From positions 1,770,501 to 1,834,500 of the forward strand of contig CANLEH010000001.1 of the NCBI GenBank assembly GCA_947489665.1: 64,000 bases of DNA, in the 5' to 3' direction. Positions 1 through 64,000 of the stretch are shown here, piece after piece. This DNA comes from an uncultured Roseicyclus sp. Lineage in GTDB: Bacteria > Pseudomonadota > Alphaproteobacteria > Rhodobacterales > Rhodobacteraceae. The notes beneath the pieces are model-generated. The model did not search any database and had not been told where the DNA came from. It saw nothing but the letters and a program-made list of their open reading frames with translations. Position 1 is the first letter of the stretch. Each line of letters opens with the position of its first letter. The position numbers were made by a program, and so were the translations under genes.

Positions 1-2
1 CG

Positions 3-443
3 CGCGGAGATGGGCCGTTCGACGTGGCCGATTTCCTGTGCTCGATGACGCAAGACGTCTGGAACCGCCGCATGCTCTCGCGCCTGACCCGCGCCTACGC
101 GCCCGCGCTGAACTACCAAGGCCCGACGAACCGCAGCTATCGTAGCCTCGCGCAATACCAATCCGCGCTTCTGTCGTTGCTCGCCATGTTCCCAGACCTC
201 AGCTTTGAGCCTGAGGCGCTTTACTACATGCAGGACGGGCAGAGCACGACATGGTCGTCCCTGCGTTGGTCTGCCACTGGCACCCATGGCGGGTTTGGGC
301 CATATGGGGCGCCAACGGGCCGGGAAGTGCGCATTTGGGGCATCACCCAGCACAAGATCGTCGGTGAGACGATCACCGAGGAATGGATGCAATTCAACGA
401 ATTCGACCTCTTGCGCCAATTGGCGCCGGACCCGACCCCTTAA
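3..443 (+). CDS. SnoaL-like / NTF2-fold protein, 5' end cut by window
   Basis: The reading frame is open from the first bases of the window, so the true start lies upstream; a GTG at 24 is in frame but is probably internal. The visible C-terminal part of about 146 residues has the make-up of SnoaL-like polyketide cyclase/ester cyclase proteins, small cone-shaped alpha+beta barrels of about 150-300 residues: helix-rich N-part, the phrase FPDLSFEPEAL, then a beta-rich end finishing with EEWMQFNEFDLL. Members bind or isomerise small hydrophobic compounds, and many have no known substrate. It lies 54 bases before a double-cupin gene and an RraA-like gene on the same strand, so it probably belongs to one small catabolic operon. 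The family call is moderately sure; the substrate is unknown. Confidence 0.6.
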   Translation, partial: RGDGPFDVADFLCSMTQDVWNRRMLSRLTRAYAPALNYQGPTNRSYRSLAQYQSALLSLLAMFPDLSFEPEALYYMQDGQSTTWSSLRWSATGTHGGFGPYGAPTGREVRIWGITQHKIVGETITEEWMQFNEFDLLRQLAPDPTP

Positions 444-497
444 GCCAAGGGCAATCAGCCCAAGCCAGACCGCAACCCACATCAGGTGGAGGACGAC

Positions 498-1490
498 ATG
501 AAAGACATGAAAGCTGCACAGATGGACGCCAACATTGTCCGCTACGGGGAGCTCAAGCCCTGCAAAACCGCCTTCATCGACGCCCACACGCCGGGCAGCG
601 ACCAGAAAGAGAATTTTACGATCATTGGCGGTGGGGTCTCAGAATCCGCCGATCAGCACGTCCACATCACGGACAAGATCGGGTTCAACATCGGGGCGGC
701 GGGCCAGCCCCCGAAATGCCGCAACTCTCTGCACAGCCACCGCACCGCAGAGGTGTTCTTTGTCCTCAAGGGCCGCTGGCGGTTCTTCTGGGGTCGCTAC
801 GGCGATGCGGGTGAAGTGACGCTGGAGGAAGGCGATATCTTCAACATTCCCACCGGCATCTTCCGGGGATTCGAGAATATCGGCGATGATTACGGGATGA
901 TCATGGCGATCCTGGGCGGCGACGACGCCGGGGGCGGCGTGATCTGGGCGCCGCAAGTGATCGAGGATGCGGCCGATCATGGGTTGGTCCTGTCCGAGCA
1001 GGGGAAGCTCTACGACACCAAGAAGGGCGAAGCCTTGCCCGATGGCGTGAAGCCGATGCCGATGCTGACGGCGGAAGAGTTGAAGGCCTTCCCGGAACCT
1101 ACGACGGCAGATGTCGTGCCGAACTATGTGGCGCGCTACTGGGATATGGTCGCGCTTTCTGATCGCACGCCGGCCAAGGTGATCGGCGCGACAGGCATGC
1201 TGCGCGACAAGCCGGGATTTGAGGTTGATTTCATCACCCGTGGATCGGCCTCGGACGCGATGCACAGCCATGACCATGCGTCTGTCCTCATGCCCGTGAC
1301 GGGCCATTGGCGGGTGACCTGGGCAGGCAATGGTGAGTTTGAGGCGGGCGAAACGACGCTCGCGCCCGGTGACACCATGAAAGTGCCCGCCGGTCTGGCG
1401 CACTCCGCCGTGCCGTCCATGACGGGCGAAGCGGCGCTTTATCATGTGGTCGGCACCGATGATCCGGCAGGAGCGACCTGGAATGGCTGA
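498..1490 (+). CDS. Two-domain cupin protein
   Basis: This 330-residue protein carries two cupin beta-barrels. The first lies around residues 70-140 and has the metal-ligand pattern HSHRTAEVFFVLKG followed by EGDIFNIPTGIFRGFEN. The second, around residues 240-320, has MHSHDHASVLMPVTG and PGDTMKVPAGLAHS. Bicupins of this size include dioxygenases (gentisate or homogentisate type) and isomerases, but no subfamily is clear. The start is placed at ATG 498 because GGTGGAGGA sits just upstream; an in-frame GTG at 486 falls inside that ribosome-binding site. It overlaps the next gene by eight bases, which suggests translational coupling with the RraA-like protein and a shared pathway, perhaps degradation of a ring-cleavage product. 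Function is unresolved. Confidence 0.75.
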   Translation: MKDMKAAQMDANIVRYGELKPCKTAFIDAHTPGSDQKENFTIIGGGVSESADQHVHITDKIGFNIGAAGQPPKCRNSLHSHRTAEVFFVLKGRWRFFWGRYGDAGEVTLEEGDIFNIPTGIFRGFENIGDDYGMIMAILGGDDAGGGVIWAPQVIEDAADHGLVLSEQGKLYDTKKGEALPDGVKPMPMLTAEELKAFPEPTTADVVPNYVARYWDMVALSDRTPAKVIGATGMLRDKPGFEVDFITRGSASDAMHSHDHASVLMPVTGHWRVTWAGNGEFEAGETTLAPGDTMKVPAGLAHSAVPSMTGEAALYHVVGTDDPAGATWNG

Positions 1491-2187
1491 GATACCTGCC
1501 GATCTGCTGGCGCTTCTGCGCCAGGTCGACACGCCCACCGTCTGCAATGCCATCGAAGTCGCACAAGGGCAGCGCGGCTTCAACCGCTTCACGCGGGGCA
1601 CGATGCAGCATTCCAAACCGGGGGATCCGCCCATCGTCGGCCGCGCTCGGACGGCAAAGATTGCGGGTCTTGCCCCGCCGCAAGAAGCGCCCGACGTGAT
1701 CCGCGCCCGGCGGATGGAATACTTCCGATCCATGGCAGGCGGCGACGGTCCGACCTGTGCTGTGGTCGAGGATCTCGACTACCCCAATTGCATCGCCGGT
1801 TGGTGGGGCGAGGTTCACGTCGCCGTCCATAAGGGCCTTGGCCTTGCGGGCGCAGTGACGAACGGGGTGATGCGCGATCTGGACGTGATTGATGAGGGCT
1901 TCCCCGTTCTGGCCGGATCGGTCGGGGTGAGCCATGGCTTCGTCCATGTCCGCGAGATCGGGACACCGGTGTCGATCATGGGGCTTCAGGTGGCGCAGGG
2001 CGAATTGGTTCATGCGGACCGGCACGGCGCCTTGGTCGTCCCCGAAGAGGTGATCCCGTCCCTGAAAGCGGCCATCGAGACGGTTATCGCCTCTGAGGCC
2101 ATCGTGCTTGAGCCGGCCCGCGAAGACGGCTTTGACATTGAAAAGTTGGCCGAGGCCTGGGGCAAGTTCGAAGCCGCACGGACCTGA
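1483..2187 (+). CDS. RraA-like / HMG aldolase family protein
   Basis: This 234-residue protein belongs to the RraA fold family (formerly annotated as dimethylmenaquinone methyltransferase-like), which includes 4-hydroxy-4-methyl-2-oxoglutarate aldolases and oxaloacetate decarboxylases as well as RNase E inhibitors. The core GAVTNGVMRDLDVI near residues 120-133 matches the family's substrate and metal loop, where GxxRD supplies the Arg and Asp; the usual Asp before the Gly is Asn here, a small deviation. A class II aldolase role on a 2-oxo acid fits its coupling to the cupin gene. The start at ATG 1483 follows AGGAG at 1468-1472 and gives the usual family length, whereas longer in-frame starts lie inside the cupin gene. 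A good terminator follows, so this is the operon's last gene. Confidence 0.75.
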   Translation: MAEIPADLLALLRQVDTPTVCNAIEVAQGQRGFNRFTRGTMQHSKPGDPPIVGRARTAKIAGLAPPQEAPDVIRARRMEYFRSMAGGDGPTCAVVEDLDYPNCIAGWWGEVHVAVHKGLGLAGAVTNGVMRDLDVIDEGFPVLAGSVGVSHGFVHVREIGTPVSIMGLQVAQGELVHADRHGALVVPEEVIPSLKAAIETVIASEAIVLEPAREDGFDIEKLAEAWGKFEAART

Positions 2188-2229
2188 CCAACAGCGGGTC
2201 ATTCTATCTGATCTTTTGAGCCGAAAATA

Positions 2230-2253
2230 CCGGGCGACTCAGCCCGGTTTTTT
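2230..2253 (+). terminator. Rho-independent terminator after RraA-like gene
   Basis: CCGGGC at 2230-2235 pairs with GCCCGG at 2242-2247 around a six-base loop and is followed by six T residues at 2248-2253. It lies 42 bases after the RraA-like stop and closes the first operon. Confidence 0.85.
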
Positions 2254-2591
2254 GGGCCGCGTACTTGCGACCGGCATGCAAGTGTTTGTCGACCTCGCCT
2301 TTTCCGGGGTGCGGCATATTGGGTCACGCACTCCGCTGCAAATTTGAATGGTAAAGATGTTAGCGCTGACGTTACGTCACGCATGCGTAAGAACCCGTTG
2401 TGCGCAAAGCAAATTCCGGCGTTCGTAAAAAATTTCACAATTTACTTAACTAAAACGGCTGAGTTTTTACACGATGAAAACGAAATGCCACGGTCCCCCT
2501 CTCAGTAACCGGGATGGCGTGTGTAGCCTCTGTGCCAAAGGGCATTGCTGTCAAAGCGGCCCATTTGTCCCGATGCGCAGGAGGAAGCATT
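2254..2591 (+). other. Intergenic region upstream of acs, promoter expected
   Basis: This stretch holds no convincing gene. It is locally AT-rich at about 2405-2475, in contrast to its surroundings, and carries a perfect 10-base palindrome ACGCATGCGT at 2379-2388. The acs ribosome-binding site AGGAGG lies at its right end. A promoter and operators for the acetate operon are expected here, but I could not assign a -35/-10 pair with confidence. Confidence 0.4.
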
Positions 2592-4541
2592 ATGAAGGAC
2601 ACCGTCCAGATTGGATCGACCAAACCAACTCCGCATGTGGATGCCGAGGGCTATGCCACGATGTATGCGCAGTCGATCGACAACCCGGATGCGTTCTGGG
2701 GGGAGCAGGGCAAGCGGATCGACTGGATCAAGCCCTATACCAAGGTCAAGAACACCAGTTTCGCGCCCGGCAATATCGACATTCGCTGGTACGAGGATGG
2801 CACGCTGAACGTCAGCGCCAATTGCATCGACCGCCATCTTGAGACGCGCGGTGATCAGACCGCCATCATCTGGGAGCCGGACAGCCCCGAGGATGAGGCG
2901 CTGCACATCACCTACCGTCAGCTGCACACAGAAGTCAGCAAGATGGCAAATGTTTTAAAAGACCTCGGCGTGACGAAGGGTGATCGCGTTGTCCTCTACC
3001 TGCCGATGATCCCGGAGGCCGCCTATGCGATGCTGGCCTGCGCACGGATTGGGGCGATCCATTCCATCGTGTTTGCGGGCTTTTCAGCCGACGCTCTGGG
3101 GGCTCGGGTGAACGCCTGTGACGCGAAGGTTGTCATCACGGCAGATGGCGCGCCACGTGGTGGCCGCGTGACCAAGCTGAAGGACAACGTCAATCAGGCG
3201 CTGCTGCATGTCGCGGCAGACGTGAAATGCCTTGTGGTCCAGCGCACGGGCGAACAGGTCGCATGGCGCGATCGCCTGGATTTTTGGCTGCATGAGATGG
3301 CGGAAAAGGTCAGTGCCGAGTGCCCGCCGGAGGAGATGGGCGCGGAGGACCCGTTGTTCATCCTCTACACCTCCGGCTCCACCGGTCAGCCCAAGGGCGT
3401 GGTGCACACCACGGGCGGCTACATCGTCTACGCCGCGATGACCCACGAATATACGTTCGATTACCACGATGGCGACATCTTCTGGTGCACGGCGGATGTG
3501 GGCTGGGTCACGGGTCACAGCTACATCGTTTACGGCCCGCTCGCCAATGGCGGCACCACGATCATGTTCGAAGGCGTGCCGACATATCCAGATGCGGGAC
3601 GGTTCTGGGCTGTGTGTGAAAAGCACAAGGTCAACCAGTTCTACACCGCGCCCACCGCGATCCGCGCCCTGATGGGCAAGGGGAATGAGTGGGTCGAAAA
3701 GTATGACCTGAGCGATCTGCGGGTTCTGGGATCAGTCGGGGAGCCGATCAACCCGGAGGCGTGGAACTGGTACAACGACGTTGTGGGCAAAGGGAAATGC
3801 CCCATCGTTGATACCTTCTGGCAGACGGAAACAGGGGGTCACATGATGACCCCGCTGCCGTTCGCCACCAAGCTCAAGCCCGGCGCGGCGCAGCAGCCGT
3901 TCTTCGGTGTGCAACCCGTGGTGCTGGAGCCGACCTCCGGCGAGGTGGTCGAAGGCAATGGCGTAGAAGGCGTGCTTTGCATCGCTGACAGTTGGCCCGG
4001 CCAGATGCGCACGGTCTGGGGCGATCACGAGCGGTTCGAGAAGACCTATTTCTCCGACTACAAAGGCTACTATTTCTCGGGCGACGGTTGCCGCCGGGAT
4101 GAGGACGGCGATTTCTGGATCACGGGCCGTGTGGACGATGTGATCAACGTCTCCGGTCACCGGATGGGCACGGCAGAGGTCGAAAGCGCGCTGGTGGCCC
4201 ACGCCAAGGTCGCCGAGAGCGCCGTGGTTGGGTATCCGCACGACGTGAAGGGGCAGGGCATCTACGCCTATGTCACCCTGATGCAGGGCGAAGAGCCGTC
4301 TGATGAGTTGCGCAAAGAGCTTGAGACCTGGGTCCGTGCCGAAATCGGCCCGATCGCCAAGCCCGACCTGATCCAATGGGCGCCGGGCCTGCCCAAGACC
4401 CGTTCCGGCAAGATCATGCGCCGGATCCTGCGAAAGATCGCCGAGGATGATTTCGGTGCACTTGGCGACACATCTACGCTGGCCGAACCGGAAGTGGTCG
4501 ATGACCTGATTGCCAATCGCATGAACCGGAGGGACGTGTGA
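2592..4541 (+). CDS. acs: Acetyl-CoA synthetase (AMP-forming)
   Basis: This 649-residue protein activates acetate with ATP and CoA to acetyl-CoA, releasing AMP and pyrophosphate in the cytoplasm. It carries the adenylating-enzyme signatures in order: the phosphate loop [11 protein letters not shown] near residue 260, the aromatic motif [10 protein letters not shown] near 410, the hinge motif [13 protein letters not shown] near 515, and the C-terminal [11 protein letters not shown], whose Lys607 is the catalytic lysine that is regulated by acetylation in other bacteria. Length matches the family (about 650). ATG 2592 is chosen because AGGAGG lies nine bases upstream. The stop overlaps the adk start (TGATG), so AMP-forming and AMP-recycling enzymes are translated together. 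The acetate/solute symporter follows two genes later. Confidence 0.97.
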
Positions 4542-5221
4542 TGGATGGGGCCGCAACAGCCACCACCACGCCGATCCTGATCCTTCTCGGGCCTCCGGGC
4601 GCAGGGAAGGGGACCCAGGCGCGCAAGCTGGAGGAAGGTTTCGGACTGATCCAGCTGTCCACTGGCGATCTTTTGCGTGCCGCTGTCGCAGCCGGGACCG
4701 AGGCCGGTAAAGCTGCCGAGGCGGTGATGAAGGCGGGCGGGCTCGTCAGTGATGAAATCGTGCTTGCTATCCTGACCGATCGGCTGGCGCAGGACGATTG
4801 CGTCAAGGGCGTTGTGCTGGATGGCTTCCCCCGCACCACGGCGCAGGCCGAGGCGCTCGACACGATGTTGGCTGAGCGGGGGCAGGGCATCAGCGCCGTC
4901 ATCTCGCTGGAGGTGGACGAAGAGGCGATGGTCAAACGCGTCGCGGGCCGCTTTACCTGCGGCAATTGCGGCGAGGGCTTCCATGAGGCGTTCAAGCCGA
5001 CCGCCATCGACGGTGTCTGCGATGCCTGTGGGTCGCGCAACATGACCCGCCGGGCCGATGACAACGCGGATACGGCACGCTCCCGCCTGCAGGCCTATGC
5101 CGAGCAGACGGCACCGTTGATCAACTATTACGACGCGCGCGGCACGCTCGCCCGGGTCGATGCCATGGGTGAGATCGCGGACATCAGCACACAGATCAGC
5201 CGGATCGTCGCATCCGCCTGA
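4541..5221 (+). CDS. adk: Adenylate kinase, zinc-lid type
   Basis: Adenylate kinase converts AMP plus ATP to two ADP. The 226-residue protein has the P-loop GPPGAGKGT at residues 17-25, the NMP-binding region STGDLLRAA, DGFPRTTAQA near 95, and a LID domain with four cysteines (C140, C143, C160, C163) in CxxC pairs that would hold structural zinc. ATG 4541 is preferred over GTG 4538 because GGAGG is better spaced. The gene overlaps the acs stop by one base, so the AMP made by Acs can be removed where it is produced. In most alphaproteobacteria the housekeeping adk sits next to secY in the ribosomal cluster; this copy is therefore probably an additional, acetate-linked paralogue, an inference that needs the whole genome. 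Confidence 0.95.
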   Translation: MDGAATATTTPILILLGPPGAGKGTQARKLEEGFGLIQLSTGDLLRAAVAAGTEAGKAAEAVMKAGGLVSDEIVLAILTDRLAQDDCVKGVVLDGFPRTTAQAEALDTMLAERGQGISAVISLEVDEEAMVKRVAGRFTCGNCGEGFHEAFKPTAIDGVCDACGSRNMTRRADDNADTARSRLQAYAEQTAPLINYYDARGTLARVDAMGEIADISTQISRIVASA

Positions 5222-5300
5222 CGGACATGCGCCGCCCCGACAGGGCGGCCACAAGATCTATTCAGAAACGACCTCAGACAAATGAAAGAGGAGGACAGTC

Positions 5301-5585
5301 ATGGTCGACAATCCAAATGAGGCTCCAGCCGCGACCGGAGATGACTCGGTCTACTGGAAAACCAATATCCGCATCATCATGGCCTGCCTTGCCATCTGGG
5401 CGCTGGTGTCCTTCGGCTTCGGCATCGTGCTGCGCCCCATGCTGTCTGGCATCGGCGTGGGCGGCACGGACCTGGGCTTCTGGTTCGCGCAGCAAGGCTC
5501 GATCTTGTGCTTCCTGGCACTGATCTTCTTCTACGCCTGGCGGATGAACAAACTCGACAAGCAATACGGCGTGGATGAGGAGTAA
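5301..5585 (+). CDS. DUF4212 small membrane subunit of a sodium/solute symporter
   Basis: A 94-residue protein with two membrane helices (about residues 25-47 and 62-82), a soluble N-terminus containing DSVYWKTN, and a C-terminal KLDKQYGVDEE. This matches DUF4212 proteins, which almost always sit directly before a sodium:solute symporter gene and are thought to act as its small subunit. Here the symporter starts six bases after the stop. AGGAGGA lies before the ATG. Its precise role is not known; support of symporter assembly or activity is inferred from gene order. Confidence 0.88.
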   Translation: MVDNPNEAPAATGDDSVYWKTNIRIIMACLAIWALVSFGFGIVLRPMLSGIGVGGTDLGFWFAQQGSILCFLALIFFYAWRMNKLDKQYGVDEE

Positions 5586-5591
5586 TCAGCC

Positions 5592-7373
5592 ATGGACCAG
5601 TTTACCCTTAACCTGCTGTTTGTAGGCGCATCTTTCGCGCTCTACATCGGCATCGCGGTTTGGGCCCGGGCGGGCTCGACCAGCGAATTCTACGCCGCCG
5701 GGCGCGGCGTTCACCCGGTCACAAACGGCATGGCCACAGCGGCAGACTGGATGTCTGCAGCCTCGTTCATCTCGATGGCGGGCCTGATCGCGTTCACCGG
5801 CTACGACAATTCCAGCTTCCTGATGGGTTGGACGGGCGGTTACGTGCTTCTGGCGCTGCTGCTTGCGCCTTACCTGCGGAAATTCGGCAAGTTCACCGTA
5901 TCTGAGTTCATCGGCGATCGGTTCTATTCCAAGACTGCGCGCATGGTTGCTGTGATCTGCCTGCTGGTGGCCTCCATCACCTACGTGATCGGTCAGATGC
6001 AGGGCGTGGGCATCGCCTTTGGCCGCTTCCTTGAGATTGACGCCTTCTGGGGTCTGCTCATCGGGGCCTGTGTGGTCTTCGCCTATGCCGTGTTTGGCGG
6101 CATGAAGGGTGTGACCTACACCCAGGTGGCGCAGTATTGCGTTCTGATCACCGCCTACACGATCCCGGCGGTCTTCATCTCGCTGCAATTGACGGGCAAT
6201 CCGATCCCGGCGCTTGGCCTCTTTGGCTCGACCGAAAGCGGGGAGCCGCTTTTGGCCACGCTGAACCAGATCGTCACCGATCTTGGCTTCAACGAATATA
6301 CCGCCGCCCATGGCTCGACCATCAACATGGTGCTCTTCACCTTGTCGCTGATGATCGGCACCGCGGGTCTGCCCCACGTCATCATGCGCTTCTTCACGGT
6401 GCCCAAAGTGTCTGACGCCCGTTGGTCGGCCGGTTGGACGCTGGTGTTCATCGCGCTGCTTTACCTGACGGCTCCTGCCGTGGGTGCCATGGCACGCCTG
6501 AACATCTCCGAGATGATGTGGCCCAACGGCACAGGCGGCGATGCTGTCAGCGTTGAAACTATTGAGAACGACCCCGACTATGCCTGGATGGGCACCTGGG
6601 CGGCCACCGGCCTTCTGGGGTGGGAAGATCGCAATGGCGACGGCATGATCCAGTACTACAACGACGCAAACCCTGATCTTCAGGAGCGCGCCGATGCCGC
6701 CGGTTGGGAAGGCAATGAGCTGACCAACTTCAACCGCGACATACTTGTGCTGGCCAACCCCGAGATTGCCAACTTGCCCGGCTGGGTGATCGGCCTTGTG
6801 GCGGCAGGCGGCCTTGCGGCGGCTCTGTCCACGGCGGCGGGTCTTCTGCTGGCGATCTCCTCGGCGGTCTCCCACGACCTTCTGAAGGGGCAGCTGACGC
6901 CGAACATGTCTGAGAAGTCCGAGCTGCTTGCAGCGCGGATCTCGATGGCAGCGGCGATTGTGGTGGCGGTCCTATTGGGTCTGAACCCGCCAGGATTTGC
7001 GGCGCAAACCGTGGCCTTGGCCTTCGGCTTGGCGGCAGCCTCGATCTTCCCGGCACTGATGATGGGCATCTTCTCGAAGCGCATCAACAACTCCGGTGCG
7101 GTTGCGGGCATGCTGGCCGGTCTGACGGTCACGCTGATCTACATCTTCCTGCACAAGGGCTGGCTGTTCATTCCGGACACCAACTCCTTCACGGATGCGG
7201 ATCCGCTGCTTGGGCCGATCAAGTCGACTTCGTTTGGCGCAATCGGTGCGGCTGTGAACTTCGCGGTGGCGTACATCGTCTCCGGCATGACGAAGGAAAC
7301 GCCGCAGCACATCAAGGACCTGGTGGAAAGTGTCCGCATCCCGCGCGGTGCAGGTGCGGCAAGCGACCACTAA
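5592..7373 (+). CDS. Sodium:solute symporter, ActP/VC_2705-like
   Basis: A 593-residue inner-membrane transporter of the sodium:solute symporter family with about 13 hydrophobic segments. The N-terminal EFYAAGRGVHPVTNGMATA and the DWMSAASFISMAGLIA region contain the conserved sodium and substrate segments. It is longer than classical ActP because of a soluble loop of about 70 residues (around 315-385) rich in Asp and Asn (DRNGDGMIQYYNDAN), a feature of the VC_2705 subfamily that pairs with DUF4212 subunits. Its position downstream of acs and adk makes acetate or another short carboxylate the likely substrate. A calcium-binding-like DxNxDGxI sequence in the loop is notable. Substrate is inferred. 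Confidence 0.9.
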   Translation: MDQFTLNLLFVGASFALYIGIAVWARAGSTSEFYAAGRGVHPVTNGMATAADWMSAASFISMAGLIAFTGYDNSSFLMGWTGGYVLLALLLAPYLRKFGKFTVSEFIGDRFYSKTARMVAVICLLVASITYVIGQMQGVGIAFGRFLEIDAFWGLLIGACVVFAYAVFGGMKGVTYTQVAQYCVLITAYTIPAVFISLQLTGNPIPALGLFGSTESGEPLLATLNQIVTDLGFNEYTAAHGSTINMVLFTLSLMIGTAGLPHVIMRFFTVPKVSDARWSAGWTLVFIALLYLTAPAVGAMARLNISEMMWPNGTGGDAVSVETIENDPDYAWMGTWAATGLLGWEDRNGDGMIQYYNDANPDLQERADAAGWEGNELTNFNRDILVLANPEIANLPGWVIGLVAAGGLAAALSTAAGLLLAISSAVSHDLLKGQLTPNMSEKSELLAARISMAAAIVVAVLLGLNPPGFAAQTVALAFGLAAASIFPALMMGIFSKRINNSGAVAGMLAGLTVTLIYIFLHKGWLFIPDTNSFTDADPLLGPIKSTSFGAIGAAVNFAVAYIVSGMTKETPQHIKDLVESVRIPRGAGAASDH

Positions 7374-7481
7374 GGCCCAAGGGCATCGCCGTGACCTCTC
7401 CCACACGGCGGTGCTCCCATTACGACCCGAGCCTGTCCGTCCCCCGGGGCGGGCAGGACCGTATCATCCCGGAGACGCGAC

Positions 7482-9302
7482 ATGTCCCTTTCGGCAGAAC
7501 TGACGCGCTATCTCGCCTCCGTTCATCCATACGATAGCCTGGCTGAACCCGACCTGTTGGACCTGGCGGCCGTCTGTTCGATCCAAGACATGCGGGCGGG
7601 CGAGACCATCTTCGCAACCGGCGATGTCGTTGAATTTCTGTACCTTTTGGTCGCTGGCGAAGTTGAGGTTTTTGACGAGACCGGCGCCACCCTGTCCCTA
7701 CTGGGGCCCCGCAATTCGTTTGGCGAACGGGCGATCCTGCGCGGCGAGCGGGCCAGTCGGACCGCAAAAATCCTGTCCGACGCTAGCATGATCTGCATTC
7801 CGGCGGATGTGCTGACCCGACTTATCGCAGAGCATAAGGCAATCTCGAAATTCTTTAACCGCACGGGCCGTGCGCAGCCGCATCGGCAAGATCTGACGAC
7901 AATGGCCGTTGACGCCCTGATGACCCGCGATCCGGTGGTCTGCGGTCTGGATGCGACGATCCGTGAGGCCGCGTCAAAGATGTATGCGCACCGGATATCC
8001 TCCGTCTGCATTGTGGAGGCGGAAGCTTTCAAAGGCATCGTCACCCTGCGTGACATGAATGGAAAAGTGATCGTTGAGGGCGCCGACCCGACGGCGCCGG
8101 TTTCCTCCATCATGTCCGACGCGCCCTTGACGCTTGGCCCTGCTGCATTGGTGACGGATGTCCTGCATCTCATGGTTGAACGCGGCATAGGCCATGTTCC
8201 CATTGTTGAAGGGGACCGCCTTGTCGGCATCGTCACGCAAACCGACCTGACCCGCGCGCAGGCCATGACGTCGGCTGATCTGGTGGGCCGTGTAGCGAAA
8301 GCGCAAGACGCGGCGCAGATGGCGCGCGCCACGGCTGAGATCCCGCAGCTTCTGGTGCAACTGATCAGCGCAGGCGCGCGGCACGAGGTGGTGACGCGCC
8401 TGATCACTGACATCGCAGATACGGCAACGCGTCGCCTTTTGGCACTGGCAGAGGCAGAGTTTGGCCCGCCGCCCGTGCCCTATCTCTGGCTCGCCTGCGG
8501 CAGTCAGGGGCGGCAGGAACAAACGGGCGTGTCGGATCAGGACAATTGCCTGATCCTCTCAGACGATGTGACCGAGGCGGACTTGCCCTATTTCGAGGCA
8601 CTGGCGCGGTTTGTCTGCGACGGCCTCAACACGATCGGCTATGTCTATTGCCCCGGCGATATGATGGCCACTAACCCGCGCTGGCGGCAGAAGCTGTCGG
8701 TCTGGCGCAACTATTTCGACGGCTGGATCGCCCGGCCCAACCCAGAGGCGCAGATGCTGGCCTCCGTCATGTTCGACCTGCGGCCCATCGGGGGGGATGC
8801 CAGCCTGTTCGACGGGCTCCAGGCCGAGACCCTCAAGAAAGCATCGGCCAATTCGATCTTCGTGGCCCATATGGTGGCCAATTCTCTCAAGCATCATCCG
8901 CCGCTCGGGCTTTTGCGCGGCTTGGCGACCATACGGGCGGGCGAGCATCGCAACCAGCTTGACCTGAAGCACAATGGCGTCGTGCCGATCACCGATCTGG
9001 GCCGTATCAACGCGCTGCAAGGGCAGTTGGCGCCCGTGAACACACGCGCCCGACTTGAGGCCGCAATGGAGGCAAGTTTGGTGTCACCAAGCGGAGGGGC
9101 AGACCTATTGGAGGCCTATGACCTGATCGCCACCATGCGGCTCGAAGATCAAGTGAGCCAGATCAAGGCAGGCCTTGCGCCAGATAATTACCTTGATCCT
9201 GCGTCGTTATCGGATTTCGAACGCAGTCACCTGCGCGATGCATTTGTCGTGGTAAAGACGATGCAATCCGCCGCAGGGTCTGGGAAGGGAGCACTCAGCT
9301 GA
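7482..9302 (+). CDS. cNMP-binding, CBS-pair and DUF294 nucleotidyltransferase-like protein
   Basis: A 606-residue soluble signalling protein. Domains in order are a cyclic-nucleotide-binding barrel (about residues 25-120, with GERAILRGERASRTA as the phosphate-binding cassette), two CBS repeats (about 145-265, beginning ALMTRDPVVCG), a nucleotidyltransferase-like domain with CGSQGRQEQTGVSDQDN near 336-352 (GlnD-like GS...SDxD pattern), and a DUF294 C-terminal helical domain. Such proteins often neighbour sodium:solute symporters and a DnaQ-like exonuclease, as here. They are proposed to sense nucleotides and modify or regulate a partner, but the reaction is not established for most. The last A of its stop is the first base of the next start. 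Confidence 0.9.
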   Translation: MSLSAELTRYLASVHPYDSLAEPDLLDLAAVCSIQDMRAGETIFATGDVVEFLYLLVAGEVEVFDETGATLSLLGPRNSFGERAILRGERASRTAKILSDASMICIPADVLTRLIAEHKAISKFFNRTGRAQPHRQDLTTMAVDALMTRDPVVCGLDATIREAASKMYAHRISSVCIVEAEAFKGIVTLRDMNGKVIVEGADPTAPVSSIMSDAPLTLGPAALVTDVLHLMVERGIGHVPIVEGDRLVGIVTQTDLTRAQAMTSADLVGRVAKAQDAAQMARATAEIPQLLVQLISAGARHEVVTRLITDIADTATRRLLALAEAEFGPPPVPYLWLACGSQGRQEQTGVSDQDNCLILSDDVTEADLPYFEALARFVCDGLNTIGYVYCPGDMMATNPRWRQKLSVWRNYFDGWIARPNPEAQMLASVMFDLRPIGGDASLFDGLQAETLKKASANSIFVAHMVANSLKHHPPLGLLRGLATIRAGEHRNQLDLKHNGVVPITDLGRINALQGQLAPVNTRARLEAAMEASLVSPSGGADLLEAYDLIATMRLEDQVSQIKAGLAPDNYLDPASLSDFERSHLRDAFVVVKTMQSAAGSGKGALS

Positions 9303-9820
9303 TGTTCATCGAATTGATCGCCACCGTCTTTGCTGGCATTGCCTGTGCTGGGATCGCTATGCTGCTGAACCGGGTCACAGGACGCCGCTTGCCACGCTGG
9401 ATCACGCCGGTTGCGGCGGGTTTGGGGATGCTGGCGATGACGGTTACCAACGAATACACTTGGTTTGACCGCACGGCTGACGAATTGCCCGACGGCATCG
9501 AGATCGCCATGACGGTGGAAAACCAAAGCTGGTTCCGCCCCTGGACGCGCCTTTACCCATATGTTGAACGCTTCGTCGCCGTGGATACAGGCACCGCCCG
9601 CACAAACGCCGCGTTCCCCGACCAGCGCCTTGCGGACCTCTATTTCTTTGGTCGTTGGTCGCCTGTGAACCAGGCCCCAATGCTGTTTGATTGTGCAAGC
9701 GCCCGGTCGGCCCTGCTGATCGACGGCGCTGAATTCGATGAAGACGGCGCAGTTGTTGACCCCGCGTGGGAGGGGATGCCCGAAGACGATCCGATCCTCG
9801 AATTGGTTTGTGAGACCTAG
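9302..9820 (+). CDS. Conserved small membrane protein, unknown function
   Basis: This 172-residue protein begins with two hydrophobic segments (about residues 2-22 and 34-52) separated by a basic loop with RVTGRRLPRW, then a soluble domain of about 120 residues rich in aromatic and acidic residues, ending in DPILELVCET. I recognise no named family. It overlaps the DUF294 gene by one base (TGATG), and the exonuclease gene starts one base after its stop, so the three are probably translated as a unit. Its place between two proteins that flank sodium:solute symporters suggests it is a membrane partner in the same regulatory set; this is inference only. Confidence 0.7.
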   Translation: MFIELIATVFAGIACAGIAMLLNRVTGRRLPRWITPVAAGLGMLAMTVTNEYTWFDRTADELPDGIEIAMTVENQSWFRPWTRLYPYVERFVAVDTGTARTNAAFPDQRLADLYFFGRWSPVNQAPMLFDCASARSALLIDGAEFDEDGAVVDPAWEGMPEDDPILELVCET

Positions 9821-9821
9821 G

Positions 9822-11216
9822 ATGCTCACCCTGCTGTCCTTACGCCTGCGCATCTTCCTGTTCTTTTGCCTGCTGGCACTGGGCGGGGCAGTGGTTGCAG
9901 CGGGGGCGATCTGGTTCGGTTCCAGTCGTGGTGATCCGTTTGTGACAAGCTTGCTGATATTCGTGCTGCTCAACACCGGCCTGATCCTCGGGATATGGCT
10001 GCTGTTTGACGAAAACGTCGCCAAACCCATCCTGAACATGTCTGCGCAGCTGCGCCTGCGCGCCCATTCGCAAGCGGGCAGCGGCGTCGATACGCAGGAC
10101 GGGCGCTACCTGGGTGATCTGGCCCCGGCGGCTGAGGCCCTGTCGGCCCGTGCACTCGCCACGCAGGCCGAGGCGGACGCGCGACTGGCCGCTGAGACCG
10201 AGCATCTGGCGCAGGAGCGCGCGCGTCTGACCGCGATCCTAAGTGGCATTCCGATGGCCGTGATCTTGCTGAATGAAGCGGCAGAGATCGTTTTGTACGA
10301 CAGTCAAGCGGCAGACGTTTTGGCGCGCGTGGCCCCACCGCGCCTTAAGGCCCGGCTCTCAGACTATTTTGAGGGCGCGGCGATTGAAACGGCGATGGAA
10401 GCCTTGCGCGACGGATCCCGGACTGTGCCGCTGAGTTTGACGGACGCAACAAGGGCACATGTCTTTCATGCCCGGCTGAATGCGCAAACGGATGGCGGGT
10501 ACACGCTTGTGATTGACCCGCCCGAAGGCGCGTCCCCCCCGATCGCAGCGCGCCCGCTTGTCTACGATTTTGACCTGTTGACGATGGAGACGTCCCCAGA
10601 CCTGGCGGGCTCGCCGCTCGATACGCTCTGCTATGTGGCGTTTGATACTGAAACGACAGGTCTGTCGGTTGAGGCGGATGAGATCATCCAGATCGGGGCC
10701 GTCCGTGTCTTGCGCGGGCGCGTGGTGGAGGGTGAGCATATCAACACCTATGTCGATCCCGGTCGGTCCATTCCCCCGGCTTCCACCAAAATCCACAGGA
10801 TTACCGACGAAGACGTGTCAGGCGCGCCGGGTATCGACGATGCAGGGAGGATGCTGTCGCATTTTGCGCAGGATGCTGTGCTGGTGGCCCATAACGCGCC
10901 GTTTGACATCGGCTTGCTGCGGAAGAGCGCCCACAAGATGGGCGTTGACTGGGATCATCCCGTACTGGACACGGTCCTTTTGTCCGCAATCGTCTTTGGC
11001 ACGAATGCGGAGCATTCGCTGGATGCGCTATGCACGCGCCTTGGGATCGAGATCGCCGCCGAGCGCAGGCACACTGCGCTGGGGGATGCCGAGGCGACGG
11101 CAAAGGCACTGGTCTGTCTTTTGCCCCTTTTGCAGGCACAGGGCATCAGCACGTTCGGGCAACTTATCCAGCAAACCCGCAGGCATGGCCGACTTTTGCA
11201 GGATCTGAATCGTTAA
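9822..11216 (+). CDS. Membrane-anchored DnaQ-like 3'-5' exonuclease
   Basis: This 464-residue protein combines a membrane-anchored sensor-like N-terminus with a nuclease. Two hydrophobic segments (about residues 8-28 and 45-62) are followed by a HAMP- and coiled-coil-like part, a PAS-like region near 150-240, and a DEDDh exonuclease domain (about 268-440). The catalytic residues are visible: D275 and E277 in FDTETTG, D362 in HNAPFD, and H417 and D422 in HTALGDAEAT. This is the epsilon/DnaQ type. A nuclease on a receptor-like membrane scaffold is unusual; it could degrade a nucleotide or RNA signal rather than proofread DNA. It ends the acetate operon. The start at ATG 9822 leaves one base after the previous stop. 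Confidence 0.85.
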   Translation: MLTLLSLRLRIFLFFCLLALGGAVVAAGAIWFGSSRGDPFVTSLLIFVLLNTGLILGIWLLFDENVAKPILNMSAQLRLRAHSQAGSGVDTQDGRYLGDLAPAAEALSARALATQAEADARLAAETEHLAQERARLTAILSGIPMAVILLNEAAEIVLYDSQAADVLARVAPPRLKARLSDYFEGAAIETAMEALRDGSRTVPLSLTDATRAHVFHARLNAQTDGGYTLVIDPPEGASPPIAARPLVYDFDLLTMETSPDLAGSPLDTLCYVAFDTETTGLSVEADEIIQIGAVRVLRGRVVEGEHINTYVDPGRSIPPASTKIHRITDEDVSGAPGIDDAGRMLSHFAQDAVLVAHNAPFDIGLLRKSAHKMGVDWDHPVLDTVLLSAIVFGTNAEHSLDALCTRLGIEIAAERRHTALGDAEATAKALVCLLPLLQAQGISTFGQLIQQTRRHGRLLQDLNR

Positions 11217-11431
11217 GAAATTGCCATGACGGCAAATTATTAACGCGGGTTTGATGGCGAATTGGCGGTCCGATAACGCGTGCATGGGATGCTCTGGTTG
11301 TCGCCGGACCCCTTTTCTTGCCCGGTGTCGACTGCCTTTGAGATCCTCTTGTTCGCCCATCTGCCAAGCCCTCCGTCAGGGGTGCGGTCGGGTGGGGGGC
11401 ACAAGCTTTATTTTTGAGAACCAAAACCTTT
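11217..11431 (+). other. Intergenic sequence with no recognised feature
   Basis: Between the exonuclease stop and the terminator at 11432 I see no gene with coding character, no tRNA and no clear promoter. It may be the 3' untranslated part of the acetate operon. Confidence 0.4.
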
Positions 11432-11470
11432 AAGACCGGCGACCTCCTTGCGAAGTCGCCGGTCTTTTTT
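11432..11470 (+). terminator. Strong rho-independent terminator
   Basis: AAGACCGGCGAC at 11432-11443 pairs with GTCGCCGGTCTT starting at 11455, around an 11-base loop, followed by a run of T ending at 11470. The T run is on the plus strand, so it most likely ends the acs-to-exonuclease operon about 220 bases downstream of its last gene. Confidence 0.88.
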
Positions 11471-11515
11471 GTGTGGGAAACGGATGGTGTCTTTAGGGAT
11501 AGAGAGAGAGGAGCG

Positions 11516-11555
11516 GGTGCCCCGGTGGGGCGGGAGAGGGGACAACCGGGGCACC
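11516..11555 (-). other. Stem-loop downstream of the haem peroxidase gene
   Basis: GGTGCCCCGGT at 11516-11526 is perfectly inverted as ACCGGGGCACC at 11545-11555, an 11-bp stem with an 18-base loop. It begins 17 bases after the peroxidase stop in that gene's direction. There is no T run on either side, so it may be a processing or stability hairpin, or a rho-assisted end, rather than a classical terminator. Confidence 0.55.
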
Positions 11556-11572
11556 GCGCGCTTGTGATCGGG

Positions 11573-13102
11573 CTAGCCCGTCACAAGATCGCCAGCATGA
11601 GCGATATGAGCACGGTTGTTTTCAACAAACCGCAACAGATGGCCCATGGAATAAGTGCCATCGGCGTCGGCCCCAAGCTGCGGGCAGGGCACGAAATCAG
11701 GCGCCGAACAGGGCAGGCTGTCCGGGCTCAAATGCAGCAGCCGCATCAGGACGGTCGCTACAAGCGTCCCGCCCACAGGGCCCAACTTGCCGCCATGGCC
11801 ATTGCCCTCCTGCAGGCAGTAGAACCAAAGCGGTGTCTTGGTGATGCCGCGATGCTTAAGAGTGTCGGGCGCGGGCAGCTCGGCCACATGCATGCGCCGC
11901 GCGATTTGCTGGCCCGAGGCCATTTGCAGCGTGAACCGGTCGCGGATCATGTTGCGCAGGGGCAGCTTGCGCGCCTCGCCCGTCTCAACATCGAAGGTGC
12001 CGCCCATCTTGTCGATCACGGTAAAACCGCTACCCACGAACGGCAGGATATAGATCGCATCGGCAAGGTTCGTGCCGACTGGCCGTGCCCGCTGCGATGC
12101 GGCCGATCCCGGAACATCAAAGAACTGATCGAACTCGATATTGCGATCGGCCGGGCGATGGGTGAATTCGGCCCGTCCCAGTTGGAACAGGTCAAACAGC
12201 GGGCCTCCATTGGCCAACCTGTATTGGCTTTGAACGGTCGCATGCCCAAACCGGTATGCAGCGCCAGAGAATTCCATCGGCATGACCGGGCTGTCATCCT
12301 TAAACGGATGCGGCAGCGATCCGTGGTCGAACTTGGCCTTGACGTTATCCAGCACATCGGCATCGACAAAGGCGGGCAGCAGGCCGTGCAAGATCACCCA
12401 CTGATAGTGCAGGCGGCAGGCGCGCCGCGCGGTCTGAAAGGCCACCTGTTCGGCGGACATCGCGGCCAGTTCGCTCGCGGGAACATGGGCCAACATCTTG
12501 CCCACAAGCTCCGTATCGCCATCAAGAACCTTGGTCATGACGATGTTGTGCAGGCACACAAACGCGCCTTGCAGTTGCGAGATGACCTGGTTCTCATCGT
12601 TGCGCGGATCCCCGATCAGCGCCGTGCCATGCTGGTTGCGCGCCAAATCAAGCGGGTTTGCACTATTGCCGAACAGCAGGAACCCACCATGATCCGGGTG
12701 ATAGAGGTGCGGCGAGGCCTCTGGCCCCGCGCCATAAACGCAATCCAGATCCAGCGACGGCGTGCGCACATTGCGGATCGAGCCGATGGATACCAGCCGC
12801 CCGATCTCCGACGTGGCATCGAAGGTGACGTCATGGTCTACGAATTGGCCAAAGAAGGTCATCCCGGCCTCGGCTGTGCTTTCAGGCTCAGCACCCGCAG
12901 TATGACGCATCTCGTCAGTCAGGGCGATCAATGCCTGTGTAACTGTCTCGGCGTTGAATGCGTTGCCGTGCGGGTCATTGCCGCTGACCGGATTTTCCGG
13001 CCCGATCCGCCCGAAGGTCGGCGCCAAAGGCGGCAGCGGCGCGTCTGCGCAGTGCTTGGACAGGGTTTCAAAGCGGCTCATGCCATGGTGTTGGGTGGTC
13101 AT
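11573..13102 (-). CDS. Animal-type haem peroxidase
   Basis: A 509-residue member of the peroxidase-cyclooxygenase (animal haem peroxidase) superfamily, which uses H2O2 to oxidise halides or organic substrates. The active-site landmarks are present: distal FGQFVDHDVTF with H90 flanked by D89 and D91, the catalytic Arg/Glu segment GDPRNDEN (R167, E170) followed by LHN, and the proximal haem ligand H287 in YRFGHATV. There is no signal peptide, so it looks cytoplasmic or is exported by an unrecognised route. ATG 13102 is chosen because GGAGG precedes it; a GTG four codons earlier overlaps that site. It is divergent from a subtilase and near a haloperoxidase-type PAP2 protein, which suggests a shared oxidative pathway. 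The natural substrate is unknown. Confidence 0.92.
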   Translation of the reverse strand: MTTQHHGMSRFETLSKHCADAPLPPLAPTFGRIGPENPVSGNDPHGNAFNAETVTQALIALTDEMRHTAGAEPESTAEAGMTFFGQFVDHDVTFDATSEIGRLVSIGSIRNVRTPSLDLDCVYGAGPEASPHLYHPDHGGFLLFGNSANPLDLARNQHGTALIGDPRNDENQVISQLQGAFVCLHNIVMTKVLDGDTELVGKMLAHVPASELAAMSAEQVAFQTARRACRLHYQWVILHGLLPAFVDADVLDNVKAKFDHGSLPHPFKDDSPVMPMEFSGAAYRFGHATVQSQYRLANGGPLFDLFQLGRAEFTHRPADRNIEFDQFFDVPGSAASQRARPVGTNLADAIYILPFVGSGFTVIDKMGGTFDVETGEARKLPLRNMIRDRFTLQMASGQQIARRMHVAELPAPDTLKHRGITKTPLWFYCLQEGNGHGGKLGPVGGTLVATVLMRLLHLSPDSLPCSAPDFVPCPQLGADADGTYSMGHLLRFVENNRAHIAHAGDLVTG

Positions 13103-13335
13103 ATGTGCCTCCACATCTGAAAGAAATTGGCAGTCAAAGGGTCTTATCTTCCAATGGCTTCAGCCTGCGCGACGCCCGTCAGGGCACCGCAAATCCTGCG
13201 CAATCGCTGCGCAAGAAAACGCGGCCAGCGTGAAAATTGTTAGAAATGCGTGAAAATCTGCATCGCCGGGATGTGCGTATTGGACTGAGACCTGTCCTGC
13301 CCGCACAGTGAAGGCGTGCACCGACGGGGGGTATC
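13103..13335 (+). promoter_or_regulatory. Divergent control region with 10-base direct repeats 20 bases apart
   Basis: This gap separates the divergent peroxidase and subtilase genes. GCGTGAAAAT occurs at 13228-13237 and again at 13248-13257, exactly 20 bases apart, which places both on one face of the helix. An inverted repeat TGCGCA-N5-TGCGCA lies at 13197-13213. Direct repeats near two helical turns apart are the usual kind of target for SARP-type regulators, one of which is encoded at 16.6 kb. The regulator-site link is a hypothesis. Confidence 0.45.
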
Positions 13336-15324
13336 ATGGGTAAAACACGCGGATGGAACGGCTACGGGGATTGGACCCTTGAACTTTCGGGCTTGAATGA
13401 TCCGGCCTGGCGGACGCTTGACGCCTATTGGGAGCCGATGCTCCTGCGCGTGATGACCGCCAAGGGTGAACCGGCCCTCTATTCCCAATGCGACGACTTC
13501 TTTGCGCAGGCAGATGCGCTGGGCCGCAAGGGGGGCTTCTGGCTTCCGCCGATGGAGCTTCAGTTCCAAGATGCCATCAAGTCGCCACGCGCAACGGTCG
13601 AACTGCTCGCCTATCGGCGCCTTGATCTGCGCGACAAGATCACCGGCAAGGAAAAAAGCCTCCTGTTTGAGACACTCGCTGTTGGCACCGTTCTGCACGC
13701 AGATAACCTGCCGAATTTGACTCGCGTTGAACCACGCGACCCGTTCCTCCCTCCGAAACTCGTCTTCGGTATCATCGATGACGGGATCGGGGTCTTGCAC
13801 GGGCGCACCCGCCGCTATCCCACTGCCAGCCGAATTGAGAAGGTGCTTTGGCTGTCAGGTGCGGCTGGGGCTGCGTCCGTGCAAACCATCTCCCAGATCG
13901 ATGCAGAGCTGTCGCGCCCCATTCAACGGGCCGAGCAAGACGCCTACCGTGACTATGCGCAAGCCGTCTATGCGCCCCAGACCCGCCATTCGCTGGGCCG
14001 CGCGCAGACCCACGGGGCCCATATGCTCGATCTTGCCGTCGGCGCCGATGCGGGCGATCCGATGACCAAGGTTCCGATCCTTGGCGTTCAAGTCGCGCCT
14101 GAGAGTTTCGACGACACCTCCGGCACGCGTCTGAACTTCGATATTCTCATTGGCCTGCGGTGGCTGATCCTCGAAACCGCGCTTTTGGCGGGGCTGGGCA
14201 CACCGGTCGATCTGGTTGTGAACATGAGCCTTGGCTATATCGCGGGGCCCAAGAACGGACGCTCGTTCATTGAACAGGCCATCGCGCACCTGATGGATGT
14301 CGCCGAACTGGTGCTGCACATGAACGTCCACCTCGTCGTGCCATTCGGGAATGGATATTCCGACAATGTCGTGGCCCGCAGCACGATCGTGTCGGGTGGG
14401 TCGCAAGACTTCAACCTGCGCGTCCAGCCGGACGACCGCACGCCATCCTTCCTGGAGATGCGGCTGACGGACCAGAGCCCGGCGCAGGATCACAGCCAGA
14501 TCGAAGTGGGTGTCACGGCCCCGCGCGGTGGTCTTCAGGCCAGCCAATTCACATTGCTCGCGGGCCAGTTTGCCGACCTGATCGACGATGCAGGCCGCTT
14601 GCTTGGACGGCTCTATCACATCCCCGCCCGCACGCTCTTTGCCGGGCAAGTGGAGCCTGCCTACCTTTTGCTGGCGCTTGCGCCCACCGTGCGGTCCCGC
14701 TCGGACACAGAGCTGACATGCCCCAGCGGGCAGTGGCAGATCACCTTGCGCAATTGCAGCAAGCAGGACATGGATCTGACCGCGCAAGTCCAGCGCGATG
14801 ATGACCCGTCCGACCGCAATACGGGCGCAAGGCAGGCCCGGCTTGAGGGGGAAGAGACCCGCGCCTGGGATGCCGTCGGCCGCGATTTCGAGGGCGTCGA
14901 TGAAGCGGCGGGGCGCGTGACGCGCCGAGGCACCAATTCGGCGCTCTCAACGATCCAACATAGCAGACGCCTGTCTGTTGGCGGTGCATTGGTGCGCCGT
15001 GATCCAACGGTGCCCGCGCATTTGCTGGTAGAGCCTGCGGAATATTACGGCGCCGAAGGGGCCGATTGGTCCGGCCATGCCCCCGACCTTAGCGCAATCA
15101 GTGAGGTAGAGCGCAACGCCCCCGGCGTCACGGCGGCGGGGCTGACCTCGGCTGGCAACGCGCGCCTGTCGGGCAGCAGCACGGCATGCGCCACGGCGTC
15201 CCGTGATCTGGTCAACCAATTGCTGGGTGTTACGCATCTGCCGGATGTGCCGCATCCGGTCTCTGATCCCCGTTTGGGGCAGCGCACCTTGCTCGATACG
15301 CCCGCCATCCGGCGACGCCCCTGA
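13336..15324 (+). CDS. Divergent subtilisin-like (S8) serine protease
   Basis: A 662-residue protein with a spread-out but complete subtilase catalytic set: Asp in VFGIIDDGIG (D148 or D149), His in THGAHMLDLAVG (H226), the oxyanion Asn in VPFGNGYS (N339), and Ser in SGSSTACATA (S615), about 275 residues after the Asn. NMSLGYIAGP near 296-305 matches the substrate-binding strand. The large gap between Asn and Ser suggests an inserted beta-rich domain (about 350-590), as in several large subtilases. About 140 N-terminal residues precede the catalytic Asp, and no signal peptide is seen, so it may act inside the cell. The start follows GGGGGTATC, a weak ribosome site. It probably processes a protein made by this locus; the target is unknown. 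Confidence 0.82.
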   Translation: MGKTRGWNGYGDWTLELSGLNDPAWRTLDAYWEPMLLRVMTAKGEPALYSQCDDFFAQADALGRKGGFWLPPMELQFQDAIKSPRATVELLAYRRLDLRDKITGKEKSLLFETLAVGTVLHADNLPNLTRVEPRDPFLPPKLVFGIIDDGIGVLHGRTRRYPTASRIEKVLWLSGAAGAASVQTISQIDAELSRPIQRAEQDAYRDYAQAVYAPQTRHSLGRAQTHGAHMLDLAVGADAGDPMTKVPILGVQVAPESFDDTSGTRLNFDILIGLRWLILETALLAGLGTPVDLVVNMSLGYIAGPKNGRSFIEQAIAHLMDVAELVLHMNVHLVVPFGNGYSDNVVARSTIVSGGSQDFNLRVQPDDRTPSFLEMRLTDQSPAQDHSQIEVGVTAPRGGLQASQFTLLAGQFADLIDDAGRLLGRLYHIPARTLFAGQVEPAYLLLALAPTVRSRSDTELTCPSGQWQITLRNCSKQDMDLTAQVQRDDDPSDRNTGARQARLEGEETRAWDAVGRDFEGVDEAAGRVTRRGTNSALSTIQHSRRLSVGGALVRRDPTVPAHLLVEPAEYYGAEGADWSGHAPDLSAISEVERNAPGVTAAGLTSAGNARLSGSSTACATASRDLVNQLLGVTHLPDVPHPVSDPRLGQRTLLDTPAIRRRP

Positions 15325-15349
15325 CGCACGGGGCATCGCCAACGGCCTT

Positions 15350-16501
15350 TTACGAAAGCTCAGGCATCTGGCCCAGGGCCTTCTGCCACAGATAGGCGCT
15401 GACATCGTCGACCGGCGCGTTCAACGGGACGGCGTTTGGCGGCGGCGGCGGGTTTGGAGCCGCATCGCCAAGCAAAATCCGCACACTGTCTTCTGTCAGA
15501 TCATGGATCGGGTTCGCGGGCCCGGGCAGGTCCAGCGTGCGAACCGCCGTCTCACCGGCGCCCGAAAGCCAGTTCACCAACGCCTCGCCCAAGGTCACGC
15601 CCAGGACAAGGCCGCACAGGCTGTCATGGGGATAGTGGACGCCCGCAACCGTGCGATTGTCTGAAATCCGCATGGCCGTGCGCATCAGCATCCGGGCGGA
15701 CCCGTTCACATCGCGCGTTGCGTCGTTCATGTCGAACCGGCCCACATTGCCTGCCTTGCGATCCACAAGACCCGCCAAGACGGTCGCCAATGCGAAGGAT
15801 TCCGTCGCGTGGCCCGATGGCCAGGCCCCGTGGGTCGGCGTGTCGATCACCGGCATCACCTTCGAGGACAGAAGGGACGGGCGCGGCACGTCGAAGACAA
15901 ACTTGAACGGGAACTCGATATATCCGCACAACCGGACCACCGCCTCTGTCAGCTCAAAAATCCAGTCACTGCGCGACCAGTCCAGCAATAGAACTGCGCC
16001 GAAGAAGGAGGTGATATCCTCGGTCTGCATCAGGATCTCGTCGATCCGGTCTGCGCGCAGGTCCGCCGCATCCCGCACCATCGGCAATTGCGTATTGGCG
16101 AAATAGGCATTGTCCGGCCGGTTGAGCGTGACCAGCGGATTGGCCGGATCAATAAGCGTGCTGTGAAGTTCGCTGCCCGAAACCGCAAAACGCGCGAACA
16201 GCTGGTCATCGATGACCACCTCGCGCGGAATGTCCGACAAGGCCTCCAGCTTCTCACCGACAGTGCGGTTGTCGAGCACGTTATTGGGCGTCGTGCCGGG
16301 ATCAATATCGCCCGTCCAGTACGGTGCAACCCCTTCGCGGTGGCTCATCAATGCCGAAGACAGCAGGCCATCGACGTCACCCGAATCCTCACGCCCTGCG
16401 CGTCCGGCGCGACCAGCCCGTCCTGCGCGACCGGCCCGTCCTGCGCGCCCGGCTCGTCCAGCCCGACCGGCGCGTCCCGCACGTCCTGCATAGGTTGCCA
16501 T
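15350..16501 (-). CDS. PAP2 / vanadium-haloperoxidase-type enzyme with (AGR)11 tail
   Basis: A 383-residue soluble protein with the full PAP2/vanadium-haloperoxidase signature: K200-x6-R207-P (KFVFDVPRP), P-S-G-H231 (AWPSGHATES), and NR283-x5-H289-x3-D293, with Asn replacing the usual Ser before R283. It has no row of membrane helices, which favours a soluble haloperoxidase or acid-phosphatase-like enzyme over a lipid phosphatase. Residues 5-37 are eleven perfect Ala-Gly-Arg triplets, giving a strongly basic, flexible tail. The C-terminal part holds a Pro-rich stretch NPPPPPNAVP. ATG 16501 is preferred (GGGGG upstream) over a TTG four codons earlier. It converges on the subtilase and is divergent from a SARP-like regulator. 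Haloperoxidase versus phosphatase activity cannot be settled from sequence. Confidence 0.85.
   Translation of the reverse strand: MATYAGRAGRAGRAGRAGRAGRAGRAGRAGRAGRAGREDSGDVDGLLSSALMSHREGVAPYWTGDIDPGTTPNNVLDNRTVGEKLEALSDIPREVVIDDQLFARFAVSGSELHSTLIDPANPLVTLNRPDNAYFANTQLPMVRDAADLRADRIDEILMQTEDITSFFGAVLLLDWSRSDWIFELTEAVVRLCGYIEFPFKFVFDVPRPSLLSSKVMPVIDTPTHGAWPSGHATESFALATVLAGLVDRKAGNVGRFDMNDATRDVNGSARMLMRTAMRISDNRTVAGVHYPHDSLCGLVLGVTLGEALVNWLSGAGETAVRTLDLPGPANPIHDLTEDSVRILLGDAAPNPPPPPNAVPLNAPVDDVSAYLWQKALGQMPELS
16391..16489 (-). repeat. Eleven tandem 9-base repeats coding (Ala-Gly-Arg)11
   Basis: Eleven contiguous 9-base units lie in frame at the start of the PAP2-type gene. The units differ almost only at synonymous third positions, while the Ala-Gly-Arg reading is perfect. 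That pattern points to selection on the peptide rather than a recent slippage array, although repeat number could still vary between strains. Confidence 0.95.
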
Positions 16502-16560
16502 ATCTACCCCCAATCCTGTTTCACTGAAGCGTGTTACCCGGAGCGGAGGATGATTGCCGT

Positions 16561-16607
16561 TGCGTCAATGCGTCAACGCTCGGCGGAACCTGCATACTTT
16601 TTTCACG
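16561..16607 (+). promoter_or_regulatory. Candidate regulator sites between PAP2-type gene and SARP gene
   Basis: The octamer TGCGTCAA is repeated head to tail at 16561-16568 and 16569-16576. CGTGAAAA, the core of the direct repeats at 13228-13257, occurs here on the minus strand at 16600-16607. If the regulator starts at ATG 16641, both lie in the divergent promoter region of the PAP2-type and regulator genes. Function is inferred from position only. Confidence 0.35.
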
Positions 16608-16640
16608 AAAAATTTGCGATTTATTGCGGTTTCTGGCTCC

Positions 16641-18284
16641 ATGGGGGCGAGTAAAGGGGCTGCTCCGGGAAAGCTGTTGAAAAACCGTGTGAAAATCCGG
16701 TTCTTTGGAACGTTTGCTGTGATCGACAGCAACGGCCGCGACCTCACGCCGAAAGGCAAGAAGGCGCGGGGCATTGTTGCGCTGTTGGCCGAGACCACGA
16801 CCATGCGACGGGGCCGGCGTTGGTTGGAGGCCATGCTTTGGAGTGACCGCGCGCCCAGTCAGGCCAGCGGCTCCCTGCGCCAAAGCTTGAGCGAGTTGCG
16901 ATCCGCCTTCGGTGAAACGGTGGACATTCTGCACTCTGACCGCGGCGATGTGTGGCTCAACGCCGAGGCCGTGGATACCGATATTGACCCAAACAGCCCA
17001 TTGCGGGAACCGGGGCGCGCCTTTCTGGAAGGCTTCGACGTGCGCGACGAAGCGTTCGAGCAATGGTTATCTGAGGCGCGCAGCCGGTATGACGGCACGG
17101 CCCGCGTGCCCGCGGCGCCCGCCGCTGCAAGACCGCTGCAAAATGTCGTGACGATCCGCTCGGCTGTCTCGGAAATCGGCTCCGTCACCGAGAACGTGGT
17201 TGGGCGTGTCTTGGCCGACACCGTAGCCCGCGGGATTGAACAGAATTTCAGCGCCGCACGATATGTCAGCGCATCTCGCAACGATCCTGATCTGGTGCCA
17301 GACCTCGAAATCCGGTGCGACACGGCCAATGACGGCGGGCGCGCCGTGGCCTTCATCCGTGTGGAAGAGGGGGCAAGTGGCCGCGTCCTTTTCTCAGAAC
17401 ATCTCACAGTGCCCGGCACGTCGGCGGACCTTCTGCAATCCGACGCGATCCATGGCATCGTGAACGCCGCCTCGGCCCAGGTGCCTGCACGTCTGGCCAG
17501 CCATATCGACCTGCACCGGCCTGAAGCGGCGGCCATGGGCTTTTCCAGCCTCGCGCGCCGACAGCTCAAACGCCTGGATGGCGAAGGGCTGGCCGAGGCC
17601 AACGAAAACTTCCAACGCGCCTATGAGGTGGACAGCAACGGCGTCTTCCTGGCCTGGCGTGCTTTTGTCCGGATGGCGCAACTGGTCGAGGCGGTGGATG
17701 GCGATGCCCAGGGCTGGCGGGATGAGGTCGATCAACTGGCCTCCGATGCGCTTAACCTGTCGGGCGGCAATAGTCTGGCGGTCGCCTTGGTCGCCCTGAC
17801 GCGTTTCATGCTGGAAGACGATCTGCGCCCGGCGGCGGAACTGGCCAAGACCGCCCTGTCGCAGAACACCAACAGCCTGTTTGCCCGGCAAACCCTTGCC
17901 TTGGCGCATTCTGCCGTGGGGGATGCCGAAAAGGCCTATGCCATGTCCTCCAGCTGCCGCACGGCTGCGGCCAATGACGAACTCAGCCATCTGTGGGACC
18001 TCTACCATGCGCTGGTTTGCATCGGGGCAGGGCGCCTGGATGAAGCGCGCGCAACGTCACACAGCTCAGCCGCCAAATCGCCCACCTTCATTGCGCCGCG
18101 CCGTCAGTTGGTTGCCCTTTGTGCCCATTCCGGTGACTTCGACGATGCCAAAGCGCACTTAACCGCTTTGGAGAAACTGGAAGGCGGGTTCACCATCGAC
18201 CGTTACCTCAACGATCCCGAATACCCGAACCTGACCTTGCGCAACGCGGGGCTTCTTGATCCCGTCCGCAAGATCAAGGACTGA
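16641..18284 (+). CDS. SARP-like transcriptional regulator with TPR C-terminus
   Basis: The protein begins with an OmpR/SARP-type winged-helix domain: KIRFFGTFAV and LTPKGKKARGIVALLAE, then RRWLEAMLWSD and SGSLRQSLSELR, residues about 15-110 from this start. A middle part of unclear fold (about 130-280) is followed by helical TPR-like repeats up to 547. Such bacterial activators often control secondary-metabolite or unusual-enzyme gene sets. The start is uncertain: a TTG at 16554 with GGAGG four bases upstream would add 29 residues, but ATG 16641 leaves a normal divergent promoter of about 140 bases and still contains the whole DNA-binding domain. No ligand or phosphorylation domain is seen. 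It is the best candidate for control of the neighbouring peroxidase, protease and PAP2-type genes. Confidence 0.75.
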   Translation: MGASKGAAPGKLLKNRVKIRFFGTFAVIDSNGRDLTPKGKKARGIVALLAETTTMRRGRRWLEAMLWSDRAPSQASGSLRQSLSELRSAFGETVDILHSDRGDVWLNAEAVDTDIDPNSPLREPGRAFLEGFDVRDEAFEQWLSEARSRYDGTARVPAAPAAARPLQNVVTIRSAVSEIGSVTENVVGRVLADTVARGIEQNFSAARYVSASRNDPDLVPDLEIRCDTANDGGRAVAFIRVEEGASGRVLFSEHLTVPGTSADLLQSDAIHGIVNAASAQVPARLASHIDLHRPEAAAMGFSSLARRQLKRLDGEGLAEANENFQRAYEVDSNGVFLAWRAFVRMAQLVEAVDGDAQGWRDEVDQLASDALNLSGGNSLAVALVALTRFMLEDDLRPAAELAKTALSQNTNSLFARQTLALAHSAVGDAEKAYAMSSSCRTAAANDELSHLWDLYHALVCIGAGRLDEARATSHSSAAKSPTFIAPRRQLVALCAHSGDFDDAKAHLTALEKLEGGFTIDRYLNDPEYPNLTLRNAGLLDPVRKIKD

Positions 18285-18304
18285 CTTTTGCCGGGTTTCG
18301 CGCC

Positions 18305-19183
18305 GTGACGTTCGAACAAATTCGCACATTTCTGTGGGTCGCGCGCCTGGGCGGCTTTCGCAAGGCCTCTGAACGGCTCCACCTATCCCAACCCGCGGTC
18401 TCGACCCGGATCGCCAACCTTGAAGATGAGCTTCAGGTCACGCTGTTCGAGCGTGGGACAGGCAAGTTGATCCTGACCAAGCATGGCCAACAATTGCTGA
18501 CCTATGCCGAGCAGATGCTGTTCGTGGAAGAAGAGATCAAACATCGCGTGGGCTCCTCCGCGCAGGTCGAGGGGTTGTTCCGCGTCGGGGCCTCCGAGAC
18601 CATCGCACAAGCCTGGTTGCCCGAATTTCTACAAGCCTTTTCAAATAGCTACCCCAGCGTGAACGTTGATCTGACAGTCGACATTTCCGGCGCGTTGCGG
18701 GATGGGTTGGTGGAAAGGCGGCTCGATCTTGCCTTTCTGATGGGGCCAATTTCGGAGTTTTCGGTCAAGAACGTGCCCCTGCCGCGCTTTGACCTGCACT
18801 GGTACCGCGCGGCCCACCTGGCAGAGCCGGATCTGGGCACAACGCCGGTGATTTCCTATTCCAGCCGGACGCGCCCGCACCGCGAACTGACCAGCGCCCT
18901 GTCGCAGCGGGTCGGCCCCAAAATGCGGGTGTTCACCTCAGCATCGCTCTCGGCCAGCCTGCGCATGATTGCCGCCGGGATTGCCGTGGGGCCTTACCCA
19001 AAGGTCTTGGCCGGGCCGTTCATGCAGGCGGGCGAAATCGTGGAGTTCGACCCCGATCTGCCCCTGTCACCGCTGGAATTCACTGCATCCTACCTGGCCG
19101 AGCCACGATCGGTTCTGGTTGAGGCGTCCGCAGAGATCGCGGCCGAGGTGGCAGCGGGTTGGCACCGCCTACACCCGGATTGA
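18305..19183 (+). CDS. LysR-family regulator of the 5-oxoprolinase/TRAP locus
   Basis: A 292-residue LysR-type regulator with an N-terminal helix-turn-helix (TFEQIRTFLWVARLGG and KASERLHLSQPAVSTRIANL, residues 2-50), then an effector-binding domain. The start is a GTG. It lies 20 bases after the SARP-like gene and 94 bases before the DUF1445 gene, and all genes to 26.7 kb run in the same direction, so it most likely controls the TRAP/oxoprolinase set. The effector may be the transported compound. Unlike most LysR genes it is not divergent from its presumed target. Confidence 0.9.
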   Translation: MTFEQIRTFLWVARLGGFRKASERLHLSQPAVSTRIANLEDELQVTLFERGTGKLILTKHGQQLLTYAEQMLFVEEEIKHRVGSSAQVEGLFRVGASETIAQAWLPEFLQAFSNSYPSVNVDLTVDISGALRDGLVERRLDLAFLMGPISEFSVKNVPLPRFDLHWYRAAHLAEPDLGTTPVISYSSRTRPHRELTSALSQRVGPKMRVFTSASLSASLRMIAAGIAVGPYPKVLAGPFMQAGEIVEFDPDLPLSPLEFTASYLAEPRSVLVEASAEIAAEVAAGWHRLHPD

Positions 19184-19277
19184 CATCCAAAAATTCGATC
19201 ACTCTTTATCAAAAATGATAATTTGAACGGATGAAGGTTCCTGTGCAAGCCTTGCGCTGACCAAACAGGGGGATCTG

Positions 19278-20090
19278 ATGGCCATGCCATCCGACACAAT
19301 CCAGGACAGCGCTTGGGACATCCGGCAGCGCATTCGCACGGGCGCCCATGTCGGCCACACGGCGGGCCTTGCGCCGGGAAAGCTGCAATGCAACCTCGCC
19401 ATCCTGCCGGAACGCTACGCCCTCGATTTCCTGCGCTTTTGTCAACGTAACCCCAAGCCCTGTCCCGTCGTGGGCGTCAGCGAAACCGGTGATCCAACCC
19501 TGCCGACCCTGGGCCGCGAAATCGACATCCGCACCGACGTGCCGAAGTACCGCGTGTTTCGCGATGGCGTTCTGTCGGGCGAGGTCACGGACATCACGGA
19601 CCTTTGGGCCGATGATCTGGTGACGGTCGCCCTGGGCTGTTCCTTTACCTTCGAGAACGCCTTGATGCGGGCGGGCATTCCGGTGCGCCACATCGAACAG
19701 GGGCGCAACGTGCCGATGTTCCGCTCCAACATCGCGCTGCAAAGTGCGGGGCCATTTGGCGGCGAGATGGTCATCACCATGCGACCGATTCCGGAGGACA
19801 GGGTGGGGGACGCACACATGATCTCCGCGCGCTATCCGCAGGCCCATGGCGTGCCGATCGCCACGGGCGATCCGAAGGCGCTTGGCATCGCCTCGCTGGA
19901 CCGGCCTGACTACGGCGACCCTGTGGACGTCCGCGCAGGCGAGGTGCCGGTCTATTGGGCCTGCGGCGTCACCCCGCAAAACGTCCTTTTGCAGGCCAGG
20001 CTGCCGCTCTGCATCACCCATTCGCCCGGCCATATGCTGATCGCAGATGTCGCCGAAGACGCCGAAACCCCAATCTATTCAAACCCATAA
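19278..20090 (+). CDS. DUF1445 (D-glutamate cyclase / YcsI family) protein
   Basis: A 270-residue protein of the DUF1445 family, also named UPF0317, YcsI or putative hydro-lyase. Typical segments are visible: ARTG-like opening with HTAGLAPGKLQCNLAILPE, CPVVGVSETGDP, VTVALGCSFTFENAL, and the C-terminal CITHSPGHMLIAD. Family names link it to D-glutamate cyclase, which interconverts D-glutamate and 5-oxo-D-proline in animals, though the catalytic assignment in bacteria is not secure. Here it shares an operon with a TRAP transporter and a fused 5-oxoprolinase, which agrees with 5-oxoproline chemistry. GGGGG precedes the ATG. Confidence 0.88.
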   Translation: MAMPSDTIQDSAWDIRQRIRTGAHVGHTAGLAPGKLQCNLAILPERYALDFLRFCQRNPKPCPVVGVSETGDPTLPTLGREIDIRTDVPKYRVFRDGVLSGEVTDITDLWADDLVTVALGCSFTFENALMRAGIPVRHIEQGRNVPMFRSNIALQSAGPFGGEMVITMRPIPEDRVGDAHMISARYPQAHGVPIATGDPKALGIASLDRPDYGDPVDVRAGEVPVYWACGVTPQNVLLQARLPLCITHSPGHMLIADVAEDAETPIYSNP

Positions 20091-20113
20091 ACGACCCAAC
20101 AGGAGGATATCCC

Positions 20114-21139
20114 ATGAAAAAGACACTGAGCCTTTTGGCCGCCACCACCGCGCTTGCCGGTGCCGCGCAAGCGGAGGATTTCAACGTGGTCGGCAGCTGG
20201 TCGTCCCTGCCGCTGCACAACCAGTATGAGGCCCCGTTCTGGACCGAAGTTCTGCCTGGTGCTGGCGATTTCAATGTCGAGTTGACCACCCATAACCAGA
20301 TGGGCCTTGGCCTGTCCGAGATCTATCCGCTGCTGGGGCAGGGCGTCTATGACGTCGCGATGACCGTGGCCGACTACGCCGTGGGCGATGCCCCCGAACT
20401 TGAGGGTTTGGACGTGCCGCTTCTGGCGCTCACCGCTGACGAGGCGCGCGCCATGGTCGATGCGGCGCGTCCCATGGTCGAAGAGATCTTCCGCAACCGC
20501 TTCAACGCCGAAGTCCTCGCCATCGCGCCGTACCCGCCGCAGGTCGTCTTCTGCAATGCCGAGATCAACAGCCTGGCCGATCTCGAAGGGCTGCAAGTCC
20601 GCGCCTCGGGCCGGATGACCGCGATCTTCCTTGAAGCCTTGGGTGCAGAGGGCGTGAACGTGTCCTTCTCCGAAGTGCCGGGCGCGCTTCAGAACGGCGT
20701 GGTCGATTGCGCCGTGACCGGCGCGGGCTCGGGCTATTCCGCAGGTTGGTGGGAGGTTTCCACGCACCTTCTCCCGATCCCCCTTGGCGGCTGGGACAGC
20801 GTTGTGACCGCGATGAACGCCGACCGTTGGGATGGCCTGTCGGCAGACGTGCAAGCCACGATCGAGGCCGAGATCGCCTCAGGCTTTGAAGACCCCGCCT
20901 GGGCCTCCGCCCAAGACGCGCTGGTCAACGACATCGCCTGCCTGACCGGCAATGGCGAGTGCCCCGCAGGGGATGCCCGTGACATGGTGCTGGTTGAGGT
21001 GTCCGACGCCGATTTCGACCGCGCGCGCGAGGTTCTCGTGGGTCAGGTCCTGCCCGATTGGGCCGAGCGTGCAGGTGGCGATTGGGCCGAGCGCTGGAAC
21101 GCGTCGGTCGGTGAAGTCGTCGGCGTGACCATCGAGTAA
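20114..21139 (+). CDS. dctP: TRAP transporter solute-binding protein (DctP-like)
   Basis: A 341-residue periplasmic binding protein. Residues 1-21 form a signal peptide (MKKTLSLLAATTALAG, cleavage expected after AQA). The mature part shows the DctP fold, with YPLLGQGVYDVAMTV and the helix-strand segment LADLEGLQVRASGR, whose Arg normally makes the salt bridge to a substrate carboxylate. AGGAGGATATCCC gives a strong ribosome site before the ATG. Together with the small and large permease genes that follow it would import an organic acid with a sodium gradient. The neighbouring DUF1445 and 5-oxoprolinase genes point to pyroglutamate; TRAP binding proteins for pyroglutamate are known in other bacteria. 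Confidence 0.92.
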   Translation: MKKTLSLLAATTALAGAAQAEDFNVVGSWSSLPLHNQYEAPFWTEVLPGAGDFNVELTTHNQMGLGLSEIYPLLGQGVYDVAMTVADYAVGDAPELEGLDVPLLALTADEARAMVDAARPMVEEIFRNRFNAEVLAIAPYPPQVVFCNAEINSLADLEGLQVRASGRMTAIFLEALGAEGVNVSFSEVPGALQNGVVDCAVTGAGSGYSAGWWEVSTHLLPIPLGGWDSVVTAMNADRWDGLSADVQATIEAEIASGFEDPAWASAQDALVNDIACLTGNGECPAGDARDMVLVEVSDADFDRAREVLVGQVLPDWAERAGGDWAERWNASVGEVVGVTIE

Positions 21140-21207
21140 TCGCCGCTAATGAGATAGGGTTGCAAGGTTGCAACCCTACCTTACCCAACTGATAAGAAAG
21201 CATAATC

Positions 21208-21756
21208 ATGGAATTGGCTTTGATCGACCGCTTGCGCCGGATCAACCGCGCCGTGGCCCTTCTGGTGGGCCTTGGCCTTCTGGGGATGGCCGGGTTCGTG
21301 GTGCTCGACATCATCCTGCGGCAATTCCATGCCTCTTTCGGCGGGTCCGAAGAACTGGCGGGCTATGCCATGGCGCTGGCGACAAGCTGGGGCATGGCCT
21401 ATGCGCTGCTGGAACTGGGCCATATCCGCATCGACCTTCTGCGATCCCGCACGGGGTCGCAGGCCAAGGCGCTTTTTGACGTCTTTTCGCTCATCACCAT
21501 GTCCGCCGTGATCGTCACGATCGCCATCAAATGCTGGCCCGTGGTGGAGCGCGCCATCACAAACGGCTCCCGCGCCAACACGCCGCTCGCCACCCCGCTC
21601 GCCTGGGTGCAGGTGCCATGGTTTGCCGGCTGGGTCTGGTTCGCGGCGATGTCGTGCCTCGTCACGCTCTGCGCCATCCTTCTGGTCGCCAAGGGACGCG
21701 GCCCCGAGACCGAGCCCTTTGCCGGCGCCTTCGCAGAACAGGACAGCCTGCAATGA
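21208..21756 (+). CDS. dctQ: TRAP transporter small permease (DctQ-like)
   Basis: A 182-residue inner-membrane protein with four hydrophobic helices (about residues 13-38, 50-70, 90-110, 130-155), the standard DctQ plan. The segment VVLDIILRQFHASFGGSEELA corresponds to the conserved part between the first two helices. It overlaps the large permease gene by four bases (ATGA), so the two membrane subunits are coupled. The 68-base gap after the binding-protein gene holds a short imperfect inverted repeat around GGTTGCAAGGTTGCAACC, possibly a stability hairpin that lets the binding protein be made in excess. Confidence 0.9.
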   Translation: MELALIDRLRRINRAVALLVGLGLLGMAGFVVLDIILRQFHASFGGSEELAGYAMALATSWGMAYALLELGHIRIDLLRSRTGSQAKALFDVFSLITMSAVIVTIAIKCWPVVERAITNGSRANTPLATPLAWVQVPWFAGWVWFAAMSCLVTLCAILLVAKGRGPETEPFAGAFAEQDSLQ

Positions 21757-23036
21757 TCACCTACGTCTCCGCAGGCCTTCTGGCACTCCTCGCCCTGTCG
21801 ATCCCCGTTGGCATCGTGCTCTTCCTTCTCGGCTTCGGCGTCGATCAGTTCTTCTCAAGCTTCCCGCTGACGCGCGGCCTGGGCAACATGGTCTGGTCGT
21901 CCTCCAACTCGGCCACGCTGATCGCCATCCCCTTCTTCGTTCTGCTCGGCGAAATACTGGTTCGCTCCGGCGTCGCCACCCGCACCTATGCAGCCCTCGA
22001 CCGCTGGGTCAGCTGGCTGCCCGGCGGGCTGGTCCACGCTAATGTCGCCACGGCCACGATGTTTTCCGCAACATCAGGCTCGTCGGTGGCGACCGCTGCC
22101 ACCGTCGCCACCGTGGCCATGCCGCAGGCAGAGAAACTGGGCTACGACCCCAAGCTCTTCTCCGGCGCCATCGCGGCGGGCGGCACGCTTGGCATCATGA
22201 TCCCGCCCTCGATCAACCTGATCGTCTACGGCTTCCTGACCCAATCCAGCATCCCGCAACTCTTCCTCGCGGGCCTGATCCCCGGCCTTGCCCTGGCGCT
22301 CGCCTTCCTGATCGTCACCGCGATCATCTGCACCATCCGCCCCGACCTTGGCGGCCAACGTCGCCTCTTTCCTTTCGCGCAAATGGCCCGCGCGCTGCTG
22401 GACCTGATCCCGATCCTGATCCTGTTCGGCCTGATCGTCGGCTCCATCTATCGCGGTTGGGCCACCCCGACCGAGGCCGCCGCCGTAGGCGTCGTCGGCG
22501 CCCTTCTGATCGCCGCCGCCTTCGGTGGCATTTCGCTGACCATGATGCGCGACAGCCTTCTGGGCACCGTCAAGATCACCTCCATGATCATGCTGATCAT
22601 CATCGGCGCGTCTTTCCTGAACTTCACGCTTTCGTCCGCCGGGCTCGGCCGCGAGTTGACCGCATTCATGGAAGGCCTCGGCCTCGGCCCGATGGGCTTC
22701 ATTATGGTCGTCGTCGTCCTCTACATCGTGCTCGGCTTCTTCATCGAAACCCTCTCGCTCATGGTCGTCACGATCCCGATCATCGTGCCCATGGTGCTGG
22801 CGCAGGGCTATGACGTCATCTGGTTCGGCATCCTGATGATAGTCCTGATCGAGATGGCACTTATCACCCCGCCTGTGGGCCTGAACCTCTACGTGGTTCA
22901 AGGCGCGCGGAAGTCCGGCTCACTCAACGAAGTCATGCTCGGCGCGCTTCCATATTGCTTGGTCATGCTGGCCATGGCCTTCGCCCTGATCTGGTTGCCC
23001 GACATCGCGCTCTGGCTGCCCAACGCGCTCGAATAG
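21753..23036 (+). CDS. dctM: TRAP transporter large permease (DctM-like)
   Basis: A 427-residue inner-membrane protein of the DctM/SiaM type with about 12 hydrophobic segments. Conserved landmarks include ATSGSSVATAATVATVAMP near residue 110, GGTLGIMIPPSINLIVYG near 150, and the C-terminal EMALITPPVGLNLYVV near 370, which form the two re-entrant hairpins of the ion-transporter fold. The start is fixed by the four-base overlap with the small permease. It is followed after 69 bases by the fused oxoprolinase gene. Confidence 0.93.
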   Translation: MITYVSAGLLALLALSIPVGIVLFLLGFGVDQFFSSFPLTRGLGNMVWSSSNSATLIAIPFFVLLGEILVRSGVATRTYAALDRWVSWLPGGLVHANVATATMFSATSGSSVATAATVATVAMPQAEKLGYDPKLFSGAIAAGGTLGIMIPPSINLIVYGFLTQSSIPQLFLAGLIPGLALALAFLIVTAIICTIRPDLGGQRRLFPFAQMARALLDLIPILILFGLIVGSIYRGWATPTEAAAVGVVGALLIAAAFGGISLTMMRDSLLGTVKITSMIMLIIIGASFLNFTLSSAGLGRELTAFMEGLGLGPMGFIMVVVVLYIVLGFFIETLSLMVVTIPIIVPMVLAQGYDVIWFGILMIVLIEMALITPPVGLNLYVVQGARKSGSLNEVMLGALPYCLVMLAMAFALIWLPDIALWLPNALE

Positions 23037-23105
23037 CGCTCAAACCCCTTGTGAACACTGAACCAATGCGGTCCAAACGGCCCGCAAACGAAGAGGAACC
23101 CTCCG

Positions 23106-26656
<3,551 letters not shown>

Positions 26657-26660
<4 letters not shown>

Positions 26661-27376
26661 TCGTCCAGGCGACGCAGCGCCTTCATGGTCCGAAATTCCT
26701 CCTGATCCGGTTCCGCAGCCAGAAGGGGACGGTTCTCAAGATGTTTCGAATAGGCCCGGCTCTCCAGCCGGGTCAATTCGCGTTTGACGAGCTCCACCTG
26801 GAACAGCAGCCGATCCTTGGATGAGCGGAGCTGATCCATCGCCGCTTCCAGCTTGGTCTCGTGATCCTCCGTCAGGATCGAAATATCCTCGATCGCCACG
26901 GCATTGATCGCTGGTAGCAATACCCAATCCAGCGCATCGCGGTACACCTGGCTGGTCAATGCCTCCAACGGATAGCTGAACCCATCCTCGGTTTTCAGGG
27001 CCCGGTGCGGGTTGCCCGCTACGGCGGCAAAACGCACCAGGGCTCGGTTGGGCTGATCATCGTAGTGCGAATACAGCACCCGCAATTGCTTGAGGGACAG
27101 ACCAGGCAGCTGAATTTCTTCATCTGGATTGCTGAACACGCCGTCAGATTTGTTGCGCGAGAACTCCTGCAGAACGGCAAATATGCGGTCACTGATTTCC
27201 GGGCAAAAAACCTCTTCCAGCGGACGTTCTCGTGTGAAGGTGATCCGGTGCCTATGCTCCGGCTTTGAAATGACCAGCGCAATGGGCACCCAAGGCGCAC
27301 CGGGCGATGCGTGGGTCAATGTAATGGACAGCCCGTCAGTATGCTGTGGATCGGACAAGCCAAGCTCCTCCGTCAT
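26657..27376 (-). CDS. Unknown 239-residue protein with coiled-coil C-terminus
   Basis: I do not recognise this protein. It has an N-terminal alpha/beta part of about 150 residues with TFTRERPLEEVFCPEISD, no signal peptide and no membrane helix, and a C-terminal charged helical part (about residues 165-239; ETKLEAAMDQLRSSKDRLL) likely to form a coiled coil. Its stop overlaps the oxoprolinase stop by four bases on the opposite strand. It is 111 bases downstream of the CheB-CheR fusion gene in the same direction, so the two could share a transcript and a signalling role. The ATG is followed by an acidic TEELG start, with no strong ribosome site. Confidence 0.6.
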
Positions 27377-27487
27377 GGTCGTTGAACCCGATAATTATAA
27401 TGATCTCCTTAAGAAACCATTAATAGTTGCTTTCCGGCTGCACGGAAAGCATCGCGTACCTGTCTTTTCAGGCATGGCCATGCGGGT

Positions 27488-30007
<2,520 letters not shown>

Positions 30008-30153
30008 AGTGGCTCCGAAAGGCGCGCAAATTCAGGCACGTGTGATGACTGAAAGGCTAGAGGGTCCGGGCCAGCGGAACAACCGCGACGAAGGGTCCAA
30101 GACGCAAGGATTTCGGGCTAAACCTCAACAGGGATAGGGTATTTTCGCCACAC

Positions 30154-30609
30154 TCACCGAGGTTCGAACGTCAACGCCCCGGTCAGGCGCTGCGGGCCGA
30201 GGGCCTGCATCTCCACAATCAGGGCACCCGCGTCACCCGGCGCGAAGGCCACGCCTTGCCCGTCGGAAGAGGCCAGATCAATCCGAGCGTCAGATGCGCT
30301 GCCCGAAACAGACAGCGTGGCGTTCTCTGTGCCCGAAAAAACCACCTGTCCCGACGCGCTCCCACCCGAGATGGCAATCTGCCATTGCCCCTGGAATCGC
30401 CCCTGCACGGTCGCGCATCCCAGCGTGCCGGTCCAAGTCGTGGACGCGTCGTCATTGGCCTCCAATGTGCACCGGATGCGCAATTGTGCCCCATCGGGCG
30501 CCGTCAGCCGCGCATTGGTGCCCCATTCGCCGGACAGCCATGCCGGAACCTCAGCAGTGGCGGTCATCGGCGCGGCAGCCATAAGGGTGGCGAGCACAAG
30601 TTTTTTCAT
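30154..30609 (-). CDS. Secreted small beta-rich protein, unknown function
   Basis: A 151-residue protein with a clear signal peptide (MKKLVLATLMAAAPMTATA, cleavage about residue 19) and a mature beta-rich domain of about 130 residues. It contains SGEWGTNARLTAPDG and a CTLEAN...LGCATVQGRF pair of cysteines that could form a disulfide in the periplasm. I recognise no family. Its start overlaps the stop of the upstream MMPL/RND exporter gene by four bases (ATGA), so the two products are made together; it could be a periplasmic partner of the exporter. Confidence 0.75.
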   Translation of the reverse strand: MKKLVLATLMAAAPMTATAEVPAWLSGEWGTNARLTAPDGAQLRIRCTLEANDDASTTWTGTLGCATVQGRFQGQWQIAISGGSASGQVVFSGTENATLSVSGSASDARIDLASSDGQGVAFAPGDAGALIVEMQALGPQRLTGALTFEPR

Positions 30610-32669
30610 CTTTTCACCATTCGGATCAGGGACGGCAGAAACCCTAGATCAAAGATCAGCGCCATCCAGAGCGAAAAGATCACAAACGCGCCAAATATCG
30701 GTAGACTTGCCGTGGCGCTGAAGATCGTCGCGATAAAGCCGAGCGACATGATCAGCGTCGATGCTACCATGGGCGGCCCGGCATGGGTCAGGGCCTCGGC
30801 CAGGCGCGCGTCCCGGTCCCCTTCGGCCAGACGCCAACGGTTGAGGAAATGGATCGTGTCGTCCACCGCAATGCCAAAGGCGACGGTCAGGGCAAACGCC
30901 ACACTCATCGTCATGCCTTCGCCGCTCAGAACCATCACCGTCTCAATCGCCATCATCGGCATCGCGCTCACGCCGGTGGCCAGTGCCGCCAGCACAAGCG
31001 ACCGTTGCGAGATCGCGACCACCAATAGGATCGCGCCAAGCGCGATGTAAAAGCTCATCCGCATGCTGGCGACGGTCTCCGGCACCACTTCATGCGACAG
31101 CAGGGATTGCCCCGACAGCATCGTGACATCACCCAACCCGCCCGCCTCCAACGCGCTGTTGAGCGCCTCAACCTCCGCGCCAAATCTGTCCGGGCCCGTG
31201 CCAAGTGGCAAAAGCACCGGCAAAGCGACCGACAAGCCGTCGGCGGCCTGGAACCGTTGCGGCACCTGGGGCACGCCATCGGCAGGCCGGCCCGTGCCGC
31301 TGAACGCCGCCTCGGCCACCTGCGCCAGACGCGGGCCGTCCGCCTCCGACAGGCCCGGCACGCCGTCTGTGTCCTCAACCACGACAAACAGCGACGCAGA
31401 CCCAAGCCCCTGATCCTCCATATAGGCCAGATCACGCCCCAACGGGCTGGCATCACGGATATGCTCGGAGATTGAAAATGTGGGCTCAGCCCGGTTCATC
31501 GCCGGAAGCAGCGCCAAGGCCACCAATATCGCAAGGCCCGCCGCCACATAGGGCCGCGCCAACCCGGCCCGCGCTGGTGTCAGGGCCATGGTGAAGCCAT
31601 GCGGCGCGCGTTTTGTCCGCGGCGCCATCAATCGCACCATCAACGGGAACACGAGACAGACCGCCGCAAACCCGCACGCGACCGAGATCGGCCCCCAGAA
31701 CGCCAACCCATTCAGCGCATCAGTGCCCACAATCGCGAAACTGCCCAAGGCAAGGGCAGAGGTCAGCGAAGTCATGAACGCCGCAGGCAACACATCCCGC
31801 AACGCCCGCTCCAGGCTCATGCCCTTTTCCCGGCTGGCGTAGAACAGATGCAGCGTATCGGCAAAGGCCAGCACCATCACCAAAGTCGGCAAGGTTGCCA
31901 GCCACGGGTCAAGTGGGCGGCCCGACCAGCCCAATAGGCCCGTAAACCACAACACGCCGCATATGGACGGAACGGCGCAGACCACGATCGCCCGAAGCGA
32001 GCGCACGATGCGCCAGCCCACAAGGATGCAGATCAGGACCGCCAGCGGCGTCACGACCGCCTGATCGCGGATCAAACTGTTGGAGATCTGGCGCTCCACC
32101 GCCTGTTGCCCCACGGCGCGCACATCCAACGGCGCGGCACCTTCGATCAACGGCGGCAAGGCCTCGGCCAGAGTACCCGGCGCCACACCATTTGCAGCGA
32201 TCACATGCAAAAGGGCCGCAGACCGGTCGGCCGACACAAGCGCACCCGCCGCATCCCCCGCTGCAAAGAAGGTATCGAACCGCGCGTCCAGCGGCGCCTC
32301 CGGGTCGGCCAGGATCAGCGGCGTTGTCACACCCTCTGCCGGGATCGAAAACAGGCTCACCACCTCGGCCACGCCGTCGGTGAATTGCAGATCAAGGATC
32401 AGGTTTTCCAGCGCTTCAAAGGCCGCAGGCTCCGCAAGATCATCAGCGCGGACCAAAAGCGCCTCGTCCGCCACGCCCAATGCGAACTGATCCCGAAAGA
32501 CCTCATACGCCCGGTAGCCCGCACTATCGCCTTCCAGCGCGCGGGTCACATCCGCCTCAACATGCAAATCCCGCGCACCGATGACCGCAAGAACGGTTAA
32601 TATCAGCGCCAGGCCAGCGGCCAGATAGGGGCGCGGCCTGCGCGTTGCGGCCGCTATCGTCTCGCTCAT
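30606..32669 (-). CDS. MMPL/RND-family membrane exporter
   Basis: A 687-residue inner-membrane protein with the duplicated RND plan: one N-terminal helix, a large periplasmic loop (about residues 40-225), five to six helices (about 225-380), then a second helix, loop and helix bundle to the end. The sterol-sensing-like segments LPTLVMVLAFADTLHLF and VAFGIAVDDTIHFLNRW, each with the conserved Asp in the helix, are typical of the MMPL/hopanoid and lipid exporter branch rather than the AcrB drug-efflux branch. Length is also that of MMPL proteins. ATG 32669 gives a short cytoplasmic leader before helix 1. It is divergent from an oxoamine-synthase-like gene and an acyltransferase gene, which suggests a lipid or lipid-conjugate cargo. 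Confidence 0.88.
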   Translation of the reverse strand: MSETIAAATRRPRPYLAAGLALILTVLAVIGARDLHVEADVTRALEGDSAGYRAYEVFRDQFALGVADEALLVRADDLAEPAAFEALENLILDLQFTDGVAEVVSLFSIPAEGVTTPLILADPEAPLDARFDTFFAAGDAAGALVSADRSAALLHVIAANGVAPGTLAEALPPLIEGAAPLDVRAVGQQAVERQISNSLIRDQAVVTPLAVLICILVGWRIVRSLRAIVVCAVPSICGVLWFTGLLGWSGRPLDPWLATLPTLVMVLAFADTLHLFYASREKGMSLERALRDVLPAAFMTSLTSALALGSFAIVGTDALNGLAFWGPISVACGFAAVCLVFPLMVRLMAPRTKRAPHGFTMALTPARAGLARPYVAAGLAILVALALLPAMNRAEPTFSISEHIRDASPLGRDLAYMEDQGLGSASLFVVVEDTDGVPGLSEADGPRLAQVAEAAFSGTGRPADGVPQVPQRFQAADGLSVALPVLLPLGTGPDRFGAEVEALNSALEAGGLGDVTMLSGQSLLSHEVVPETVASMRMSFYIALGAILLVVAISQRSLVLAALATGVSAMPMMAIETVMVLSGEGMTMSVAFALTVAFGIAVDDTIHFLNRWRLAEGDRDARLAEALTHAGPPMVASTLIMSLGFIATIFSATASLPIFGAFVIFSLWMALIFDLGFLPSLIRMVKR

Positions 32670-32795
32670 GCCTCTAGCCTGTTGTTTCTTCGTTGCATCA
32701 CGCGCCGCGCCAGTCGCGGCAAGTACGGGCATTCTCCGTTGACGGCAGCTAGGGCGCAATGCCCAATTGACGAGGGAACAGACCATTGGATTGTA

Positions 32796-33995
32796 ATGAC
32801 AGATTTGACGAACCGCCTTGCCCCCTTGCGTGTGGGCCGCGGCATGGGCTTGCTCCAGCAAGTCGCGGAAGATGAGGTTTTGACAGGGCGCGAGATTACA
32901 CTCGCCGGTCGCCAGATGCTCAGCTTCGCCTCTTGTTCCTATCTCGGGCTGGAGATGGAGCCTGCCCTGAAAGACGCCGCCATCGCCGCAACGCTGGCCT
33001 ACGGCACGCAATTTTCCGCCTCTCGCGCCTTCATTTCGGCCCCTCCCTATGCGGAGGCTGAGGCGCTTTTGACCCAGATCACAGGCCGGCCAGCGCTTTT
33101 GGTGCCCTCAACCTCGCTTGGCCATCAGGCGGCCCTTCCGCTGCTGGTCGGCGCAGGGGATCTTGTGCTGATCGATGTGCAGGCCCATGCCAGCCTGCAT
33201 GTCGCGGCCAACCTCCTGAAAGCCCAAGGCATTCAGGTCCAGACAGTCGGCCACAGCGCGCCCGACCACGTGGCGCGGAAACTGCGATCCAGCGACGCAC
33301 CGCGCGTGTGGCTGTTGATCGATGGCATCTATTCCATGATCGGCGACATCGCCCCGTTCGCGGCCTATGACAGGCTGCTGGCCGAGGATCCGCGCCTCAA
33401 CCTCTATGTCGACGACGCCCATGCTGCTGGCTGGTGTGGGGATCGGGGGCAGGGTCTTGCCCTGCAACACTGGCCCGACCATCCGCGCGTTCTTGTGGCA
33501 CTTTCGCTCAACAAAAGCTTCGCCTGCGCGGGCGGCTGCCTGGCGCTGGCCAATGAAGATCAGGCCGAAGCGGTGCGCGCCTTTGGCCCCGCGATGACCT
33601 TCTCGGGCCCCGTTCAGCCGCCGATGCTGGGGGCGATCCTGGGGGCTGCACGCTTGCACCTCGGGGCAGGGTTGGCCGCGCGCCAGGCCGACCTGCGCGC
33701 CCGCATTGCCCATTTCAATGCGGGCGCCCATGCCCGCGGCCTGCCTTTGGCCTGCGCGGACGGGACCCCAATGCGCTATATGCGCATTGGCGATATCGCC
33801 CGCACTGCGGCCATCGCAACCGCTCTGCAGGACGCCGGATATTTCATGGCTGCCGTCGCGCCTCCAGCGGTCTCGGCCCGTGACGTTGGGGTGCGCATGA
33901 CGCTGACCAACCATCACAGCATCGCCGATATCGACGCACTGCTGGACGCTTTGTCCATCGCGCTGGAAGGGTCGATCCCGGCTGCGGCGGAGTGA
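32796..33995 (+). CDS. Alpha-oxoamine synthase-like PLP enzyme (KBL/AONS/SPT family)
   Basis: A 399-residue fold-type I PLP enzyme resembling 8-amino-7-oxononanoate synthase, glycine C-acetyltransferase and serine palmitoyltransferase, which join an amino acid to an acyl thioester with loss of CO2. The order SFASCSYLGLE near residue 40, VDDAHAAGWCG (D206 or D207, H209) and SLNKSFACAGG (K240, the PLP lysine) fits that family. The lysine motif is SLNKSF rather than the common TxSKxxG. No bio genes are present, and the next gene, overlapping by four bases, encodes a condensation-fold acyltransferase. A role in making an amino-lipid head group is therefore more likely than biotin synthesis. ATG 32796 has no strong ribosome site. 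Confidence 0.8.
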   Translation: MTDLTNRLAPLRVGRGMGLLQQVAEDEVLTGREITLAGRQMLSFASCSYLGLEMEPALKDAAIAATLAYGTQFSASRAFISAPPYAEAEALLTQITGRPALLVPSTSLGHQAALPLLVGAGDLVLIDVQAHASLHVAANLLKAQGIQVQTVGHSAPDHVARKLRSSDAPRVWLLIDGIYSMIGDIAPFAAYDRLLAEDPRLNLYVDDAHAAGWCGDRGQGLALQHWPDHPRVLVALSLNKSFACAGGCLALANEDQAEAVRAFGPAMTFSGPVQPPMLGAILGAARLHLGAGLAARQADLRARIAHFNAGAHARGLPLACADGTPMRYMRIGDIARTAAIATALQDAGYFMAAVAPPAVSARDVGVRMTLTNHHSIADIDALLDALSIALEGSIPAAAE

Positions 33996-35107
33996 GCCTT
34001 CTTCTTACACCTGCCGAGGCCGCGCTCTACCGCACAGGTCCCAACAATATCTCCATCCTGTTTGAGGCCAAAGGCGGGTTTGATCCCGAACGGGCGCTCT
34101 TCGGTCTGCACCAGATGGTCGAGGGGACCGAGCGGTTTCACCGCATCCCCCGTGGGCGCATCAGCCCCGTCTTCGGTGCGCGGGTTCCGCTGCATTGGGC
34201 CGATCACGTCGCCGTTTTGGAGGCGCCCGACCTCGCGGCGGCGCAGATGATGGCCCTGACCCGGCGTCTGGCGCTGCCGATGGACCGGCCCCTGTGGCGC
34301 GCGGTCCTTGTGAACCCGGATGGGGCAGGGTGGAGCGGCCTTGCCCTCCACTTCGACCACGCCATCGCCGATGGGACCCGCATTTCACGCCATATCGTGA
34401 AACAGGCCCGACCGGCCCCCGACCAGAAAATCCCGCTCTCGGACATAGGCCGGTACACCCTCGAACACCTTCAATCGCAAACGGACCTGCGCCTGACCCC
34501 GGCGGAACCCGCCTTACTGCGCCTGGACTTTGAGGCGCTGTCGCGCGCCATCCCCGATGCAGCGAGCCATTCGGATGCGCTCCTGCGCCTCGCGCACCGT
34601 ACCCTTTTGGAAGAGCCCGCCTTTGATGGCCTCCCATCGTCTCGCCGCGACAATGCCCAGGTCGCCCGGATCGAGGCGCTACGCTCAGCCAGCGGCGTGT
34701 TGGGCAATCGCGCCCGCATGGTGTCGGTCGATCTCTCCGCGCCTTCGTTGGCCAGCACCGCGCTGTTCGAACGCACGCGCACCCCGATGATCGACACGGC
34801 CCGCATGGCCGTGGCGCGCTTCATACCAGCAGCTCTCCTACGTCCCATCGTGCAGCGGGAATTCTCCCAGCCCGGCATCGTGCTGACCGTTGTGCCGGTC
34901 GGGCGAAGGCTTCCGCCGCTCTTCGGCCTCGATCTGCGCGCCATCCATCCTGCAGCCCCGGTTCTTGGCCGCCCGCCTTTGGCGGTCACGGCGGTGCGCA
35001 CAGGGCAGGGGTTTGACATCTGCCTCACGGCACACGGCATCGACGGGCAGGCCATCCCAGATCTCTCCCAGCGTGTGGCCGACCGGATGCTCGCGGCGGC
35101 TCAATAG
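33992..35107 (+). CDS. Condensation-fold acyltransferase (WS/DGAT or PapA-like)
   Basis: A 371-residue protein with the acyltransferase motif in the form FDHAIADGT, where H123 and D127 match the HHxxxDG catalytic site of wax-ester synthases, PapA proteins and NRPS condensation domains; the first His is replaced by D122. C-terminal GIVLTVVPVGRRLPPLFG resembles the strand region of WS/DGAT proteins. At 371 residues it is shorter than WS/DGAT (about 460), so it may be a distinct branch. The GTG start overlaps the oxoamine-synthase-like gene by four bases. It probably transfers an acyl chain to the product of that enzyme. The family is fairly sure, the substrate unknown. Confidence 0.7.
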   Translation: MSLLLTPAEAALYRTGPNNISILFEAKGGFDPERALFGLHQMVEGTERFHRIPRGRISPVFGARVPLHWADHVAVLEAPDLAAAQMMALTRRLALPMDRPLWRAVLVNPDGAGWSGLALHFDHAIADGTRISRHIVKQARPAPDQKIPLSDIGRYTLEHLQSQTDLRLTPAEPALLRLDFEALSRAIPDAASHSDALLRLAHRTLLEEPAFDGLPSSRRDNAQVARIEALRSASGVLGNRARMVSVDLSAPSLASTALFERTRTPMIDTARMAVARFIPAALLRPIVQREFSQPGIVLTVVPVGRRLPPLFGLDLRAIHPAAPVLGRPPLAVTAVRTGQGFDICLTAHGIDGQAIPDLSQRVADRMLAAAQ

Positions 35108-35152
35108 AGAATTTCGATTGAAATACGCTCTTTTGATTGGCATTAGCGTCGC

Positions 35153-36046
35153 ATGATCAACAAGCTCGAAATGTTCATCGCCGTCGCCCGTGAAGGTCAC
35201 TTTGGGCGCGCCGCCGAAAGTCTGGGTCTGACACAGCCCACGCTGTCCACCGGCATCAAGCAACTCGAAGAAAGCCTTGGCGTGCAGCTGATTTTTCGCG
35301 GCTCCCGCTTCGGGGGCCTGACCCCCGAAGGCCAGCGCGCCCTGGTCTGGGCGCGCCAATTGGTCAGCGACGCCCGCACCTTCCGGCAAGAGATGCGCAC
35401 AGCGCGCCACGGCCTCAGCGGTATCGTCCGCCTCGCCGTGATCCCCACCGCCCTGACCTGGGCCGCGCGCCTGTCAGCGGAGTTTTCCGCCGCCCATCCA
35501 AATGTGCGCTTCACCATCCTCAGCCGCACCTCGGCTGAAATCCTCAAGATGCTGGATAACCTCGAAATTGATGCGGGCCTGTCCTACCTCGATAACGAAC
35601 CACTCGGCCGCGTCACCACCGCGCCGCTGTACCGCGAACGCTACACGCTCGTGACCCACCGCGAAAGCGATCTGGCCTTGCAGGACAAGGTCGAATGGGC
35701 GGATCTCGCGGGCGAACGCATCTGTCTTCTGACGCCCGACATGCAGAACCGCCGGATCATCAATGAGGCGTTCATGGAGGCCGGCGTCACCCCCGAGGCG
35801 CAAGTGGAAAGCAACTCGACCGTGGTGCTGGCCGCCCATGTCGAGGCGGGCGGCTGGATCACCGTTCTGCCCCACGACATGGCGCAATTCCTGTGTGCCG
35901 GGAAGGCAGACCTCGTCATTCGACCGATTGAGGGCGGCGGGCTGGACCACGCGGTGGGCCTGGTCGCCCCCTTCCGGGAGCCGCACACACCCGTCATCGA
36001 GGCGCTACTCAAGACCACCGGCGCGCTCGGTCGCGAGACCGCCTGA
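35153..36046 (+). CDS. fdsR: LysR-family regulator of formate dehydrogenase
   Basis: A 297-residue LysR-type regulator with a typical N-terminal helix-turn-helix (EMFIAVAREGHFGRAAESL, TQPTLSTGIKQLEE) and a C-terminal effector domain. It sits 128 bases upstream of fdsG in the same direction; a LysR gene at this position is usual for fds operons, where it responds to formate. The symbol is given by position. The 9-base CGATTGAAA lies just before this gene (35115-35123) and, inverted, before fdsG (36094-36102), a possible shared binding site for auto- and target regulation. Confidence 0.85.
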   Translation: MINKLEMFIAVAREGHFGRAAESLGLTQPTLSTGIKQLEESLGVQLIFRGSRFGGLTPEGQRALVWARQLVSDARTFRQEMRTARHGLSGIVRLAVIPTALTWAARLSAEFSAAHPNVRFTILSRTSAEILKMLDNLEIDAGLSYLDNEPLGRVTTAPLYRERYTLVTHRESDLALQDKVEWADLAGERICLLTPDMQNRRIINEAFMEAGVTPEAQVESNSTVVLAAHVEAGGWITVLPHDMAQFLCAGKADLVIRPIEGGGLDHAVGLVAPFREPHTPVIEALLKTTGALGRETA

Positions 36047-36174
36047 CTGCGTCGCATTTCGCAGGGCAAATGTCGGATTGTATACATTGGTATTTTCAAT
36101 CGACTGACGGTTCTACGATATTGATTGCTGAATGATTGGCCTGCATCCTAAGCGTGTATACTCCGGAGCATGCC
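36047..36174 (+). promoter_or_regulatory. fds operon control region
   Basis: This AT-rich gap between fdsR and fdsG carries TTTCAATCG at 36094-36102, the inverse of CGATTGAAA found before fdsR, and repeated ATTGATT/ATGATT-like words downstream. The region is expected to hold the LysR target and the fds promoter. GGAG at 36165-36168 is the fdsG ribosome site. Confidence 0.5.
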
Positions 36175-36642
36175 ATGCCACTCACAGCCGCCCCGTCCGA
36201 AACCGGTGACGTCAGCGCGATCATCCAGAAAAATATAGGGCTGGAAGGTCCGCTTTTGCCGATCCTGCACGATGTTCAGGCGGTGTTCGGCCATGTGCCC
36301 GATGCGGCCCGTGCGCCCATCGCCAACGCGCTCAACATCACCGAGGCCGAGTTGCACGGAGTGATTTCCTTCTATCACGACTTCCGCCGCGAACCGGCGG
36401 GCAAGACGGTGCTCAAGATTTGCCGGGCGGAAGCCTGTCAGGCGGTCGGCGCGAATGACCTGTCCGAAAAGGTGCTGAAGCTGCTTGGCCTTGATTGGCA
36501 CGGCACCTCCGCCGATGGCCGCATCACGGTAGAGCCGGTCTATTGCCTGGGCCTGTGCGCTTGCGGCCCCGCGGCGATGATTGACGGCAAGGTCAAAGGC
36601 CGCGTCACGGCAGAAGCGCTGGTTGAGGAGGTCTCTCAATGA
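36175..36642 (+). CDS. fdsG: NAD-dependent formate dehydrogenase, gamma subunit
   Basis: A 155-residue NuoE-like [2Fe-2S] subunit of the soluble molybdenum formate dehydrogenase. Cluster ligands are C83 and C88 in CRAEAC and C124 and C128 in CLGLC, the thioredoxin-like pattern of the family. It passes electrons between the molybdenum subunit and the flavin subunit. ATG 36175 is chosen from GGAG six bases upstream. The stop overlaps fdsB by four bases (ATGA). Confidence 0.95.
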   Translation: MPLTAAPSETGDVSAIIQKNIGLEGPLLPILHDVQAVFGHVPDAARAPIANALNITEAELHGVISFYHDFRREPAGKTVLKICRAEACQAVGANDLSEKVLKLLGLDWHGTSADGRITVEPVYCLGLCACGPAAMIDGKVKGRVTAEALVEEVSQ

Positions 36643-38135
36643 AAGTCTGGGTCCCCCGCGACGCTGCCGCCAAGGCGCTCGGCGCTGACGCCGTCGCTGC
36701 CGCGTTTGAGGCCGCCGGTGCCGAGGTTATCCGCAACGGCTCCCGCGGTATGATCTGGCTTGAGCCGCTGGTTGAGGTTGAATGTGACGGTGTCCGCATC
36801 GGATACGGCGCGGCCACGCCTGCCGATGTGCCTGCCATCCTCGACGGCTCCGCCGAAAGCCTCGGGTCTGTCGAGGACATCCCGTTCTACGCCAAGCAAA
36901 ACCGCCTGACCTTCCAGCGCTGCGGCGTGATCGACCCGCTGAACCTGGCGGAATATGAGGCCCATGGTGGCCTCACCGGCCTGCGCCGCGCGGTCGAGAT
37001 GTCGGACGCCGACATCGTGGCCGAGGTGACCGAGTCCGGCCTGCGCGGTCGTGGCGGCGCGGGCTTCCCCACCGGCATCAAGTGGGAAACGGTCCGCAAG
37101 GCTGACGGCCCGCAGAAATACATCGTCTGCAACGCCGATGAAGGCGACAGCGGCACCTTCGCCGACCGGATGATCATGGAAGGCGATCCGTTCTGCCTGA
37201 TCGAAGGCATGGTGATCGCGGGCCTCGGTGTGGGCGCGACGAAGGGTTACATCTACCTCCGCTCGGAATACCCCGATGCGATCGAGGTGATGAATACTGC
37301 CATCGAAATCGCAAAGCAAAACAACGTTCTCGGCAACGTTCTTAATTCATCACATGAATTCGATATCGAAGTCCGCGTCGGTGCAGGCGCCTATGTCTGC
37401 GGCGAAGAAACCTCGCTTCTGAACTCCCTCGAAGGCAAGCGCGGCGTTGTCCGCGCCAAGCCCCCGCTTCCCGCGCTCGAAGGCTTCCTTGGTCGCCCCA
37501 CAGTGGTCAACAACGTGATCTCGCTCGCCACCGTTCCGGTGATTTTTGAGAAGGGTGCCGCGCACTATGCCAGCTTCGGCCTTGGCCGCTCGAAAGGCAC
37601 CATGCCGATCCAGATCGCGGGCAACGTCAAACATGGCGGCTTGTTCGAGACCGCCTTTGGCATGCCGCTGGGTGAGTTGGTCAACGACATCGCGGGTGGC
37701 ACAGCCTCCGGCAAGCCCGTCAAAGCGGTGCAGGTTGGCGGCCCGCTCGGCGCTTATTTCGCGCCCGAAAAATTCGACACGCCCTTCGCCTACGAACCCT
37801 TTGACGGCGCAGGCGGCCTGATCGGTCACGCTGGCGTCGTGATCTTTGATGAGACCACCGACATGTTGGGCATGGCCCGCTTCGCGATGGAGTTCTGCGC
37901 CGTGGAAAGCTGCGGCAAGTGCACGCCCTGCCGCATCGGTGCCGTGCGCGGGGTCGAGACCATCGACCGGATCGGGCAGGGCGATGCCTCCGCGATCCCG
38001 CTTTTGGTGGACCTCTGCGAGACCATGAAAGACGGCTCGCTCTGCGCGCTTGGCGGCTTCACGCCATACCCCGTCATGTCCGCCCTTGAACAATTCCCCG
38101 AGGAATTTGCCGTCGCGCAAGAGGCGGCGGAATAA
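36639..38135 (+). CDS. fdsB: NAD-dependent formate dehydrogenase, beta subunit
   Basis: A 498-residue NuoF-like flavoprotein that hands formate-derived electrons to NAD+. A thioredoxin-like N-terminus (about 1-120) precedes the NADH/FMN site GRGGAGFPTG near residue 137 and CNADEGDSGTF near 165. A [4Fe-4S] cluster is bound by ESCGKCTPC near 423-430 and a fourth Cys in DGSLCALGGF near 468. The last base of its TAA is the first base of the next start, so an extra gene is coupled directly to fdsB. Confidence 0.96.
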   Translation: MKVWVPRDAAAKALGADAVAAAFEAAGAEVIRNGSRGMIWLEPLVEVECDGVRIGYGAATPADVPAILDGSAESLGSVEDIPFYAKQNRLTFQRCGVIDPLNLAEYEAHGGLTGLRRAVEMSDADIVAEVTESGLRGRGGAGFPTGIKWETVRKADGPQKYIVCNADEGDSGTFADRMIMEGDPFCLIEGMVIAGLGVGATKGYIYLRSEYPDAIEVMNTAIEIAKQNNVLGNVLNSSHEFDIEVRVGAGAYVCGEETSLLNSLEGKRGVVRAKPPLPALEGFLGRPTVVNNVISLATVPVIFEKGAAHYASFGLGRSKGTMPIQIAGNVKHGGLFETAFGMPLGELVNDIAGGTASGKPVKAVQVGGPLGAYFAPEKFDTPFAYEPFDGAGGLIGHAGVVIFDETTDMLGMARFAMEFCAVESCGKCTPCRIGAVRGVETIDRIGQGDASAIPLLVDLCETMKDGSLCALGGFTPYPVMSALEQFPEEFAVAQEAAE

Positions 38136-39106
38136 TGACGATGGCCCTTCGCAAACACCACGGACAAGAGGAGATGCGCGCCATCAGCGACCGCCCTCTG
38201 CCTGCGGTTGATGCGATGCTGGCCGAGTTGCGTTTGCCCAAAGCGCTGTCGTCGATTGCCCGCGGGCAGGGCGGCACGTCGCTCGATCACAGCTGGTTCG
38301 CTTTTGGTCGCACTTACCGCGTTTTGCAGGACCTGAAGGCCAACCGCCATGGTGCGCTCTCCAAAGGCGACCGCGTCCGTTTCCTCGGGGCCTATGTCTT
38401 CCCATATGACAACGGCCTGCGTCTGCATTTTGAGCCTGAGGATCAGCCGGGCAAAGACTTCTGCCTCGAATTCGAAGGCAATTTCGCGGAAGCGCCCGGC
38501 GTTGTCCGCATGATCAACCAAAAGAATGAACGCGATTTCTTTACCCCCAGCGACCGGGGCATGCACAATGCTCGCCGTCTAGAGCTTTTGCGCGCCGAAA
38601 CCCTCCTCCGCACCACCGCTGCCGACAGCCAGGCGCAGATGGACGATGCGTTTGAGGCTGCGAAGCCCGGCTACGAAATACAGCTCGAAGCGCTCTTCGC
38701 CGACCAACCCGATCTCGGCAACGCCGTCTATTCGCACGTTCTGGGCGATGAGCACTCCACCGAGACCCACCTCGATCGCGCCCATCTACGCTACGGCCAC
38801 ACCTACTGCGTCACCCGCCCGCTGGCCGCAAACCGCAGCGGCAGCCTGACACAAGGCGATACACTCATCTTCCGCGGCGCTGTGCTGCGCTTCGGCGAAG
38901 AACTGACGCTCGATTTCATCCGCGAAGATGGCACACGCTGCGATCTGGTCTTCTACCCGACCGACCCAGCGCGCTGCCCCGAGCTCGCGAACCTGACCGC
39001 CTATCTGCAGGAACTGCCCGAAGGCAGTTCCGCCCGCTCCATTCAACTGATCCAAGCCCGCGCGATCCTCGACGATCTGCGCCAGCAACGTGAGGCCGCA
39101 ACATGA
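38135..39106 (+). CDS. Unknown protein with two internal repeats, inside fds operon
   Basis: A 323-residue cytoplasmic protein that is not a standard subunit of formate dehydrogenase. It holds two similar beta-rich domains: YRVLQDLKANRHGALSKGD then VRFLGAY (residues about 57-85), and YCVTRPLAANRSGSLTQGD then LIFRGAV (about 226-255). Each continues into a stretch ending LHFE or LDFI. The shared pattern is Y-x-V-x3-L-x-A-N-R-x-G-x-L-x2-GD. This resembles small DUF3601-like domains, but I am not sure. It overlaps fdsB by one base and fdsA by four, so it is made with the complex. It could be an assembly chaperone or an accessory subunit. No metal-binding cysteine cluster is seen. Confidence 0.7.
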   Translation: MTMALRKHHGQEEMRAISDRPLPAVDAMLAELRLPKALSSIARGQGGTSLDHSWFAFGRTYRVLQDLKANRHGALSKGDRVRFLGAYVFPYDNGLRLHFEPEDQPGKDFCLEFEGNFAEAPGVVRMINQKNERDFFTPSDRGMHNARRLELLRAETLLRTTAADSQAQMDDAFEAAKPGYEIQLEALFADQPDLGNAVYSHVLGDEHSTETHLDRAHLRYGHTYCVTRPLAANRSGSLTQGDTLIFRGAVLRFGEELTLDFIREDGTRCDLVFYPTDPARCPELANLTAYLQELPEGSSARSIQLIQARAILDDLRQQREAAT

Positions 39107-41994
39107 AAGACTTCATCATTCCGTGGGACGACCGCGACATGGGCACCCCCGCCGTCCAAGGCGCGCCTGTCACGCTGACGGTCGACGGCTTCGAAGTGAC
39201 GGTGCCCGAAGGCACCTCCGTCATGCGCGCGGCGGCTGAGATCGGCATGTCGATCCCCAAACTCTGCGCCTCCGACAATCTCGAAGCGTTCGGCTCCTGC
39301 CGCCTTTGCGTCGTTGAAATCGAAGGCCGTCGCGGCACGCCGGCCTCCTGTACCACACCGGTGGCCGAAGGGATGGTCGTTCGCACGCAATCCTCCAAGG
39401 TCAAAAAGATCCGCAAGGGCGTGATGGAGCTCTACATCTCCGACCACCCGCTCGATTGCCTGACCTGTGCGGCCAATGGCGATTGCGAATTGCAGGACAT
39501 GGCCGGGGCCGTGGGCCTGCGCGATGTGCGCTACGAGGCCCCCGAAAACGCCCCGCTTGCGAACCATTTCGAGGCCCGTCAAGGCGTGCAGGACAACCCC
39601 GAATGGATGCCCAAGGACGACTCGAACCCCTATTTCACCTACGACCCCTCCAAATGCATCGTCTGCAACCGCTGCGTCCGTGCGTGTGAGGAAGTCCAGG
39701 GCACCTTCGCGCTCACCATCGAAGGCCGGGGCTTTGACAGCCGCGTCTCCGCCGGTGGCCCGGACAGCGATTTCCTGACCTCCGATTGCGTCTCCTGCGG
39801 CGCCTGTGTGCAGGCCTGCCCAACGGCCACGCTCCAGGAAAAATCCGTGATCGAGCTCGGCACCCCCGAACGCTCCGTCGTCACCACCTGCGCCTATTGC
39901 GGCGTCGGCTGCTCCTTCAAGGCAGAACTCAACGGCGACGAGCTCGTCCGCATGACGCCCTACAAACATGGCGAGGCCAACCGTGGCCATTCCTGCGTCA
40001 AAGGCCGCTTCGCCTGGGGCTATGCCAACCACCAAGACCGTATCCTGTCGCCCATGATCCGCGACAGCATCGACCAGCCGTGGAAAGAGGTCAGCTGGGA
40101 AGAAGCGATGGACTTCACCGCCAAGCGCCTGAAATCCCTGCAGGAAAAGCACGGCCGCAAGTCCATTGGCGTGATCACGTCCAGCCGCTGCACCAACGAG
40201 GAAACCTACCTCGTCCAAAAGCTCGCCCGCGGCGTCTTCATGAACAACAACACCGATACCTGCGCCCGCGTCTGCCACTCGCCCACCGGATATGGCCTGG
40301 GCCAGACCTTCGGCACCAGCGCAGGCACCCAGAATTTCGACTCCGTCCAACACACCGATGTCGCCGTCATCATCGGCGCCAACCCGACCGACGGGCACCC
40401 TGTCTTCGCCTCCCGCTTGAAAAAACGGCTGCGGCAGGGCGCGAAGCTGATCGTGATCGACCCGCGCCGCACCGACATCGTGCGCTCCGCCCATATCGAG
40501 GCCAGCCACCACCTGCCGCTCCGCCCCGGCACCAACGTCGCCGTGGTCACCGCGCTCGCCCATGTCATCGTCACCGAAAAGATCTACGACGAGCAATTCA
40601 TCCGCGAGCGTTGCGATTGGGACGAGTTCCAGGACTACGCCGCCTTCGTCTCCGACCCGCGCCACAGCCCGGAAATGACCGAGGTCCTCACCGGCGTGCC
40701 CGCAAAAGAGCTGCGCGAAGCCGCACGCCTCTACGCCACCGGAGGCAATGGCGCGATCTACTACGGCCTCGGCGTCACCGAGCACTCCCAAGGCTCCACC
40801 ACCGTCATGGGCATCGCCAACCTCGCCATGATGACCGGCAATATCGGGCGCGAAGGCGTCGGCGTGAACCCGCTGCGCGGCCAAAACAATGTGCAGGGCT
40901 CCTGCGATATGGGCTCCTTCCCGCACGAACTCCCCGGCTACCGCCACGTGAAAGGCCCCGAGGTCCGCGCGATCTTCGAGAGCAAGTGGAACGTCAAGAT
41001 TGACCCCGAACCCGGTCTGCGCATCCCCAACATGCTCGACGCCGCCGTCTCCGGCACGTTCAAAGGCCTCTACTGCCAGGGCGAAGACATCCTGCAATCG
41101 GACCCCGACACGCACCACGTGCAGGCGGGCTTGGCGGCTATGGAATGCGTCATCGTCCACGACCTGTTCCTCAACGAAACGGCCAACTACGCCCACGTCT
41201 TCCTGCCGGGCTCCACCTTCCTCGAAAAGGACGGCACCTTCACCAACGCCGAGCGCCGCATCAACCGCGTGCGTGAGGTGATGAAGCCGAAACAAGGCTA
41301 CGCGGATTGGGAGGTCACCCAGCTTCTGGCCCAAGCCATGGGCGCGGATTGGAACTACACCCATCCCTCGGAAATCATGGACGAAATCGCCGAAACCACC
41401 CCCGGATTCGCCAACGTCAACTACGACATGCTGGACGCGCGTGGCTCGGTCCAATGGCCGTGCAACGACAACGCCCCCGATGGCTCGCCCATCATGCATA
41501 TCGACGGTTTCGTGCGCGGTAAGGGGCGGTTCATCAACACCGAATATGTCGCCACGGATGAACGCACCGGCCCACGTTTCCCGCTGCTGCTGACCACGGG
41601 CCGCATCCTTTCGCAGTACAATGTCGGTGCGCAAACCCGGCGGACCGAAAACTCGGTCTGGCATTCCGAGGATGTGCTGGAGATCCACCCCCACGACGCC
41701 GAAGTGCGCGGCATCAAGGAAGGCGATTGGGTCAAGCTGGCCTCCCGCGCGGGGGAGACCGCGCTCCGCGCCACGCTCACCGACAAGGTCGTGCCGGGCG
41801 TGGTCTACACGACCTTCCACCATCCCGACACGCAGGCCAATGTCATAACCACCGACTATTCCGACTGGGCCACGAACTGCCCGGAATACAAGGTGACGGC
41901 GGTGCAGGTGGGCCTGTCGAATGGCCCGACCGAATGGCAGCGTGAATATAACGCGCAAGCCGCTATGTCGCGCCGGATTGAGGCGGCGGAGTAA
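39103..41994 (+). CDS. fdsA: NAD-dependent formate dehydrogenase, alpha (catalytic) subunit
   Basis: A 963-residue molybdopterin enzyme that oxidises formate to CO2. The N-terminal NuoG-like part (about 1-240) binds several Fe-S clusters: a plant-type [2Fe-2S] with CASDNLEAFGSCRLC, a His/Cys region HPLDCLTCAANGDCELQ, and two ferredoxin-like [4Fe-4S] motifs CIVCNRCVRAC and CVSCGACVQAC. A further CAYCGVGC begins the catalytic domain. The molybdenum ligand is Cys391 in DTCARVCHSP followed by His392; there is no in-frame TGA, so it is the cysteine form. The C-terminal pterin-binding part ends in TDYSDWATNCPEYK. It overlaps the previous gene by four bases. Confidence 0.97.
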   Translation: MKDFIIPWDDRDMGTPAVQGAPVTLTVDGFEVTVPEGTSVMRAAAEIGMSIPKLCASDNLEAFGSCRLCVVEIEGRRGTPASCTTPVAEGMVVRTQSSKVKKIRKGVMELYISDHPLDCLTCAANGDCELQDMAGAVGLRDVRYEAPENAPLANHFEARQGVQDNPEWMPKDDSNPYFTYDPSKCIVCNRCVRACEEVQGTFALTIEGRGFDSRVSAGGPDSDFLTSDCVSCGACVQACPTATLQEKSVIELGTPERSVVTTCAYCGVGCSFKAELNGDELVRMTPYKHGEANRGHSCVKGRFAWGYANHQDRILSPMIRDSIDQPWKEVSWEEAMDFTAKRLKSLQEKHGRKSIGVITSSRCTNEETYLVQKLARGVFMNNNTDTCARVCHSPTGYGLGQTFGTSAGTQNFDSVQHTDVAVIIGANPTDGHPVFASRLKKRLRQGAKLIVIDPRRTDIVRSAHIEASHHLPLRPGTNVAVVTALAHVIVTEKIYDEQFIRERCDWDEFQDYAAFVSDPRHSPEMTEVLTGVPAKELREAARLYATGGNGAIYYGLGVTEHSQGSTTVMGIANLAMMTGNIGREGVGVNPLRGQNNVQGSCDMGSFPHELPGYRHVKGPEVRAIFESKWNVKIDPEPGLRIPNMLDAAVSGTFKGLYCQGEDILQSDPDTHHVQAGLAAMECVIVHDLFLNETANYAHVFLPGSTFLEKDGTFTNAERRINRVREVMKPKQGYADWEVTQLLAQAMGADWNYTHPSEIMDEIAETTPGFANVNYDMLDARGSVQWPCNDNAPDGSPIMHIDGFVRGKGRFINTEYVATDERTGPRFPLLLTTGRILSQYNVGAQTRRTENSVWHSEDVLEIHPHDAEVRGIKEGDWVKLASRAGETALRATLTDKVVPGVVYTTFHHPDTQANVITTDYSDWATNCPEYKVTAVQVGLSNGPTEWQREYNAQAAMSRRIEAAE

Positions 41995-41997
41995 GGA

Positions 41998-42198
41998 ATG
42001 GTGCGCAACGGTCCCAGCCCGGTTAACAGCCACGAAGTGGCCCGGGCAAGCGCCTGCCCGTCCCGGCGGGCTGGCGATTTGGCTGATCTTGGCGCGTTCC
42101 ATGAATGGAAGATGTACGCGGCAACCATAAAGTGCCCCGAACAAGCGTTGCGTCGCCACCCCACGGACAGGCGCTCGCCCTCTGGTGCATTCCAATGA
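41998..42198 (+). CDS. Possible small protein between fdsA and fdhD (66 residues)
   Basis: A short open frame fits the gap between fdsA and fdhD exactly. It starts three bases after the fdsA stop, has GGAG at 41988-41991 and AAGGA directly before its ATG, and its TGA overlaps the fdhD ATG by four bases (ATGA), the spacing used throughout this operon. Without it, fdhD has no visible ribosome site, so translation of this frame may be needed to reach fdhD. The predicted peptide is basic and not hydrophobic, with two Cys and no recognised domain. Third-position GC is lower than in neighbours, so it may be a coupling leader rather than a conserved protein. Confidence 0.4.
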   Translation: MVRNGPSPVNSHEVARASACPSRRAGDLADLGAFHEWKMYAATIKCPEQALRRHPTDRRSPSGAFQ

Positions 42199-43004
42199 CC
42201 CCAACCCGCTCCATCCCCGCCCAGGCCCTCGGACCCAAAGATGCGCGCGACGTCGCCCGCTCTCTCCCCGAGGAAACCCCCGTGGCCGTAACGGTAAACG
42301 GCACCACCCAAGCCGTCATGATGTGCTCGCCCGCCGACCTTGAGGACTTCGCCACAGGCTTCGCCTTCACCGAAGGCTTCGCAACCCCCGACCAAATTGA
42401 TTCCATCGAGATCATCGAAACGGACGCAGGCATCGAGGCTCGCCTCTGGGTCCCCGACGCCGTCGCCGAAACCCTCGGCGACCGCCGCCGCGCGATGATG
42501 GGTCCCGTCGGATGCGGCCTCTGCGGGATCGACTCCCTCGAGCAGGCGCTCCGCGATTTGCCGGTGCTGGGGCAGGGCGGCTCCATCGGCCTGGCGCAAG
42601 CCGCCAAAGCCCCCGAAGCGCTCCGCGCCCACCAACCGCTCCACGACCTCACCCACGCCGTCCACGCCGCAGGCCTGCTTTCGCCGGGCGGCAAGATCGT
42701 CCTCGCCCGCGAAGACGTGGGTCGCCACAACGCGCTCGATAAGCTGATCGGCGCCTGCCTGCGCGCGGGCCACGATATGTCCCAGGGCGCTATCGTCCTG
42801 ACCTCCCGCATCTCTGTCGAAATGGTCCAGAAAACCGTCCTTTCGGGCTGCCCCATCCTCATCGCCGTCTCCGCGCCCACGGCCCATGCCGTGCGCCTGG
42901 CCGAGGCGGCCAACCTCACCATCGCCGCCTTCGCGCGCGAAGGCCGGCTCGAGACCTTCACCCATCCCACCCGCATCGACCGGAGCCAGACCCATGCCGC
43001 ATGA
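42195..43004 (+). CDS. fdhD: Formate dehydrogenase accessory sulfurtransferase FdhD
   Basis: A 269-residue protein needed for formate dehydrogenase activity. FdhD takes sulfur from a cysteine desulfurase and adds it to the molybdenum cofactor before insertion. The catalytic Cys loop is GCGLCGIDSL near residue 106, and the C-terminal SRISVEMVQK and GCPILIAVSAPT segments are typical. ATG 42195 gives the normal family start; upstream in-frame ATGs at 42105 and 42114 are possible but add unrelated sequence. It overlaps fdsD by 11 bases. In fds operons this gene is also called fdsC. Confidence 0.93.
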   Translation: MTPTRSIPAQALGPKDARDVARSLPEETPVAVTVNGTTQAVMMCSPADLEDFATGFAFTEGFATPDQIDSIEIIETDAGIEARLWVPDAVAETLGDRRRAMMGPVGCGLCGIDSLEQALRDLPVLGQGGSIGLAQAAKAPEALRAHQPLHDLTHAVHAAGLLSPGGKIVLAREDVGRHNALDKLIGACLRAGHDMSQGAIVLTSRISVEMVQKTVLSGCPILIAVSAPTAHAVRLAEAANLTIAAFAREGRLETFTHPTRIDRSQTHAA

Positions 43005-43197
43005 AAAACTCACCCGCATGGCCAACCAGATCGCCACCTTCTTCGCGACCCAACCAGGCGCGGATCAGGCCGAGCGTGTGGCCGCCCATCTGAACGATTT
43101 CTGGGGCCCTGAAATGCGGGCAGAGCTCAAGGCCCACGCCGCTGAAGATGACAGCGATCTGTCGCCTCTGGTGAAAGAAGCGATCCCGCTGATCTGA
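42994..43197 (+). CDS. fdsD: NAD-dependent formate dehydrogenase, delta subunit
   Basis: A 67-residue protein typical of the FdsD family, a small subunit found at the end of fds operons. It has LTRMANQIATFFATQP near the start and HLNDFWGPEMRAEL in the middle, both hallmarks of the family. The ATG is eight bases after GGAG and lies inside the end of fdhD. FdsD supports activity of the formate dehydrogenase complex, perhaps by stabilising it. Confidence 0.93.
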   Translation: MPHEKLTRMANQIATFFATQPGADQAERVAAHLNDFWGPEMRAELKAHAAEDDSDLSPLVKEAIPLI

Positions 43198-43203
43198 GAA
43201 TTA

Positions 43204-43309
43204 TGCGTTCACCTGAACGCAGTTTTTTGCGCGCCAGAGAATCCGTTCATCTGAACGCAGTTTCCGAAAAATACCTGCTCATGTGAACACATCTCCGTTC
43301 ACATGAACG
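43204..43309 (+). promoter_or_regulatory. Four GTTCA-N2-TGAAC palindromes upstream of dehydratase gene
   Basis: Four copies of a 12-base palindrome lie in about 100 bases. Copy 1 is TGCGTTCA-CC-TGAACGCA (43204-43221, perfect 8+8). Copy 2 is CGTTCA-TC-TGAACG (43244-43257). Copy 3 is GCTCA-TG-TGAAC (43277-43288, one mismatch). Copy 4 is CGTTCA-CA-TGAACG (43296-43309). Centres are 38, 32 and 20 bases apart. They precede the pentonate dehydratase gene (start 43394) and follow fdsD. They look like operators for a dimeric repressor or activator that is not encoded here. Copy 1 is followed by six T residues and could also help end the fds transcript. Confidence 0.75.
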
Positions 43310-43393
43310 CATTTCAGACATGCTTGAGGCTCGAGGTCGCGGGCGATAGTGTTCCAGTATTCGAATTTCGGTCTCACTATGCGGAACCATATC

Positions 43394-45163
43394 ATGTCCA
43401 ACACACGCGCCAACCGCCGGTATCGGTCCCAGGAATGGTTCGACAATCCCAACAATCCTGGCATGACCGCGCTCTATCTTGAGCGTTACCAGAACCAGGC
43501 ATTTACCCAGGGTGAGTTGCAAGCCGAGAAGCCGATCATCGGTGTGGCACAGACCGGCAGCGATCTGGTGCCGTGCAATAAAATCCATGTTTTTCTGATG
43601 GATAGGATCAAGGCGGGCATCCGCGATGCAGGCGGTATCCCGCTGGAATTCCCGGTCCATCCGATCCAGGAAACCGGCAAACGCCCCACCGCCGCGCTCG
43701 ACCGGAACCTGCAATATCTGTCGCTGGTGGAGGTCCTGCACGGCTACCCGATCGACGGCGTCGTGCTGACCACGGGCTGCGACAAGACCACCCCCGCAAT
43801 GCTGATGGGTGCGGCCACCGTGGACCTTCCCGCCATCGCTTTGAACGGCGGTCCCATGCTCGACGGCTGGTTCAAAGGCAAGCGCGCAGGGTCCGGAACC
43901 AGCATCTGGGAAGGCCGCCGACTGCTGGCCAAGGGTGAGATAGATTACAATGAATTCATGGAGTTAGCCTGCGCCAGCTCCCCCTCGCTTGGCCATTGCA
44001 ACACGATGGGCACGGCCTCCACCATGAATGCCTTGGCCGAAGCGCTCGGCATGACATTGCCCGGTGCCGCCGCAATCCCCGCGCCGTTTCGCGAACGGAT
44101 GGAGATGGCCTATCTGACCGGCCGCCGCGCGGTTGAGATGGTAGAGGAAGACCTCAAGCCATCCGATATCCTCACCCGCCAAGCCTTTGAAAACGCGATA
44201 AAAGTTAACACAGCCATCGGCGGCTCCACCAATGCACCGCCGCATCTGCAAGCGCTGGCCCGCCACGCCGGGGTCGATCTGCACGTCACGGATTGGGAGA
44301 AAATCGGCCACGCCTTGCCGCTTCTGGTCAACATGCAGCCCGCCGGCGAATATCTGGGCGAAAGCTTTTTCCGCGCCGGCGGCGTGCCCGCCGTGATGGG
44401 TGAATTGATGGCGGAAGGGCTGTTGGATGGCACGGTCATGACCGCCTCAGGCAAACCGCTCGCCGACGCGCTGGGAGAAATCCGCTCGCAGGATCAAGAT
44501 GTTATCCGCCCCGTCACGGATCCGATGCGGGAAGAAGCGGGCTTCGCGGTTCTGTCGGGCAACCTCTTCGATAGCGCACTGATGAAGACCTCCGTCATCT
44601 CCGAGGATTTCCGCACCCGCTTTCTGAAGGACAACCAATTCGAAGGCCGTGCCATCGTTTTCGAAGGCCCTGAGGATTACCACGACCGCGTCAACGACCC
44701 AGAGCTCGCGATCGATGACCGCTCGATCCTGTTCATCCGCGGTGTAGGGTGCGTGGGCTACCCCGGCTCGGCCGAGGTGGTCAACATGCAACCCCCTGAT
44801 ATGCTTATCAAAGAGGGCATCAAGCACCTGCCCACGGTTGGCGATGGGCGTCAGTCTGGCACTTCGGAATCCCCGTCAATCCTGAACGCTTCCCCGGAGT
44901 CGGTCGTGGGTGGGGGCCTCGCTTACCTGCAAACCGGGGACATGGTCCGCCTTGATCTCAACGAAGGCACTCTCGACGCCCTCGTCGCGGAGGATGAATG
45001 GGAAGCGCGGAAAGCCGCTTGGACGCCGCCCGAAATCACGCACCAAACGCCGTGGCAAGAGCTCTACCGGAAGCATGTTGGCCAATTGGCCGATGGCGGA
45101 TGCCTCGAACTGGCGACGGCTTACCAGCGGATCGCCAAGGACTTGCCACGGGACAATCACTGA
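43394..45163 (+). CDS. IlvD/Edd-family sugar-acid (pentonate) dehydratase
   Basis: A 589-residue Fe-S dehydratase. C61, C129 and C202 (in VPCNKIH, TTGCDKTTP and LGHCNTMG) are the three cluster cysteines, at the spacing seen in L-arabonate and D-xylonate dehydratases, which carry a [2Fe-2S] cluster and convert pentonates to 2-keto-3-deoxy acids. Length also fits that branch (about 580-600). It stands alone here, without other sugar genes, behind an array of palindromic sites. ATG 43394 aligns with family starts (NRRYRSQEWFDNP follows); no strong ribosome site is visible. The exact sugar acid is not certain. Confidence 0.88.
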   Translation: MSNTRANRRYRSQEWFDNPNNPGMTALYLERYQNQAFTQGELQAEKPIIGVAQTGSDLVPCNKIHVFLMDRIKAGIRDAGGIPLEFPVHPIQETGKRPTAALDRNLQYLSLVEVLHGYPIDGVVLTTGCDKTTPAMLMGAATVDLPAIALNGGPMLDGWFKGKRAGSGTSIWEGRRLLAKGEIDYNEFMELACASSPSLGHCNTMGTASTMNALAEALGMTLPGAAAIPAPFRERMEMAYLTGRRAVEMVEEDLKPSDILTRQAFENAIKVNTAIGGSTNAPPHLQALARHAGVDLHVTDWEKIGHALPLLVNMQPAGEYLGESFFRAGGVPAVMGELMAEGLLDGTVMTASGKPLADALGEIRSQDQDVIRPVTDPMREEAGFAVLSGNLFDSALMKTSVISEDFRTRFLKDNQFEGRAIVFEGPEDYHDRVNDPELAIDDRSILFIRGVGCVGYPGSAEVVNMQPPDMLIKEGIKHLPTVGDGRQSGTSESPSILNASPESVVGGGLAYLQTGDMVRLDLNEGTLDALVAEDEWEARKAAWTPPEITHQTPWQELYRKHVGQLADGGCLELATAYQRIAKDLPRDNH

Positions 45164-45292
45164 CCAAAGGTCCAACAACAGGCCCTTGTCTTCCATTGGT
45201 CCAAAATACCTTCGGGGGGGCTGCGGCACGCAGCGGGGGGCAGACAGCCCCCCTCACCATCCGCCTGCATCGCGCGCCGCTTGGGTTTTCGC

Positions 45293-45317
45293 GGCAAATT
45301 TCCCTTGGAAATTTGCC
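45293..45317. repeat. Perfect 11-bp inverted repeat in intergenic region
   Basis: GGCAAATTTCC at 45293-45303 is perfectly inverted as GGAAATTTGCC at 45307-45317 with a three-base centre. It is followed by another short inverted segment around GCGATTTGC-GAA-GCAAA. The element lies in the 185-base gap between the convergent dehydratase and DUF1638 genes. AT-rich palindromes of this look are common between convergent genes in roseobacters, possibly as mobile or terminator-like elements. No T run marks it as a standard terminator. Confidence 0.6.
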
Positions 45318-45348
45318 ACCGGCGATTTGCGAAGCAAAGCGCAACCCC

Positions 45349-45975
45349 TCATAGCCGGGACAGAGCAACCTCAAGGTCTCCGAAGCCGGTAAAGCGGCGT
45401 TCAAAAGCCAACCCCAGGGCCTCTGCATGGGCTTTCGCCTTCTCGGTCAACGCGGGGTCGTCCACCTGCGCCTGATAGACCAGTTTCTCGTAATTCCCGA
45501 AGTACATGTCCCGCAGTTCCGGGAACCTGTCCAACCCGAGGGGCTTTGTGACAAAGGCGTCGAATTGCTTCACCAGGAAGTCGGTCAAATAGAACGCCGT
45601 CATCTCATCGCGGGCCTCAAACGCCTGATTCCCCTCGAAGAAGCTGTAACAATGCGGGCCTTCGAGCATCTCGACCCCCAGCTCCGCACAGCGCGCCTGT
45701 AACAATCCGCCGGTCCCGCAATCGGCATAGAGGACATAGACCTGCGCATATGCACCGTTGCGTGCGCGGACCGCAGATTCGACCGCATCTGGGATCTGGT
45801 CCGGAGTGTTGTGCAACTTCGCGGGCAAGCAATGCAGATCAAGGTGATCCCAGCCGTTTAATTCTTTTAAAGCAATCACTTCGTGGGCCAGTGCGCCGCA
45901 CGCCAGCAGAAGGATCTGCCCCTTTTTCGGTGCGTCCATGCCAAGCTCGACCAGTTTTTCGTCATCCACGTGCAT
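45349..45975 (-). CDS. DUF1638 protein
   Basis: A 208-residue cytoplasmic protein of the DUF1638 family. ILLLACGALAHEVIAL near the N-terminus, HCLPAKLHNTPDQIP, and VYVLYADCGTGGLLQ are typical, and include conserved Cys and His that may bind metal. In other genomes DUF1638 genes are often near corrinoid-dependent methyltransferase genes; here a corrinoid protein and a BHMT-type methyltransferase lie within 6 kb on the same strand. A role in methyl transfer or cofactor handling is inferred from this. AGAAGGTG provides the ribosome site. Confidence 0.85.
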   Translation of the reverse strand: MHVDDEKLVELGMDAPKKGQILLLACGALAHEVIALKELNGWDHLDLHCLPAKLHNTPDQIPDAVESAVRARNGAYAQVYVLYADCGTGGLLQARCAELGVEMLEGPHCYSFFEGNQAFEARDEMTAFYLTDFLVKQFDAFVTKPLGLDRFPELRDMYFGNYEKLVYQAQVDDPALTEKAKAHAEALGLAFERRFTGFGDLEVALSRL

Positions 45976-46108
45976 TGAAACACCTTCTCACAGGCCCGTG
46001 CGCTCACGGGGCCGTCAATTGAGCGGAGCCGCATTCGCGGAGATGGTCCCCGCAGAGATCACTCACGGCGACACCGCCACCGACACTATAGAAAAGGGAC
46101 CCGACAAA

Positions 46109-46615
46109 ATGGCAACTGCAACCACCAACCCAGCCTCGGCCGCGCTGCCGCGCATCAACCTTGATACGATTGTCCTGATCGCTCTGGCAGGGGCCGCAGG
46201 GACGATGGCCTTTGACCTTTGGGGAAAGACCATCGCACCGCTGCTTGGCCTTGGCGGGCTGGCGCCTGTGGGCCTCGCCCGCGGCTTTCTGGGTGCGCTT
46301 GGCCTGCCCAATGGTGCGCCTTATGGCAACCTGATGCACCTGTTCCTGGTCGGCGTGATCGCCTACCCGGTCGGGTGGCTGTTCATCGCGCGTCCGCTCT
46401 TCAACAAGGTCGTCCCAGGCCTGCATTGGACTATCGCTTCGGCCCTTTACGGTGCAGCACTTTGGGTCTTTGCCATCGGCTTCATCGCATGGTTCGTCGG
46501 AAACCCTGCGTTCCTTGGTTTTGCACGCATCACCTGGGTCGCCCTGGCCGGTCACGTGCTGTACGGCGTCGTTGCGGCGGCCACCATCGTCTACATGGAA
46601 AAGCGCACATCATAA
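46109..46615 (+). CDS. Small polytopic membrane protein (DUF6789-like)
   Basis: A 168-residue protein with four hydrophobic helices (about residues 18-40, 65-90, 100-125, 138-162) joined by short loops, for example PLFNKVVPGLHW. It resembles DUF6789-type roseobacter membrane proteins of unknown function. ATG 46109 is supported by AAGGGA upstream; longer frames would add unrelated sequence. A strong terminator follows. It appears to be a single-gene transcript. Confidence 0.7.
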   Translation: MATATTNPASAALPRINLDTIVLIALAGAAGTMAFDLWGKTIAPLLGLGGLAPVGLARGFLGALGLPNGAPYGNLMHLFLVGVIAYPVGWLFIARPLFNKVVPGLHWTIASALYGAALWVFAIGFIAWFVGNPAFLGFARITWVALAGHVLYGVVAAATIVYMEKRTS

Positions 46616-46637
46616 ATCTGGTATCGTAGTGAGTATC

Positions 46638-46670
46638 GGCGGGCCGCAGGCATGCGGCCCGCCTTGTTTT
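46638..46670 (+). terminator. Rho-independent terminator after the membrane-protein gene
   Basis: GGCGGGCCGCA at 46638-46648 pairs with TGCGGCCCGCC at 46653-46663 around a four-base loop, followed by TTGTTTT. It lies 22 bases after the stop at 46615 and just outside the convergent small gene that ends at 46677. Confidence 0.9.
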
Positions 46671-46676
46671 ATGGGG

Positions 46677-46850
46677 CTAGAGCTTGCGCACGAAGCTGTA
46701 GGACACGAGGCTCAGCATCGCGCCCACGCCCAATGGGGCGGCCATCGCCCAGAAGCCATTGCCCCAGGCCAAAGCCAGCCACAGAAGCAGGCCGGAGCCT
46801 GCAAGCGCCACAAAGAAAAGCCCGAAAAGGATACGGAATTGGATGCTCAT
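46677..46850 (-). CDS. Small membrane protein, 57 residues
   Basis: A 57-residue protein starting MSIQFRILFGLFFVALAG, with two hydrophobic helices (about residues 5-28 and 33-52) and a basic end SFVRKL. It is 70 bases downstream of the EamA transporter gene on the same strand. Codon use, hydrophobic pattern and placement in a gap that is otherwise empty support a real gene. Its function is unknown; it may accompany the transporter. Confidence 0.6.
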   Translation of the reverse strand: MSIQFRILFGLFFVALAGSGLLLWLALAWGNGFWAMAAPLGVGAMLSLVSYSFVRKL

Positions 46851-46920
46851 ATCTGGTCGTCCTCAAGTTGTTGTCGAGGCGCGAGATGGAGCGATTTTTA
46901 GGTGCGCCAAGCGCGGCGGA

Positions 46921-47784
46921 TTAACGCGGGCGGATGAAGCGTGGCGCGAGGACAGCCAATCCGATGCCACATAGGATCACGACACCAAAAAGCGCTTCCG
47001 CCCCGGAGATGCGTTCACCGAGAATGACGGCCGCAGTCGCGATGCCGATCACGGGGATACCGAGGGCAAATGGCGTGACCTGCGCGGCCGGGTGACGCGA
47101 CAGAAGGGCGCCCCAGATCGAATAGCCGATGATGGTGGAGGCGATGGTGACGTAAAGGACAGCGCCCCATCCGGCAGAGCTCAGCGAGGTCAGGGTGGCA
47201 AGAGGGTTGGGGCCCTCAACAACCGCGGACAGGCCAAGCATCGGCAGCGGTGGGATCAAACTGGCCCAAACGAACAGGGCCAGCATATTCACGCCGGGCA
47301 ATCGGCGCAGGATCAGGTTGCCGCACGCCCAGGACAGCGCCCCGCACAAGACCAGTGTCAGGCCCCAGGCCGTGATGTTCCCGCCACCGATCACGGCAAA
47401 GCCTGCAACACCGGCGCAGGCCAGCGCGATGCCTGTGGCTTGCAGTATTGTGATGCGCTCTCCGTACACAAGTGCCGCCAGCAGGATGGTTAGGGGCGCC
47501 TGGCTTTGCAGCAGGAGCGAGGCAAGCCCCGCAGTTGCGTCTGCGCGCATGGCCGAGAACAGGAAGGCGAATTGGCCCATGTTCAGAAGGGCGCCAACAC
47601 CGATGATGGCAAGCCATGAGGCGGGGCGTTTGAAGACAAGGATCAAGGGGATGAGGATCGCGAACCGCAGGCCCACGAAAAGAAGCGGTGGCAATTCCTC
47701 AAGCGCCAGCTTCATCGCCGTGAAGTTCGTGCCCCACACGAAGATCACGACCATCGCCAACAAGATGTCGCGCGCAGGCATCAT
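46921..47784 (-). CDS. EamA/DMT-family transporter
   Basis: A 287-residue inner-membrane protein with ten hydrophobic helices in two five-helix EamA halves. VVIFVWGTNFTAMKLAL near the start and RFAILIPLIL are typical for the first half; GERISGAEALFGVVILCG ends the second. DMT transporters often export amino acids or metabolites, but no substrate can be named. The ATG overlaps the stop of the GNAT gene by four bases, so the two are coupled. Confidence 0.9.
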   Translation of the reverse strand: MMPARDILLAMVVIFVWGTNFTAMKLALEELPPLLFVGLRFAILIPLILVFKRPASWLAIIGVGALLNMGQFAFLFSAMRADATAGLASLLLQSQAPLTILLAALVYGERITILQATGIALACAGVAGFAVIGGGNITAWGLTLVLCGALSWACGNLILRRLPGVNMLALFVWASLIPPLPMLGLSAVVEGPNPLATLTSLSSAGWGAVLYVTIASTIIGYSIWGALLSRHPAAQVTPFALGIPVIGIATAAVILGERISGAEALFGVVILCGIGLAVLAPRFIRPR

Positions 47785-48206
47785 GGGGTGTCGAGGCTTC
47801 CCGTAAACATCGCCAACCGTTCCCCGGTACGCTCCCATCCCAGGCTCGTGTAGAACCCTTCGGCCATGTCGGTTGGATCGGCGACCACCCAGATCTCGGT
47901 GCAGGCAAGCGTGCGGGCGTGTTCCGAAAGGCTGCGGACTAGGGCTGTGGCGATGCCGCGTCTGCGGAACGGCTCGGCCACGCCAAGCTCATTGATCCAC
48001 ATCTGGGGCGGTTTGTCGGGGTGGTGGTAGTGCATGCCAGAGATCGTCCCGACGATCTGCCTATCAACGACCGCGACAGCCATGTGCAGGCGCGGGTCCG
48101 CCAGATAGCTTTGCAACAGCTCGGGCTGCGGCGGGGCATCAAAGACGTCTTCGTGCAAATTGTCGAACAGGGGCGCGTCGTTCGGCCCGGTCAGGATGAT
48201 CTGCAT
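47781..48206 (-). CDS. GNAT-family N-acetyltransferase
   Basis: A 141-residue acetyltransferase with the GNAT core: ELGVAEPFRRRGIATALVRSL, where RRRGIA is the acetyl-CoA pyrophosphate loop (motif A), then WVVADPTDMAEGFYTSLGWERTG. It probably acetylates an amine such as an amino acid, antibiotic or protein N-terminus, which may be connected to the coupled EamA transporter. A hairpin terminator lies between the corrinoid-protein gene and this gene, so it may have its own promoter. Confidence 0.88.
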   Translation of the reverse strand: MQIILTGPNDAPLFDNLHEDVFDAPPQPELLQSYLADPRLHMAVAVVDRQIVGTISGMHYHHPDKPPQMWINELGVAEPFRRRGIATALVRSLSEHARTLACTEIWVVADPTDMAEGFYTSLGWERTGERLAMFTGSLDTP

Positions 48207-48220
48207 GTGCGCCCCAAATG

Positions 48221-48255
48221 AAAAAGCCCGCGCCGGGGATATCCCGCGCGGGCTT
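48221..48255 (-). terminator. Rho-independent terminator after corrinoid-protein gene
   Basis: AAGCCCGCGC at 48224-48233 pairs with GCGCGGGCTT at 48246-48255. Read on the minus strand the hairpin ends in TTTTT at 48225-48221. It lies 20 bases after the corrinoid-protein stop and would separate that gene from the GNAT/EamA genes. Confidence 0.85.
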
Positions 48256-48275
48256 CATGTTAGGCGTGGTCCGGC

Positions 48276-48983
48276 TCAGGCGCCAGCGGCCAGCTGGTTG
48301 TGCTTGCGGGCCACGAACTGCTTTGCGGTTTCCACGGCGACCGCCGCATCCCGGCAATAGGCGTCCGCGCCGATGGCTTTGCCGAATTCCTCGTTCAGGG
48401 GCGCGCCGCCGACAAGGACGATATAATCATCGCGGATGCCCTGTTCGACCATCGTGTCGATCACGACCTTCATGTAGGGCATCGTTGTGGTCAAAAGGGC
48501 AGACATTCCCAGGATGTCCGGGCCTTCGGTCTCCAGTGCTTCGAGATAGGCCTCAACCGCGTTGTTGATCCCAAGATCCACAACCTCGAAGCCTGCGCCT
48601 TCCATCATCATCGACACAAGGTTCTTGCCGATGTCATGGATGTCGCCCTTCACGGTGCCGATCACCATCTTGCCCACCCGCGGCGCGCCGGTTTCGACCA
48701 GCAGGGGCTTCAGGATGGCCATGCCGCCTTTCATGGCGTTGGCGGCCATAAGAACCTCAGGGACGAACAGGATGCCGTCGCGGAAGTCGTTTCCGACAAT
48801 GGTCATGCCACCCACAAGCGCTTCGGTGAGAACGCGGTAAGGCTCCCATCCACGTTCCAGCAGGATGTTCACGCCTTCTTCGATCTCCTCTTTGAGGCCA
48901 TCGTAGAGGTCATCGAACATCTGGGCGACGAGATCTTCGTCGTTGAGTTCGGACAGGACTATATCGTCTTCTTCGTCAGACAT
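48276..48983 (-). CDS. Corrinoid (B12-binding) methyl-carrier protein
   Basis: A 235-residue two-domain protein like MtbC/MtaC and the cobalamin module of MetH. A four-helix cap (about residues 15-95; PEVLMAANAMKGGM) is followed by a Rossmann-like B12 domain with GDIHDIGKNLV (DxHxxG: D114, H116, G119), in which H116 is the lower cobalt ligand, and the later GLNxxx-like segment LVGGAPLNEEF. It carries methyl groups between methyltransferases. GGAGAAG precedes ATG 48983. A BHMT-type enzyme lies 1.5 kb away; no folate:corrinoid methyltransferase is in the window. Confidence 0.93.
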   Translation of the reverse strand: MSDEEDDIVLSELNDEDLVAQMFDDLYDGLKEEIEEGVNILLERGWEPYRVLTEALVGGMTIVGNDFRDGILFVPEVLMAANAMKGGMAILKPLLVETGAPRVGKMVIGTVKGDIHDIGKNLVSMMMEGAGFEVVDLGINNAVEAYLEALETEGPDILGMSALLTTTMPYMKVVIDTMVEQGIRDDYIVLVGGAPLNEEFGKAIGADAYCRDAAVAVETAKQFVARKHNQLAAGA

Positions 48984-49111
48984 GGGGCTTCTCCATGACG
49001 GGTCCATCATGCACGTGGACTGTGGGCTTTTGAGAATTGGTAATCTTTTCCGGACGCTGGACATGGCGAATTGCGACATGGGGCGTCTGCGCCGCGACCT
49101 GCCTTGCGAAT

Positions 49112-49126
49112 GTTCTTTTTTTGTTC
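49112..49126 (+). promoter_or_regulatory. LexA (SOS) box of alphaproteobacterial type
   Basis: GTTCTTTTTTTGTTC matches the alphaproteobacterial LexA operator GTTC-N7-GTTC exactly, including the T-rich spacer. It lies 11 bases before the start of the radical SAM gene, where bound LexA would block transcription or initiation, and 129 bases from the divergent corrinoid gene. Chance matches to eight fixed bases are expected at about one or two per window of this size, but not at this position. Confidence 0.75.
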
Positions 49127-49137
49127 CATGTTTGGGC

Positions 49138-50211
49138 ATGACGTTCCCAAACGCATCCAGGCCTGTCGGTCGCGCGTCGCTCAGCAATGATGTCGGCAGG
49201 TTTGAACGGCACGCGCGGGAGGCGGTGGATGACGGGTGGGATATTGTAGAAGAAGTTAGCCCGCTGCGGACGGAGGTGACGGAGGAGGTGCCGCGCTCGG
49301 TGATCACCAAAAACACCTCGCCTGACATTTCCTTTGATCGCTCGATCAATCCCTATCGCGGGTGCGAACATGGCTGCATTTACTGCTTTGCGCGCCCCAC
49401 GCACGCCTATCTGGGCCTGTCGCCGGGGCTGGATTTTGAAACGCAACTGATCGCGCGCCCCGATGCGCCGCGCGTGTTGGAGGCGGAGTTGCGGCGCAAA
49501 AGCTACCGGTGCGACGTGATCGCTATTGGCACCAACACGGATGCCTACCAACCGATCGAGAAAGAGCGGCGCGTGATGCGCGGCATTCTTGAAGTCTTGC
49601 ACAGGTTTCGCCACCCGGTCGGGATCGCGACGAAAGGCACTCTGGTTGAACGGGACACCGATATTCTGGCTGAGATGGCGCAGGCGGGGCTGGCGCGTGT
49701 GGGCATGTCTGTCACGACCTTGCAAACTGATCTGGCCCGAAAGATGGAGCCACGCGTGCCGTCGCCCGCGCGCCGTCTGCAGGCGATTGAGCGGCTGAGC
49801 AAAGCGGGCATTCCGGTGCGCGTGATGGTCTCGCCAATCGTTCCGGGCCTGACAGATCATGAGATCGAGGACATCGTGTCTGCCGCGCGCGATGCGGGTG
49901 CTGTTGCGGCCAGCATGATTCCGCTTCGGTTGCCACTTGAGGTCTCGCAGCTTTGGCAAGATTGGCTGGCGGAGCACTATCCTGAGCGGGTTGGCCGGGT
50001 CATGTCCAAACTGCGCGATATGCATGGCGGGAAAGACTACGATGCAGAATTCGGAAAGCGGATGCGGGGAGAAGGGATTTGGGCCGATCTTCTGCAACAG
50101 CGCTTCGCGCGCGCCATCCGGTCGGCGCGCATGGCAGAAAAGCTGCCGCCGCTGCGCACGGACTTGTTCGAGGTTCCGCTGGCCCACGGGGATCAGCTCG
50201 CGTTGTTCTGA
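49138..50211 (+). CDS. PA0069-family radical SAM protein
   Basis: A 357-residue radical SAM protein related to spore-photoproduct lyase-like and PA0069/Rv2578c proteins. The [4Fe-4S] cluster ligands are C76, C80 and C83 in PYRGCEHGCIYCFAR. Family hallmarks REAVDDGWDI near residue 28 and LSPGLDFETQL follow. The N-terminus GRASLSNDVGRFE corresponds to the family's GRGAxxNxxxRFE. ATG 49138 is used because longer frames would run through the LexA box. An SOS box directly upstream suggests induction by DNA damage and a repair or nucleic-acid role. The substrate is unknown. Confidence 0.9.
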   Translation: MTFPNASRPVGRASLSNDVGRFERHAREAVDDGWDIVEEVSPLRTEVTEEVPRSVITKNTSPDISFDRSINPYRGCEHGCIYCFARPTHAYLGLSPGLDFETQLIARPDAPRVLEAELRRKSYRCDVIAIGTNTDAYQPIEKERRVMRGILEVLHRFRHPVGIATKGTLVERDTDILAEMAQAGLARVGMSVTTLQTDLARKMEPRVPSPARRLQAIERLSKAGIPVRVMVSPIVPGLTDHEIEDIVSAARDAGAVAASMIPLRLPLEVSQLWQDWLAEHYPERVGRVMSKLRDMHGGKDYDAEFGKRMRGEGIWADLLQQRFARAIRSARMAEKLPPLRTDLFEVPLAHGDQLALF

Positions 50212-50218
50212 AGTCGCG

Positions 50219-50455
50219 CTAGCCATTCTTGCCTGGCGACTTGGACGCAAAAGCGATCAAAAAGAAAAGCGCTGTAATCCCGCCCGGGATCAAAACCATC
50301 ATCGTCAGATCTTCTGAATTGAGATCCCATGGGGCCGGCGTCGTGCAATTGCCCGAAACGCTCCCGAACGCGCAGGCCATGCTGGCGATGAACTGATACC
50401 AGAGAAACCAGGCGACAGCGGATATGCAGCCAAGGATGATAAAGACGGTGCGCAT
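50219..50455 (-). CDS. Small membrane protein, 78 residues
   Basis: A 78-residue protein with two hydrophobic helices (about residues 4-26 and 50-70). Between them a periplasmic loop holds two Cys in ACAFGSVSGNCTTP. It follows the BHMT-type gene after 17 bases on the same strand and is probably co-transcribed. No family is recognised. It converges on the radical SAM gene. Confidence 0.7.
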   Translation of the reverse strand: MRTVFIILGCISAVAWFLWYQFIASMACAFGSVSGNCTTPAPWDLNSEDLTMMVLIPGGITALFFLIAFASKSPGKNG

Positions 50456-50472
50456 TGGAAGGCGAGCTTAGG

Positions 50473-51492
50473 TCAAGCGCGGGCGCGGCGTCGACCCCGA
50501 CGCTCTCGCACAGGGCCGCCGCCAGCCTCGGTGCCATCCACATCAGACGAAAAGCCACCAAGTGCCGCCGTAATGGCCTCAAGGCTCGGGCGATCACCGC
50601 GCGGTGTTGCTTCAAGGGCGCGGCGCATCTTGGACAGATGCTCAGGCGTGGTGCCGCAGCAACCGCCGATGATGGTCGCGCCGGCGTCGCGGGCGAGGCA
50701 AGCATATTGCGCCATCAATTCGGGCGTGCCGTCATAGTGAATATGGCCATCGACGTATTTCGGGATGCCGGCATTGCCTTTGGCAATGATCGGGCGGTCC
50801 GTTCCGCTGGCGGCAAAGCCAAGAACGGTGCGCAGAAGGTCGGACGCCCCGACACCGCAATTGGCCCCGAACGCGACGGGCTTGTGCTGGAGCCGTTCGA
50901 CCATCGTGGCCATCGCAGCCGAGGTCAGGCCCATCATGGTGCGGCCGGCTGTGTCAAAGCTCATCGTGCCGCAGAATGGCATATCCGCCAGTTTCGCGGC
51001 CTCGGCCGCAGCCTTGTATTCCTCGGGCGCGCTGATCGTTTCGACCCACAGAACATCTGCGCCGCCCGCTTTCAGCCCCTCGGCCTGTTCATGAAACATC
51101 TCGACGGCCAATTCATGGGTCAGCGCGCCCATAGGGGCCATGATCTCGCCGGTTGGGCCGACGGATCCCGCAACGATCACGGGCCGGCGCGCGGCATCTG
51201 CAACCTCGCGCCCAATCTCGGCCCCCGCCTTGTTCAGTTCAAAGACGCGATTTTGTGCGTCGTGAAGTTTCAAGCGGGCCGCGGTACCGCCAAAGGTGTT
51301 CGTCAAAAAGAGGTCTGAACCGGCATTGACCGCGCCCTTATGGAGCCTGGCGATGCGATCCGGATGGTCGACATTCCACAGTTCGGGCGCATCGCCCGAC
51401 TGCAGGCCCATGTTGAACAAGGTCGTTCCGGTCGCGCCATCGGCAAGCAGCCAATCGCGGGTTTGCAGCAGGCGGGAAAGAGGGTCGGACAT
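50473..51492 (-). CDS. BHMT-type homocysteine S-methyltransferase
   Basis: A 339-residue TIM-barrel zinc methyltransferase. Zinc ligands are C212 in GANCGVG and C278-C279 in GGCCGTTP; DGATGTTLFNMG near residue 18 is the homocysteine-binding start. Such proteins are annotated as betaine-homocysteine methyltransferase, yet the same domain is the homocysteine module of MetH. With a free corrinoid protein nearby, it may take the methyl group from methylcobalamin as part of a split methionine synthase. The last 25 residues are Arg/Gly-rich (RERRGRRRARA), beyond the fold. Betaine or dimethylsulfonio compounds remain alternative donors. Confidence 0.87.
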   Translation of the reverse strand: MSDPLSRLLQTRDWLLADGATGTTLFNMGLQSGDAPELWNVDHPDRIARLHKGAVNAGSDLFLTNTFGGTAARLKLHDAQNRVFELNKAGAEIGREVADAARRPVIVAGSVGPTGEIMAPMGALTHELAVEMFHEQAEGLKAGGADVLWVETISAPEEYKAAAEAAKLADMPFCGTMSFDTAGRTMMGLTSAAMATMVERLQHKPVAFGANCGVGASDLLRTVLGFAASGTDRPIIAKGNAGIPKYVDGHIHYDGTPELMAQYACLARDAGATIIGGCCGTTPEHLSKMRRALEATPRGDRPSLEAITAALGGFSSDVDGTEAGGGPVRERRGRRRARA

Positions 51493-51589
51493 GGAAAGGC
51501 CTTGTTGAGCGCGCGTGTAGGGGTCGTGTGCCCGCAGGTAGCATTATGAACAAGGCAGAAAATCTGCATGATTTTCATGAGGTAGATTC

Positions 51590-51620
51590 AATAAAGGCGG
51601 GCGCCGTATGGGCCCGCCTT
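51590..51620 (-). terminator. Terminator-like hairpin after the DUF1476 gene
   Basis: AAGGCGGGC at 51594-51602 pairs with GCCCGCCTT at 51612-51620 around a nine-base loop. On the minus strand the stem is followed by TTTATT. It lies 31 bases after the DUF1476 stop and would separate that gene from the BHMT-type gene. Confidence 0.7.
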
Positions 51621-51651
51621 GAAAGGAGGTCCTATCTGGCGTGAGCGGCGC

Positions 51652-51966
51652 TTACGCCTCGTCCATCAACTGGGCTTTTGCAACGGACAGCAATGTTTCA
51701 TATTTTGCGCGCACGTCAGTCTCTGCCAACTTGCCGTCCAGGTCGCCAAGCACCTTGCGCATAACATCTTCGTGGCCCGCTTCCTCGAAATCGGCCTTGA
51801 CCACCTCGGCAGCATAGGCGGTGGCGTCATCGCCGGATTTGCCGAGCGCTTCGGCAACCCAAAGGCCCATCAACTTGTTGCGGCGGGCTTCGGCCTTGAA
51901 TTGCATCTCGGCGTCGTGGGCGAATTTGTTCTCGAAGGCATTTTCGCGTTCATCGAAGGTGGACAT
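51652..51966 (-). CDS. DUF1476 protein, F1-ATPase zeta-type inhibitor
   Basis: A 104-residue, highly charged helical protein of the DUF1476 family. MSTFDERENAFENKFAHD is the family's conserved N-terminus; in Paracoccus denitrificans this protein is the zeta subunit that inhibits ATP hydrolysis by F1Fo-ATP synthase through its N-terminal segment. The rest forms a four-helix bundle. The gene is divergent from purC, a common arrangement in Rhodobacterales. Confidence 0.92.
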   Translation of the reverse strand: MSTFDERENAFENKFAHDAEMQFKAEARRNKLMGLWVAEALGKSGDDATAYAAEVVKADFEEAGHEDVMRKVLGDLDGKLAETDVRAKYETLLSVAKAQLMDEA

Positions 51967-52137
51967 GAAAGTCGCTCCATTCAGGATTGTGTCGTTTGCT
52001 CAGAGCATATCCCCCCGCGCCAGAGGGCCGCAAGCCGAACCCTGCGCGTGTGCTTGCGACACAAAGCGCGATGACCTATAGCCAGCGCATAATTGCGTGG
52101 GCGCACAGGGCCCGCGCCACCTGATGGGACAGCATCC

Positions 52138-52899
52138 ATGGCACGCCGCAAAAAGGTCTACGAAGGTAAGGCCAAGGTCCTCTACGAAGGCCCTGAACCC
52201 GGAACTCTGGTGCAGTATTTCAAGGACGATGCCACGGCGTTCAACGCCGAAAAGCGCGACGTGATTGATGGCAAAGGCGTGTTGAACAACCGCCTGAGCG
52301 AGTTTTTCATGAACGGGCTGACTGCAATTGGCGTGCCGAACCACTTTATCAAGCGCATCAACATGCGCGAGCAGTTGATCCGCGCCGTTGAGATCATTCC
52401 ACTGGAAGTGGTCGTGCGCAATATCGCGGCAGGCTCTATCTGTCCGCGTCTGGGGCTTGAAGAAGGCACGCCCATGCCGCGGCCCATCGTCGAATTCTAC
52501 TTCAAGAATGACGATCTGGGCGATCCGATTGTCAGCGAAGAGCATATCATCGCCTTTCAATGGGCAAGCCAGCAGGACATGGACGACATGGTCAGTCTGG
52601 CTTTGCGCGTGAATGACTTCATGAGCGGGCTGATGTTGGGGGTCGGCATCAAACTGGTCGACTTCAAGATCGAGATCGGCCGCGTCTGGGACGGTGATTT
52701 CATGCGTCTGATTGTGGCTGATGAGATCAGCCCGGACAGCTGCCGCCTGTGGGATATCGAGACGGGCCGCAAGCTCGACAAGGATGTGTTCCGCCGTGAT
52801 CTGGGTGATCTGGCGGATGCCTACACGGAAGTTGCACGGCGTTTGGGTGTCATGCCGCAAGGCCCGTCAGGCGTGTCAAAACCGACGCTCATCAATTGA
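52138..52899 (+). CDS. purC: SAICAR synthetase
   Basis: A 253-residue enzyme that joins CAIR and aspartate with ATP to form SAICAR in purine synthesis. [14 protein letters not shown] at the N-terminus is the ATP loop, [17 protein letters not shown] the substrate loop, and [10 protein letters not shown] is followed by [12 protein letters not shown] near residue 200, typical of PurC. ATG 52138 gives the normal start. purS and purQ follow in the same direction. Confidence 0.97.
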
Positions 52900-52960
52900 G
52901 ATTCGCGCCCGGCTTTGGGTGTGGGATTTGCATATTTTGGGAACAAAGAGGGCAGGGGCG

Positions 52961-53194
52961 ATGAAAGCAACCGTCACCGTGATGCTGAAACAGGGCGTTC
53001 TGGATCCACAGGGCGAAGCGGTGAAATCCGCACTCGGCTCAATGGGGTTCGAGGGCGTTGGCGGCGTTCGGCAGGGCAAGCTGATCGAGTTGGATCTGGC
53101 CGATGGCACGACCGAAGCGCAAGTGACGGAGATGTGCGAAAAGCTTCTCGCGAACACGGTTATTGAAAGCTACCGGGTGGAGATGGGCGCGTGA
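52961..53194 (+). CDS. purS: FGAM synthase subunit PurS
   Basis: A 77-residue subunit of formylglycinamidine ribonucleotide synthase (PurLQS). VTVMLKQGVLDPQGEAV and the GFEGVGGVRQGKLIEL segment are characteristic. It forms the ammonia-channel-stabilising dimer between PurQ and the small PurL. The ATG follows GGCAGGGGCG, and the stop overlaps the purQ GTG by four bases. Confidence 0.96.
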   Translation: MKATVTVMLKQGVLDPQGEAVKSALGSMGFEGVGGVRQGKLIELDLADGTTEAQVTEMCEKLLANTVIESYRVEMGA

Positions 53195-53859
53195 AGGCCG
53201 CCGTCCTTCAATTCCCGGGTTCCAACTGTGACCGCGACATGGTCGAAGGGTTCCGGCTGGCCGGTTTCGCGGCGGAGACGGTTTGGCACAAGGAAACCAC
53301 ACTGCCGGACGGCATCGACGTGGTGGGCGTTCCGGGCGGCTTTTCCTATGGCGACTATCTGCGCTGCGGCGCCATTGCCGCGCAATCGCCGATCATGCGT
53401 GCGGTGGCGGACTTTGCAGCAAAGGGCGGCCACGTCCTGGGCGTTTGCAACGGTTTCCAGGTTCTGTGCGAAACGCGTCTGTTGCCGGGTGTCTTGATGC
53501 GCAATGCCGGGTTGAAATTCGTTTGCCGGGCAGAACCGCTCACGGTCGCCACGACAGACAGCCCGTTCACCTCCGAATATGGACCGGGCCAAAGCGTTAC
53601 GGTGCCGATCGCCCATCACGATGGGAACTACCAGATCGATGATGAGGGGCTTGCGGCGCTCCGCGCCGAAGATCGCATTGCGTTTACCTATCAGGACAAC
53701 CCCAATGGCTCGCGCGCGAATATTGCCGGTGTCCTCAGCGCCAATCGCCGCGTCCTTGGCATGATGCCGCATCCCGAGCGCGCGGTTGAAGATACGCAAG
53801 GCGGCACCGATGGCGCGCCGCTTTTTGCAGCATTGGCCGGCGCGTTGGTGGCGGCCTGA
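53191..53859 (+). CDS. purQ: FGAM synthase glutaminase subunit PurQ
   Basis: A 222-residue class I glutamine amidotransferase that supplies ammonia for FGAM synthesis. The nucleophile Cys lies in GVCNGFQVL near residue 89, and the His-x-Glu pair in MPHPERAVE near 193-200. VLQFPGSNCDRD is the family start. GTG is used, overlapping purS by four bases. purL is not in the window, and a sensor kinase follows instead. Confidence 0.96.
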   Translation: MKAAVLQFPGSNCDRDMVEGFRLAGFAAETVWHKETTLPDGIDVVGVPGGFSYGDYLRCGAIAAQSPIMRAVADFAAKGGHVLGVCNGFQVLCETRLLPGVLMRNAGLKFVCRAEPLTVATTDSPFTSEYGPGQSVTVPIAHHDGNYQIDDEGLAALRAEDRIAFTYQDNPNGSRANIAGVLSANRRVLGMMPHPERAVEDTQGGTDGAPLFAALAGALVAA

Positions 53860-53905
53860 GTCCATCGGCCTTGAGCGACGGCGCAGTGCAGCCTACGCTT
53901 TGCCC

Positions 53906-55678
53906 ATGAGTGTGACGGAGCGTACCCCCGGGCCTCGGGGCCTTTCTCGCTGGCGGCCGTGGTATTTGCGCGGATTGCTGGTGGTTTTTCTGGTCGCGGC
54001 CGTCAGTGTCATCTGGATTTCAAATATCTGGCTGACGGAACGGTTCACGGAAACCACGCGCAACCGGGCCGAGCTTCGCCTGGCGATTTACTCCGGATCC
54101 GTCCTGTCGGAGATCCAACGCCACCAAGTTGTGCCCTTGCTGCTGAGCCGCGACCCGTCGTTGATCCGTTCGCTGGAAGCGAATGACTACACGAACACGT
54201 CGCAGTATCTGATCTCGTATGTCGAAGACATTGGCGCCGCCTCAATCCTGTTGCTGGACCGTGAAGGGCGGGTTGTGGCGGCCACGGACCGTGCCCGCAT
54301 CGCTGAGCGACGCGATGCAGATCCTTTTTTCGTTGAGGCGACACGCAGTTCCGACACTGTTTTCACCTCAAACGAACCTGAAACAGGGCGGTTTGATTTC
54401 ACCTTCTCACGCGTGATCGAGAACGGGGATGGCTTGCTTGGGGTCATTCTTGTGGAGATCGACCTTGCGCGCCTCGTTGATCGGTGGCGCGGAACGTCCG
54501 AGGCCGTCTTTCTGACCAACAGCACCGGCGAGATCATCTTGTCGACCGAGGCGCGCTGGCGCGGACGGACGGAGACCGAGGCTATGTCTCTGCGTACGCC
54601 ACCCAACGCAATTCAACGCGCGCTTGAGGCGACGGGGGATTGGGCCTTTGGCGATCCGGGGCCCAACTTCTTTGGCTCTGCCACGATCCGCCTCGAAAGC
54701 CGCATCCCATTCCGTGGTTGGCGGATTGTCAGCTACACCGCCTATACCAGCGTTCGAGAGCGGGTGAATGGGGTCCTGGCGCTGGAAATCATGGGATTCG
54801 CCCTGCTGCTGGCGGGCGGTTTCTATGTTCTGAGCCGCCGTGCCCGGATGCAAAGCGCTGTTCTGGCACGGGAATCGGCGGAACTGCGCCGCCTCAATGC
54901 AAGGCTACAGCGGGAAATTGCCGAGCGTCAGAGGGTCGAACGGACCCTGGAGGAGGCCGAACAGAGCCTTCAGCAGAGCCAGAAGCTGGCCGCGCTGGGT
55001 GAGATGTCAGCCGCCGTCAGCCACGAGCTGAATCAACCGCTTGCCGCAATGAAGACTTACCTTGCCGGGGCACGGCTGTTGCTTCAGCGCAAACGGACGG
55101 AAGAGGCGGCCTCCAGCTTCCAGCGGATCGACGACCTGATCGAGCGTATGGGCGCGATCACCAGACAGCTGAAAAGCTATGCCAGAAAGGGTGGAGACGC
55201 GCTTGAACCAGTCGATATGCGCGATGCGCTGAAGGGCGCGCTGACCATGATGGAGCCGCAACTCAGGACCGATACAATCGAGATCACGCAGAGCCTGCCG
55301 CGCAAGCCCGCGATGGTGATGGCCGACCGGTTGCGGTTGGAGCAGGTGATCATCAACCTCTTGCGCAATGCGTTGGACGCGATGAAGGGGTCGGAGCGAC
55401 GGGAATTGGACCTGATGATCGTGGAAGGAGATGAGGTCATGTTGTCTGTCCGCGACAGCGGAGACGGTATTGACGATCTGGAGGCTTTGTTCGAGCCATT
55501 CTACACGACGAAGCAACCCGGAGAGGGGGTCGGCCTTGGATTGGCGATCTCATCGGGGATTGTGAAAGACCTTGGCGGACGGTTGAGCGCGCGGAATTCC
55601 GAGCGCGCCGGCGCAGTCTTTGAAGTGCGCCTCCCGGCATTGACCGAGGGGCAGGGCGGCCAGACGGCGGCTGAGTGA
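53906..55678 (+). CDS. dctB: DctB-type sensor histidine kinase
   Basis: A 590-residue membrane kinase. One helix (about residues 22-42) leads to a periplasmic double-PAS sensor (about 45-285), a second helix (about 288-310), a coiled coil (ESAELRRLNARLQREIAERQ), then the kinase core. His373 in AAVSHELNQPLAAM is the phospho-acceptor; the ATP site has NLLRNALDAM, DSGDGI and GVGLGLAIS. DctB proteins sense C4-dicarboxylates and phosphorylate DctD, which is encoded 93 bases downstream. The dicarboxylate transporter genes are not adjacent. Confidence 0.9.
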   Translation: MSVTERTPGPRGLSRWRPWYLRGLLVVFLVAAVSVIWISNIWLTERFTETTRNRAELRLAIYSGSVLSEIQRHQVVPLLLSRDPSLIRSLEANDYTNTSQYLISYVEDIGAASILLLDREGRVVAATDRARIAERRDADPFFVEATRSSDTVFTSNEPETGRFDFTFSRVIENGDGLLGVILVEIDLARLVDRWRGTSEAVFLTNSTGEIILSTEARWRGRTETEAMSLRTPPNAIQRALEATGDWAFGDPGPNFFGSATIRLESRIPFRGWRIVSYTAYTSVRERVNGVLALEIMGFALLLAGGFYVLSRRARMQSAVLARESAELRRLNARLQREIAERQRVERTLEEAEQSLQQSQKLAALGEMSAAVSHELNQPLAAMKTYLAGARLLLQRKRTEEAASSFQRIDDLIERMGAITRQLKSYARKGGDALEPVDMRDALKGALTMMEPQLRTDTIEITQSLPRKPAMVMADRLRLEQVIINLLRNALDAMKGSERRELDLMIVEGDEVMLSVRDSGDGIDDLEALFEPFYTTKQPGEGVGLGLAISSGIVKDLGGRLSARNSERAGAVFEVRLPALTEGQGGQTAAE

Positions 55679-55771
55679 GTTGAAGATGCCCGCGCCCCTT
55701 CACGCTTGGGACGCGGATTACCATTTCCCGCATACGCGTAGCGAGCGGGACACCAACAAAGGATCTGCGGC

Positions 55772-57088
55772 ATGAAGATCGCGATTGTAGATGATGAGCA
55801 GGATATGCGGCAGTCGATCAGCCAGTGGCTGGCGCTGTCGGGATTTGACACCGAAACCTATGCCAGCGCCGAGGATGCGCTGAAGGGCATAGGCTCGGAC
55901 TTCCCCGGCGTAGTCGTCACCGACGTCAAGATGCCGGGTATGGATGGGATGGCGTTCCTGAAGCGCCTTATGGGGGTCGACAGTGGTATTCCCGTGATCC
56001 TGATCACGGGCCATGGCGATGTGCCTATGGCGGTAGAGGCGATGCGGATCGGCGCCTATGATTTCCTGGAAAAGCCCTTCAACCCGGATCGGATGACGGA
56101 CCTTGCCAAGCGGGCCGGGCAGCAGCGGCGCCTGACGCTCGACAACCGGGCGCTCCGCAAGGAGCTGAGCGACGGGACGGTTCTGATGCGCAAGCTGATC
56201 GGCTCCTCGCCGGTGATGGAGCGGCTACGCGAGGACATCCTCGATCTGGGGCAGGCCGATGGTCATGTGCTGATCACGGGTGAGACGGGGACGGGCAAGA
56301 CGCTGGTGGCCCATGCGCTTCACGCCGTGGGGCCGCGCGCGGGCAAGCATTTTGTAGTGCTCTCCTGTGCGGCCCATGAAGAAGAGGAACTTGCGGCCAA
56401 GCTTTTTGGCCCGGTGGGCGAAGATCAGGACAAGCCATTGGTGGAGCAAGCCCGTGGCGGGACGCTGGTGCTGGAGGATATCGAAAGCCTGAGCCAAAGC
56501 CTGCAAGCGCGTCTGCTGACGTTCATCAATGATCAGGGCACGCCGGCGGAGACCCGGATCGTCGCCATCTGCAATGCGCCTGAGCCGGATCAATGCGAAG
56601 GGTCGCTAAGGCCGGATCTGTTCTACCGCTTGGCCGCGATGCGAATTGATTTGCCGCCCTTGCGCCAGCGCGGCGAAGACATTCTGACGCTGTTCACCCG
56701 CTTTGGAGAGCAGTTCAGCGAGGAATATGGCACAGACGCCCCGCAAGTCACCGCGCAAGAGGCAGCTCAGCTATTGCAGGCGCCCTGGCCCGGCAATGTG
56801 CGCCAGCTGATCAATATCGCTGAACGCGCTATCCTGCAGCAGCGCCGTGGGTCTGGGACGATTGCGTCGCTCCTGATGTCTGACAACACGCAGATCGCGC
56901 CGCAAGCGATTGGCGAGGGCAAGCCGCTGAAGGAATATGTGGAGGCGTTCGAACGGATGCTGATCGACAACACCATGCGGCGACATCGTGGCTCGATTGC
57001 GAGCGTCATGGACGAACTCTGCCTGCCGCGCCGGACGCTGAACGAGAAGATGGCGAAATACGGGTTGAGCCGGTCGGACTACCTCTGA
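55772..57088 (+). CDS. dctD: DctD-type response regulator lacking the GAFTGA loop
   Basis: A 438-residue NtrC-family regulator. The receiver has D7/D8, phospho-acceptor D51 and K101. The AAA+ domain has Walker A GETGTGKT (170-177), and the arginine-finger region RPDLFYRLAAMRI (280-292) is present. The usual ELFGHxxGAFTGA segment is replaced by KLFGPVGEDQDKPLVE (210-225): the sigma-54-contacting GAFTGA loop is absent and the domain is shortened there. The Walker B is TLVLEDIE rather than FLDEI. A Fis-type DNA-binding domain ends the protein (about 390-438). It may therefore act with the housekeeping sigma factor, as NtrC of Rhodobacter does, or work as a repressor. Confidence 0.9.
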   Translation: MKIAIVDDEQDMRQSISQWLALSGFDTETYASAEDALKGIGSDFPGVVVTDVKMPGMDGMAFLKRLMGVDSGIPVILITGHGDVPMAVEAMRIGAYDFLEKPFNPDRMTDLAKRAGQQRRLTLDNRALRKELSDGTVLMRKLIGSSPVMERLREDILDLGQADGHVLITGETGTGKTLVAHALHAVGPRAGKHFVVLSCAAHEEEELAAKLFGPVGEDQDKPLVEQARGGTLVLEDIESLSQSLQARLLTFINDQGTPAETRIVAICNAPEPDQCEGSLRPDLFYRLAAMRIDLPPLRQRGEDILTLFTRFGEQFSEEYGTDAPQVTAQEAAQLLQAPWPGNVRQLINIAERAILQQRRGSGTIASLLMSDNTQIAPQAIGEGKPLKEYVEAFERMLIDNTMRRHRGSIASVMDELCLPRRTLNEKMAKYGLSRSDYL

Positions 57089-57104
57089 GCAGGGACTAAG
57101 CGAG

Positions 57105-57197
57105 ACCGTCGGCACATGTTTGCCGACGGTGTATGCTTCTGCATACCATCTCCGAAGACGCTCTGTTACGTCTATTGGCGCACACTTCCGGTGTGCG
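57105..57197 (+). other. Three consecutive hairpins between dctD and hydrolase gene
   Basis: Three perfect inverted repeats follow each other: ACCGTCGGCA/TGCCGACGGT (57105-57130, loop six), GTATGC/GCATAC (57131-57146, loop TTCT) and CGCACAC/GTGTGCG (57179-57197, loop TTCCG). None is followed by a T run. The first could end the dctD transcript with help; the other two lie in the leader of the hydrolase gene and would fold with small stable loops in RNA. Confidence 0.55.
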
Positions 57198-57252
57198 TCT
57201 TCAAGGGGCACGGGCCCTGAACGGCGGCACGCCAGCTTTCTTGGAGTCGACC

Positions 57253-58014
57253 ATGCTCAGCCTGCAATTCCTTGGCGACCCCGCCGGTCGCCCGGTTCTC
57301 TTTCTGCATCCCGGCAACGCCACTGGCGGGTCGTGGAAAGATGTTGTGGATCGATTGCCAGGAGTAAAGGCTGTCTGTCCAGATCTCCCGGGCTTCGGCG
57401 GCAGCGCACACATTCCGCTCACGAATTTCGAAGACAGCGCCGACCATCTTGCGCGCCTTATGGAAGCGGAGGGATTGGGCCCAATGCCCATCGTCGGCTA
57501 TTCGCTCGGGGCGTATACCGGTATGATGCTTGCCCTGCGCCATCCACATCTGGTGGAACGCGCGCTTTTGACGAGTTTTCAGATCATACCGCTGAAGGGG
57601 CGCTGGTATCTGGTGCCGTTCTTGAATGCCATATCTCCAATAATGACGACGTTCCGTGCCCGCAAGGCAGCGTTCAGTAGTATGGGCATTGCAGAAGGCG
57701 GCTCATGGGCCGTGACGCAGAACTCGCCTTGCAATGCGCGAACTCTACGCAGCATCGGACGCCTGGCCTTCGATTTCGACATTCGCGACCAGATCGGTGA
57801 TCTGGCGCGTCCCACGCTGGTTCTGGCTGGTTACGAAGAGATGGAGAGCATTCGTGACAGCGTGGTCCTTGTTGCCGAGGCCTCGTCGATGGCCGAAGGG
57901 GCCTTTGCGCCAGGCGGGCATGGCTGGCCGGTGGTAGCGGCGGACGTCTTCGTCGACACGGTCAATGCCTGGCTTGGAGATGCCCCGCTGCCGGAGGCGC
58001 TGGAACCGGTCTGA
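57253..58014 (+). CDS. Alpha/beta hydrolase
   Basis: A 253-residue alpha/beta-fold hydrolase. LFLHPGNATGGSW near the N-terminus is the oxyanion region, GYSLGAYTGM near residue 80 holds the nucleophile Ser, and GGHGWPV near 223 the catalytic His. Substrate is unknown; esterase or haloalkane/epoxide-like activities are all possible. GGAG eight bases before ATG 57253 fixes the start. It follows a structured leader and precedes the rne leader. Confidence 0.85.
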   Translation: MLSLQFLGDPAGRPVLFLHPGNATGGSWKDVVDRLPGVKAVCPDLPGFGGSAHIPLTNFEDSADHLARLMEAEGLGPMPIVGYSLGAYTGMMLALRHPHLVERALLTSFQIIPLKGRWYLVPFLNAISPIMTTFRARKAAFSSMGIAEGGSWAVTQNSPCNARTLRSIGRLAFDFDIRDQIGDLARPTLVLAGYEEMESIRDSVVLVAEASSMAEGAFAPGGHGWPVVAADVFVDTVNAWLGDAPLPEALEPV

Positions 58015-58460
58015 TTGACCCTTCCAGGCGTGTGAATAGTTCTGCGATCCGCTGTTTCCCCATTGTCTTTCTGTCGCACCCTCCCTTAATGTGAAGGAAC
58101 TGGCCATAAGCCAGCGATCAGTTTCTCTGCACCTTTGTCCCGGTGCCGCGCATATGACGCGACGGGGGAGGGCCGCAGGTCACTTGGTCTGATGCGCGCA
58201 TCTATTTTCTCGCGCCCGTCAGAACCGCACGTAACCGCGCCACTTGGCGCATGAATGGATGGCGAAACACGAATGTTTCAGCCATCGGAGACAGACGCGA
58301 TGCCCTGCCCAGGTGCACAAACGGACACGCTTTCAGGGCCCTTGGCCCTGTCCGTCCGGCCCGGGCCCATCGCGCTAACAGTACAACGCCCAATGAAATT
58401 TGCAGCGCCACCGGGGTCCGCCCCGCCAACGCGCGTGTTCGGCGGGCGAGCAAGGATATC
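58015..58460 (+). other. Long non-coding region upstream of rne, probable structured leader
   Basis: About 446 bases separate the hydrolase stop from the rne ATG, with no convincing gene. Pyrimidine-rich stretches lie at about 58048-58085. A CAGGGCC/GGCCCTG hairpin (58333-58349) and a neighbouring GC-rich palindrome around GGCCCGGGCC (58357-58368) lie closer to rne. RNase E mRNAs often have long leaders that RNase E cleaves to control its own level; this region fits that but the features are only suggestive. Confidence 0.5.
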
Positions 58461-61004
58461 ATGGCAAAAAAGATGCTCATCGATGCCACCCACGCGGAGG
58501 AAACCCGCGTTGTGGTGGCAGACGGCAATCGGGTTGAGGAATTCGACTTTGAGTCGCTGAACAAACGGCAACTCGCAGGCAATATATATCTGGCAAAAGT
58601 AACGCGGGTCGAACCCTCGCTTCAGGCGGCTTTTGTGGATTATGGCGGGAACCGGCATGGTTTCCTCGCGTTCTCGGAAATCCATCCAGATTACTACCAA
58701 ATCCCCGTCGCGGACCGTGAGGCCTTGCTGGCGGAAGAGCGCGCCTATGCCGAACAGCAAGCCCGCGAGGACGAAGAAGAAGCGCCCAAGCCAAAGCGGC
58801 GCCGTCGGCGGCGCAAGCCTGCCGAGACCAAGGCCGAAGAGACTGGCGTTGATGCGGTGACGTCCGAGGCGCCGTCTGGCATGGATGTCGTAGACTTCGA
58901 CGAAAGTGATTCCGAGGTTAGTGCGGCTGAGGCGGATGATGCATCGGTTGAAGGCCTGTCTCCGATGGAGCTTGTCGCCGAAACGCCTGTTGAAGAGCCT
59001 GCCGACGACGCGGATGCGCCGGATGCGGACACCGAGCAAGCGGCCGATGAAGACGGCGCTGACAGCGAGGATGACGGCGACGACAGCGATGCGGAAACTG
59101 TCGCCGATGACGACGATGAAGAAGAGATCCGCCCGGCACGCAAGCCGCGGCCGCGCAAGTACAAGATCCAGGAAGTCGTAAAGGTCCGCCAGATCCTTCT
59201 GGTGCAGGTCGTCAAGGAAGAGCGTGGCAACAAGGGCGCTGCGCTGACAACGTACCTTTCGCTGGCCGGGCGCTATTGCGTTTTGATGCCAAACACCGCG
59301 CGCGGCGGCGGGATCAGCCGCAAGATCACCAACGCATCGGATCGCAAGAAGCTCAAGGAAATCGCTACTGCTTTGGACGTGCCACAGGGCGCGGGCCTTA
59401 TTGTGCGCACCGCTGGTGCACAGCGCACCAAGACCGAGATCAAGCGCGATTACGAATATTTGCAACGCCAATGGGAGCAAATCCGTGAGCTGACGCTGAA
59501 ATCGATTGCGCCGGCCCCGATCTACCAGGAAGGCGACCTGATCCACCGCACGATCCGCGACCTCTACAACCGTGATATCGGTGAGGTTCTGGTCGAAGGT
59601 GAGGCTGGCTACCGGCACGCCAAGAACTTCATGAAAATGATCATGCCGAGCCACGCGAAGAACGTGAAGCAGCATACCGACCCCATGCCGCTTTTCGCCA
59701 AGCACAAGGTCGAAGGCTACCTGGCCGACATGTTCAACCCGACGGTTCAGTTGAAGTCGGGTGGCTACATCGTGATCGGCGTGACCGAAGCGCTTGTGGC
59801 GATCGACGTGAACTCTGGTCGGGCCACCAAAGAAGGCTCGATCGAAGAAACCGCGCTGAAAACGAACCTTGAGGCTGCCGAAGAAGTGGCGCGCCAGTTG
59901 CGCCTGCGTGACCTCGCGGGTCTGATCGTGATCGACTTCATCGACATGGACGAACGGCGCAACAACAACGCCGTTGAGAAGCGCATCAAGGACAAGCTGA
60001 AGACAGATCGCGCGCGTATTCAGGTGGGCCGTATCTCAAGCTTCGGACTGATGGAAATGTCGCGCCAGCGCCTGCGCCCCGGCATGTTGGAGGCCACCAC
60101 GCAGGCGTGCCATCACTGCCATGGGACCGGCCTTGTGCGTTCAGACGACAGCCTTGCGCTATCGATCCTGCGCCAGTTGGAAGAAGAAGGCACACGCGGA
60201 CGCTCGAAAGAGGTGCTGTTGACCGCGCCCGTCGGCATCGTGAACTTCCTGTTCAACTTCAAGCGCGAGACGTTGGATGCCATCGAAGCGCGCTCAGGCA
60301 TGGCGATCCGGATCGAAGCGGACGCTTCGCTGGTGGTGCCGGACTTCAAGATCGAGAAATTCAAGACGGCCACGCGCAAGATCACGGCAACTGCACCGGT
60401 GATCTCGATGGATGCTGCGTTGATGGATGATATCGACGAGGATACCGAGACGCAGGTTGAGGTCGAGACGCCGGAAGACGAAGACCAGCCCAAGAAGAAG
60501 CGCCGTCGGCGTCGCGGTGGCCGTGGGCGTCGCCGGAGCGGCGAAGGAGCCGAGGACGCGCAAAGCGCGGAAGAGGCTGCTGAAGGTCAGACTGAGGAAG
60601 CGCCAAGCGCAGAAGACGGCGCGCAGGCCGATCCAGAGGCGGCACCTGAGGCGGCAGAGGGCGAAGAAGACCAACCGAAAAAGCGCCGCCGTTCGCGTCG
60701 CGGTGGCCGCGGACGCAAATCTGCAGAAGCCGAGGCAGAGGTTACGCAAGAGCAGTCTGATGCGGATGCAGAGACCCCTGCAGAGGATGCGCCCGTTGTC
60801 GCGGAGGAGGCTGCGCCGGAGCCGGAGGTCGCTGACGAACCTGATGCAGAGCCTGTAGCATCGGAGCCCGAACCTGCACCTGAGCCCGAGCCAGAACCAA
60901 TTCAGGAACCTGAGCCCGAACCGGTCGGCGCGGAAGCACCTGCTGAGCCAGCGCCTGAAGAACCCGCTAAGCCGAAACGGCGTGGCTGGTGGTCACGCGG
61001 CTGA
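58461..61004 (+). CDS. rne: Ribonuclease E
   Basis: An 847-residue endoribonuclease of RNA decay and processing. The S1 region (from about residue 35) is interrupted by an acidic insert (about 95-235) rich in Glu, Asp and Ala with a basic start PKRRRRRRKP, as in other alphaproteobacteria. Catalytic D449 (VAIDVNSGR) and D492 (IVIDFIDMD) and the zinc-link C550-x2-C553 (CHHC) are present. The C-terminal scaffold (about 670-847) alternates Arg-rich blocks (KKKRRRRRGGRGRRR) with acidic Pro/Glu repeats and ends in WWSRG. ATG 58461 gives the standard MAKKMLIDA start. A strong terminator follows. Confidence 0.96.
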   Translation: MAKKMLIDATHAEETRVVVADGNRVEEFDFESLNKRQLAGNIYLAKVTRVEPSLQAAFVDYGGNRHGFLAFSEIHPDYYQIPVADREALLAEERAYAEQQAREDEEEAPKPKRRRRRRKPAETKAEETGVDAVTSEAPSGMDVVDFDESDSEVSAAEADDASVEGLSPMELVAETPVEEPADDADAPDADTEQAADEDGADSEDDGDDSDAETVADDDDEEEIRPARKPRPRKYKIQEVVKVRQILLVQVVKEERGNKGAALTTYLSLAGRYCVLMPNTARGGGISRKITNASDRKKLKEIATALDVPQGAGLIVRTAGAQRTKTEIKRDYEYLQRQWEQIRELTLKSIAPAPIYQEGDLIHRTIRDLYNRDIGEVLVEGEAGYRHAKNFMKMIMPSHAKNVKQHTDPMPLFAKHKVEGYLADMFNPTVQLKSGGYIVIGVTEALVAIDVNSGRATKEGSIEETALKTNLEAAEEVARQLRLRDLAGLIVIDFIDMDERRNNNAVEKRIKDKLKTDRARIQVGRISSFGLMEMSRQRLRPGMLEATTQACHHCHGTGLVRSDDSLALSILRQLEEEGTRGRSKEVLLTAPVGIVNFLFNFKRETLDAIEARSGMAIRIEADASLVVPDFKIEKFKTATRKITATAPVISMDAALMDDIDEDTETQVEVETPEDEDQPKKKRRRRRGGRGRRRSGEGAEDAQSAEEAAEGQTEEAPSAEDGAQADPEAAPEAAEGEEDQPKKRRRSRRGGRGRKSAEAEAEVTQEQSDADAETPAEDAPVVAEEAAPEPEVADEPDAEPVASEPEPAPEPEPEPIQEPEPEPVGAEAPAEPAPEEPAKPKRRGWWSRG

Positions 61005-61014
61005 TCGAAACAAG

Positions 61015-61042
61015 AAAGGGCGCCCGAGAAGGCGCCCTTTTT
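61015..61042 (+). terminator. Rho-independent terminator after rne
   Basis: AAAGGGCGCC at 61015-61024 pairs with GGCGCCCTTT at 61031-61040 around CGAGAA, and the T run continues to 61042. It lies ten bases after the rne stop. Read on the other strand it also resembles the end of the convergent DsbA-like gene. Confidence 0.92.
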
Positions 61043-61066
61043 CGTTTAGGGATGCAGGTTAGCTGA

Positions 61067-61819
61067 TTACTGCGCCGTCTCGCGCAGAATGGCGACGATC
61101 TCTTGCATGTTGGGCAGCGGTACATAGCCCTGCACCAATTGATCTCCGAACACGAATGACGGCGTTCCTGTGATCCCCATGCGCGCGGCAAGATCACGGT
61201 TGTAGTTGATCGTGGCCTCAACCAGCGGGTCTTCAATGGCCGCAAAAATTGCTTCGCTATCGAGGCCAAGATCTGTTGCAAGCCGCGCCAACGAAAGCTC
61301 GGTCACATCGGAACGCATGGTGATCAAACCTTCGTTGATCAGTTCATAGGCCTGCCCTCCGAGTGCGATGCGCGTCGCAATCGCAAAGCGGCTGGCGAGT
61401 TCAGACTGTTCGCCGAGGATGGGGAATTCCTTGGTGATGATCCGGATATTGCCATCGGTCTCGACCAACTCTGTCACCTCCGGATGCGCCCTGCGACAGA
61501 AGGAGCAGCGGTAGTCGAGGAACTCGACGATGACGATGTCGCCGTCTGGGTTGCCTCCCACATGATCAAAAGCAGAATTGAACAAGGCGTCTTCGTTTTC
61601 AACCACGGCGAGCGCCTGCGCTTCAGCCTCCAATTCGGCCTGGCGCTGTTCTAAAACTCCGAATGCTTCCATCAGAACCTCGGGATTCTCAAGCAGATAG
61701 GCACGAACCTCCTCGCGGAAGATTTCGCGCTCAGCCTCGGACAGGTCGTTCAAATCGGTGGCCATGGCCGGGCTCGCAATCAGAGCTGAAAGAGCCGCAC
61801 CCAACAAATACTTTTTCAT
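61067..61819 (-). CDS. DsbA-family periplasmic thiol oxidoreductase
   Basis: A 250-residue protein with a signal peptide (residues 1-20, MKKYLLGAALSALIASPAMA). A helical part with AYLLENPEVLMEAF (about 40-60) precedes the thioredoxin-fold domain. The active site is C105-S-F-C108 in YRCSFC, and the cis-Pro loop is TGTPSFVFG near 218. This layout matches Com1/BdbD-like DsbA proteins that form or rearrange disulfides in the periplasm. It is divergent from an aminotransferase gene. ATG 61819 is chosen because the signal peptide begins there. Confidence 0.92.
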   Translation of the reverse strand: MKKYLLGAALSALIASPAMATDLNDLSEAEREIFREEVRAYLLENPEVLMEAFGVLEQRQAELEAEAQALAVVENEDALFNSAFDHVGGNPDGDIVIVEFLDYRCSFCRRAHPEVTELVETDGNIRIITKEFPILGEQSELASRFAIATRIALGGQAYELINEGLITMRSDVTELSLARLATDLGLDSEAIFAAIEDPLVEATINYNRDLAARMGITGTPSFVFGDQLVQGYVPLPNMQEIVAILRETAQ

Positions 61820-61933
61820 CAGAAGTCTCCGTTTTTCGGATTTGCCATTACCTACCACATCCGCTCGTGCCCGCCACCATTGACGACACCTGCTTGGCCT
61901 GTTTTCAACCTGCGCAAGTATGTGAGGTGAAAA

Positions 61934-63085
61934 ATGCGCCATTCAAAACGTGCACTGGTGGATCCGTTCATTGTGATGGACGTGATGGAAGCCGCAAGAG
62001 CTGCAGAAGAAGCCGGAAGCCACATCATCCATATGGAAGTGGGCCAGCCCGGATCAGGCGCGCCTGCGGCGGCCCGTGCAAGATTGGCCGCCGAAATGGA
62101 AGCGGGGCCATTGGGCTATACCGTGGCGTTGGGGCGCCCGGATCTTCGCGCGGGCATCGCGGCGCTCTATCGGGAGTGGTATGGCAACGACCTGGATCCA
62201 TCCCGCGTAGTCCTCACCGCCGGAGCGTCCGGGGCTTTCATTCTTGCCTTCACGGCGCTTTTCGATGCGGGCGCAAAGGTAGCCCTGGGGGAGCCATGCT
62301 ATCCGTCCTACCGACAGATCCTCTCGGCCCTCTCGCTTGAGCCCGTGGGCCTGCAAACGCATGCTGACTCGCGTTACCAACCAACGCCAGACCATCTGAC
62401 CGATGAACTTGATGGTCTGATCGTCGCCAGCCCCGCAAACCCGACTGGAACCATGCTGTTTGAGGCTGAGATGCGCGCACTGGCGGATGCGTGCGCATCG
62501 CGTGGTATCTCCCTGATTTCTGACGAGATTTACCACGGCTTGCAGTATGAAGGGCGGGCCGTATCGGCGTTGGAAGTGACGGATGATGTCTATGTCATCA
62601 ACTCGTTCTCCAAATACTTCTCGATGACGGGCTGGCGGTTGGGGTGGATGGTTGTGCCACCCGATCATGTGCGGATCATCGAACGCCTGGCACAGAACAT
62701 GTTTATTTGTCCCTCACACGCAGCGCAGGTTGCGGCAATTGGCGCACTATCGCCGGATGGGCGCGCGGAACTGGACCAGCATCGCGAAACCTATGCAAAG
62801 AACCGCACGATCTTGCTGCAGGGTCTTGCGGAAGCGGGGCTGACGAAAACCGCGCCCGCAGATGGCGCGTTTTACGTCTATGCCGATGTGTCGGACTTCA
62901 CAGATGATGCGCGTGCCTTTGCAGACGAAGTCCTCCACAAGGCCGGGGTTGCGGTGACGCCAGGGCTCGATTTCGACAAGGCCCGCGGGGCAGGCACGCT
63001 ACGCTTCTCCTATGCGCGGTCGACCGATGATATTGTCGAGGGTGTCGCGCGCTTGATCTCATTCATGGACGCCCGAAAAGGGTAG
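61934..63085 (+). CDS. Class I/II aminotransferase (PLP)
   Basis: A 383-residue fold-type I aminotransferase. GQPGSGAP near residue 38, NPTG at 169-172 and D197 in DEIYHGL bind PLP, and K227 in NSFSKYFSMTG forms the Schiff base. Sequence style fits aspartate/aromatic aminotransferases of subgroup I-gamma, and the amino-group pair is unknown. The ATG follows a GTGA-rich leader; its gene is 48 bases upstream of amiC in the same direction. It is divergent from the DsbA-like gene. Confidence 0.9.
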   Translation: MRHSKRALVDPFIVMDVMEAARAAEEAGSHIIHMEVGQPGSGAPAAARARLAAEMEAGPLGYTVALGRPDLRAGIAALYREWYGNDLDPSRVVLTAGASGAFILAFTALFDAGAKVALGEPCYPSYRQILSALSLEPVGLQTHADSRYQPTPDHLTDELDGLIVASPANPTGTMLFEAEMRALADACASRGISLISDEIYHGLQYEGRAVSALEVTDDVYVINSFSKYFSMTGWRLGWMVVPPDHVRIIERLAQNMFICPSHAAQVAAIGALSPDGRAELDQHRETYAKNRTILLQGLAEAGLTKTAPADGAFYVYADVSDFTDDARAFADEVLHKAGVAVTPGLDFDKARGAGTLRFSYARSTDDIVEGVARLISFMDARKG

Positions 63086-63137
63086 GAGGGCCGAGTTGGA
63101 TAAGCTATAAAGCAGCCAACCAAGAGGGAATATCCCC

Positions 63138-64000
63138 GTGATCCGAGCAGTCCTGATTATCGCCCTTCTCTGGCTTCCACTTCCTGTCCTGGCACAAGGA
63201 TTTGGGGCATTGGCCCGCGCGCTGCCGGACGACAGCCACCTGACCGGCAATCGGCGCGGGGCTGAGTTGGAATTGGCGCTTAGTCAGGCCGTTCCGTTCC
63301 GTGTGTTTACCTTGTCCGACCCTATGCGCGTGGTCGTCGATTTCAGAGAGGTCGATTTCGGCGCGTTGCCCGATGGTTTCAACCGCGCGCGAACCGTAGA
63401 AGCGCTCGCCTATGGTGGCGCATCGACGCCGGGTTGGTCGCGGATGGTGTTGACCTTGAATGCGCCGATGCTGCCCGAGATTGCGGCCATGGAAACAGAT
63501 GATGCCACTGGCGAAGCTGTGGTGCGGCTGTCGCTGCAACCCGTTGAGGAAGCGGCCTTTTTGGCAGCGGCCGGTGCCCCGCCGGGGGTAAGCGGTGTGC
63601 TGTTGCCGGTGGTAACCGCTGCGGCTGCTCCAGCCAATGACGATACATTGCTGATTGTTCTCGATCCCGGCCATGGCGGGGTTGATCCGGGTGCTGTGCG
63701 AAACGGCTATACCGAAGCGGATCTGATGTTGTCTTTCGCCCGCGAGTTGCGCGAAATCATGCGGCGCACCGGCGATATCGAGGTCGTCATGACCCGCGAT
63801 GCAGATCTTTTCGTTCCATTACCGACACGGGTGACGATTGCAAGGGCGGCGGGTGCGGACCTGTTCATTTCCCTCCATGCCGATGCGATAGCCGAGGGGC
63901 GTGCGCAAGGAGCAACGGTGTACACATTGGCCGAAGAGGCGACGGATGCCGCGACGGCTGCCCTTGCTGAGCAGCACGACCGGGCCGACCTGTTGCAAGG
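63138..64000 (+). CDS. amiC: N-acetylmuramoyl-L-alanine amidase (AmiC-type), 3' end cut by window
   Basis: The visible 287 residues form a periplasmic amidase that cleaves peptide stems from peptidoglycan, mainly at division. A signal peptide (about 1-20, LIIALLWLPLPVLAQG) precedes an AMIN domain (about 35-130; VVVDFREVDFG) for localisation. The Amidase_3 catalytic domain starts near residue 175 with VLDPGHGGVDPG; zinc ligands are the His in DPGHGG, the Glu in GYTEADL and the His in ISLHADA. GTG 63138 follows AAGAGGGAA. The frame stays open to the last base, so the C-terminus is outside the window. Confidence 0.93.
   Translation, partial: MIRAVLIIALLWLPLPVLAQGFGALARALPDDSHLTGNRRGAELELALSQAVPFRVFTLSDPMRVVVDFREVDFGALPDGFNRARTVEALAYGGASTPGWSRMVLTLNAPMLPEIAAMETDDATGEAVVRLSLQPVEEAAFLAAAGAPPGVSGVLLPVVTAAAAPANDDTLLIVLDPGHGGVDPGAVRNGYTEADLMLSFARELREIMRRTGDIEVVMTRDADLFVPLPTRVTIARAAGADLFISLHADAIAEGRAQGATVYTLAEEATDAATAALAEQHDRADLLQ

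Follow-up and report, generated by a model that had tools for sequence, protein, structure and literature searches.

SARP regulators such as PimR combine a winged helix with heptamer direct repeats that are separated by 4-base spacers and so follow an 11-bp pitch, and SARP-type control occurs in antibiotic clusters, as described in PMC5930380. The regulator reported here resembles them in its winged helix, in its repeats and their pitch, and in its cluster-situated control, whereas its C-terminus consists of TPRs without a detectable BTAD domain, it is proteobacterial, and no antibiotic cluster was seen with it. A second comparison is offered by the Trypsin-NucA 'System 3' of Kaur et al. (PMC7159879), which occurs mostly in alphaproteobacteria, is centred on peptidases and may include an S8 peptidase; the trypsin-NucA-S8 combination is described there in conflict systems. 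The cassette in our window (the whole 64-kb stretch of DNA analysed) is likewise proteobacterial and peptidase-centred, but it has no trypsin or NucA match and carries a repeat-tailed haloperoxidase-type enzyme and a SARP-like regulator; the terms 'peroxidase', 'SARP' and 'PAP2' are absent from the main text of PMC7159879.

Vanadium bromoperoxidases (1qi9, 5lpc and 1qhb) share with the cassette enzyme the vanadate/phosphate-binding residues and an additional His before the catalytic His. Their solved chains are 556-666 aa long, compared with 383 aa for the PAP2-type protein of the window, and, unlike them, the cassette enzyme has a lineage-specific peptide repeat and a genetic tie to a protease and a regulator. 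Bacterial collagen-like proteins have Gly-X-Y repeats in common with many cassette members, (AGR)n included, whereas cassette units are identical within a protein, are often not Gly-X-Y, and are fused to an enzyme. A literature search, which covered parts of PMC12419801 and PMC8195603, found no published description of the cassette.

Gene content of the locus

The initial annotation had claimed four genes at 11573..18284, and all four ORFs exist there (Table 1). Its statements that the enzymes have no recognisable signal peptide and that their active-site residues are intact also held: inspection by eye revealed no obvious signal peptide on the enzymes, and the distal Gln and His and proximal His of the peroxidase, as well as the K-R-H-R-H residues of the PAP2 fold, are present. 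For the peroxidase, the ATG was judged by eye to be a likelier start than the GTG at 13114. Pfam matched the peroxidase to An_peroxidase (E 1.4e-13) and the PAP2-type protein to PAP2 (E 1.2e-14), and the subtilase scored 17.7 bits against Peptidase_S8, below the curated cut-off of 21.8. The initial annotation had mentioned neither the (AGR)11 stretch at the PAP2 N-terminus nor the operator repeat described below.

Table 1 Features of the cassette locus, in window coordinates
Feature	Position	Strand	Remark
Animal-type haem peroxidase (PF03098)	11573..13102	-	Optional accessory cassette member; ATG start at 13102 chosen by eye
Predicted operator, direct repeat, 11-bp pitch	13235..13258	+	Peroxidase/subtilase intergenic region; 19.1 bits
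Divergent subtilase (S8)	13336..15324	+	Core gene; start judged by eye; Asp/His/Ser triad and oxyanion Asn intact
PAP2-superfamily/vanadium-haloperoxidase-type enzyme with repeat tail	15350..16501	-	Core gene; ATG at 16501 (by eye)
N-terminal peptide repeat (Ala-Gly-Arg) x 11 of PAP2 protein	16391..16489	-	
Predicted operator	16598..16621	-	PAP2/regulator intergenic region; 17.9 bits
SARP-like regulator	16641..18284	+	Core gene; ATG at 16641 (by eye); winged-helix-type N-terminus (by family), TPR C-terminus

Conservation and distribution of the cassette

A conserved cassette is made up of the regulator, the PAP2/vanadium-haloperoxidase-type enzyme and the subtilase. The complete set was present at 70 of 74 family loci, and the same trio was complete at 75 of 80 named loci, which are the best 80 of at least 574 confirmed loci; the two sets are not independent, as L105-L184 partly overlap L032-L104 through shared contigs (e.g., L153 is L052). 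This recurrence of three of the four families indicates more than chance neighbourhood. Furthermore, the trio was adjacent at 15 of 15 further loci (L286-L300) picked for strong PAP2 matches. Across 137 loci where all three genes exceeded 250 bits and the repeat had at least 12 residues, protein distances of the three core members correlated at 0.80-0.83, with L085 excluded from the distance correlations as it holds two cassettes. Loci that shared the same PAP2 or upstream sequence entered the counts a single time.

The subtilase was matched in 61 of 295 sampled genomes of the family (approximately one fifth). Among the confirmed loci, the trio also occurred together in other orders of Alphaproteobacteria, and two sampled genomes outside this class (G689 and G889) had it as well. 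The carriers include many bacteria of sea and soil. The distribution is patchy, and the cassette lies on plasmids in some cases, as in Phaeobacter inhibens; in the plasmid records opened, its parts were annotated as unrelated single genes, and some of the plasmid regulators were annotated with other domains. The subtilase had no match among phage records, and phage carriage was therefore rejected. Incomplete cassettes were found at L048 (a subtilase without adjoining PAP2 or regulator, and not at a contig end), L101 (subtilase alone) and L165 (no regulator found), and at L061 the regulator is fused to the subtilase.

The co-occurrence of all four families elsewhere, as the initial annotation would have it, is strong for the three core members and weak for the haem peroxidase, which was present at 7 of 74 loci, at several positions, and did not turn up at L286, the locus of the sister species. 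The peroxidase is thus no fixed partner, and an obligate four-gene system was rejected on account of its absence from that sister locus and because no peroxidase was found at the other 67 of the 74 loci. The distal Gln and His were seen by eye in all seven peroxidases compared and the proximal His in six, including that of the window. Other oxidases also accompany the cassette. A protein at L104 is homologous to vanadium bromoperoxidases (E 1.7e-98 to 5lpc), and four of 35 second bromoperoxidase-like proteins near cassettes, at four loci, were intact by motif, one of the four having been compared with the PDB.

Predicted operators and the regulator

Cassette promoters are marked by a SARP-type predicted operator, a CGTGAA direct repeat with an 11-bp pitch. 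In the upstream regions of cassette genes, a spacing of 11 was counted 43 times and any other spacing at most 7 times, a count in which a divergent region may be entered from both sides; no spacing-11 repeat was found in 472 control upstream regions. We obtained 30 distinct exact predicted sites across 32 loci. When the matrix was built with the window and the sister species left out, the peroxidase/subtilase site ranked first and the PAP2/regulator site second among 127,954 window positions, and no other site as strong as these two was found in 400 kb of the same genome. Sites above 12 bits lay upstream of the subtilase at 55 of 61 loci with the subtilase opposite PAP2 and at 1 of 80 loci where both share a strand and PAP2 comes first. 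Where the regulator and PAP2 are divergent, such sites occurred at 92 of 106 loci, and where these two share a strand with the regulator leading, at 16 of 40; in control upstream regions they occurred in 16 of 457 (the window being left out of this control set). These counts come from regions that served to refine the matrix, for which the window was not used. An operator was also predicted upstream of 7 of 12 distinct peroxidases beside the cassette or a cousin of it, versus 0 of 17 other peroxidases; two of the seven (window and L216) share their site with another cassette gene. Two 15-bit sites at L320 (14683 and 14809) were dismissed as chance, lying inside ORFs that by eye resemble pilus-assembly genes.

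The link in expression that the initial annotation had supposed thus gained support at the level of sequence, with the two best predicted operators of 64 kb located in both cassette intergenic regions. Co-regulation of the regulator, the subtilase, the PAP2-type enzyme and, in the window strain, the peroxidase is strongly supported by these predicted sites, and the three core genes almost certainly constitute one co-regulated unit.

The name SARP applies to the regulator in part: the winged helix (by family) and the direct repeats with 11-bp pitch agree with it, but a BTAD domain does not appear. Trans_reg_C was detected in 9 of 52 main-cassette regulators, though not in the window protein itself, and the consensus of the 52 covers the same N-terminus. 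BTAD was absent from the 22 Pfam families that these 52 regulators matched at E 0.01, and TPR models were matched instead: TPR_19 alone was found in 35 of 52, Pfam also found TPR in the window regulator, and the cyclase-type cousin regulator of L302 has it too. OmpR-type winged helices can use similar operator spacing.

Predicted chemistry of the PAP2-type enzyme

Across the 137 aligned loci, the K, catalytic H, second R and second H of the PAP2 fold were each invariant, and the first R (136), S (133) and G (128, with Ala in the other nine) were nearly so. In vanadium-dependent haloperoxidases, K, R, S/G-H, R and H residues of this kind bind the oxyanion or vanadate. In addition, all 137 loci had a His seven positions N-terminal to the catalytic one, and it aligned with the same residue of the bromoperoxidase 1qi9, whereas the acid phosphatase carries Gly there. 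A His before the PSGH motif matters in bromoperoxidases. When compared with solved structures, the window protein alone matched 1qi9 best (6e-6), and the family profile matched the acid phosphatase 7f17 best (E 7.7e-20), with 1qi9 as the best bromoperoxidase (E 8.1e-10). The enzyme probably performs haloperoxidase rather than phosphatase chemistry. The halogenation idea of the initial annotation is plausible given the invariant extra His and the vanadium-bromoperoxidase-type protein at four loci, but the best structure match of the profile is an acid phosphatase. That match would suit a plain acid or lipid phosphatase, as would the label 'phosphatase PAP2 family protein' in plasmid records, and the cassette would then be a regulated phosphatase-protease pair with the peroxidase a bystander, which the sister locus without a peroxidase would allow; nevertheless, we consider this unlikely in view of the bromoperoxidase-type His and of the operator that cassette-adjoining peroxidases often carry.

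The N-terminal peptide repeat

At the N-terminus of the window PAP2 protein stands a perfect short repeat, (AGR)11, whose 11 units are written in 10 different DNA versions. In general, the N-terminus of these proteins presents one short unit about ten times over, and the unit differs between lineages. Repeats 15 or more residues long were found in 135 of 140 PAP2 homologues versus 1 of 717 other ORFs, and 137 PAP2 proteins had 78 different units, each uniform within its protein. Synonymous-site difference between units was 0.780 versus 0.790 for random codons, with z above 2 in 7% of the 137 repeats in the codon-randomisation test. Recent slippage at the DNA level was rejected as the source of the repeat because its units are as divergent synonymously as random codons. 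Taken together, the restriction of the repeat to this family, the many units and the randomised codons indicate that selection acts on the peptide.

Many repeats have a regular composition, with a period of 3 in 106 of 137 units and Gly in 110, and 12 of 48 proteins matched the collagen model of Pfam at E 0.01. On this basis, the tail could serve structure or assembly, as a collagen-like, polyglycine-II or silk-like stretch through which the enzyme multimerises or condenses, with the protease regulating assembly. However, 27 units are without Gly and 31 have a period of 2, 4, 5 or 6, and therefore no single fibre fold suits all tails, which makes this explanation rather unlikely. Collagen as a general explanation was rejected because of the units without Gly; the Gly-X-Y pattern is present in the window repeat but not in the PAP2 family as a whole.

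Subtilase and protease replacement

The subtilase is divergent yet catalytically conserved, with Asp in 136 of 137 loci and His, oxyanion Asn and Ser in all, and in the PDB the profile of its family hits germination-related subtilases (E 5.2e-26). In cousin cassettes, it is replaced by other peptidases: a glutamic peptidase A4 at L302 and L304 (Pfam), with relatives at L303 and L305, a peptidase of another S8 subfamily at L216 and L218, and one that is perhaps papain-like (by eye) at L219. After removal of PAP2 and regulator distances, unit divergence showed a partial r of -0.029 with subtilase divergence, a value reached in 499 of 500 permutations. With this slightly negative correlation no tail-protease co-evolution was seen, and it was rejected. 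For the regulator, the partial r was 0.020, reached in 27 of 500 permutations. A link between the protease and the haloperoxidase tail is possible, at slightly less than even odds.

A rival explanation is a peptide-signalling loop, in which the tail would be a multi-copy precursor trimmed by the subtilase and the TPR regulator would read the peptides and drive the cassette. RRNPP/Phr systems work in a similar way, but here the loop would act within one cell or kin group. The units, identical within a protein, lineage-specific and selected at the peptide level, would agree with it, as would the TPRs in the regulators tested and the predicted operator preceding the tail-bearing gene. Against this, the unit does not co-vary with the subtilase and barely does so with the regulator, the three-gene core has no export or import gene, Gly-rich units seem poor specific ligands, and the place of the tail on an intact enzyme is left unexplained. 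We therefore regard such a loop as improbable.

Genomic neighbourhood

Apart from the core and the accessory oxidases (two types, at 7 and 10 loci), no flanking family occurred in more than 14 of the 74 loci: c2 was found in 14, and the others in at most 8. Judged by eye from one member, c2 is an ABC-type ATPase. The identified flanking families gave no hint of a pathway for peptides or small molecules, although a pathway gene could be among the others, which make up most of the flanking families. A chemical-defence or halogenation pathway yielding a halogenated metabolite or modified peptide, as first proposed, would draw on the conserved haloperoxidase-type active site, the vanadium-bromoperoxidase-type protein at four loci and SARP-type control like that of antibiotic clusters (PMC5930380), but is improbable given the scarcity of recurrent flanking families and the lack of an intact motif in 31 of 35 second bromoperoxidase-like proteins.

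A trypsin-NucA-S8 protein adjoins the cousin cassette L218; comparison of its trypsin and NucA segments with the first 40 kb of the window gave no match. Of the main-cassette loci, only L063, L067 and L130 showed conflict-type neighbours, and none of the four window proteins matched the PADLOC models of described anti-phage systems at E 0.1. The protease swaps, together with trypsin/NucA, lipase-like and papain-like neighbours, point to a conflict-type module rather than to a peptide or small-molecule pathway. A defence role, suggested by these gene contexts, is possible but tentative.

Discussion

Of the initial interpretation, the idea of an oxidative system with a protease fits our results because the trio recurs, operators mark the cassette, and peroxidases next to it, but not others, bear the operator; a peptide-modification or small-molecule pathway found no such backing among the identified flanking families. 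Our preferred reading, which we put forward with some reserve, is a SARP-switched cytosolic protease-oxidase module that may serve in conflict or defence. A cue would be sensed by the TPR half of the regulator, whose winged helix would bind the direct repeats of the two intergenic regions and so activate the regulator itself, the subtilase, the repeat-tailed haloperoxidase and, in the window strain, the haem peroxidase. The low-complexity tail, kept uniform by selection, would most likely be where the protease acts or docks, and its cleavage may release, activate or relocate the oxidase. Intracellular hypohalous acid, made by the oxidases from H2O2 and halide, would then do the damage in a conflict or self-defence response.

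A bolder proposal, which we think has little chance of being right, is a lineage-specific peptide code, in which the S8, glutamic or perhaps papain-like protease cuts the repeats of its own haloperoxidase or docks on them and the TPR regulator reads either the products or the freed enzyme, leading to a hypohalous-acid burst. If so, the intracellular burst would parallel in bacteria the oxidative burst of phagocytes, and repeats that are uniform within and diverse between lineages would be a self-recognition code. If the enzymes of the protease-oxidase module produce hypohalous acid in the cell, the cassette would represent a prokaryotic oxidative-burst module. The identical, lineage-specific repeat maintained despite randomised codons is a form of selection that calls for explanation, and it provides a direct experimental handle.

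Conservation and distribution of the cassette

The initial annotation had grouped a haem peroxidase, a subtilase, a PAP2/vanadium-haloperoxidase-type enzyme and a SARP-like regulator (Table) into one set of four families. Three of them recur as a unit: regulator, PAP2 protein and subtilase occurred together in 70 of 74 family loci in a profile search and in 75 of the 80 best named loci, while the peroxidase stood beside the cassette in only 7 of the 74. The family set comprised the window, G000:C1:1770501-1834500 of a 4.13-Mb genome, and 73 loci around subtilase matches, which a search with the subtilase found in 61 of 295 family genomes; the profiles run on this set were built from the window proteins. 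Among the incomplete family loci, L043 has PAP2 and subtilase only and is cut by the contig start, and L101 has the subtilase alone. L048 has a subtilase around which neither PAP2 nor regulator was found, its neighbour on the far side being a histidine-kinase-like gene by eye. In L061 (8313-10538) the DNA-binding part of the regulator is fused to a subtilase without the Asp region; no PAP2 was found there, and the contig stops approximately 1.4 kb downstream.

Features of the cassette locus and its predicted operators in the window
Feature	Window coordinates	Location	Matrix score
Haem peroxidase, divergent subtilase, PAP2/haloperoxidase-type protein and winged-helix-TPR regulator	11573-18284		
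Predicted operator	13235-13258	peroxidase/subtilase intergenic	19.1 bits, best of 127,954 window positions
Predicted operator	16598-16621	PAP2/regulator intergenic	17.9 bits, second best in window

The named loci, the best 80 of at least 574 confirmed in a scan with the PAP2 alignment, include Rhodobacterales, Rhizobium, Bradyrhizobium, Oricola, Cohaesibacter and one Rhodovibrionaceae record. Four without the full set are truncated at a contig end (L142, L157, L163 and L184), and L165 has its flanks present with no regulator match. One record, L109 (JAFKDC010000019.1), is titled Enemella evansiae, an actinobacterium, and is probably mislabelled or contaminated. Furthermore, subtilase and PAP2 genes are adjacent on Phaeobacter, Paracoccus, Bosea and Roseibium plasmids, beside a gene annotated as a winged-helix or cyclase regulator or as 'hypothetical protein', and a Paraburkholderia plasmid also has a subtilase match. 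The cassette regulator is annotated as a winged-helix protein on the Phaeobacter plasmid NZ_CP010708.1 (L306; PAP2 unit NSF) and as an adenylate/guanylate cyclase-domain protein on the Roseibium plasmid NZ_CP045635.1 (L310; unit SGV). PAP2 profile matches, mostly weak, were present in 77 of 385 genomes sampled across the class and 203 of 398 across the phylum, exceeding 250 bits in 7 and 15 by hand count. Twenty of these regions were fetched, and all 15 with stronger PAP2 matches have the three core genes, including two from outside Alphaproteobacteria (L290 and L295).

Pairwise distances of the three core proteins correlate at 0.80-0.83, as expected for jointly inherited genes. Gene order varies: among 146 distinct loci, 64 share the window arrangement (regulator and PAP2 divergent, subtilase on the strand opposite PAP2), in 42 PAP2 and subtilase are co-oriented and the regulator diverges, in 39 the three genes are all co-oriented, and one is arranged otherwise. 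The closest named relative found is an uncultured Roseicyclus record (L105; 91% identity across the PAP2 match). The same cassette is present in the congeneric genome G831 (L286), whose DNA is 81% identical to the window from 13735 to 25594. At this sister locus, the subtilase adjoins DNA that matches window 2627-4535, by eye an acetyl-CoA-synthetase-like gene, and approximately 9 kb including the peroxidase is missing. The corresponding window segment, 4536-13300, holds transporter-like, CBS-domain-like and exonuclease-like genes (by eye) and the peroxidase.

Predicted operators and the optional peroxidase

The regulator family combines a winged helix (Trans_reg_C in 9 of 52 members) with TPRs, and BTAD was undetected in the 52 members; judged from this domain composition, 'SARP-like' is therefore an apt label. 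A common word, CGTGAA(A/T), was found upstream of cassette genes. Its pairs at 11-bp spacing reached 43 counts (a divergent region may count from both sides), every other spacing giving at most 7, and no such pair occurred in 472 control upstream regions. According to PMC5930380, SARPs classically bind a heptamer plus a four-nucleotide spacer, 11 bp in all.

Thirty distinct 24-base sites were recovered across 32 loci. A 24-column matrix refined on other loci, with the window and sister records left out, ranked the two intergenic sites of the Table highest in the window; the third-best score was 14.2 bits, and 400 kb of the host genome held six sites above 12 bits, none reaching 17.9. Gene-order variation served as a natural control for operator placement. 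With sites called above 12 bits, a predicted operator lay upstream of the subtilase in 55 of the 61 loci that place this gene on the opposite strand from PAP2 and in 1 of the 80 that place it after PAP2 on the same strand, and was present in 92 of 106 divergent regulator/PAP2 loci versus 16 of 40 regulator-first loci and 16 of 457 control genes; these proportions are in-sample, as those loci helped refine the matrix. Neither the contrast between arrangements nor the ranking in the window is a product of that refinement.

Strong peroxidase matches (E ≤1e-40) were counted by hand in 45 of the 295 family genomes, 15 of which also have the subtilase. The two genes are neighbours in 7 of these 15, by our estimate far above the approximately 1% or less per genome for random placement in 4 Mb. 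The peroxidase follows either the subtilase or the regulator or, as in the window, diverges from the subtilase. Twelve distinct peroxidases adjoin a cassette or a cousin of one, and 7 of them have a predicted operator above 12 bits upstream; in L216 and the window another cassette gene shares that region, in the other five none does. No operator was found upstream of 17 other peroxidases (best 10.2 bits); at two of their loci, L225 and L228, a weaker match of regulator type lies close by. The peroxidase thus looks like a real but optional regulon member.

The repeat tail of the PAP2 protein

The window PAP2 protein begins with MATY-(AGR)11. A perfect repeat of period 2-6 in at least three copies was present in 137 of 140 distinct cassette PAP2 proteins, the exceptions being L051, L050, whose repeat is imperfect by eye, and L043, which is truncated at the contig start. 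Runs of at least 15 residues occurred in 135 of the 140, compared with a single one of 717 other ORFs (250 aa or longer) from the 74 family loci and none of 1669 six-frame ORFs (at least 100 codons) in 400 kb of the host genome. The single control ORF is a cassette neighbour with a long (DPV)n repeat (L098:10748-13405). The 137 tails comprise 78 different units (GNQ, GHE, NSQ, GTQ, SAY, GQ, GGAH and others), with period 3 in 106 and Gly in 110.

Nucleotide identity between units was 0.780, close to the 0.790 expected when synonymous codons are drawn at random according to codon usage elsewhere in the gene, and 7% of tails had z above 2. This agreement argues that the copies are mostly not recent DNA duplications and that the uniformity of the peptide is held by selection. 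The unit was shared in 26 of 26 locus pairs with PAP2-core identity of at least 75%, in 22 of 33 at 65-75% and in 19 of 263 at 55-65%. A single residue separates the units of some related pairs (L039/L037: GHE/GWE; L139/L125: GWD/GYD); units therefore seem to shift all together and afterwards stay fixed. In Planktotalea frisia (L106:7694-8851), AGQ and AGR alternate, perhaps a unit change in progress. We know of no family with this repeat behaviour, and a search of the open-access literature returned none.

Active sites and PAP2 chemistry

In an alignment of 137 loci, the vanadate- or phosphate-binding residues of the PAP2 oxyanion site are kept in 128 to 137, and without exception in the case of Lys, the catalytic His, the second Arg and the second His. 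The subtilase retains Asp in 136 and His, Asn and Ser in 137. The PAP2 protein might instead be a phosphatase, and its whole profile does match the acid phosphatase 7f17 (E 7.7e-20) better than the bromoperoxidases (best E 8.1e-10), which counts against an oxidant-producing role. An invariant His seven residues ahead of the catalytic His aligns with a His of bromoperoxidase 1qi9 and with a Gly of 7f17. Weighing this residue against the profile match, we consider haloperoxidase chemistry the somewhat more probable assignment.

A second haloperoxidase-type protein beside some cassettes has an intact motif in 4 of 35 distinct copies (L086, L096, L104 and L172; L104 matches bromoperoxidase 5lpc at E 1.7e-98). 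A motif search found the other 31 without it, and these may be catalytically dead, though retained in the locus. These second, vanadium-bromoperoxidase-like proteins (C3) lie near the subtilase in L033, L034, L035, L038, L039, L041, L048 and others.

Cousin loci and proposed function

Cousin loci surround some peroxidases and PAP2 proteins that do not belong to the main cassette. In L302-L305, a PAP2 protein with (TGN)n or (AGN)n accompanies a regulator that the cassette's profile recognises and that bears a class III cyclase domain (Pfam in L302, by eye in L303-L305), and a glutamic peptidase (Pfam A4 in L302 and L304, by similarity in L303 and L305). In L216 and L218 the repeat, (SR)n, is internal to the PAP2 protein, which is accompanied by a peroxidase, a SARP-like regulator and an S8 protease from a different subfamily. 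L219 has a (GATH)n PAP2 protein, a SARP-like regulator, a probable papain-like protein, assigned by eye as a Pfam search gave no match, and a peroxidase whose operator scores 24.6 bits, top of the 30. Across the cousins, repeat-tailed PAP2 and putative regulator are constant and the protease class is variable.

The L218 peroxidase adjoins a protein that unites trypsin, S8 and NucA-type endonuclease domains, a composition described for 'System 3' conflict systems in PMC7159879. Related trypsin and NucA genes, and lipase-like, SGNH-like and papain-like ones (these three named by eye), also accompany some stand-alone peroxidases (L215, L217 and L221-L223), and lipase-, SGNH- or papain-like genes lie near the cassettes of L063, L067 and L130. 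The animal-type peroxidases of L215, L217, L218, L221, L222 and L223 possibly belong to a wider peroxidase-protease conflict neighbourhood.

A metabolite pathway is less likely, as no flanking family except the core and accessory oxidases occurs in more than 14 of the 74 loci, a minority of these families being identified. Against a role in conflict or self-defence, the window proteins gave no PADLOC match and no covariation of tail unit with subtilase was found. At the level of sequence, the comparisons show a conserved unit with intact active sites, a shared predicted operator, a selected tail and an interchangeable protease. We found no description of the cassette or of repeat-tailed haloperoxidases in the open-access literature, to which the search was confined. 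We propose that the protease would cut, act on or dock on the PAP2 tail, and that the oxidases would serve as effectors in conflict or self-defence by generating a toxic oxidant in the cytosol.
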